From the IMG/VR virus record IMGVR_UViG_3300032053_000309, positions 1 to 32,055 of that record: 32,055 nt of DNA; one strand, given 5' to 3'. Origin of the DNA: a virus. The position numbers and the translations under genes were made by a program. Positions 1 through 32,055 of the stretch are shown here, piece by piece. A model generated the notes under the pieces. That model saw only the letters and a program-made list of their open reading frames with translations. It searched no databases and was not told the DNA's origin. How positions within the stretch are numbered: the stretch's first letter is position 1; every line of letters starts with the position of its first letter.

Positions 1-871
1 CCACGAGCAACCCAACGGAGGCGGATGTACATCGCTGACTGCCCGCGCCAGGACAACTTTTCGTCGTGTAGCCATCGCCACCAGCGTAGGCAGAGAACAA
101 CTCCTTCTGCCAGTTGCGCGGCATGCGTAACACTGCACCGCTAAGACGCTTAGTTACCGCGCTACTCCCGATGTGGTCTTTGCACAACTCAGCGAAACCC
201 TGCCAGGAGAGTTCCAAGCGAATGGAATGTGTTTCTTTCCCTGGCGTAATTGTAAGAGCATGACCGTGTGCCCCCGCAGCTTTCTGCGCGCGCAGCACCG
301 TCTTCTCCTCATGCTCCCCTACAACAAAAACAACACCACTTAGTGGTTGTTCCAGTTCGCCGTTCCGAAGTTTGTCCTGTCGATCATACTTGTACGACAG
401 ACAGCCTTCGGCCGCGTAGAGACCCATCAAAAACGCGATGTACGGGTCATTCCATACTTCCCCGAGTGCGCCGGTATCATCCTCTAATGGGAACGGTTGT
501 GCGATCAGATCACCACGTTGAAGATCCCCCATGGGGATCCAGTCAAAACTGATGTCAGAGAATAATTGCTCTCTACGTTTTTCTACGGGCGCCAACGTGT
601 CGCCCTTATAGACAACGGCTCGTCTAGCCCGTACGAACTCATCGCGGAGCACAACGCGGAGTTCATGATTGGGCGTCGCTGTCAGCGCGGGCAGTAGTTG
701 AGGCAGACCCTGAACGTACAGGTCTGCTAACACCCCAAAGCACTCCTTGAGCTGTACCGCTTGAACCTTCCGGAAACGATTACGATGCGTGCGGACGTCA
801 GTTCCGACCTGCACCTGTTCGATCGGAACTTCACCGTGAACGGTCTGGACAAGCGTTCCCGCGGGAAAGCA
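1..871 (-). mobile_element. Intein with LAGLIDADG endonuclease, C-terminal end outside window
   Basis: The element begins at Cys69 of the host ORF with the block A sequence CFPAGTLVQT, followed by GEVPIEQVQVGTDVRTH. Block B is present as TPNH within LTATPNHELRV. Two LAGLIDADG-type helices are visible: LMGLYAAEG at about residues 216-224 and LFSAYAGGDGY around Asp334. This is therefore a full-size intein with a homing endonuclease domain, not a mini-intein. Blocks F and G and the terminal Asn lie beyond the left edge. Codon choice in the intein (more A/T-ending codons) differs by eye from the GC-ending codons of the 68-residue N-extein, consistent with separate acquisition. Confidence 0.92.
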
Positions 872-1075
872 CCCGAAGTACTCCGAGGCCCCCAGTGCGT
901 TCACAAGAACGTACTGCGCATGCTTCTGCGGACGGAGCTCGGAGATGTACTTCGTGACCTCCGGAAGAAGAAGAGGCGCAGCCGTCTTCTCGAAGACCGA
1001 GTCAGCCGGTCCGAAGAGCGGGACGACTGTCGGTCCGAGCTCGTTCTCTCCTCGGAAGTAGCTGACCTTGATCAC
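1..1075 (-). CDS. Intein-interrupted phage protein, partial (possible head maturation protease)
   Basis: The reading frame is open from a GTG at 1075 down to base 1, so the C-terminal part lies outside the window. Residues 1-68 are the N-extein and residue 69 (Cys) starts an intein. The N-extein reads as a phage virion-module protein: it contains FEKTAAPLLLPE and ends ALGASEYFG. A segment of the type ALGASEYFG-S-N-x-NGD is, as far as I recall, found near the start of some phage head maturation proteases, which would put the insertion before a Ser. That product assignment is inference, since the catalytic residues are not in the window. The GTG has no clear Shine-Dalgarno sequence, but no better start is visible and it lies 7 bases after the stop of the upstream 191-aa gene, as expected in a packed operon. 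Confidence is high for the reading frame and low for the product. Confidence 0.8.
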   Translation of the reverse strand, partial: MIKVSYFRGENELGPTVVPLFGPADSVFEKTAAPLLLPEVTKYISELRPQKHAQYVLVNALGASEYFGCFPAGTLVQTVHGEVPIEQVQVGTDVRTHRNRFRKVQAVQLKECFGVLADLYVQGLPQLLPALTATPNHELRVVLRDEFVRARRAVVYKGDTLAPVEKRREQLFSDISFDWIPMGDLQRGDLIAQPFPLEDDTGALGEVWNDPYIAFLMGLYAAEGCLSYKYDRQDKLRNGELEQPLSGVVFVVGEHEEKTVLRAQKAAGAHGHALTITPGKETHSIRLELSWQGFAELCKDHIGSSAVTKRLSGAVLRMPRNWQKELFSAYAGGDGYTTKSCPGAGSQRCTSASVGLLV

Positions 1076-1082
1076 TGGAAGA

Positions 1083-1658
1083 TCAAAAGCCGGGGTCGTT
1101 GGGCGGAAGCGAGTTGACCTTCGGCTGCTGCTGCCCGCCCGGAGGCGGCGGTTTCATCGCGGCGGCCGCACCGGAGAGGGTGCCCTTCGAGAAGGCGTCG
1201 AGGATGGGGGACATCGGCTGACGATGGGAGAGCGCCTCGACGGCCTTGCCACCGGCAGTGAGCGGGGAGTCCATCATCTGGCGCATGTACGTGCCCGCTA
1301 CCAGAGGATCGCGCGAGAACATCGGGTTCATCGTACGGAGCGTCGAGAACGCCTGGTTGAACATCTTCGGGTTCTGCTGATGCTGCTCGTGCAGATCGGG
1401 GTTGTGCTCGAGCATCGTCCGGAAGTCGCGCGACTTCGTGGCCGCGTCGTAGAGGTGCTCGACGGCAAGGCCAAGCCCCGCGGCCGCCGCGCCCATCGCG
1501 CCCGTAGTGCCCGCGCGGATCGCCGTGTCAGTGATCTTCCCGCCAAGACCTCGGAAGAAGCCATTTGGAAGAGCGACCTTCTTCATCCCCCGGTTGGGAA
1601 GAGAAGCTGCTGCCGTCTTCGGGCGCATCGCCAGAAAGTCGTCGAGAGGATTGGTCAT
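1083..1658 (-). CDS. Virion-module protein of unknown function, 191 aa
   Basis: This ATG-initiated ORF begins two bases after the stop of the 392-aa gene and ends just before the protease-like gene, so it is probably co-translated with both. The N-terminal 30 residues are basic (RPKTAAAS, MKKVALPN). A Gly/Ala-rich hydrophobic stretch follows at about residues 34-65 and could be a membrane segment or a glycine-zipper helix. The middle is polar and helical, with NPDLHEQHQQNP and RDPLVAGTYMRQMM. The C-terminus is Pro/Gln/Gly-rich and probably disordered. I do not recognise a named family. Its position between terminase and the protease-like gene suggests a head or internal virion protein. Confidence 0.85.
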   Translation of the reverse strand: MTNPLDDFLAMRPKTAAASLPNRGMKKVALPNGFFRGLGGKITDTAIRAGTTGAMGAAAAGLGLAVEHLYDAATKSRDFRTMLEHNPDLHEQHQQNPKMFNQAFSTLRTMNPMFSRDPLVAGTYMRQMMDSPLTAGGKAVEALSHRQPMSPILDAFSKGTLSGAAAAMKPPPPGGQQQPKVNSLPPNDPGF

Positions 1659-1659
1659 C

Positions 1660-2838
1660 TCAGTACCCCTGCTGCCGCATGATCTGCTGGTAGTTGTAGG
1701 CGTCGGTGCCCGGCACCATGCTCAGCGCCTGTTGAACCGTCGGGCTCTGCTCCGCCGCGAGGCGCGCCTGGTTCGCTCCGAGCGCGAGCGCGATATGCGG
1801 CGCGTGCGTCACGATTTTGTTCACCGTGTTGCCCGAGCCCTCCCAAAGACGCTCGGAGGCTTTGCCCGCGTGCTCGCCGGCCCAAACACCTACGCTCTTC
1901 GCCGCGCGCCACGCGTCAGGGATAAGACCCTTGGCAGCCGCATTCTTGAGGTGACCGTTCAGGCTGTCTAGGTGCGGCTTGAGCCCGGCGCGCGCCGAGC
2001 GGTGCTCCGCGAGCTTGCTGAGCGTCTGGCAGTACGCGTCGAACTCGACAACCAGTGGGTGCTCCCGGTTGACGACCTGGACCCCCGCCGTCTTCTGGAG
2101 GGAGTCGCTCACGGACACGACCGAGGGGAAGACCCCCTCCCGAACGAGGCGCGGGGTGAAGAGCTGAAAGGCGACCTTCACATGCTCCGCCGAGGGCGCA
2201 ACCTCCGCCCATGCCTGAACCACCTCGCCGAGGGCGTGCCCCTCGAGCGCCGCCTGCTTCACGCTACGGTAGGCTCGATCGGAGCAATCGGCGTACTGGA
2301 TCTCCAGCGAGCTGATCTCCGACGTGTGAAAGTCGCACGCACCCGCGATCTTGTCGCGCAGGGCGAAGACCTCGTCGAAGGGGTTCTCGCCGGCCACGGC
2401 CGCCGTCTTCGTCTGCGCGAGCTCGCGGTCGACGAACGCCTCGACATATGCTGAAGCGTGCTTCCTCTCCCGAGGGGGCGCCCCGTAGTCGAGCGTCCCA
2501 CGGTCGAACACCGAACCGCCGCCGCCGTCGTTGAGGTCCTGGAGAATCGACGCCGGGTCCGCCGGCCCGCCGCGCCCGAAGTCGACGACCTTGTGACCAC
2601 CCTCCTTCTTGAACTCGCGAAGGTACGCGTCCGTGTTAGCGAACTCCACCACGCGCTTCACCTGCTCCGGAGAGAGGTTCGCGTGCTTGACAGTTTCAAC
2701 CACGGCGTCCGTGAGCGTAGAGCACGCACCCGAACCCCAACGCGCGGAAGCTTGCTTGCCAAGAACTTCGAGGTGTTCCCCGGAAACTGAATGTGCGTGC
2801 ATCTGCTGGTACACGCCCTGGGTGGGAAGATCGCTCAT
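1660..2838 (-). CDS. Virion-module protein of unknown function, 392 aa
   Basis: The frame is open further upstream to 2946, but the ATG at 2838 is preceded at proper distance by AGGAGAGG, so I take that start (MSDLPTQGVYQQ). The upstream extension would overlap the divergent plus-strand gene. The product is Ala-rich and mostly helical, with no membrane segment and no recognisable enzyme motif. It has five copies of K-x-A-[A/S] (KQAS, KHAS, KTAA, KQAA, KNAA), a tetrapeptide enriched in several putative virion proteins here. The C-terminus ends NYQQIMRQQGY. Its stop is two bases from the next start. A structural or internal head protein is the likeliest role, by context only. Confidence 0.85.
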   Translation of the reverse strand: MSDLPTQGVYQQMHAHSVSGEHLEVLGKQASARWGSGACSTLTDAVVETVKHANLSPEQVKRVVEFANTDAYLREFKKEGGHKVVDFGRGGPADPASILQDLNDGGGGSVFDRGTLDYGAPPRERKHASAYVEAFVDRELAQTKTAAVAGENPFDEVFALRDKIAGACDFHTSEISSLEIQYADCSDRAYRSVKQAALEGHALGEVVQAWAEVAPSAEHVKVAFQLFTPRLVREGVFPSVVSVSDSLQKTAGVQVVNREHPLVVEFDAYCQTLSKLAEHRSARAGLKPHLDSLNGHLKNAAAKGLIPDAWRAAKSVGVWAGEHAGKASERLWEGSGNTVNKIVTHAPHIALALGANQARLAAEQSPTVQQALSMVPGTDAYNYQQIMRQQGY

Positions 2839-2868
2839 TGGCCTCTCCTGATGTAAGAATGCTAACCC

Positions 2869-3573
2869 GTGAAAACCCTTGAAGAGAAGATCGTCGGGAT
2901 TTCTCAGGCAGCTCGGATGCTTCGGGTAACAGAACGCACAATTCATTCTCTCTGTAGACGCGGTGTTCTCACGCCCCTACGGCAGGAAGGGAAGAAGGGA
3001 AGGTTCTTTTCTGCGAGTGAGATCGCATCGGTTGCGGAGGTCTTGCATGCGAAGACGAGTCTATCCGACCTCGCTGCAATCGCCATGCAGGCCCACGTTC
3101 GTTCCAAAGCCGCCGAGCGCAGGATCGACGAGGTTTTCTACCTGATGGGTTGGTACCGCGTACCGTTATCGCTCACGGAAGAGGAGATCGTCCTGCTTCA
3201 TACGGCAGCCGAAGATGCCCTCGAGATTCCACCTACCAGAGCGGAAGAGATTCGATGGTGGGCAGAGAAGTTCTTCGGAATGGACGAGGGCTACTTCGGT
3301 CTAGTGGGGAAGCACACGGCGTCGAACGAGCCCTGGAAAGTCTTCATGGACCTCGCGCAGAAGCTTTCTAGCGAAGCACCGCGGTCCTCGTTTTCCGGAG
3401 ATCCCCCGCTACACTTCGCCTACGCGTATCTAGAGGCGTCGCGAGAACATCTCCGGAACGCAGCTTACTTGTTTTGCCGCCACCGTCTTGGTGTGCGTAC
3501 GGCCAACGAGGTGTTCCGAGATGGAAAAACCAGCCCAACCGAGCGCATCATTCAGCTCCTCTTCCCCCACTGA
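2869..3573 (+). CDS. MerR/excisionase-like HTH protein, 234 aa
   Basis: Residues about 8-50 form a winged-helix/MerR-type DNA-binding segment: GISQAARMLRVTERTIHSL, then CRRGVLTPLR, then GRFFSASEI. This matches the helix-turn-helix plus wing pattern of MerR and excisionase families. The remaining ~180 residues are helical and unfamiliar, with Trp-rich EEIRWWAEKFFG and a C-terminal His/Arg-rich segment. The likely role is transcriptional control of a phage promoter. The chosen GTG start lacks an obvious Shine-Dalgarno sequence. The gene is divergent from the 392-aa gene with only 30 bases between starts, so any promoter must overlap the neighbouring coding sequence or leader. Confidence 0.72.
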   Translation: MKTLEEKIVGISQAARMLRVTERTIHSLCRRGVLTPLRQEGKKGRFFSASEIASVAEVLHAKTSLSDLAAIAMQAHVRSKAAERRIDEVFYLMGWYRVPLSLTEEEIVLLHTAAEDALEIPPTRAEEIRWWAEKFFGMDEGYFGLVGKHTASNEPWKVFMDLAQKLSSEAPRSSFSGDPPLHFAYAYLEASREHLRNAAYLFCRHRLGVRTANEVFRDGKTSPTERIIQLLFPH

Positions 3574-3790
3574 TGTCGAACCCTGCCCCGTCTGCATCAA
3601 GCTCGCAGATGCGGAACTGGACGGATGGCGTCTGCGAATAGATGTCGCCTGCTCGAAGAGGGGTCGCCCAGATCGCATCAACGCTGCTGAATGGGATGTT
3701 CTCATCTCAGGAATCCAAGACGCCCGTGCATGGCACACGAAGGTGACTCGCGGTCTCTGCGCTTGCCGCGATGAGAAGACGAAGCCCTAG
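3521..3790 (+). CDS. Small Cys-containing protein, 89 aa
   Basis: The ORF overlaps the 3' end of the HTH gene by 53 bases in another frame. I choose the ATG at 3521 because GAGGTG lies 7 bases upstream; an in-frame alternative start exists at 3488. The N-terminus is Ser/Pro-rich and probably disordered. A CPVC pair occurs near residue 22, a single Cys near residue 44, and a CAC near the C-terminus, so metal binding is possible but unproved. The protein ends at the left arm of a perfect 12-bp inverted repeat. No family is recognised. It is probably co-transcribed with the HTH gene. Confidence 0.6.
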   Translation: MEKPAQPSASFSSSSPTDVEPCPVCIKLADAELDGWRLRIDVACSKRGRPDRINAAEWDVLISGIQDARAWHTKVTRGLCACRDEKTKP

Positions 3791-3822
3791 CCCTGCTGAC
3801 GGAAGGGTAAAGGGCTAGGGCT
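3783..3822. terminator. Perfect 12-bp inverted repeat between convergent genes
   Basis: Arms at 3783-3794 (AGCCCTAGCCCT) and 3811-3822 (AGGGCTAGGGCT) are exact reverse complements around a 16-base loop. The stop codons of the plus-strand 89-aa gene and of the minus-strand terminase gene fall inside the two arms. There is no U-tract on either strand, so this is not a standard intrinsic terminator. A hairpin blocking convergent transcription, or one stabilising mRNA 3' ends, is the likeliest reading. Confidence 0.6.
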
Positions 3823-6673
3823 ATCCTTGATTCGTCACTCCAGAATAAGAAGAGATGACGTGCCCCTTGTTCGGATCCTCACGCGTCGGCGCGATGATGT
3901 CAGGGCGCGGGTGCTTGATCATCGACGCGAGCATGCAGTAGACGATCGAGTGAAACGAATCGTCGGGCTTGTCTGGACTGTGCCTGTACTGAATCACCCG
4001 CAACGACTCGTTGTACTCACTGTAGATGTTCATCAAGTCCTGCGCGTAGGGCTGTTTGAACTCTTCCCAGCGAGGCAGTTCAATCTGCTTCCTCTTGATC
4101 GCGTTGAAGATGTCGCTCATGACGTCCGTGCGATTCGTCATCCATCGGCGATAGTTCGGGTTCCAGTGAACCTTCTTCTTCGACTTCGCCACGTACTGGT
4201 ACTTCTGCACACGCTCCTGTCCGAAGGTTCGAACAAGGCGATCGTTCGGATAGTGCCCGCCACCGTAGTCGGCGCCGATGATGACGACGTTGAAGTACCG
4301 GAGCATCTGGATGATCTTCGTGAGCTGGACTTCCGGGTCCGTGTCCTCGCCGACGAAGCGGTGGACGTAGAAGATCCGAAACTTCGAGTTCACGTACATC
4401 CCTAGCGTCAGCACGGTGTACGAGTGCTCGCCAGTATTTCCCTGGTAGGAGATACAACCGTTGCGTTCAGTGACGATGTACCCAGAGGGAACGGCGCAGC
4501 AGTAGACCTTGCCCTTGTACGGTACGTACTCCGTTGAGGATGAAGGCGTATTGAAGGTCACGTCCCGCCCCTCCGACCAACACACGCGCCATTGCGTCTT
4601 CTTGTTTCCGTTGGCCTCCTTGTGCAGACGAAGAACCGAGCGAAGCCCGAGTTTGATGCACAACTCTTGAAAGTCCTCGCAGAGGCCCTTCGAGATGGAC
4701 GAAAAGGCACCACCAGTACAATTGGGTCGGAGATCTACGGTTCCGTCTCCGTCGACGAGGGCTTGCCACAAGATCTTCAGTTGCCGCACGCTCAGTTTCA
4801 AAAATTCACGTGGGATGCGCTTATCGGAACCGCAAGTCCCCACGTTCTCAGCATACCAAGCCCAGAACTGTTTTCCGTAAATGGTCCAGTTTACGTCGCC
4901 TGTTTTCTCGTTAGGAAAGGCTTTGAAGGGGATCGACATCCTTACCAGGCAGTCCTGCATCTTCTGGTAGGTGACTTCATTGACAGTTCGACGCTGGGGC
5001 ATCTTGAGGCAGGAGGGGCGCTCTCCGTCGAAGCAGAGTCCACCCTCACTGATCAAGTACCCAAGAAGTTCGAGCCAGTCGTCCATAGAGAAGATACGGG
5101 CGTCGGCTCCGCTATAGCCTGGACTTACTGGTCGAGGCGGCAGCGTAAAGGAGGGTAGTTCTTCCCCCCTCCATGCGACGGAACCCACGAACTTGACGTT
5201 CCCTCCTCGCTGAACGAGGTCCCCCGCGGACTCCGTGAGCCAGTACGCTCCTTGCGAGACGCCGACGCGCATCCGATGCGTGTCGGTAACCAGGAGGTCC
5301 ATCCCTCCCTTCGTCTTGAAATGAAGAAGAGGTCGGTCCCACTCACGCACCGTTCGCGCCTTCGGCAGGACGAAAGTCATCTCTCGCGTATCAGGATCCC
5401 ATTGAGCAACCTTGTCTTCATCCGTGAGCTCCTGAAAGTACTTGAAGCCGCCCTCCGTAAGGATGCGGGTCTCCTCGTCGTGACACCCCCAGTCGACTCC
5501 CGCGAAGACGTCGCGCCCGTAGGACATGTTGCGGAGCGCCTCGAGCGCCTCGAAGCTCATTCGAACTTCTTCGAGGCAGCACTCCTGCACCTGCTTCATC
5601 GTGAGCGGGCGGAGGCCGGAGTCGAACGAGATGCCGAGGACCTCGTTGTAGAACTTGTCGCGGCCGTAACGCTCGTAGTCGAGGAGGATCTCGCTCCAGG
5701 CCTTCCACGGGACCATGAGCTGTGGGATCCGGTAGCTCTCGAACGGAGCTTCCTCCACCATCCGCGCCCACTGCGCGTCGGGGTGCATCGGATCGATGAG
5801 CTCTCTGCATTTCTCGCAGACTAGGCCCTTCTTCTCGATGTTCTTCTCGCAGAGGATATTCCAGTACCGACCGCCGTCGCCCCCGTGTCGGTCGCACGGA
5901 ACAACCCACTCTCCCTGCGTCGAGAGGTTCGCGCGGTAGTACTCGATGACGTTGTCGAGACTCTTCGGCGTGCCCGAGTAGACGAAGCGCTTCCATCGCT
6001 CCGGGGCGTGGGAAGTACACTGCTCGATGATCGGGATGTTGTCGGAGAGGATGTCCTGGAGCTCGTCGATGAGGAGCTGCCAGGCGGGGATGCCGCGGGT
6101 CCGGTCGGCGTTGAGGAACGCGTAGCGCAGCGTGATCTTCGAGCGATTGACGAACTGCTTCTCGAAGACGTTCTGCTGGAGGGAGTTCATCGTGAACGCG
6201 CGCAGGACGTCGCTCGTCTCGAGCGGGTCCTTGATACGGTCCGAGCTGAACGTCTTCGTCTGCGTCGCCGACGGCGAGACGTAGAGCGTCCGGCAGCCCG
6301 TCACCATGCACGAGTACGTGATCGCCCGGTTGCCGAGGAGCGTCGACTTCTCGACCTGCCGCGCGCAGAAGAGAAGGATGCGCCGCGCCGGCGTGTCGTA
6401 CGCCCGGCGCATGTGGCGACGCCCGTTGAACGTGAACTTCTCGTAGCCGAAGCCGTCCTCCCGGGGCATCCGGAAGGCGAACTCAGTGAACTGCGACGGG
6501 AGGATCGAGGGGATGCTCGGGAGCTTCTTCCTCTTCTTCTCGAGCTCGAGGAACTCTACGAAGGGCGCCGGCTCCGGCATCCAGACTTCTTTGCCTTCGA
6601 GGACCTCATCGGAGACGGGCTCGTCATCCGCATCGAGCTCGAAGTCTTCTTCCAGTACAGTCTGCGCAGCCAT
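3821..6673 (-). CDS. terL: Terminase large subunit (DNA packaging ATPase/nuclease) with intein
   Basis: This is the packaging motor that moves DNA into proheads and cuts concatemers. The 950-aa ORF contains an intein at residues 397-746, so the spliced enzyme is about 600 aa, normal for the family. The ATPase half shows a deviant Walker A CARQVEKST (103-111), Walker B LLIDELQD (200-207) and a coupling motif YSGTP near 232. Cys260, 275, 286 and 289 could bind zinc. The RNase H-like nuclease half has Asp394 in GVDWG, followed after splicing by TGEHSY, then an Asp in IIGADYGGG and acidic PDKPDDSF. The ATG follows GGAGGAAAC, an excellent ribosome binding site. The frame closes at a hairpin shared with a convergent gene. 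Confidence 0.95.
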   Translation of the reverse strand: MAAQTVLEEDFELDADDEPVSDEVLEGKEVWMPEPAPFVEFLELEKKRKKLPSIPSILPSQFTEFAFRMPREDGFGYEKFTFNGRRHMRRAYDTPARRILLFCARQVEKSTLLGNRAITYSCMVTGCRTLYVSPSATQTKTFSSDRIKDPLETSDVLRAFTMNSLQQNVFEKQFVNRSKITLRYAFLNADRTRGIPAWQLLIDELQDILSDNIPIIEQCTSHAPERWKRFVYSGTPKSLDNVIEYYRANLSTQGEWVVPCDRHGGDGGRYWNILCEKNIEKKGLVCEKCRELIDPMHPDAQWARMVEEAPFESYRIPQLMVPWKAWSEILLDYERYGRDKFYNEVLGISFDSGLRPLTMKQVQECCLEEVRMSFEALEALRNMSYGRDVFAGVDWGCHDEETRILTEGGFKYFQELTDEDKVAQWDPDTREMTFVLPKARTVREWDRPLLHFKTKGGMDLLVTDTHRMRVGVSQGAYWLTESAGDLVQRGGNVKFVGSVAWRGEELPSFTLPPRPVSPGYSGADARIFSMDDWLELLGYLISEGGLCFDGERPSCLKMPQRRTVNEVTYQKMQDCLVRMSIPFKAFPNEKTGDVNWTIYGKQFWAWYAENVGTCGSDKRIPREFLKLSVRQLKILWQALVDGDGTVDLRPNCTGGAFSSISKGLCEDFQELCIKLGLRSVLRLHKEANGNKKTQWRVCWSEGRDVTFNTPSSSTEYVPYKGKVYCCAVPSGYIVTERNGCISYQGNTGEHSYTVLTLGMYVNSKFRIFYVHRFVGEDTDPEVQLTKIIQMLRYFNVVIIGADYGGGHYPNDRLVRTFGQERVQKYQYVAKSKKKVHWNPNYRRWMTNRTDVMSDIFNAIKRKQIELPRWEEFKQPYAQDLMNIYSEYNESLRVIQYRHSPDKPDDSFHSIVYCMLASMIKHPRPDIIAPTREDPNKGHVISSYSGVTNQG
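4436..5485 (-). mobile_element. Intein in terminase nuclease motif, 350 aa, with LAGLIDADG endonuclease
   Basis: The intein spans residues 397-746 of the terminase ORF. It starts with Cys397 (CHDEETRIL) directly after GVDWG and ends SYQGN before Thr747. Block B is TDTH (463-466). The endonuclease helices are LLGYLISEGG (536-545) and LWQALVDGDG (635-644). Block F is VYCCAVPSGYIV. The terminal Asn is preceded by Gly rather than the usual His. Removal joins GVDWG to TGEHSY, restoring the nuclease motif, which strongly supports these boundaries. The host gene would be inactive without splicing. Confidence 0.93.
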
Positions 6674-6971
6674 GTTTCCTCCCGAAGATACGAACGATCC
6701 CCAGGTCTGGGCGAACGGACTCTGGGAGACCTTCTCCCGAACCAGCGATCACTTCAACGGTGAGGCCTGCGTCACGAAGACGCAGGAAGGCGTTGATGTT
6801 GCTCTCTTCCTTCAGCGGGCTCCATCGCCCGAAGAGAAGAAGCACATCATCGCCTTCGCGCGTGAGTACCTGCGCTCGTCGGGCTGGCGCTCCGAGCGAC
6901 TGAAGTTCGACAAGCGCTACTTTCTCATCCAGGCGTCGAGGCTGGCGTCCATGGCCTCGGCGAAGCGGTAG
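6672..6971 (+). CDS. Small protein of unknown function, 99 aa
   Basis: The ATG at 6672 overlaps the start codon of terminase on the other strand, and the 3' end overlaps the end of the 148-aa minus-strand gene by 55 bases. The frame fills the 243-base gap between those two genes. The product looks like a genuine soluble protein rather than a shadow: it has balanced composition, a likely helix EEKKHIIAFAREYLRSSGW, and basic-aromatic SERLKFDKRYFLI. There is no Shine-Dalgarno sequence, and the frame stays open upstream to 6486 through terminase antisense sequence. An Arg-rich minus-strand frame covers the same stretch but looks less protein-like. Function is unknown. Confidence 0.5.
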   Translation: MFPPEDTNDPQVWANGLWETFSRTSDHFNGEACVTKTQEGVDVALFLQRAPSPEEKKHIIAFAREYLRSSGWRSERLKFDKRYFLIQASRLASMASAKR

Positions 6972-7363
6972 GCCATGGCGTGCGGGTCGAGCAGGTGCCC
7001 GAACCCGTAAGCACGGAACCACCACGAGTCGAGCGGATCCTTCGGGCTGTAGGGAGCCAGGTCGTAGTAGATGTGCTGGGCCTTCAGGCGTGGAACGTCG
7101 GCGTTGAAGATCGACTTCGCCACGGGCTCGAGCACGCTCGCGAAGACATCCCCCCAGTAGTGACGAACATCTCCGAGCTTCTCGACCTCGGGGGTCTTGT
7201 AGAAGTGGAAGACGATGTCGCCGTCGGTGATGGCGAACTCGGAACGAAACGTCGTGTAGTCGTTGATCGGGATGAACGTGAGAGGGAGAACCTCATGGTT
7301 CTTGTGCTGCTCCCTTACGATTTCTTCGACCGCCGGGCGGGGCAGTTCCTGGAAATTCATTGG
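6917..7363 (-). CDS. Virion-module protein of unknown function, 148 aa
   Basis: The start at 7363 is chosen because AGGAGA lies 5 bases upstream and because the protein then begins inside the tail of the 330-aa gene, a 71-base overlap in another frame. A longer in-frame start at 7474 has no such support. The protein is rich in aromatic residues and histidine (DIVFHFYKTPE, VRHYWGDVF, DSWWFRAYGFGHLLDPHAM). It has no membrane segment or known motif. It sits directly upstream of the terminase gene. A packaging accessory or tail-completion role is possible, but this is context alone. Confidence 0.8.
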   Translation of the reverse strand, partial: PMNFQELPRPAVEEIVREQHKNHEVLPLTFIPINDYTTFRSEFAITDGDIVFHFYKTPEVEKLGDVRHYWGDVFASVLEPVAKSIFNADVPRLKAQHIYYDLAPYSPKDPLDSWWFRAYGFGHLLDPHAMAYRFAEAMDASLDAWMRK

Positions 7364-8285
7364 TCTCCTGAGACATGGGCTGTAGCTCCGCCGTGTGCGC
7401 TCCGGAGCTGAGTTGGTGGATAGAGGGAATCGGCGCGGTATCCGTCCGGAGTGCGATCGCGTGGAGCTGTTCACGAAGGTTCTCGTCTGGCTTCACGATC
7501 GACTCAAGCATCTCAGTCATGTTCCTCGCGACGTCGGAGAAGTTCTTCGCCGTGATGGAGTCCTTCAGACTGCCATAAAGCGTGGCTTCTGCGGCACGAA
7601 GAACAGCCATAGCCTGCACAAGTTCAACCGACTGCGCCAGTTCCTGCTTCCCGGGCATCGCCCCCATGCGCATCTGGGACATCAGCGCAGTAACGGGAGA
7701 GTAGGGCAGATCGGCCGCGAGACGCCGAGGGTCCATGTACGACGCCTTCTTGGCGGCCGCGTTGAGCGCGCGGTCTTCCTTCGAGGCGTTCTCCCCCGTC
7801 GCGCCGGTGACCTCCACCCGGTAGTGCATCAGTGCGCGCATCTGGGTGGAGTCGAGGAGGTCGATGTTCCAGAAGTACTTCTTGTACTGCTCGAGCGCTG
7901 GGCCCGTGCAATACATCCCTCGGTACTTCACCACGGCCGCGGCGATCTCCAAGAGCGGAGCGTGACTGAGAATCATCGCCTCGACGAACTCTTTCGCCCG
8001 CGGATTGCGAAGAACTCGCAGTGCAATGCGGGTGTCATCGTCGGGGAGGTACAACGAACGGATGCCCTCCTTGATCAAGAAGCGGTGCGAGCGGATATGA
8101 AGCGCGTTGTTCGGGTAGAACGGCTTTGGGGCTACGCACCGATCCCTGAGATCTTGAAGGTATGTCGAACCAAGCGAGTCGAGTCCCGTGCCCGCGCAAA
8201 TACTCTTGATCTGATCGTCCGTGTACTCGTCCGGATGAACAATCAAGTACTTCAGATAGAACTCGGCGGGCGACCGGAGAGCCAT
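7293..8285 (-). CDS. Phage protein upstream of terminase, 330 aa; possible small terminase subunit
   Basis: The ATG overlaps the stop of the 713-aa gene (TAATG), indicating translational coupling. The first ~130 residues contain SPAEFYLKYLIVHPDEYTDD and two helical stretches. One of these (LLEIAAAVVKYRGMYCTG, then LEQYKKYFWNIDLLD) has the look of the DNA-binding region of some small terminase subunits. The middle carries KKASYMDPRRLAADLP and a Met/Gln-rich helix. The C-terminal 60 residues are Pro/Gln/Gly-rich and end in a basic tail. A DNA-recognition partner for the terminase two genes downstream would fit, but no diagnostic motif is present, so I call it only a candidate. Confidence 0.82.
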   Translation of the reverse strand: MALRSPAEFYLKYLIVHPDEYTDDQIKSICAGTGLDSLGSTYLQDLRDRCVAPKPFYPNNALHIRSHRFLIKEGIRSLYLPDDDTRIALRVLRNPRAKEFVEAMILSHAPLLEIAAAVVKYRGMYCTGPALEQYKKYFWNIDLLDSTQMRALMHYRVEVTGATGENASKEDRALNAAAKKASYMDPRRLAADLPYSPVTALMSQMRMGAMPGKQELAQSVELVQAMAVLRAAEATLYGSLKDSITAKNFSDVARNMTEMLESIVKPDENLREQLHAIALRTDTAPIPSIHQLSSGAHTAELQPMSQETNEFPGTAPPGGRRNRKGAAQEP

Positions 8286-10426
8286 TAGTTCTTGGAGAAA
8301 GCCAGAACTTTCAGCCCCTCGATGACCTCTTCGGTGGAACGCACAGCGGATTCGAGGGCTGCGACGGGAACATCCTGCATCCCGAGACGCGCAGCCACCA
8401 GGAGCTCGCAGAGCCTCTTCTGGGACGCTTCAATCTCCGGAAGCGCGGACAGAAAAACGCGAATGTTCTCCGGGTTCAAGAACCCGAGTGAGAGCACCGT
8501 GTCGACGGCGGACGGATCCGGAATCACGGCAGCCTCTTTGACAAGATCGCGCCGCAGGTTCGGGAGGAAAGAGAGGACGGCGGACGCCATCTTCACGGCC
8601 TCCCCGTACTGCTCCTCAGACGTGCTCAGCTCGCGTGCGGTCATCACCTCGATGACCCGGTGCCCCGGCAGCGCCTCGGCGAGCTTGTCGAAGCCGTGCT
8701 TGGGGTTGACCCCGAGGCCGGCGAGGAGGAACACCGCGTCGTCGAGCGAGAGGAACTGCGTCGCGTCGGACGCGAGCTTCTCCACGGGCGGGCCCTTGAA
8801 CGAGAACGAGTCGGGGCCGCCGCAGCGAATCTCGACGACGCCGCCGCGCGCGAGGTGCGCCATCTTGGAGATCTGGCCGGGGTCGCCCTGCAGCGCGATC
8901 TCGTCGCACTGGTCGAGCGGAAGCCAGCTCATCGTCTCCGGAACGAGGAGCCGGCCGTCCTGGAACTGGATCTTCGCGAGGTTCGGCTGAACGCTCACCT
9001 CCACCGGACGCCCGTCGTAGGTCTCACCGTGGAGAACGATGCCGCCGTCGCCGGGCTCCGCGCCCTCGACGGAGGCCGTGATGGTGATGGGGATGGTGGC
9101 CTGCGCGCGCCCGTTCGTCAGGAGCTCGTAGAACACGCCCTTCCCTCGGGGGCTGCCCTCCATGAGGTTCGCACCGATGCCGACGCTGACGCCGGCAATC
9201 TCCCCCTGGACGGACGCGTTCGACCCGTTCGTGAAGAGGCAGATCGGAAGGGGCGTCCCGTCGAGATCGAGCAGGTTCGGGAAGACGTACCCGATGAGCT
9301 CTCGGTCCTCGGTGTCCTTCACCTTGTAGATGCCGAAGTCCTTGATCAGCTCGTACTTGTCCTCCTCGGGCTGCGGCGTCGAGTCCGCCGTCGCCCCTTC
9401 GGACATCGTCACGCCGCCGCTGACGTCGGTGTCGAAGGCGATCTTCTCCCCGAAGCGACGGACGACCTCGCCGCGATCGAGCAGCTCCTCGACGGGCTCC
9501 CAGCAGTAGTGCGCGGCCATCTTCACGACGTAGCCCTCAGGAGCCTTCAGGACCTGCACCGCCGTCGGGGGCATGTCCCGGAGCACGGCCGCCGTCTTTT
9601 CGACGGACAGGGGCCGGCAGCTCGCCAGCTTCGAGAGCGCGGGCGTCGTCGCCGCGTCGTTCCGGAGGAAGGCCGTCTGCAGCGCGGGGTTCGCGAGCTT
9701 CTGGAAGAACGCGCGGTGGTCGCTCTCGTTGATCGTGGGGAGGATGCGGTCGAGGATCGAAGCGTGCTTGGGCCACGCGGGAGATTCTTTCTCCTCTCGA
9801 ATGTACGCGTGGAACTTGTCCTTGTGCTCCCCCTTCAACTGCGCGTGGTTCGCAGGGAGGCCCGGAGTTCCTTTCTTCCAGTGCTCGTAGTACTCCTGCA
9901 CCGTATCTGACGCCTCCTTCGTGCCCGCGCTCGAGACGGCGCCGCCTCCCCCGAAGCCGTAGTTCTGTCGGTACGGCGGGTAGAGCTGCCCGATGATCGA
10001 CTGGTCACCAGGGCCCTTGCCCGTGATGTCGAAGGGCGTGGGGCGGAAGATCGCCTGGCGCAGACGCGGCTCGGTGAGCGGGAGCATGTCGTTGCCCGGC
10101 GTCACGATCACGTCGAACGGCTGGAGCTTCATCTGCTTGACGATGACGGGAATCTTCACCGTCTTGATGCCCGCAGCCTGTTGTCCCGCCGCCGATGTCG
10201 CGTGCTGGATCTCCGACTTGTTAGAGATCTCGACGTGGCCGAATGCGTAGCCGCGCTCCGGATCGACCTTGTCCATCACAACGTGAGGTTCAAAGTCCGA
10301 GACGTACGGAACTTGTTTGTAGAGCTCCTGAAGGATCTCGTGGGGCCAAGCATTCGGGTCTTCCGGAAGAGGAACCTCCGAGGCCTTCTTCTCGAATTGA
10401 ATCGACGTATCGATGAACAGGTCCAT
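8285..10426 (-). CDS. Large virion-type protein, 713 aa, rich in K-x-A-[A/S] motifs
   Basis: The open frame reaches 10612, but the ATG at 10426 has AGGGAG 7 bases upstream and gives MDLFIDTSIQFEKKASEVPLPEDP. The upstream extension would overlap the 213-aa gene. The N-terminal ~200 residues are mixed alpha/beta with a Gly-rich YGFGGGGAV loop. A helical middle follows. The region near residues 370-540 is beta-rich and domain-like (SVEGAEPGDGGIVLHGETYDG). The C-terminus is helical. Nine K-x-A-[A/S] tetrapeptides occur (KKAS, KEAS, KHAS, KLAS, KTAA, KMAA, KLAS, KMAS, KEAA). No family is recognised. Context between baseplate and terminase genes suggests a structural or internal virion protein. Confidence 0.85.
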   Translation of the reverse strand: MDLFIDTSIQFEKKASEVPLPEDPNAWPHEILQELYKQVPYVSDFEPHVVMDKVDPERGYAFGHVEISNKSEIQHATSAAGQQAAGIKTVKIPVIVKQMKLQPFDVIVTPGNDMLPLTEPRLRQAIFRPTPFDITGKGPGDQSIIGQLYPPYRQNYGFGGGGAVSSAGTKEASDTVQEYYEHWKKGTPGLPANHAQLKGEHKDKFHAYIREEKESPAWPKHASILDRILPTINESDHRAFFQKLANPALQTAFLRNDAATTPALSKLASCRPLSVEKTAAVLRDMPPTAVQVLKAPEGYVVKMAAHYCWEPVEELLDRGEVVRRFGEKIAFDTDVSGGVTMSEGATADSTPQPEEDKYELIKDFGIYKVKDTEDRELIGYVFPNLLDLDGTPLPICLFTNGSNASVQGEIAGVSVGIGANLMEGSPRGKGVFYELLTNGRAQATIPITITASVEGAEPGDGGIVLHGETYDGRPVEVSVQPNLAKIQFQDGRLLVPETMSWLPLDQCDEIALQGDPGQISKMAHLARGGVVEIRCGGPDSFSFKGPPVEKLASDATQFLSLDDAVFLLAGLGVNPKHGFDKLAEALPGHRVIEVMTARELSTSEEQYGEAVKMASAVLSFLPNLRRDLVKEAAVIPDPSAVDTVLSLGFLNPENIRVFLSALPEIEASQKRLCELLVAARLGMQDVPVAALESAVRSTEEVIEGLKVLAFSKN

Positions 10427-10437
10427 ATGGCTCCCTC

Positions 10438-11079
10438 TCAGGTGACCTTTATAATAGCGGCAAGGGAGACAGAAGCGGAGAGGCTTTTGGTCGTCAGAAG
10501 TACGCCGAACACGGTGTCTCCAGGAACAAGACCGCCCAAACCGGCAGAGAACGCCGCGTTGATATCCGCGCCGGCTTGCGCGAGCGTCGTCGTCGGACCG
10601 ATGTAGCCCCACGAGGCAACAACAACCGGACCCGCGGAGAGATTCGCGGAGAGCTGCGCAAGGAAGTCTATGGCGGGGAGCTTCAAGTTGATGGCCGCCG
10701 CTATAAGAAACTGGATGCCGCCAAGCTTCAAAGCGAGCGACGCGGAGATTGCCACACTTGCCGATAGAGATGCCGTGAGCTGGATGGACGGAAGTGATAG
10801 CGAGAGCGCCGCCGTGAGACTGGCGGCGATACTTGCAATCCCAGTGAGTGTGGCCTGAATAGTTGCCAGCGGGTTCGAGATAGAGAGCCCGAGCTGAAGC
10901 TGTGCCTCAAGCGCGCCGTTGAGCTGGAGAGCAAAGTCGGCCTGAAGACCACCGAGACCAAAGGCCCCGAAGAGCATCAAGTCGAGTTGACCTAGAAGAG
11001 GCGCCGTAATGCTGAGGGAGGCTGCGGCGGAGAGGTTGATCGCCCCGAGAGGAAAGGAACCAATGAGGGTGAGACTCAC
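10438..11079 (-). CDS. Extremely hydrophobic Ala/Ser/Leu-repeat protein, 213 aa
   Basis: The GTG start has AGGAGA 3-8 bases upstream. From residue 1 to about 160 the sequence is almost free of charged residues and is built from alternating hydrophobic and small polar residues (LSAAASLSITAPLLGQLDL, LTGIASIAASLTAALSLSL, LTASLSASVAISASLAL). Parts of this look like imperfect 10-14-residue repeats with beta periodicity, not classic transmembrane helices. The C-terminal ~50 residues are less biased (GPVVVASWGYIGPTTTLAQA, GLVPGDTVFGVLLT). The gene lies immediately downstream of the baseplate spike gene, so a baseplate, tail-tip or membrane-interacting component is plausible. I know no named family for it. 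Confidence 0.85.
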   Translation of the reverse strand: MSLTLIGSFPLGAINLSAAASLSITAPLLGQLDLMLFGAFGLGGLQADFALQLNGALEAQLQLGLSISNPLATIQATLTGIASIAASLTAALSLSLPSIQLTASLSASVAISASLALKLGGIQFLIAAAINLKLPAIDFLAQLSANLSAGPVVVASWGYIGPTTTLAQAGADINAAFSAGLGGLVPGDTVFGVLLTTKSLSASVSLAAIIKVT

Positions 11080-11133
11080 GCTGTCTCCTGCAAGTACTTC
11101 ATGGTCGTTCTATGAGGAGCATTGAAGGCCCAT

Positions 11134-12405
11134 TCAAGTTAAGACGGTCGGTTCTGCACTGACTATTGTTCCAGTGACAGGTATCGCAGGGATGCCCGCG
11201 GGTGGCACACCGATCGAGAGGGTACCGGGGATAGGGATACCAGGTACCGCAATGTTGGGGGCTAGAACTCCGATCGGAGTAAACACCGCCGGCATCTGAG
11301 TGATGTACGACTGAACAATGTCCGAGAGACGTGCAACGGGGCGCGTGCCTGGGCCAAGGCGCACGAGCTTGCCCTTGATATGTGCAGAAGAGCCTCCGTC
11401 GAGCACCGCGCCCTCCTTCACTACAAAGTTGAGCGCCTTCTGCCCCGTGACCTCAATGTCGTCCTCGACGGCGATGATCATCTTCTTCTTCACCTGGAGA
11501 GAGAGATTCCCCTCCATTCGGAAGAGCACGTTCCCCTGTCGGTCAAAGATGAACTTCAAGACCGAGGTCTTCACCGTGGCGGGACTCGCCGAATCTCCCG
11601 TCTCAGAAACAAACCCCTTCGGTGACACCGAGAGCTCGCATATGACAGGGTTGTCGCTCCCTTGCCCCACACCAGCAGCCGCAAGCTTGACCCCCCCATC
11701 GGGCTCTGGGTACGGGTTGTAAACCTTGCCTACGCAAAGACGAATGTCTGCGTACTTGTCGTTCGCGAAGACGCGAAATGTCTGCATGTACTGCGTCGGA
11801 AAGTTCGTCTGCGAAGGCCCATCCTGTAGCCCCCAGAGAACGGTGCCGCCTGTATTGTAATGCGCATAGTTCTCGCTGACATCAATCATGAGATTGTTCA
11901 ACGGGACGAAGATGCGCTGTGAAAGCGACGTAGCCCCGATCTCCAGAACACCGCCGCGGTGAAGGCGAACGAAGTTCCCGTCACGACCGCGAATCCCCAT
12001 ATCCCCCGGCTTCGCACGAGGCCTCCCGCCGGCAAAAGAAGCGTCGGTGGGGTTCACCGGCGGGGCACCGTGAGAGCGCGTGCCAAGCGGCGCGCCATCA
12101 GCAGCCCCGTTCGTGAGCTCATGTGGCATCAGGAAGGAGAGGACGAACGGTGGTGATGTATCCCCGGGCACGCAGACCTGACAGACTGAGCCCACTTCGG
12201 GGAAGGCGTAGAAGCCCTCCCCGTTGTTGACGTTCATGTACGGAGAACCTACCTGGATGTCGAAAAACTTCTTCCGATCGAACGTGCAGACGATGTTCAC
12301 CGTCCAGTTCACGAGGTTGATCCCCACAACCCGGCCCTGAAGAATGAGCGCTGGGTCAGTCCCCTCGCTCGAGGCCATACCCGTTCGGGCGAATCTCTTC
12401 GACAT
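11134..12405 (-). CDS. Baseplate spike/hub protein with N-terminal OB-fold (gp5/gpV-like)
   Basis: Residues about 20-95 match the OB-fold of phage gp5/gpV spike proteins: LQGRVVGINLVNWTVNIVC, then a GEGFYAFPEVGSVCQVCVPG turn and a proline, then FVLSFL. A Gly/Pro-rich linker follows. The next ~200 residues are beta-rich (RIFVPLNNLMIDVSEN, FKF-type strands, LSLQVKKKMIIAVEDDIEV, GSSAHIKGKLVRLGPG) and would form the extended trimeric part. The C-terminus has Ile/Pro/Gly repeats (VPGIPIPGTLSIGVPPAGIP). Such proteins sit at the tip of a contractile or flexible tail and breach the host envelope. The gene starts 21 bases after the polymerase stop. The first ATG has little Shine-Dalgarno support; ATG at residue 10 is an alternative. 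Confidence 0.85.
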   Translation of the reverse strand: MSKRFARTGMASSEGTDPALILQGRVVGINLVNWTVNIVCTFDRKKFFDIQVGSPYMNVNNGEGFYAFPEVGSVCQVCVPGDTSPPFVLSFLMPHELTNGAADGAPLGTRSHGAPPVNPTDASFAGGRPRAKPGDMGIRGRDGNFVRLHRGGVLEIGATSLSQRIFVPLNNLMIDVSENYAHYNTGGTVLWGLQDGPSQTNFPTQYMQTFRVFANDKYADIRLCVGKVYNPYPEPDGGVKLAAAGVGQGSDNPVICELSVSPKGFVSETGDSASPATVKTSVLKFIFDRQGNVLFRMEGNLSLQVKKKMIIAVEDDIEVTGQKALNFVVKEGAVLDGGSSAHIKGKLVRLGPGTRPVARLSDIVQSYITQMPAVFTPIGVLAPNIAVPGIPIPGTLSIGVPPAGIPAIPVTGTIVSAEPTVLT

Positions 12406-12426
12406 GTCAGTGCGCCATCTGTTCTT

Positions 12427-15400
12427 CTAGTAGTAGTGCTTGGGCACATCGTGCAAGTGATGAAGTCCGGGCTTCTTCGCATCGGCGGAAGTAAGGCCTA
12501 GCTCAGCGCCGTATGCGATCGCCGGGACGGGGTGCATTGAATGGATGTTCGAGATCCCCAGGTTCGCGGACGCCTCCAAAAGAGTAGAGCGAAGTTCACG
12601 GTGCTGCATTTTCGCCATCCAGTCCTCCTGGAGCTCGAGGGGCATGTACTCCACCCCCTTCAAGACGGGCTCGTGCTCGATCGGCCTCTTTCCCTGCTGA
12701 ACAAGTTCGGCGTTCATCTTCTGAACAACGGAAGTAGGACGGAACTCGCCGCGAAGAACAGAAGGATGATCACCGGGATCATGGACTTTGGTCAAGTTAC
12801 TCATTGACTTGACCATTACTTCGACAGACCGACGCTTGATGTGCTCATCCTTGTACAGCTTGTAAATCTCGCTCGCGAGGTGGTTCTGCACCTGATCGAT
12901 GCTCTTCGTCGCCCGGTACAGGTCGTGTGGGTTCAAGATCGTACGGTTCGGGTCGGACAGATGTTGCCCCGCCTCAACGTGCATCCCCACGACCGGCGGC
13001 GTCCAGGCCACGTACGCGGGGTCGAGGGTGGCGTGCGGTAGGTCCTTTAGAAGAGAGTTGCCACCCGTGTCTTTGCCTACGAAGTGCTTCTCCTTTCCGA
13101 TCCACACGTCAGTACCCGTCCCGTGATGATCGATCTTGTCGATCTTCCCGCTCTGCATCGACAACGTGGCGGCGTTGCTGATTGTGTCCTCGAGTTTGGC
13201 TAGCTGCTGGAAGCGCGCGAATGAATTCAAGAGGTTCTTCTTACCCCCCGCCTCAACAACCCCGCCCGTGTGGAAACTCTTGAGCGTGAGCTGAACAGCG
13301 CGTTCGCCGACGGTGTGCGCAGAGATGACGCCGATGTTAGTACCGAGCGGGTGGTGCGTCCCCGTCGCGGAGAGGCCGACGCACTTCTGACAGAGGCCCT
13401 TCTCCTCCTCGCACTTGAGGGGGGATCGCACGACGATCTTTGCGTTTTGATTCGACCGGCGAATCTTGCTCATCATGTCAGGCGTCACGATGTCGCCCGC
13501 CTTGAAGTGGAGGTCGCCCGCCTTGAAGTCCTGCGCGAGGTGCCGATCGTGCACGTCCGGCTCGTTCACGCTGAGGGCAACCCCGTGCGTGGTCCCACAG
13601 TCATGATTGTTCACGAGCAGGTGCATCATGTTGTTCATCAGAAGCTTCGACATGTAGCCGGGCTCCTGCACTTCCTGCACCTTCATGACAGCCCCGCGGC
13701 GAGCTCCGGGCATCTGGTTCCAGTAGCCCGCTACGTCAAGACCCTCCGAGTAGCTCTTCGTAACGGGCGTAGGGAGCGTCTTACTCTCCGAGTCCTGGAA
13801 GAGCATCGGAGCGAGCACCATCTGCTTGTACTGTTCCCAGCCCGGCTTCACACCGGCTTCGTGCATCAAGAAGAGGTTAGACGGGTCTTTCTGCGCCTTC
13901 GCGATGTGCTGTTTCTTCATCTCTCCGTCGGCGCTGTTCCAGAGCAAAATGGACTGCCGATCCTGCTCGTGTAGCGGGAGCTTCTTGTCCGCATAGATAG
14001 CGTCGACCTTCTTCTGCGTCGCGCCGAGAACGTGATTTCGGACCGCCGTGTCCGGCGTGAAGTCATTGAGCCCGAGTGTGTGAGTCCCGACAGGTATGGA
14101 GATCGAGAGCTTCGGGTCGAGAGAGGCCCCGGGGTAGCCCTTGATCGAGTCGAACCTGAATGCGTGGCCCTGCGGCAGGTGCGGAAGAACGACAGTTCCG
14201 AAGGCCGCTCCGTTGCCCATGTCCTTGAGACGATTCACGACAGTGCCATAATCTGCCGTGTGCTCCTTTGCGAGCCCAGTCAGAAGAGTGTCTAGACCCT
14301 TCCGATCAACAGTCGTTTTGAGGTCATGGAGGATGTTCTTCTGGAGCTGAGTGCCACCCTTCTTGTCCTCGGGGAGCGTCGCGGCGAGCAGGATGCGCCC
14401 GGCCGTGGTCTCTCCACCGGGAATGTGGATGCGGTCGTTGACGTGCATCTTCCCATTTCGGAGGTGATCGATCGCGTGCCCGGGGTTGTCGAACTTGTGA
14501 ACGGCGGCGCCGTGATTGACGCGGGACAACTTGTAGAGCCCGAGAGCGCTCTCGAGCGTCGGCTGGTACACGACCTTCCCCGTCGACTCGGCGAGGAGGT
14601 TGTTCGAGGGGAACATCTTGCGCGCTTCTTCCACGGCCTCGTGAGAGATCGGAACGAAGATGCTCATCGTGTCCCCGTCGAAGTCGGCGTTATACCCGCC
14701 GGTCACGAGGGGGTGGATCTGCACAGCGCTGCCGGGGGACAGGCGCGCCTTGAAGGCCTGCACGCTGTACTTGTGGAGCGCCGGGTCTCGCTTCATCAGG
14801 ACGGGGCGCTCGGCCATGACCTTCTCTAGCGCGTCCCAAACGGCCCTCGGTTTCTTGTCCAGGAGTGCGGCCGTGTCCCCGCCCATCGGCGTCTTTACGG
14901 CGCCCATCTCCCAGAGCTTCTTCACGACGAAGGGCTTGAAGAGATCGAGTGCGGCCGCGCGCGGGATGCCCACCTCGTCGAGACCGAGCGCCGGCTCCGG
15001 GATGATCGTCGAGCGCATCGTCAGGTCCTGACGACGGTTCATCAGGGTCTCCTGGAAGAAACCGTTCTTTGGAATACCTCCGGCGATCTGATGTAGCAGC
15101 CCCTTCTGCTTCACGTCGTCGTAGGGAATCCCGACACCCATGAGCCCCTTCACGCCATCGTAGTACTCCCGACGGAGATCCTTCTTGTTCTCGTCAGTGA
15201 GGTGCCTCGTAAGAATCGGATCTTTGAGCTTCTCATTGATCTTGGCGAACTCGGAGTAGAGCCCGTTCACGTCGGCGTACTTCAGGTCTCCGCTCGGAAG
15301 CTGGGACACGGGGCGCATCACTGGAGGAAGAACGGGCAGGTTATGGAGAACGTAGGCCTCCGACGGCCTCAGCTTGAGCTGGTCGAGCGCCTGGAGGAAC

Positions 15401-18400
15401 TTCACCCTCTTGAGGGCCGCGTCGACCTTCGGCCCCTTGGCGATCTTCAGCGTGTTGTGCGCCGTCGGGAGCTCCTTCGCCACGTCGATCTTGTCGAGGA
15501 GCATCTTGATGGCGCCGCCGCCGGTCGTGCCCTCCCCGATGTTGACGAGCGCGCCCTTGGCCGTGACAGCCTTCTCCCCGTGGATGATCGAGGCATAGTC
15601 CTTCTTCTTGAGGCCCGTGAGCGACTGAATCGCGGACTCGAAGACGGGGTTTGGGAGGGGCTCGGCGAGCTCGATGCGGGACCACTTCCGGCCCTGGTGA
15701 CCGCCGGTCAGCTTCTCATCGAAGAGACCGCCGGGGCGGGGGCGAAGGTCTCCGTCCTTCGTGTTCTTCGCGTAGAGGAGGTCCATCGGCTTGGTGAGGA
15801 CGTTCGGCGCCATCGCCTTCACCTGCCCGTCCGTCATAGGCGAGAGGATGAAGTTGTGGCCCTTCTTCTCCATGTTCACGCCACTCGCGCGGAGCATGTC
15901 CTCGAACTTCCGAAACGCGAACGTGGGCGTCGGGGTCGGGAGGGGCGCACCTGTTTGGATCGCCGCCCATACCTGGTTGTGCTGGCTCGCCCAGCGCTTG
16001 TCAGGATTCGTTTGCGGGTCGGGGCCCTCCGACTTCCAGGTCTGCATCTCACGGATGTTTGCCTTCGCGCCGTGCGCGAGCATCGCGTACATGCCGAGGA
16101 CGCCCATCGACTGCCCGCCCGTACCTCCTCCAGAAGACGGCTGCAGGTTCAGGTCGTAGTGCTCGTTGTTCCGCATGCCCGGCATAGCCATGCCGGAGCG
16201 CACGGAGAGCTTCTTGTCCACCTGGTGGACGAGCTTCATCATGTACTGCGGACCGACCATCGCCTTCCCGAGGGACTGCTTCGTGTGCGGGTCGATCACC
16301 TCCTCGGTGTCCGGGATGCCATGCTCCTTGAGAAGGTCTTTCACCCGCTGGAGGTGGTCGGTTTCGGGCTCGAAGTTCTTCACCAAGTACGGCTTGCCCG
16401 TCTTCTTGGCGATCTTCGCGATGGCGGTCTCGAGGACCTGCCCGACGTTCATGCGCCCCGGGACGCCGGAGGGGTTGAGCGCGACCTCGATGTGCTTGCC
16501 GTCCGTGGTGTGCGGCATCTCCTTATCTTCGAGGATCTTGGTGACGATGCCCTTGTTGCCGTAGCGCCCAGCCATCTTGTCACCGACCTGCATCGGCTCG
16601 ATGGTGCGGACGTGGACAGTGATCTTGTCGCCGGCGTGATGCACGTCGACGACATCCCCTTCGAAGTCCGAATCCCAGCGCATGCTCTTGTCCGTATGCG
16701 CCCCGCTCATGCTGCGACGAATCGCTGAGAGGCCAGATCGATCCTTGATCTGGTACGGCTTCGTGGCGAGGACGAGCGGATCTCCCGGCGAGACCTTCTG
16801 CCCTATGCGAACGATGCCCTCATCACCGACCTTCTCGAGCTGCAGGCGGGAGAAGAGACCCGGGTGTTGAATCTGAAACTTCCGCTTGTTGACGGTGATG
16901 TCCCGATCGAGCTGAAGGTGATCCTTGTGGAGGTGCTCGCTAGAGAGCTTCGCCGCCGCGCTCTGCGAGATGACGATGCCGTCCTCGAAGTTGTAGCCCT
17001 TGAACGGGATGTACCCGACGCGCAGGTTCGTTCCGAGAGCGAGGGTCCCGTTGCGCGAGTAATTCGTATCGGCGATGGTCTGCCCCGCCTTCACGGTGTC
17101 ACCGACCTTTACGAGAGGCGTCGAGTGAAGAACGCTCTTCGTGTCGTTGACGGGGTAATTGTTGTAGAGCTGCACCTCGTGGTGCGCGCCCTTCTCGTCC
17201 TGGATGATGATGCCGTCCTTCCGGATCTCCAGGACCTTTCCGTTGGTGGGCGCCGCGTGCGATGCCTGCTTTCCAAGGAGGCCCTCGAAGGACTCAATCC
17301 CCTTCGTCACTACACCCGAATGTACTTGAACGAGGGGCGCCTCTCTGTGGAGGAGGGAGATCGACTGCTCGATGTGACGTGATGCCATCGAGGCCCTGTT
17401 GCCGCTCGTGTTCCCCAGGAAGGGGATCAAGTTCGACGTCATGTTGAAGAGCTGCGACGAGTGCCGCATCACGTAGTGCGCGTCGCTGAACTTCCCGTCG
17501 ACGATCTTATTGCCCTGACCGCTCATCTTCACCGTGTCGTGAAGAGGAACAGGCTTGCCGCCTTCCCACCGAACCTGGTCGGGAAGAACAACGCGAGCCG
17601 ACATGAACTCCCCAGGGCTGACCAGATCGGTCTTGCCCGTGAGTGTATTGTACAGGTGGATGCGAGGTTCATTGCCGACCTTCTTCACCCCGATCGGGAG
17701 ACGCAGCGTAACGCCCGTCTTCTCCCCCTCCGGCGTGTTGATCGGGTCGAGGAAACCCAGGTGCGACGGATTGACGAACTTCGCCTCGTTATTGACGCTC
17801 TGTTCACTCTGGATACCGCCCGGACCCATGATGGTCGTCTGCATCGACGAGCTCACCATCTCCACGGGGTTGATCTGACTGGCTACGCGAGAGGCCATGT
17901 TCTTGTGGAACGTGTGCTTGATCGGCTCATTGAAGAGATCGAACTTCACAACGTCACGCACGCTGGTAGCCTTATTCACCTGTCGCTGCGCGCGCGAGCT
18001 GATCACCTTCCCCGCGTTCCGTAGGAAGTCGTGGGCGAAGTCGCCGACTGTACGGAGGTCCTTGAAGATGAGACTGTCACGGTCATCCTCCGGGTGCCCT
18101 CCGTGGACCTTGAGGAGCTTCTCCGTCGCCTTGTGCAAGACCTCACCGCTGACATGATCGTACGGCTTACCGAGAGTAATGCTCGTGGAATCGGGGCGAA
18201 GACGGGATGAGAGCATGGTGTCGACGAGGTGCTGCTCGGCGACCTCTTTCGACGGAGCGGTGGACTTTCTGGACACCTTGTAGAAGCGCTCTACTGCGCC
18301 GGCGGCGCCGCGCATGTTCTTGTTCGCGTCGAAGATCTCCTTGCCCCAGCTCTTCGTGAGGTCATCGTCACTAACGCCCATCGTCTTCAAGAGCGGGTAG

Positions 18401-18918
18401 AGGGGCAAGTGCGACTTGCTCGCCCCGTACTGCATCTCGAAGACCTTCTTGTCAGGATGAAAGACAACGTCGAACGACGAGCGTCCAGCGACATTCATCC
18501 GACTCTCGAGCTCACCGTTACGACGGCGCTTCGTGTAAACGCCCGGCTTCAACTGCCACTGGTTATCGACCTGGTACTCCTGGCTACCTGACGGACCGGC
18601 CACGATGTAGCTGTATCGACTCGTCATCTTCGGGATCTCAGCGATCCGAATTCGCTTCGAGTCGATGACTTTGCCCGTTTCATTGTCCTTGAGCGTCAGG
18701 TGCGCGAAGACAGGTACCGACCAGCTCTCCCCACTGACCTTCGCCTTGTGCTGCCCGCGGAGATCGTCGGGATGTAGATCATCTTTCACCTCGAGATTGT
18801 CGAGGTAGAGCGATTGTACTTTCCCCTGAATGCGGCCGCCGGGGAAGTGGCTCTCGATTCCTTCGAGAACGCGCTTCTGAAAGTGATCGAAGGCTTCCGC
18901 CGGATTGAGATGGGCCAA
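12427..18918 (-). CDS. Single-chain beta-beta' DNA-dependent RNA polymerase, 2163 aa
   Basis: One ORF carries RpoB-like then RpoC-like domains. Beta signatures: TPEG (395-398), KGYNFEDG (640-647), GDKMAGRYGNKG (779-790) and GGQSMG (934-939), the last matching the GGQRFGEM region. Beta' signatures: GGLFDEK then RIELAEP (1063-1087), RPVSQLPSGDLKYADVNGLY, the active-site loop NADFDGD (1410-1416, Mg-binding Asp1412/1414/1416), zinc-site Cys1774 (DCGT), 1836, 1843 and 1846, and the trigger-loop region GVISAHTVGE to SFHTGG (1863-1886). All catalytic elements are intact, so the enzyme should be active. The first beta' zinc ribbon (normally between GGLF and the IELA motif) is absent. The chain is shorter than E. 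coli beta plus beta' (about 2750 aa). It starts at TTG with AGAGGTAAGAAC upstream. No alpha, omega or sigma gene is in the window. Confidence 0.96.
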   Translation of the reverse strand: MAHLNPAEAFDHFQKRVLEGIESHFPGGRIQGKVQSLYLDNLEVKDDLHPDDLRGQHKAKVSGESWSVPVFAHLTLKDNETGKVIDSKRIRIAEIPKMTSRYSYIVAGPSGSQEYQVDNQWQLKPGVYTKRRRNGELESRMNVAGRSSFDVVFHPDKKVFEMQYGASKSHLPLYPLLKTMGVSDDDLTKSWGKEIFDANKNMRGAAGAVERFYKVSRKSTAPSKEVAEQHLVDTMLSSRLRPDSTSITLGKPYDHVSGEVLHKATEKLLKVHGGHPEDDRDSLIFKDLRTVGDFAHDFLRNAGKVISSRAQRQVNKATSVRDVVKFDLFNEPIKHTFHKNMASRVASQINPVEMVSSSMQTTIMGPGGIQSEQSVNNEAKFVNPSHLGFLDPINTPEGEKTGVTLRLPIGVKKVGNEPRIHLYNTLTGKTDLVSPGEFMSARVVLPDQVRWEGGKPVPLHDTVKMSGQGNKIVDGKFSDAHYVMRHSSQLFNMTSNLIPFLGNTSGNRASMASRHIEQSISLLHREAPLVQVHSGVVTKGIESFEGLLGKQASHAAPTNGKVLEIRKDGIIIQDEKGAHHEVQLYNNYPVNDTKSVLHSTPLVKVGDTVKAGQTIADTNYSRNGTLALGTNLRVGYIPFKGYNFEDGIVISQSAAAKLSSEHLHKDHLQLDRDITVNKRKFQIQHPGLFSRLQLEKVGDEGIVRIGQKVSPGDPLVLATKPYQIKDRSGLSAIRRSMSGAHTDKSMRWDSDFEGDVVDVHHAGDKITVHVRTIEPMQVGDKMAGRYGNKGIVTKILEDKEMPHTTDGKHIEVALNPSGVPGRMNVGQVLETAIAKIAKKTGKPYLVKNFEPETDHLQRVKDLLKEHGIPDTEEVIDPHTKQSLGKAMVGPQYMMKLVHQVDKKLSVRSGMAMPGMRNNEHYDLNLQPSSGGGTGGQSMGVLGMYAMLAHGAKANIREMQTWKSEGPDPQTNPDKRWASQHNQVWAAIQTGAPLPTPTPTFAFRKFEDMLRASGVNMEKKGHNFILSPMTDGQVKAMAPNVLTKPMDLLYAKNTKDGDLRPRPGGLFDEKLTGGHQGRKWSRIELAEPLPNPVFESAIQSLTGLKKKDYASIIHGEKAVTAKGALVNIGEGTTGGGAIKMLLDKIDVAKELPTAHNTLKIAKGPKVDAALKRVKFLQALDQLKLRPSEAYVLHNLPVLPPVMRPVSQLPSGDLKYADVNGLYSEFAKINEKLKDPILTRHLTDENKKDLRREYYDGVKGLMGVGIPYDDVKQKGLLHQIAGGIPKNGFFQETLMNRRQDLTMRSTIIPEPALGLDEVGIPRAAALDLFKPFVVKKLWEMGAVKTPMGGDTAALLDKKPRAVWDALEKVMAERPVLMKRDPALHKYSVQAFKARLSPGSAVQIHPLVTGGYNADFDGDTMSIFVPISHEAVEEARKMFPSNNLLAESTGKVVYQPTLESALGLYKLSRVNHGAAVHKFDNPGHAIDHLRNGKMHVNDRIHIPGGETTAGRILLAATLPEDKKGGTQLQKNILHDLKTTVDRKGLDTLLTGLAKEHTADYGTVVNRLKDMGNGAAFGTVVLPHLPQGHAFRFDSIKGYPGASLDPKLSISIPVGTHTLGLNDFTPDTAVRNHVLGATQKKVDAIYADKKLPLHEQDRQSILLWNSADGEMKKQHIAKAQKDPSNLFLMHEAGVKPGWEQYKQMVLAPMLFQDSESKTLPTPVTKSYSEGLDVAGYWNQMPGARRGAVMKVQEVQEPGYMSKLLMNNMMHLLVNNHDCGTTHGVALSVNEPDVHDRHLAQDFKAGDLHFKAGDIVTPDMMSKIRRSNQNAKIVVRSPLKCEEEKGLCQKCVGLSATGTHHPLGTNIGVISAHTVGERAVQLTLKSFHTGGVVEAGGKKNLLNSFARFQQLAKLEDTISNAATLSMQSGKIDKIDHHGTGTDVWIGKEKHFVGKDTGGNSLLKDLPHATLDPAYVAWTPPVVGMHVEAGQHLSDPNRTILNPHDLYRATKSIDQVQNHLASEIYKLYKDEHIKRRSVEVMVKSMSNLTKVHDPGDHPSVLRGEFRPTSVVQKMNAELVQQGKRPIEHEPVLKGVEYMPLELQEDWMAKMQHRELRSTLLEASANLGISNIHSMHPVPAIAYGAELGLTSADAKKPGLHHLHDVPKHYY

Positions 18919-19013
18919 GTTCTTACCTCTTCAGAGTTGCTCGCAGAGTACCGCACGCCTGGAAAAGGGCGCAAGCAATACGCCCTACGGGGGATAAGAC
19001 TTCTGACAGTGTA
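18919..19013. promoter_or_regulatory. Divergent intergenic region between RNA polymerase gene and plus-strand island
   Basis: These 95 bases separate the polymerase start (minus) from the 41-aa gene (plus), so transcription in at least one direction probably starts in or near here. I see no convincing sigma70 -35/-10 pair. The stretch contains the polymerase ribosome binding site at its left end and a weak 5-bp stem (GGGCG...CGCCC). A promoter for the phage polymerase would not be recognisable by eye. Confidence 0.3.
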
Positions 19014-19139
19014 GTGCCCTCATTCAAAGAAGAAAAAGTGGAACCCAACGGCAACAGCGGGGCGGAGTTCGAGAAGTACGTCGACAGCTTGTTCAACCCG
19101 ATCGAGGCTGAGGAGCCGGAAGAACAAGAAGAAGAGTAA
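19014..19139 (+). CDS. Small acidic protein, 41 aa
   Basis: A GTG at 19014 opens a 41-codon frame ending TAA at 19137-19139. The product is strongly acidic (VPSFKEEKVEPNGNSGAEFE at the start, EAEEPEEQEEE at the end) with a short amphipathic centre YVDSLFNPI. It is the first gene of the plus-strand island and lies 3 bases before the next start. No Shine-Dalgarno sequence is clear. Acidic small phage proteins sometimes act as DNA mimics or as host-protein binders, but nothing here shows that. Confidence 0.45.
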   Translation: MPSFKEEKVEPNGNSGAEFEKYVDSLFNPIEAEEPEEQEEE

Positions 19140-19142
19140 CTC

Positions 19143-19358
19143 GTGAGCAACCGCAAAGTCTTCTGGTGGGCGTTCATCGCAGGTGCGTTGAACGGAATAC
19201 TAATTGGAATTCGAGAGCTGCTTAGTGAGGATCGCAGCAATGCTTCTGAATCCGTACACGGACCAGCACCGGGTTCGCCCAATCCCGGGGACGCGTCTGC
19301 TGGAGGACATGATCGGACTAGTGGGGGAGGAGGTGAGGGATCCAAAAGAGCCGTATAA
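19143..19358 (+). CDS. Possible small membrane protein, up to 71 aa
   Basis: A GTG start 3 bases after the 41-aa gene gives a basic N-terminus (SNRKV), then one hydrophobic helix FWWAFIAGALNGILIGI, then a charged RELLSEDR. This is the classic layout of a single-pass membrane protein. After about residue 32 the frame overlaps the next gene by 119 bases and becomes Gly/Ser/Pro-rich, as expected from an out-of-frame reading of that gene. The overlap lowers confidence. The membrane segment itself is outside the overlap and is the best reason to keep the gene. Confidence 0.42.
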   Translation: MSNRKVFWWAFIAGALNGILIGIRELLSEDRSNASESVHGPAPGSPNPGDASAGGHDRTSGGGGEGSKRAV

Positions 19359-19830
19359 GCGGTGGAGGATTCAGTCGACCTTCGCTCCCCTTCGTGGGCG
19401 TGTACTCGGCGGCATCCGCGTGAAGCTCATCGACCAGAAGGGCTTCATCACCTTCTGTAACCAGCGGGACCTCGAAGTCGTGCTTGGTCTCGAGGCACCC
19501 GGCAATTGGTGCGTCTGGGCGGGGCATAAGTACGTCGACCCGGAAGACCGGAGTTGGATCGGTTTCTGTGCCGACGAGGACGATCTCCTCGACGACCTGC
19601 AGGAACGTGAGCTGAACCTTCGAGGAACTACCCCTGGAGGCGTTCTAACTGCCCCCCTAGAACTACAGAGGAGAATACACATAGAAGAAAAAGTAGATGT
19701 AGAAGAGTTGTTCATATTCGTCTGGGACTTCGACCCCGATACCGGGTTTTTTCCGGACATGAGACTTGAAACGATCGAGAAGCGCTGGTCTCGCGTGCAA
19801 AGGGAAAAGGTGAGATGGAACCGGATCTGA
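19240..19830 (+). CDS. Phage protein of unknown function, 196 aa
   Basis: The ATG at 19240 (MLLNPYTDQHRVRPIPGTRL) has GAGG 9 bases upstream; a TTG at 19204 is the only longer option. The product is a soluble, mixed alpha/beta protein with several Trp and aromatic clusters (GNWCVWAGHKYVDPEDRSW) and acidic patches (ADEDDLLDDLQE). The central part, with GRVLGGIRVKLIDQKGFITF, looks like short beta strands around a small domain. There are no catalytic motifs I recognise. Its stop overlaps the start of the following Cys-rich gene by 16 bases, so the two are probably translationally coupled. Confidence 0.75.
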   Translation: MLLNPYTDQHRVRPIPGTRLLEDMIGLVGEEVRDPKEPYKRWRIQSTFAPLRGRVLGGIRVKLIDQKGFITFCNQRDLEVVLGLEAPGNWCVWAGHKYVDPEDRSWIGFCADEDDLLDDLQERELNLRGTTPGGVLTAPLELQRRIHIEEKVDVEELFIFVWDFDPDTGFFPDMRLETIEKRWSRVQREKVRWNRI

Positions 19831-20408
19831 CGTCCATCACGGGCGTTACCAAGCAGGTCTGCGCCCAGTGCGGGGAAGAGATTGAATTCGCCGAAGAAGT
19901 CTTTCTACTTCAGATCGTTCGGGCGCACGAGGCACATGGGCAACTCTCTCTCCATCTGGCGCTGGATGACACCGGGGACTTCTTGTACGAGCCGCACTTC
20001 ATTCACTTCAAGTGCTGGGAAGAAATACAGGAAGAGCTAGAAGAAGAGCTCGAGAACGAGCCACCGATACTCGCGGCTCGGGGGGTGATCGACTGCAAGT
20101 CCTGCGGAGGAGGAATACAACCCTCTGAAGTTCTAGGGGCACTGACCCTGGGTGAGCTGTACGTTTCAAAGCGCGCCCCAACGTCGACGGGGCGCGGTGA
20201 GGACTTCGAGGAGGGCGGAGATCCCTTCTTGTTTTGTGTCTACTGCCTCAACTTGATCAACGACAACTGGCTGGAGTTCTGGGCGGGCGGGATCTCTGAA
20301 ACCGGCGAGTGCATGGACTGCATCCAATCGCGCTGCTGGCGCTTTCGAGAGACGAGCCACGAGTGCCAGTGTCTTTGCCACACTGAAGTTCCGCCTGAAG
20401 AAGAGTAG
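19815..20408 (+). CDS. Cys-rich multi-zinc-finger protein, 197 aa
   Basis: Three Cys clusters suggest several bound zinc ions: CAQC (16-19) with a possible His64/Cys67; CKSC (94-97) with CVYC (141-144); and a dense C-terminal group including CMDC (166-169), Cys174 and CQCLCH (184-189). A highly acidic helix EEIQEELEEELENE links the first two. The arrangement recalls paired zinc ribbons or LIM-like modules used for protein or nucleic-acid binding. The start is well supported by AAAGGTGAG immediately before the ATG. It directly precedes the AAA+/VWA pair and may act with it. No named family is recognised. Confidence 0.78.
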   Translation: MEPDLTSITGVTKQVCAQCGEEIEFAEEVFLLQIVRAHEAHGQLSLHLALDDTGDFLYEPHFIHFKCWEEIQEELEEELENEPPILAARGVIDCKSCGGGIQPSEVLGALTLGELYVSKRAPTSTGRGEDFEEGGDPFLFCVYCLNLINDNWLEFWAGGISETGECMDCIQSRCWRFRETSHECQCLCHTEVPPEEE

Positions 20409-20415
20409 GTGTTCT

Positions 20416-21651
20416 ATGTCGAAGCCGTCGACTGATATGAAAGACGCAGTACGTGAGCTCGATCTCACAATGCCGCTCGAGAGGTTCTTGGCGATCTGCT
20501 TTCTGGTCCCCATGGGGGACCCGTGCGACCCCGCCTGCATCTGGGGGCTCCCCGTGATGCTGCATGGGTCACCAGGCATCGGTAAAACAGCGCGCATTCA
20601 CCAGGCCGCGCGCGCGGCTAACTTGCAGTGCAAGCCGGTCGAGCTCGGCGGTCGCCAACCGGAGGACGCGTCGGGTGCGCCCTTCCTCACGCGCGACGAC
20701 AAGCTGGTCATCGCCTGCCTCCTCAGCCCCGTGAACGAGCTCAACGAGATCGGCGAGGGTGTGCTGTTCCTCGACGAACTCACCTGCGCGCGCCCCGCGA
20801 CTCAGGGCGCGTTCCTCTCCGCTGTCCAAGAGCGGCGCGTCGGCGACACGCAGTTCTCGAATCACATCCGCATCGTTTGCGCGGGCAACCCGCCGAACGA
20901 GGCTGCTGGTGGGTACCAGCTCCAGCTCCCGATGGCGAATCGGATGGCCCATCGGGATATCCCGCCCCCGACGGTAGACGAGTACCTCCGCCATCGAATG
21001 CAGGGGACCAACAGTAAGGTAAAGAAACTCGACGGGGACATGAGCAAGATCATCAACGAGTGGCACAATGCACTTCCGATGGTGATAGGGCTCGAGGCCG
21101 GCTTCCTTCGTAGGTTCAAAAAGCATCTCTTCACGATCCCACCGATGGGCAAGGCGGATAGGGGAAAAGCGTTTCCGACACCCAGATCCCTCACCGCGGC
21201 GATGAACGCGGTGACCACCTGCCGCATCCTCGGACTAGATACGTCTCACCAGGCTGAGCTTGTAGCCGCCTGCATCGGGAACGAGGCGGCGATCGACTGG
21301 GAGACCTGGGTCAACGACGCGGACCTCCCCGACCCGCTCGACATGCTCAACAACGGGTGGAAACCAGATAAGGATCGCCTAGATCGCACACAGGCAGCCT
21401 TCTCCTCCGCCGTGGCCTACACGCTCAGTCGGCAAGACAAGAACGAACAACTACTACTGGCCCCTAAAGCCTGGAATCTCCTAAAAACACTCACTGAGGT
21501 GGGCCTCGCGGACATCGCGGTCCCCGCGGCCAGCGACCTCATACAGCGGGGGTACGGCACGAAGGCCGGCAAGGAGATCGCTGAGGTCGCGAGACCTATC
21601 TTGCTGCGCTTCGGAAACATGGGCTTCGACGACCTCATGAGGGAGAACTGA
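20416..21651 (+). CDS. MoxR-type AAA+ ATPase, 411 aa
   Basis: The protein has Walker A GSPGIGKT (51-58), Walker B VLFLDE (116-121), a sensor-1 Asn in AGNPP (158) and a likely arginine-finger region MANRM (about 173-177). Together with the LLSPVNEL and GAFLSAVQERRVGD segments these are typical of MoxR/RavA AAA+ proteins. Such ATPases form rings that remodel or insert cofactors into partner proteins, usually with a VWA-domain partner. Here that partner is encoded next, with the stop and start overlapping (TGATG), so stoichiometric co-expression is likely. A weak AGGT lies upstream of the ATG. The C-terminal half is helical and less conserved. The assignment to the superfamily is firm; the target is unknown. 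Confidence 0.92.
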   Translation: MSKPSTDMKDAVRELDLTMPLERFLAICFLVPMGDPCDPACIWGLPVMLHGSPGIGKTARIHQAARAANLQCKPVELGGRQPEDASGAPFLTRDDKLVIACLLSPVNELNEIGEGVLFLDELTCARPATQGAFLSAVQERRVGDTQFSNHIRIVCAGNPPNEAAGGYQLQLPMANRMAHRDIPPPTVDEYLRHRMQGTNSKVKKLDGDMSKIINEWHNALPMVIGLEAGFLRRFKKHLFTIPPMGKADRGKAFPTPRSLTAAMNAVTTCRILGLDTSHQAELVAACIGNEAAIDWETWVNDADLPDPLDMLNNGWKPDKDRLDRTQAAFSSAVAYTLSRQDKNEQLLLAPKAWNLLKTLTEVGLADIAVPAASDLIQRGYGTKAGKEIAEVARPILLRFGNMGFDDLMREN

Positions 21652-23024
21652 TGCCTGTCGCGCCCAACCTGCGATTGAGCTTCGACGAGAAGTTCGCGTT
21701 ATCCCGTACATTCATCCGGAGGAAGTGGCCGTACCTCATGTCAACGGTGTACGGCCTCATCTTCCGTCCGTATCCCGAGCACGAGACGATGTTCACGACC
21801 CCCGGAATGGTCCTTGCGGCGAACCCTGATTTTGTCGAGAGCCTCGAGATCGACGTACTCGCTTCCTGCATCGTTCACGAATGCTCCCACGTGCTCCGGG
21901 ACTTCTTCAGAAGAGTCGCTCTCATGGATGATCCCGCCCTGTTCAACCAGGCGGCGGACATCCCGATCAACGACTCACTCCGAGAAGCCGGGTGGAAGCT
22001 CCCGGACTTCGTGCTCTTTCACGAGACCTTCAACCTCCCTGTAGGCCTCTCGGGCGAGGAGTACTACCACCTCATGCAAAAGAACGGCATGAAAGGAGGG
22101 AGCAAGCCTAGTCAAGGCACTGGAGTTCCTGCCCCCGGAGGCAAAGGAAAAGCACCACCGCAGCGCGGCGTATGTAATGGCGCCTGCGGCGCACCGAGCC
22201 AGGACATCGCCAAGGCCCTCGACGCAAAGGGGGGACGGAGCGACGCTGACAAGAAGAGGATCATCCGGCAGACGCTGGAAGAGGTGAAGAAGTTCGCGGA
22301 TCAAAAGGGACGCGGACGTCTTCCTGGCATGTTCCAGAACCTCATCACGGAGATGGACATTGTCTCGCGGATCGAGTGGCGCTCGCGGCTGCAAGACATC
22401 GTGAGGCACACGACGGGAATCATCCTGTCGGGTGGCGACGACTTCTCCCTCCGTCACCCATCGAAGAGGTCGTACACGCGACGGCTTCTTCGACCGGGGC
22501 TCATCGACCAGCAGATGACGCCCTTCTTCATCATCGATACGTCGGGTTCAATGTCGATGCAGCAGATGCTCGAGGCTCTCGCGGAGGCGATCGCCGTCCT
22601 CGAGCAGCTCGGGATCGACATGGGGTGGTTGTGCCTCGTAGACGCGGGGGTCGCCATGGAGCCGAGGCTCATGACGCTCGCCGAGTTGCGCGGCATGACG
22701 CACTTCGCCGGGCGCGGCGGCACGGACTTCCGACCCGGCTTCGCGGCCGCGAAGAAGACGTACCCTCGGCCGGACCTCGTCATGTACTTCACGGACGGTG
22801 ACGGCTGGGCGCCTCGTGCTCCTCCCCAGGAGTTCGAGACGATCTGGTGCATCGTGCCGCGTTCGCACTACGTGAGGCGGCCGGCGAAGTGGGGACACGT
22901 CGTGATCATCAGCGATGACCCGAAGCAGCCGAACGAGGAGAATCTCGCAGCTCCGTACTTGCCCCCTCCGGAACCAGGAGAAGAAGTAGACGCGGACGAA
23001 GGTCTCGACGACGAAGAGCTGTAG
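21651..23024 (+). CDS. HExxH metallopeptidase-like/VWA domain protein, 457 aa
   Basis: The N-terminal region carries a zinc-binding HECSH (76-80, HExxH) followed by NQAADIPIND (about 99-108), as in the DUF2201/COG3864 putative metal-dependent peptidases. A linker rich in Gly, Pro and Lys spans about 150-220. The C-terminal VWA domain has a complete MIDAS: DTSGS (296-300), Thr358 in GRGGTDF, and TDGDG (381-385). The tail is acidic. VWA proteins of this type work with MoxR-like ATPases as adaptor or substrate, and the ATPase gene is directly upstream with overlapping stop and start. Whether the HExxH site is catalytic cannot be judged. A strong terminator follows 24 bases after the stop. Confidence 0.9.
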   Translation: MPVAPNLRLSFDEKFALSRTFIRRKWPYLMSTVYGLIFRPYPEHETMFTTPGMVLAANPDFVESLEIDVLASCIVHECSHVLRDFFRRVALMDDPALFNQAADIPINDSLREAGWKLPDFVLFHETFNLPVGLSGEEYYHLMQKNGMKGGSKPSQGTGVPAPGGKGKAPPQRGVCNGACGAPSQDIAKALDAKGGRSDADKKRIIRQTLEEVKKFADQKGRGRLPGMFQNLITEMDIVSRIEWRSRLQDIVRHTTGIILSGGDDFSLRHPSKRSYTRRLLRPGLIDQQMTPFFIIDTSGSMSMQQMLEALAEAIAVLEQLGIDMGWLCLVDAGVAMEPRLMTLAELRGMTHFAGRGGTDFRPGFAAAKKTYPRPDLVMYFTDGDGWAPRAPPQEFETIWCIVPRSHYVRRPAKWGHVVIISDDPKQPNEENLAAPYLPPPEPGEEVDADEGLDDEEL

Positions 23025-23047
23025 CCAGAAACAGAAGAAGTCACTGG

Positions 23048-23086
23048 GCCCTTAGCTTGAGTAAAACTCAGGCTAAGGGCTTTTTT
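23048..23086 (+). terminator. Intrinsic terminator after the AAA+/VWA operon
   Basis: A 14-bp stem (arms 23048-23061 and 23067-23080, one G-T mismatch-type pair) closes a five-base TAAAA loop and is followed by six T residues at 23081-23086. This is a textbook rho-independent terminator for plus-strand transcription and marks the end of the 19014-23024 island. Confidence 0.93.
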
Positions 23087-23103
23087 ATTGGGAGATGAAT
23101 TAC

Positions 23104-23622
23104 ATGAGACTGATCAGGTGGTCCTTCCAGAACATTCACATGCCGATGATGGAGGATGAAAACCATGAACTTTGGTGTACTAGCCGAATGTTGTGCGACG
23201 CGTTGTCGATAGACAGTAAGGCGTTACAAGCTACTTACCTCCGGCACGAGGACGAGTTCTCCAACCTTACCGCTGCAAATTGCAGTGCTAAGAAGTTCCT
23301 TCAGGAAAACAAGGTAGAATTTGGGCTCACCCGAGTGCGTAGTGCTATGCGCCTTTGGAATGAGGACGACATGCTCTCCTTCGCCATCCTGAGTAAATCG
23401 GAGGTATCTCGAGAGTTTCGCACACACCTGAGAAAGTTCATCAAGGAGAACGCCAGGCATGGCTACGTCACTCGAGACGAGCATGACGCCCTCGCTTCGA
23501 GGTTTAGCGCGCTAGAAGAGCTCGTTCTTCGGGCGCGTCCAGCGCTAGAAGAAGCTGCCTCTGCAGCGGGTTCCGCGCTCAACTCGCACAAGAAGACTCG
23601 GGCTCTTCGTCTCGTCAAATAG
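23104..23622 (+). CDS. BRO-N/antirepressor-like protein, 172 aa
   Basis: The N-terminal ~110 residues follow the layout of phage antirepressor/BRO-N proteins: WSFQNIHMPMMEDENHELWC, then a TSRMLCDALSID helix, then MRLWNEDDMLSFAILSKSEV and FRTHLRKFIKENA. The match is by pattern only. The C-terminus is a coiled-coil-like helix (ALASRFSALEELVLRARPAL) with a basic end. BRO-N proteins bind DNA and often regulate phage genes. Two ATGs are available: at 23095 GGGAG touches the codon, while at 23104 it lies 9 bases upstream, so I prefer 23104. The gene is flanked by terminators at 23048-23086 and 23632-23662. Confidence 0.75.
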   Translation: MRLIRWSFQNIHMPMMEDENHELWCTSRMLCDALSIDSKALQATYLRHEDEFSNLTAANCSAKKFLQENKVEFGLTRVRSAMRLWNEDDMLSFAILSKSEVSREFRTHLRKFIKENARHGYVTRDEHDALASRFSALEELVLRARPALEEAASAAGSALNSHKKTRALRLVK

Positions 23623-23631
23623 TAGAAGCTG

Positions 23632-23662
23632 AAAGAAGGGACCCCAAAGGTCCCTTCTTTTT
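23632..23662 (+). terminator. Intrinsic terminator after the BRO-like gene
   Basis: Arms 23632-23643 and 23649-23660 (core GAAGGGACC/GGTCCCTTC) close a CCAAA loop and run into five T residues ending at 23662. It lies ten bases after the BRO-like stop codon. It could also partly block minus-strand readthrough from the portal operon, although the U-tract on that strand is poor. Confidence 0.9.
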
Positions 23663-23744
23663 AGCCCCGACATCCCCTGCACGCGACATCGAAACCCGAG
23701 CCTACGATCCCTCATCGGTTTCGCTCGGTTTTCTTGGATTCAAG

Positions 23745-24128
23745 TCAACGCGCGACGGACTGCTCGTACGAGACAGCCGCGAGCGCCTTCGCTTCCTCTT
23801 CCTCGTCCGGCCACGCCCAGCACATCCCGACGAACGGGTACGTGCCCTGCTGACGACCGTAACCACAAGAGGTCTGCCGTTCGACCTGCCGGCCATACGG
23901 ATCCTTCTTCTCAACATCCCCCGAGACGTACACGACGTTGCAGCAGGGCATCCAGACCGGGTCCGTACGCCCCGACTTCTGGTTGGCCTCGTCCGTGAAC
24001 TGCTGCTTCTCCGCCACCGTCTGCCCGTCCGGCCCCCCGTGGAACCAGTTGGTGACGATGGCGTCGTGCGCGACGCGCAAGCTGTCGAAGAAGATGACCC
24101 GACAACCGATCTTGAACGCTCGTTCCAT
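23745..24128 (-). CDS. Small protein downstream of portal, 127 aa
   Basis: The ATG at 24128 gives MERAFKIGCRVIFFDSLRVA. An in-frame GTG at 24182 overlapping the portal stop would add an 18-residue low-complexity tail (145 aa) and cannot be excluded. The product looks like a compact beta-rich domain: KIGCRVIFFDSLRVAHDAIV, a His-Gly loop (NWFHGGPDG), and MPCCNVVYVSGDVEKKDPYG. Four Cys residues and several Trp are present. It is the last gene of the portal operon. A small head or connector accessory is possible from position alone; the family is not recognised. Confidence 0.75.
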   Translation of the reverse strand: MERAFKIGCRVIFFDSLRVAHDAIVTNWFHGGPDGQTVAEKQQFTDEANQKSGRTDPVWMPCCNVVYVSGDVEKKDPYGRQVERQTSCGYGRQQGTYPFVGMCWAWPDEEEEAKALAAVSYEQSVAR

Positions 24129-24178
24129 GATGCCCTGCCCTTTCGCGGCTTCGGTGCCGCGTGCAGGAGATGTCCTCC

Positions 24179-27082
24179 TCACACCATTCCAGCCGCGCGC
24201 CGCGGCGGCAACTTGTCCGGGAGCGGCCGCATGTCAACGCCAGCGCCCTGCGCCTGTCCTCCCCCGCCTCCGCCACCTTGTTGCCCGAGGAGCTGCTCGA
24301 CCATCTGCGCGAGCTCGGGACTCTGCGCGCGGAGGTTGCTGAGCGCGAACTGCTGCTGAGCAGGCGGAAGCGAGGAGATGAGCCGCGCCTGCGCCTGCGC
24401 CATGGTCGGCAGATCGATCTGCATCTGCGTGACCTGCCCGTTCTGGTCCTGGGGCATCTGCTGCCCCGCGTTGAGCGGGCTCTGCATCGGCGACGGCACG
24501 CCGCCCTCGAGACCCTCCGCGCTCTCCGGACCGCCAGCCTCGCCCGGCGCCGGCGGAGCTCCCATCGCAGCCTGCTGCGCTTGCTGCGCTTCGACCTGGT
24601 ACTTCATCATGATCTTCTGCGACTCGCCCTGGATCTCCGCGAGCGCGAGCTGCTGCTTCTTCGTGACCTCAAGGCGCTTATCGAACTCGCGCAGCATGAT
24701 CTCGTTCTCGTCGTTCTGCGACAGGTCCGAGTCCGAGAGGAGCGTCGTGTCGGAGACCTTCCCCGCCGAGTTGAGCTGGAACATGTAGGCCTTCCGCTGG
24801 ATGTCGTCGGCCATCTTGAACGGCTTGAACCGGATGTTCGCCATTGGCCAGCCGAGGTACGACGAGACGCTCGTCATGATGTACTTAGCGAGCATCCGCT
24901 GCCGCTGGTTGTACCCGAGGAACTGGTTCTCAAGCATCCGCATCGAGACGTTCGTCCCGGCGTAGGACATGCCGCCCTTGATGAACTCGAGAGGGACCTG
25001 CATGCCGTTGATGATCTGCTCGCTCCAGGCCTGAATCTCCTGGGTCATGAGCAGCGCGCGCCCGTCACCACCGATGGTCTGGTTGCCAATCGGGAGCGGC
25101 ATGATCGGGATGTAGTTGTTGTCGTAGCGCCAGCGCGCGATCTCCGTCGCAACGTGATCGCGCCAGTCGACGAGGTTGATCGTCGTGTAAGGGTCGGCAC
25201 TTCCGCTCCCTGCCTGCGGGAAGAGCACGCGCAGAGGCACGATGTGCTCGAGGAGAATCGCCTCCTGCGCCTTCTTCATGAGCTGCAGGTAGAACGTGTC
25301 CTTCAGAACGGGGAGGATGAGGGGAATGCCCCAGCCTCGGTCCTGGTTGGCGATCGTGGCGCGACGGAGGTGGAAGAAGTTGTCCTTCGAGAAGACAATC
25401 CCTTTCCCCTCCTTGATCGCCTGCATGAAGATCTGGGGGAGCTGCTCGACGGTGTCCTTCCGGCCGAGCGCGACGTCGTTCCGAACGATCGCGGGAATTG
25501 TGTAGTAGTACGAGTACTCCCCTGTGATGTCGTTGTAGTTGATCTCGATGTCTTCGGGGTTCCAGCGGATCGTCTTGATGCCGCTCGCGTTCTTGAAGTA
25601 GACGTCCGTCGCCACAGCGTCCGCGGTCTGATGGCACTTCGGGCACGTCAGACGGAACTCGTTGTTCGTGAACGCCCAGTACGGCCGGATCTTCGAGGCC
25701 ATGTCCTTGAAGTCGCACGCCCGGCACTGGAGGTACTTCTTGAAGGGGAAGCCGAGGCTGACCGCGCTGTTGCCGTAGCAATTCCCAGTGAGCACACCGT
25801 GCTCGATGACGAACGAGTGTGTTTCCGGTTCAATGCAGCAGAAGACATCTTCGACACGGTCGGTCGGGACCACCTTCTTGACCTCAATGAACTTACCGTA
25901 GGAGGTCTTCTCGAACTTCTCCTCGAAAAGAGCTCGCTGGTCCGGACGAATGAAATCTTCAGGGAGCAGGTACTGCTTCTTCAGGTTCAGAACATTGACG
26001 GGCTCTTCCTGCTTCGTGAAATTGCTCCACTGCCAGTACTCACGAACCTTCCCACCGAGCATCCCGAACCAAGGAAGACGTTGGGAAATTTCGACAAGAA
26101 CGTCCGAGGTCTTCTGGTTCAGTGTGACGCAACCGTCGCGCTTGGAAACGTGGCCATCCGTCGAAAGAAGGCCGCAGGTGAACCCGTACCAGTAGCTCGC
26201 TGAGGCATCGCCCTTCGGAGGTGACTTGAAGCAGGGATCCAAGCCGTACACACCGAGGTACTTCTCCTCGTGATGCGGCGTGATTGCGGAGGAGTGCCCC
26301 TCGAAGTACTTCGCGAGCTTCCGCTTTTCCTGCGTGTAGAGAATCAGATGGGCCTGCCGTCCCTCATTCGACGTGGTCCCGTCGCCGAACACGATCCCGT
26401 GACGGACACCCTCCCAGAACTCCTCGTTCTTCTCGGGTCGCTGTGCCACTACGCGGGGGATGGTCTTCCCCTTCAAGCTCTTGGTGACCTTCCAAACGAT
26501 CTTCTTTTCCTTTGCGTCCCACGTCGGCCAACGATGCTCGTCGGTAGCGAAGAGCACCCCATCTTCCGTGTGAACCTCCCAGAGACGCTGCTTCCCATAA
26601 AAATGGAAGCTGGCGGTACGGTAAACACCACCATCAGAGAGGACATCGACTGTTCGACCCGTCAGGTCTCGAATGGGCACCACACCCCCGCGTGTGACAA
26701 CGCGCGTTTCTCCCGAGAGGCAGTGGTAGTCGAGCCCGCTCTCCACGCGGAACGCGTTGAAGCGGAGCTGGTCGTTCAAGTACTCCGTCCAGAGCTTCAC
26801 CACCGACGGTGACTCGTGGTCGATGATGATGTCCGTGACGGGGTACTCGGAGAGCTTGAAGACCGTCGCGTTGATGATCGGGTTCGTGAGGAAGTAGTAG
26901 CGGCACCACTTGAAGAGCTGCTTGACGGTCGTCGGCAGGTACGTGTGCGCGACGTCAAAGAACGGGCTCGGGTAGTTGACGCCCTGGATGTTGTTGCCCT
27001 GGATGCGGCCGCGCGTGCTCGCGAAGCGGAGACCGCTCGCCGGACCTGCGCCCGGTCCGATTCCTCCACCGATGAAGCTCAT
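24179..27082 (-). CDS. Portal protein with intein
   Basis: The 967-aa ORF includes an intein at residues 121-434, leaving a spliced protein of about 653 aa. Portal identity rests on the overall layout: an N-terminal region with TTVKQLFKWCRYYFLTNPII, a body with FHLRRATIANQDRGWGIP, WSEQIINGMQVPLEFIKGG and FLGYNQRQRMLAKYI, and a Gln-rich helical C-terminus ending in a Gly-rich stretch (LLGQQGGGGGGG). These resemble portals of large myophages. Portals form the dodecameric DNA gate in the head vertex where terminase docks. Cys453, 456, 480 and 483 form a likely zinc ribbon in the C-extein, unusual for a portal. Its ATG overlaps the stop of the preceding gene (TGATG). Confidence 0.86.
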   Translation of the reverse strand: MSFIGGGIGPGAGPASGLRFASTRGRIQGNNIQGVNYPSPFFDVAHTYLPTTVKQLFKWCRYYFLTNPIINATVFKLSEYPVTDIIIDHESPSVVKLWTEYLNDQLRFNAFRVESGLDYHCLSGETRVVTRGGVVPIRDLTGRTVDVLSDGGVYRTASFHFYGKQRLWEVHTEDGVLFATDEHRWPTWDAKEKKIVWKVTKSLKGKTIPRVVAQRPEKNEEFWEGVRHGIVFGDGTTSNEGRQAHLILYTQEKRKLAKYFEGHSSAITPHHEEKYLGVYGLDPCFKSPPKGDASASYWYGFTCGLLSTDGHVSKRDGCVTLNQKTSDVLVEISQRLPWFGMLGGKVREYWQWSNFTKQEEPVNVLNLKKQYLLPEDFIRPDQRALFEEKFEKTSYGKFIEVKKVVPTDRVEDVFCCIEPETHSFVIEHGVLTGNCYGNSAVSLGFPFKKYLQCRACDFKDMASKIRPYWAFTNNEFRLTCPKCHQTADAVATDVYFKNASGIKTIRWNPEDIEINYNDITGEYSYYYTIPAIVRNDVALGRKDTVEQLPQIFMQAIKEGKGIVFSKDNFFHLRRATIANQDRGWGIPLILPVLKDTFYLQLMKKAQEAILLEHIVPLRVLFPQAGSGSADPYTTINLVDWRDHVATEIARWRYDNNYIPIMPLPIGNQTIGGDGRALLMTQEIQAWSEQIINGMQVPLEFIKGGMSYAGTNVSMRMLENQFLGYNQRQRMLAKYIMTSVSSYLGWPMANIRFKPFKMADDIQRKAYMFQLNSAGKVSDTTLLSDSDLSQNDENEIMLREFDKRLEVTKKQQLALAEIQGESQKIMMKYQVEAQQAQQAAMGAPPAPGEAGGPESAEGLEGGVPSPMQSPLNAGQQMPQDQNGQVTQMQIDLPTMAQAQARLISSLPPAQQQFALSNLRAQSPELAQMVEQLLGQQGGGGGGGQAQGAGVDMRPLPDKLPPRRAAGMV
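25781..26722 (-). mobile_element. Intein in the portal gene, 314 aa, with LAGLIDADG endonuclease
   Basis: It runs from Cys121 (CLSGETRVVT) to Asn434 (EHGVLTGN) of the portal ORF and is followed by Cys435. Block B is TDEH (180-183). The endonuclease helices are HGIVFGDGT (228-236) and FTCGLLSTDGH (301-311). Block F is VFCCIEPETHSFVIEH. As in the terminase intein, the residue before the terminal Asn is Gly, not His. Removal joins SGLDYH to CYGNSAVSLG. Codon use inside is visibly less GC-biased than in the flanking portal sequence. Confidence 0.93.
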
Positions 27083-27981
27083 CAGGTCACCTCTGGAACT
27101 TGTCCGGCGGCCGCCGGGCTCATGTTGCGCTCGACGGGCTGGGTCATCCCGTTCGTCTCTTGGTCACGCAGGTGCATGTTGTACTCGGGATGCCGCGGAC
27201 CCGCGGGCCTCCGGAAGCGGTCGATCATGCGCCCCGCACGGGCACCGGCCTGCGTGGCGAGCGCCGACGACGCCATCTGCGGGATGGTCGAGAGGCCTCC
27301 GGTGAGAACACCGGCTGCGAGCCCCGCGGCGTCTCCACCGATGCGCTCGGCGCGCCCCCTTTGAGGGTCCTCGGGACCGAGGGCAGAGTAGGCGAGACCG
27401 GCGCCAGAGAGCCCCATCATGGCCTTGCCGAGCGCGTCGCTATTCTGCCACTGATGGGTGAAGCCTTTTCGGAACGTACCTCCGGGATCGGAGCGAAGAG
27501 AGCGCGCGATGTCGGGGAGGCTCGTCATCCCCTCGGGACCCCTCACGCCGATGGAGGCTGCCCCACCCTCAGGAGCCCACCCGGTGAGTCCGTGGACCTG
27601 CCGCTGTCCGAAGCGCCCGGCGAATCCACTGACCGGATTCGCGAGGATCTTGTCGGCGATGCTCTTCGTCGCACCCCCCGCGAAGTGAGTTCCGGCAGCG
27701 CCCGCGGCGCCGCCAGCAAGGCCCCCGACGATGCCGCCGCGGATCGCGCCGGAGGCGCCACCAAAGAGTCCGTGGACGCCCGCCATCAACTCGCCGGAAC
27801 CTTGATCGCGGGCGTCTTGGTAGGCGTTGTACCCTTCACGCAGGCCGTTCACCCCGGCCCCGATTGCTGCTCCGGCACCGCCAAGAGCACCGATGGAATG
27901 CCCTAATTGCTGCCAGGGGACGGCCGAGGTCTTCAGGAGCTCGTCGTGGAAGGCGTGTAGCGCGCGCTCGAGATCAAGCAT
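27082..27981 (-). CDS. Glycine-zipper-rich virion-module protein, 299 aa
   Basis: The start overlaps the end of the 256-aa gene by 8 bases and the stop overlaps the portal start, so it belongs to the portal operon. Residues about 30-110 are a long Gly/Ala-rich hydrophobic region (GALGGAGAAIGAG, GGIVGGLAGGAAGAAG) of glycine-zipper type, able to insert into or span membranes. A second such region occurs at about 225-260. The rest is polar, with a basic Pro-rich tail. Similar glycine-zipper proteins in phages are internal or ejected virion proteins, which is a reasonable guess here. No family name can be assigned. Confidence 0.82.
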   Translation of the reverse strand: MLDLERALHAFHDELLKTSAVPWQQLGHSIGALGGAGAAIGAGVNGLREGYNAYQDARDQGSGELMAGVHGLFGGASGAIRGGIVGGLAGGAAGAAGTHFAGGATKSIADKILANPVSGFAGRFGQRQVHGLTGWAPEGGAASIGVRGPEGMTSLPDIARSLRSDPGGTFRKGFTHQWQNSDALGKAMMGLSGAGLAYSALGPEDPQRGRAERIGGDAAGLAAGVLTGGLSTIPQMASSALATQAGARAGRMIDRFRRPAGPRHPEYNMHLRDQETNGMTQPVERNMSPAAAGQVPEVT

Positions 27982-28744
27982 GGGAGATGAGCCTCAGCTG
28001 GTAGCGGAGCCGTTCGCGGCTCTCCTCGAGGAACTGGTGAGCGGCGAGCATGCGACGGAGCTGTTCGTCCTCGGCGGTGTCCTTCGCTGGCGCCACCTGC
28101 AACGTGCGCACTTGCGGGAAGCGGGTGCGTATCGAGGCGATGTCGACGTCAGCGTCATGCTCGACGTGGACGAACTGAAGGGGAGGTTCAGGGACGAGGA
28201 TACCGTCGTGGAGATGGACCACACCGAGGAACTTCTTCATCTCGTCTGACCACGAGACGTCGTTTCGGATGCGCATGGCGACGTCGGCGGCAACCATGCA
28301 CTGCGCGACGGTCGGCACCTGCAGCGTGATGAAGTCGGGGAACTCCCCGTTGAACGCCATGGCGCAAGGGGTGAACACCTCCCACCGTTCCCAGAAGCCC
28401 TCGGTCGCATGTAGGGCGAGGCAGGCGTGCAGCTTCTGGAGGTTCAAGTCGCTCGCCGGGACGCCGAACTCGTGGGGGATTGCGAGCTCGAACGTCTCGG
28501 GGGACCAGAGCATCCACTCGGGCCCGAACTTCCGTAGAAGAAGAAGATCGAGCGTGATCGGGTGCGTGTCCGGGTGCTGCCAGATGTTCTTGAGCGTAAC
28601 TCGTCCGACGTCAGCAAAGTGAGTAGTACTCACCTGGTGCTCGATCTTGTCGTTCTCCGCTACTGTCGTAGGGTCGTCATCGGGATGACGGAAGACCCTG
28701 GTGACTGCGTCAAGGAACGCCTGCTCGTAGTCCGGCCCATTCAT
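27974..28744 (-). CDS. Virion-module protein of unknown function, 256 aa
   Basis: The ATG lies 7 bases after the stop of the 484-aa gene, and the 3' end overlaps the glycine-zipper gene by 8 bases. The protein is mixed alpha/beta. The N-terminal half has a conserved-looking FGPEWMLWSPETFELAIPHE segment and a Trp-containing helix GFWERWEVF. The C-terminal ~60 residues form a charged helix (EDEQLRRMLAAHQFLEESRE). There is no membrane segment or catalytic motif. Four adjacent co-oriented genes including portal suggest a head or neck component. Confidence 0.82.
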   Translation of the reverse strand: MNGPDYEQAFLDAVTRVFRHPDDDPTTVAENDKIEHQVSTTHFADVGRVTLKNIWQHPDTHPITLDLLLLRKFGPEWMLWSPETFELAIPHEFGVPASDLNLQKLHACLALHATEGFWERWEVFTPCAMAFNGEFPDFITLQVPTVAQCMVAADVAMRIRNDVSWSDEMKKFLGVVHLHDGILVPEPPLQFVHVEHDADVDIASIRTRFPQVRTLQVAPAKDTAEDEQLRRMLAAHQFLEESRERLRYQLRLISHA

Positions 28745-28751
28745 CAGACGT

Positions 28752-30206
28752 CTATGCCGTCAGCTCGATGCCGGGGCCAGAGTTATCCACCGCCATGCGC
28801 ATGATGAGCTTCTTCTGGTCACGCGGGAGGCTCTTGAAGATCCCGACGGGATCCTTGCGGAACTCCTGCGCGAAGTCCTCGCTGAACGTGCTCTTGAGCG
28901 CGCGCACGCCGATCTTCGAGAGACGTCGGAGATCTTCCTCCGTCACCAGGTCGTTGCCGAGGATTTCGCTCCACGTGGTCTCGGCGGTCTTCTCACCGAA
29001 CGTGGAGTAGTACGGATCGGGCACGCCCCTGTTGTACGCGAAGTCGAGGTGGACGACCTTGTCGAACTCTTCGAGGACCGAACAGAACGTGCTCGCGTCG
29101 AACGACGCGCGCTTCTCGTAGATGTTGTCGAGGAGCGCGATGGCGTCCTTGTTCCCCCCGAGGGCCTCTCGGCGGAGCGCGTGGCCGACCTTGATCTCCT
29201 CCTCCGGAGCGTAGTCCTCCGCGGCGTACTTGCGTGCGACCTCACTGACGGGGATCCCGAGCGCGCTGGCGCGCTTCACCATCTGCACGCAGTACTCGCG
29301 CCGTTCCTCGGGAGCGAACATTCGTGAGTACTGGTCGAAGTATGCGCTCGCTTCTTTCACCTGCGCGTAGTTGTCGAGGGGGTACCGCCCCGGGAGCGCG
29401 AAGATGCTCGCCTTCTTCTCGACGACAACCTTGGGCGGCTCCTTGTTCGTGACGTCGACGTGCGGGTGCATCGCGCGCATCTGTTTCAGCGCGGGGATGT
29501 TCTCGCCCTTCGTGTAACCGTCGTAGCGATTCGACTCTTCGGGGCCGAAATCCTCTCCCTGACTACGACGGTCCTTCACCAAGTGGCCGATGTCCGCCGT
29601 CTTCTTCACGACGGTCTGCGAGACCACGGGGCCCTTGCTGGGGGCAGAGATAGGGTTGTCGACACTCGCGTTGATCTCCGCGCCCTTCATCATCTCCGCG
29701 CGGTAGGAGTCCCGTTGCTGCGGGGTGATGATCGTCCCGTCACGTCCGCCGAGCGCGCCGACGGCAGCATGGCGACCGGCCATCTCGTGCGCGGTGCCCG
29801 CGAGGATCGGGATGGACGCGATGCCCGCAAGGATCGGAGCGGCGCCCAGCGCGATCTTCTCGAGCTCGGGCGGCGGGGCGATGTTGTACCAGGCGCAGGC
29901 CACCTTGAGGTTCTCGGCGCCTCGAATGCGGGCCTCGACCGGGAGCTTGTGCGCGTTCTTCAAGAAGAACTGTACGGAGAGGGTTGTGTTCCCCTCGTCG
30001 ACGCACGCGTACTTGCGGATCTTCTGCCCATCGTTCTCGAGCACGAGCGCGAAGACGTCATCGGGCAGGGCGGCTCGATCTTCCGAGCCGAGCGCGCGGG
30101 CCGTTTTTACCTGCTCCGGAATGTCCGAGAAGGACGGGTAGAGACTGCGGAGGGTCTGCCCCTGGAAGTCATCGTAGATGTCCAAAACAAGACCACTCGT
30201 GCGCAT
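28752..30206 (-). CDS. Virion-type protein, 484 aa, first gene of the portal operon
   Basis: The frame is open to 30254, but the ATG at 30206 has AAGGAG 8 bases upstream, giving MRTSGLVLDIYDDFQGQTLR. The N-terminal third is mixed alpha/beta and ends in a hydrophobic Ala/Ile/Gly stretch (KIALGAAPILAGIASIPILAG, about 116-136) that could be a membrane helix. The middle is polar. The second half is helical with ALPGRYPLDNYAQVKEAS, EERREYCVQMVKRASALG and five K-x-A-[A/S] copies (KKAS, KEAS, KRAS, KYAA, KRAS). No enzyme motif is seen. A structural or ejected virion protein is the likeliest role, by context and composition. Confidence 0.84.
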   Translation of the reverse strand: MRTSGLVLDIYDDFQGQTLRSLYPSFSDIPEQVKTARALGSEDRAALPDDVFALVLENDGQKIRKYACVDEGNTTLSVQFFLKNAHKLPVEARIRGAENLKVACAWYNIAPPPELEKIALGAAPILAGIASIPILAGTAHEMAGRHAAVGALGGRDGTIITPQQRDSYRAEMMKGAEINASVDNPISAPSKGPVVSQTVVKKTADIGHLVKDRRSQGEDFGPEESNRYDGYTKGENIPALKQMRAMHPHVDVTNKEPPKVVVEKKASIFALPGRYPLDNYAQVKEASAYFDQYSRMFAPEERREYCVQMVKRASALGIPVSEVARKYAAEDYAPEEEIKVGHALRREALGGNKDAIALLDNIYEKRASFDASTFCSVLEEFDKVVHLDFAYNRGVPDPYYSTFGEKTAETTWSEILGNDLVTEEDLRRLSKIGVRALKSTFSEDFAQEFRKDPVGIFKSLPRDQKKLIMRMAVDNSGPGIELTA

Positions 30207-30317
30207 ACCGATGCTCCTTCTACCGACAATAGAGGGTCGGAGTTGTAGCGGCAATAATAGGGCAGCCCTGGGAGATAAGGGAATTGGAGGAAAGACGAAC
30301 TACCTCCGGAGGTTACC
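30207..30317. promoter_or_regulatory. Divergent intergenic region upstream of the portal operon
   Basis: These 111 bases separate the minus-strand 484-aa gene from the plus-strand Pro/Gln-rich gene, so both transcripts probably start here. The stretch is AT-richer than its surroundings, with AATAAT near 30254 and a GGGCAGCCC palindrome at about 30260-30268. At 30302-30313 there is a perfect 12-base palindrome ACCTCCGGAGGT that contains the GGAGGT ribosome binding site for the plus-strand gene. No clear sigma70 promoter is visible on either strand. Confidence 0.4.
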
Positions 30318-30929
30318 ATGAACGTGGCTACTTTTACGCCCCAGCGGAAGGATGAAGTACCCCCCTGTTACGGAAAGGAATGGAGTGGAACAGCGCCTGA
30401 GTGCGCGGGAGGACCCGACCCGAAGTTCACCGGCAAAGATGGCTCGCACGTACTAGAAGTATGTGACTACTACCAGTCGTGCGGCTCTCAGGTGAACGCA
30501 AAAAGGTTGATTCCTTCCTCGCAGCTTGTTCGCCAGGCCCCACCGGCACCCCCGGTGGTACAACATTCCGCCTCGACGTTCAGGGAGTACGCGCAGCAGC
30601 AGCAAGCAGCACAGGCACACGCGGCGGCGATTGCGGCGGCTCAACGGGCAGCTATGGCGCCCCAGCCTCCTCCGCAGTACGTCTACCCGTATCAACAGCA
30701 ACCGGTCCCGCAGATGATGCAGGCGCCGGCGCAGTACCAACACCCCGCGCACACGTACCAGTTGAATTACCAGGTGCCGGGGTATCTGACGGTTCCCGAG
30801 CAGCGCCCTGTCGAGGGCTCTTTCTGGGCGCTCCTCGGTCGCGAGGCGCTGCGGTCCATGGGTAAGGCCTTCGGCCATACCATCGCGAACTTCTTCGACG
30901 CGAATCCGTTCAGGCTTCCGCCGAAGTAA
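30318..30929 (+). CDS. Cys4 plus Pro/Gln-rich protein, 203 aa
   Basis: The ATG follows GGAGGTTACC, one of the best ribosome binding sites in the window. Residues 1-60 carry four Cys (17, 29, 49, 55), perhaps one small metal-binding or disulfide module. Residues about 70-155 are low complexity, dominated by Gln, Ala, Pro and Tyr (YAQQQQAAQAHAAAIAAAQR, PQPPPQYVYPYQQQ), and are probably disordered. The last ~40 residues return to a normal amphipathic sequence (GSFWALLGREALRSMGKAFG). The disordered middle may be a flexible linker or drive condensation. The family and function are not recognised. A terminator follows immediately. Confidence 0.8.
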   Translation: MNVATFTPQRKDEVPPCYGKEWSGTAPECAGGPDPKFTGKDGSHVLEVCDYYQSCGSQVNAKRLIPSSQLVRQAPPAPPVVQHSASTFREYAQQQQAAQAHAAAIAAAQRAAMAPQPPPQYVYPYQQQPVPQMMQAPAQYQHPAHTYQLNYQVPGYLTVPEQRPVEGSFWALLGREALRSMGKAFGHTIANFFDANPFRLPPK

Positions 30930-30939
30930 GAAGTAGTGG

Positions 30940-30975
30940 AGCAGCGGGGGGAATCTACCTCCCGCTGCTTCTTTT
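30940..30975 (+). terminator. Intrinsic terminator after the Pro/Gln-rich gene
   Basis: Arms 30940-30951 and 30958-30969 (core AGCAGCGGG/CCCGCTGCT) close a six-base loop, followed by TCTTTT at 30970-30975. The start of the helicase gene lies 18 bases further on, so that gene depends on readthrough or on a promoter overlapping this site. Confidence 0.85.
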
Positions 30976-30992
30976 AGCCGCCGAGGAGAAGA

Positions 30993-32055
30993 ATGAAAGT
31001 CATCCGACGCGACCCCGCGAAAGGGTACATCGACACGAACTTTTGGCTCCCGAAGAGCTTCGCGAACGTAGAGGGGGTGAAGAACGCGCTGACGTTCGAC
31101 TTCTCCGAGAAGGGGAAGCCGAACGTGCTCGTGCTCTGGAAGGAGACGCCGTCTCACCTCATCGTGCCCCGGGAGTTCTGGGACACGACGTCGAGCGACT
31201 TCACCTTTCCGATCGTGGACTGCCGACCCATCGCCTACCAGCGCGTGCAGATCGAGAGCAAGATTCGCCTCGACCATCTGCCGAACCTCCAAGGCGTTCT
31301 GACGCCCACGGGGGACGACGTGCAGCGTCACGCGATGGAGGCGTTGCTCCCGTCGCGCGGGGGGATCCTTCAGCTCGCGTGCGGCAAGGGGAAGGCCCAG
31401 CCGCGCTCGACGCCCATACCAACCACACGAGGGTGGAGGGCCCTCGGAGATCTTCAGGTAGGAGACGAAGTCTTCGGCTCGGACGGGAAGCCTACGCGCG
31501 TCGTCGGCGTCTTTCCGCAAGGGGTGCTCCCCGTCTACCGCGTAACCATGGAGGACGGAACATCGACCAGGTGCTGCAACGAACACTTGTGGTTCACTCA
31601 AACCCCCGGAGATCGAAGGAAGGGACTCCCGGGGCAAGTACGCTCGATGGGGCTCATTTGCGAAACCCTGCGTTCGGCAGCGGGGGCCCAGCACGCCATC
31701 CCGCGAACCGAGCCCCTCGAGTATCCTGATGCGGAAGGCGTTTACTCCCCCTTGTTGATAGGCGCGTACCTGGGCGACGGGCACTCCGCGGTCTACAGGG
31801 GTGCTCGGCGCATCCAGATCGACAAGGGGAGCGCTGAGTTCCATGCAATCCTCGCGAAGGAACTAAACGCCGTAGGAGAGCCCTACGGGACAGCGACGGA
31901 CAAGAGGTCGAAGAACATCTCGACCTTCATCCGCTTTGAACACGGCATGGGAGATACGTTCTGGGAAGTACTCGAAGAGCTCGGGTTGATAGGGATCCCG
32001 AGCGAGGAGAAGTTCATCCCTGAGAAATACCTCCGCGCTTCAGTACGAGAAAGAG
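30993..32055 (+). CDS. SF2-type DNA helicase, N-terminal part, interrupted by an intein
   Basis: The ATG has GAGGAGAA just upstream and the frame stays open to the right edge. The 134-residue N-extein ends RRPIAYQ-like then VQRHAMEALLPSRGGILQLACGKGK, in which R-x-YQ and GGILQ-x-x-CGKGK[T] match the start of the first RecA-like domain of superfamily 2 helicases (Q-motif-like region then Walker A). The catalytic Thr of GKGKT must come from the C-extein beyond the intein. Such helicases act in DNA replication, recombination or repair. The DEAD/DEAH box and later motifs are outside the window, so the subfamily cannot be given. Confidence 0.8.
   Translation, partial: MKVIRRDPAKGYIDTNFWLPKSFANVEGVKNALTFDFSEKGKPNVLVLWKETPSHLIVPREFWDTTSSDFTFPIVDCRPIAYQRVQIESKIRLDHLPNLQGVLTPTGDDVQRHAMEALLPSRGGILQLACGKGKAQPRSTPIPTTRGWRALGDLQVGDEVFGSDGKPTRVVGVFPQGVLPVYRVTMEDGTSTRCCNEHLWFTQTPGDRRKGLPGQVRSMGLICETLRSAAGAQHAIPRTEPLEYPDAEGVYSPLLIGAYLGDGHSAVYRGARRIQIDKGSAEFHAILAKELNAVGEPYGTATDKRSKNISTFIRFEHGMGDTFWEVLEELGLIGIPSEEKFIPEKYLRASVRER
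31395..32055 (+). mobile_element. Intein in helicase Walker A motif, C-terminal part outside window
   Basis: The intein starts at Ala135, right after ACGKGK. Its block A reads AQPRSTPIPTTRGWRALGDL, followed by QVGDEVFGSDGKPTRVVGVF. The block B position is CNEHLW, with Cys where most inteins have Thr. One LAGLIDADG helix, LLIGAYLGDGHS, is visible; the second lies beyond the edge. Ala as first residue and the altered block B point to a class 2 or class 3 splicing mechanism rather than the standard class 1. The expected +1 extein residue is Thr of the Walker A motif. Confidence 0.88.

What the first reader, a model, noticed from the sequence alone, without database searches (positions are those of the whole stretch)
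12427..18918. Canonical beta and beta' RNA polymerase subunits fused into one phage chain
All key bacterial-type motifs of RpoB and RpoC are present in order in one 2163-aa ORF (for example GDKMAGRYGNKG and NADFDGD). From family knowledge, phiKZ-like phages split these subunits across several genes, and the known single-chain phage enzymes (YonO, crAss-like) are far more diverged. I know of no described phage enzyme with this layout; natural beta-beta' fusions are known in some bacteria such as Helicobacter. It could be a compact, alpha-independent polymerase.
Basis: partly seen in the sequence, partly recalled or inferred. Interest (0 to 1): 0.78.

Follow-up and report, generated by a model that had tools for sequence, protein, structure and literature searches.

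The report
One-chain bacterial-type phage RNA polymerase
This virus of bacteria carries its own RNA-making enzyme in which the two large bacterial subunits are joined into one compact protein, and the same fused enzyme occurs in hundreds of related but barely studied phages, which makes it a natural minimal version of the cellular transcription machine.

Summary
In detail: window 12427-18918, on the MINUS strand, is one 2163-aa open frame holding complete RpoB- then RpoC-type sequence, with all catalytic residues. It is no assembly error: 69 further full-length one-chain relatives (37-66% identity) lie in independent IMG/VR contigs, and a profile scan found at least 553 relatives. The genomes are tailed phages; the RNAP follows a conserved portal gene.

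A sister clade (Salmonella phage Arash, Vibrio phage D69) keeps the same beta-beta' joint but has beta' cut into one or two further genes. Fusion is therefore ancestral and the cuts are secondary. The joint is always 24 residues, with no linker.

The enzyme lacks the N-terminal zinc domain of beta', has a shortened beta flap (25 residues against 37 or more) and a non-canonical rifampicin pocket. No alpha or omega gene was found in 25 large genomes; sigma region 2 was recognisable in 7. Best explanation: a one-chain, alpha/omega-free core polymerase for phage genes, predicted rifampicin-resistant and using non-canonical promoter recognition.

Weinheimer & Aylward (2020) probably already sampled this lineage as "mReC", but their main text reports no fusion. 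I therefore call it a new variant of a known kind. Transcription activity, subunit content and virion location are untested.

The parts
12427..18918 (-). One-chain RNA polymerase, beta-beta' fusion, 2163 aa, TTG start, stop included
15868..18918 (-). RpoB-like (beta) moiety, residues 1 to about 1017
   Evidence: Pfam and NCBIfam; AF2 model of residues 1-1130, pLDDT 83, closest to bacterial beta, TM about 0.70
12430..15867 (-). RpoC-like (beta') moiety, residues about 1018-2163
   Evidence: AF2 model of residues 985-2163, pLDDT 83.4, closest to bacterial beta', TM 0.73-0.77; NCBIfam rpoC
15838..15879 (-). Fusion joint: predicted tight beta-hairpin, residues 1014-1019 / 1022-1027; the joint stretch is exactly 24 residues in all 70 members
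14671..14691 (-). NADFDGD catalytic motif (residues 1410-1416); in several relatives an intein sits between G1415 and D1416
16549..16584 (-). GDKMAGRYGNKG motif of beta with the two catalytic lysines (residues 779-790); intein sites beside it in relatives
16597..16659 (-). Shortened beta flap (residues 754-774): flap-tip helix replaced by a tight hairpin; 25 residues to GDK in all 46 phage sequences, at least 37 in the bacteria sampled
17815..17889 (-). Rifampicin-pocket equivalent (residues 344-368): Q513R, D516S, H526S, R529Q, S531T in E. coli numbering
13381..13599 (-). Second zinc-binding site of beta' (Cys 1774, 1836, 1843, 1846)
15139..15273 (-). Clamp-helix (sigma region 2 docking) equivalent, residues about 1216-1260, predicted helix-turn-helix
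   Evidence: functional role inferred
24179..27082 (-). Portal gene (homologue of the annotated portal of phage Arash) interrupted by an apparent intein; conserved upstream of the RNAP in 18 of 20 other loci
3821..6673 (-). Terminase large subunit with an apparent LAGLIDADG intein
11134..12405 (-). Conserved gene directly downstream of the RNAP on the same strand, function not assigned
   Evidence: 13 of 20 other loci; no family hit

Best explanation
It is the phage's own DNA-dependent RNA polymerase core in one polypeptide. The beta part (residues 1 to about 1017) runs through a linker-free hairpin into the beta' part (about 1018-2163). The two double-psi barrels would form the active site, with Asp 1412/1414/1416 holding Mg and the two beta lysines, as in bacteria. 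Covalent joining would replace the alpha2/omega assembly platform, for which no gene was found. Because the flap tip (sigma region 4 dock) and the first beta' zinc domain are missing while the clamp helices remain, initiation probably uses a sigma2-like or phage-specific factor rather than a normal -35/sigma4 contact. The altered pocket predicts rifampicin resistance. The gene lies beside the portal gene on the strand of the structural genes, so late synthesis, possibly with packaging into the virion, is plausible. SHOWN (sequence or computation): fusion, catalytic motifs, missing elements, family, gene order. INFERRED: activity, alpha-independence, promoter mode, rifampicin resistance, virion location.
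For: Single frame in the window and in 69 full-length relatives; catalytic residues invariant across 46 clade A/B sequences (the one odd Asp in L084 lies at an intein edge); inteins at catalytic motifs, a habit of essential active enzymes (general knowledge); AF2 halves with bacterial beta and beta' as best PDB matches; one DPBB locus per genome in 25 of 25 records; no RpoA-type domain and no omega in 25 records, with positive controls; sigma region 2 in 7 of 25; flap 25 residues in 46 of 46; ZBD1 gap in all of clades A and B; synteny with portal; no close relative in 84,980 cellular genomes.
Against: Nothing biochemical. Host alpha, omega or sigma could still bind; the surfaces were not modelled and only two halves were folded. 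The chain could be processed by a protease. Records may be incomplete, so absence of alpha is not proof. No shared promoter motif was found in two genomes. The virion hypothesis rests on gene position only.
Confidence: 0.72

Rival explanations
1. Two separate genes (rpoB and rpoC) merged by a sequencing or assembly error, or contamination by a cellular genome.
For: Common artefact in principle; bacterial rpoB and rpoC are adjacent in the same order.
Against: 69 independent contigs carry the same full-length single frame; the joint is always 24 residues; no close relative in cellular genomes; it lies among phage genes.
Confidence: 0.01
2. A fused polymerase that still works as a bacterial-style enzyme: it recruits host alpha2, omega and sigma, and fusion is only a neutral gene-structure accident, as in Helicobacter and Wolinella.
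For: Overall bacterial-type fold; fused bacterial enzymes exist (PMC1557499); clamp helices retained.
Against: Flap tip and ZBD1 lost throughout clades A and B; long divergence from bacteria; phages infecting hosts as different as Vibrio and Salmonella, plus unknown hosts, would need a matching alpha.
Confidence: 0.2
3. A virion RNA polymerase, packaged and injected to transcribe early genes, like the phiKZ or N4 vRNAP.
For: Gene sits directly after portal on the structural strand in clades A and B; only one RNAP per genome.
Against: No proteomic data; phages may place late-acting RNAPs anywhere; some genomes encode sigma factors.
Confidence: 0.4
4. A recent acquisition of a Helicobacter/Wolbachia-type fused rpoBC from a bacterium.
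For: Best NCBIfam scores are the two fused bacterial beta/beta' models.
Against: Scores are an order of magnitude below their cut-offs (494.7 against 5372; 454.3 against 4632); the family forms its own clade outside the nine bacteria; those models are about 700 residues longer.
Confidence: 0.03

Closest known systems
Salmonella phage Arash / Vibrio phages D69, D181, D148 RNAP (GenBank only)
   Same: Same beta-beta' joint, same portal neighbour, about 31-32% identity, short flap, no ZBD1
   Different: beta' is cut after the DPBB into a separate gene of about 615 aa; in related contigs beta' is cut a second time near residue 1130; D181 beta is also split next to a homing endonuclease
mReC phages of Weinheimer & Aylward 2020 (PMC7481178)
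   Same: Phage RpoB/RpoC homologues alignable to bacteria and in their own clade; one relative (L208) comes from the metagenome that yielded two of their representatives
   Different: Their text speaks of beta and beta' subunits and mentions fusion only for crAssphage; their MCP family PF07068 was not found in 45 records here
Helicobacter/Wolinella/Wolbachia fused RpoBC
   Same: One polypeptide, beta then beta'
   Different: Cellular and about 2840-2890 aa; the phage chain falls far below the curated cut-offs and forms a separate clade
phiKZ/AR9 multisubunit jumbo-phage RNAPs
   Same: Two-barrel phage RNAPs without alpha or omega
   Different: beta and beta' split into 4-5 polypeptides, two enzymes per genome, far more diverged
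YonO, crAss-like gp66, P23-45 gp64/gp96 single-chain RNAPs
   Same: Both barrels in one chain
   Different: Very diverged with little recognisable RpoB/RpoC sequence; here full bacterial domain order is kept
Yeast cytoplasmic linear-plasmid RNAP (K2ORF6p + K2ORF7p; PMC6211774)
   Same: beta fused to part of beta', with the beta' C-terminal part as a separate subunit, as in the Arash clade
   Different: Eukaryotic virus-like element; its family membership was not tested here

Membership tests
Bacterial-type two-barrel RNAP core | DxDxD (NADFDGD) in the beta' barrel | tested here: met
   Invariant in clades A and B
Bacterial-type two-barrel RNAP core | Two barrel lysines of beta (GDK, GNKG) and trigger-loop His | tested here: met
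   K 46/46 at both sites; His in every A/B sequence that covers the site
Bacterial-type two-barrel RNAP core | First beta' zinc domain (ZBD1) | tested here: not met
   Gap in all clade A and B sequences
Bacterial-type two-barrel RNAP core | alpha and omega partners encoded | tested here: not met
   0 of 25 records for PF01193 and for PF01192
mReC (Weinheimer & Aylward 2020) | Tailed-phage contig with COG0085 and COG0086 homologues and the NADxDGD motif | tested here: met
mReC (Weinheimer & Aylward 2020) | RNAP clade separate from cellular RNAPs | tested here: met
   Small tree with 9 bacteria, no archaea
mReC (Weinheimer & Aylward 2020) | Major capsid protein PF07068 | tested here: inconclusive
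   0 of 27 and 0 of 18 records, but only 8 of 97 mReC had a detected MCP; Carin-5, RHph_TM30 and YerA41 do have it
mReC (Weinheimer & Aylward 2020) | Contig on the published mReC list | not testable with these tools
   Supplement not readable; L208 shares metagenome 3300017989 with mReC1 and mReC3
Fused bacterial RpoBC (NF007172, NF011417) | Curated score cut-off | tested here: not met
   494.7 against 5372 and 454.3 against 4632 bits
phiKZ/AR9-type RNAP | beta and beta' each split; two RNAPs per genome | tested here: not met
   Single chain; one DPBB locus in 25 of 25 records
YonO/crAss-like single-chain RNAP | Only the DPBB core recognisable; no RpoB/RpoC family hit | tested here: not met
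   Strong Pfam and NCBIfam RpoB/RpoC hits

The most novel reading that the evidence does not exclude
A very large lineage of tailed phages, stem-branching outside known bacteria, has inherited since its origin a one-chain, alpha/omega-free crab-claw RNA polymerase that starts transcription without a sigma4-flap contact and is carried in the virion.
Probability: 0.22. Interest if true: 0.82.

Novelty: new variant of a known kind. Interest (0 to 1): 0.6.

Why it matters
All cellular multisubunit RNAPs use an alpha-type platform. A full-domain bacterial-type enzyme in one chain would show that covalent fusion can replace it, and would offer a single-gene model of the crab-claw enzyme for mechanism, engineering and rifampicin-independent expression. 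Splits in one clade, with the beta-beta' joint always kept, turn the question of fusion versus splitting in phage RNAPs into something a tree can test. The isolates Arash and D69 make the family workable in the laboratory.

Tried and rejected
Assembly artefact: rejected. Relation to Carin-5/YerA41-type separate subunits as close kin: rejected, very long branch; scans with Carin-5 and RHph_TM30 queries in IMG/VR found nothing (the first query was the Carin-5 beta, although I had chosen it as beta'). Promoter motif discovery in two genomes with crude gene calling: no clear motif, sigma70-like pairs not above chance. Sigma factors: region 2 in 7 of 25 and region 4 in 10 of 25 records (6 over the cut-off), so not universal at this sensitivity. 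Identity of the family with mReC: could not be settled (supplement closed; MCP test inconclusive; one search added no second 3300017989 contig). BFVD search gave no fused viral match among the rows shown, only separate beta' chains. No archaeal sequences were available for the tree, so ancient origin was not tested.
Full report
WHAT IS THERE. The open frame lies on the minus strand, 18918 down to 12427: 2163 residues, TTG start, no internal stop; the + strand is full of stops. GAAGAGG stands just upstream of the start and the family consensus begins with M there. The window is a linear IMG/VR virus record of 32,055 bases. Pfam finds Rpb2 domains 3 and 6, then Rpb1 domains 1 (weak), 2 and 5. 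NCBIfam gives rpoC 8e-129 and rpoB 9e-89. Phage context: terminase large subunit, a homologue of the annotated Arash portal, and no close relative among 84,980 cellular genomes.

NOT A ONE-OFF. A scan of IMG/VR with the protein returned 79 loci; 69 hold a full-length one-chain homologue, 37-66% identical, mostly 2008-2207 aa. Longer ones carry 338-517-residue insertions at residues 398, 782, 791, 820 and 1415, several with C...GN|S/C/T edges, hence inteins, at or beside catalytic motifs.

SISTER CLADE. Among sequenced isolates the best matches are Vibrio phages D69, D181 and D148 and Salmonella phage Arash, about 31-32% identical. In D69 and Arash, beta plus the first part of beta' is one protein of 1546 or 1525 aa, and the rest of beta' (610 or 628 aa) is a second gene. 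D181 is also cut in beta next to a homing endonuclease. A scan with the Arash chain gave 27 more loci. In a subclade beta' is cut again near residue 1130, leaving a 381-388-aa DPBB piece. In none of these is the cut at the beta/beta' border. The cut after the DPBB resembles the site shared by cyanobacteria and jumbo phages (PMC7598289) and the ORF6/ORF7 division of yeast virus-like elements (PMC6211774).

TREE. On 1983 aligned columns of 47 rows (IQ-TREE, LG+C20, quick search), one-chain sequences (25 rows, support 91) and split-chain sequences (11 rows, 100) are sisters; together they form a clade with support 99, separated from nine bacteria and from Carin-5/YerA41, which sit on a very long branch. 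Since bacterial beta' is whole, the simplest history is one fusion before the A/B split and later cuts in clade B. The tree has no archaea and few bacteria, so it says nothing firm about age.

ANATOMY. Catalytic aspartates, both barrel lysines and the trigger-loop histidine are kept in clades A and B. The joint stretch between conserved beta and beta' blocks is exactly 24 residues in all 70 sequences, and AlphaFold2 draws it as a tight hairpin (residues 1014-1019 and 1022-1027; local pLDDT about 75 in the N-half and 89-94 in the C-half model). Best PDB matches are bacterial beta (TM about 0.70) and beta' (TM 0.73-0.77). Missing or changed: the first beta' zinc domain; the flap between the conserved G and GDK is 25 residues in 46 of 46 phage sequences, against 37-161 in bacteria and 35-36 in Carin-5/YerA41, and is modelled as a hairpin without a tip helix; the rifampicin-contact positions Q513, D516, H526, R529 and S531 read R, S, S, Q and T. 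That the flap tip is the sigma region 4 dock and that these positions contact rifampicin is established knowledge, not tested here.

PARTNERS. In 25 large records of clades A and B (up to 195 kb) there is one DPBB locus each, no RpoA-type domain, no omega in an overlapping set of 25, sigma region 2 in seven and region 4 in ten, six over the cut-off. Positive controls rang. Records may be incomplete.

NEIGHBOURHOOD. A portal homologue lies upstream of the RNAP in 18 of 20 other loci across both clades, and the downstream genes 11134-12405 and 8285-10612 recur in 13 each. Position in the structural block suggests late expression and perhaps packaging; this is inference.

MECHANISM. Most likely a one-chain core that needs no alpha/omega platform, with bacterial-type two-metal catalysis and a changed initiation mode. 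The catalytic role is nearly certain by homology; self-sufficiency is likely; the promoter mode and virion role are guesses with stated tests.

WHAT IS KNOWN. Weinheimer & Aylward (PMC7481178) described 97 RNAP-encoding contigs, many from IMG/VR, as beta and beta' subunits; the only fusion their main text mentions is crAssphage's. Two of their three shown representatives come from metagenome 3300017989, which also yields L208, a one-frame relative of 2044 aa. Overlap is therefore likely but unproven; their capsid marker PF07068 was absent from 45 records here, though it was seen in only 8 of their 97. Other papers read (PMC7598289, PMC7824862, PMC10770324, PMC13282480) describe split jumbo-phage or highly diverged single-chain RNAPs; in the passages read none describes a bacterial-type beta-beta' fusion in phages. 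Cellular fusions are known in Helicobacter and Wolinella (PMC1557499) and Candidatus Adlerbacteria (PMC11515920). The library holds open-licence papers only, so prior description elsewhere cannot be excluded.

VERDICT. A confirmed, widespread, coherent enzyme family; a new variant of a known kind (phage bacterial-type RNAPs), with fusion as the ancestral state.

Noticed in passing
window 3821-6673 (-) and 24179-27082 (-): Both the terminase and the portal gene are interrupted by apparent inteins (C...GN|T and C...GN|C edges; LAGLIDADG domain in the terminase); inteins are common throughout this phage family.
   Followed up: partly
L210:2947-9018, L203:2935-9240, L216:2971-9042: RNAP frames with in-frame TGA codons only (11, 1 and 1), suggesting phages with TGA reassigned to a sense codon.
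   Followed up: partly
window 19204-23024 (+): A conserved divergent cassette beside the RNAP: a MoxR-type AAA ATPase (20416-21651), a VWA/metallopeptidase DUF2201 protein (21651-23024) and a Cys-rich protein (19815-20408), seen in close relatives only.
   Followed up: no
window 10438-11079 (-): A 213-aa protein made of Leu/Ala/Ser/Gly-rich repeats of low complexity; a similar-sized ORF (202-216 aa) stands at the same place in relatives.
   Followed up: no
L190:8512-9041: RNAP frame broken by many stops after residue about 1865, including a short repeated sequence (SLTRKW): a degraded or misassembled beta' end.
   Followed up: no
L119-L134: Three-piece RNAPs whose second cut lies just inside beta' near residue 1130, leaving a 381-388-aa DPBB protein.
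   Followed up: partly
phages collection: OR844998, OR846602, AGRM01000005, CAKLQH020000005 and others: Several records filed as phages carry ordinary bacterial rpoB/rpoC and look like bacterial contamination or misfiling.
   Followed up: no
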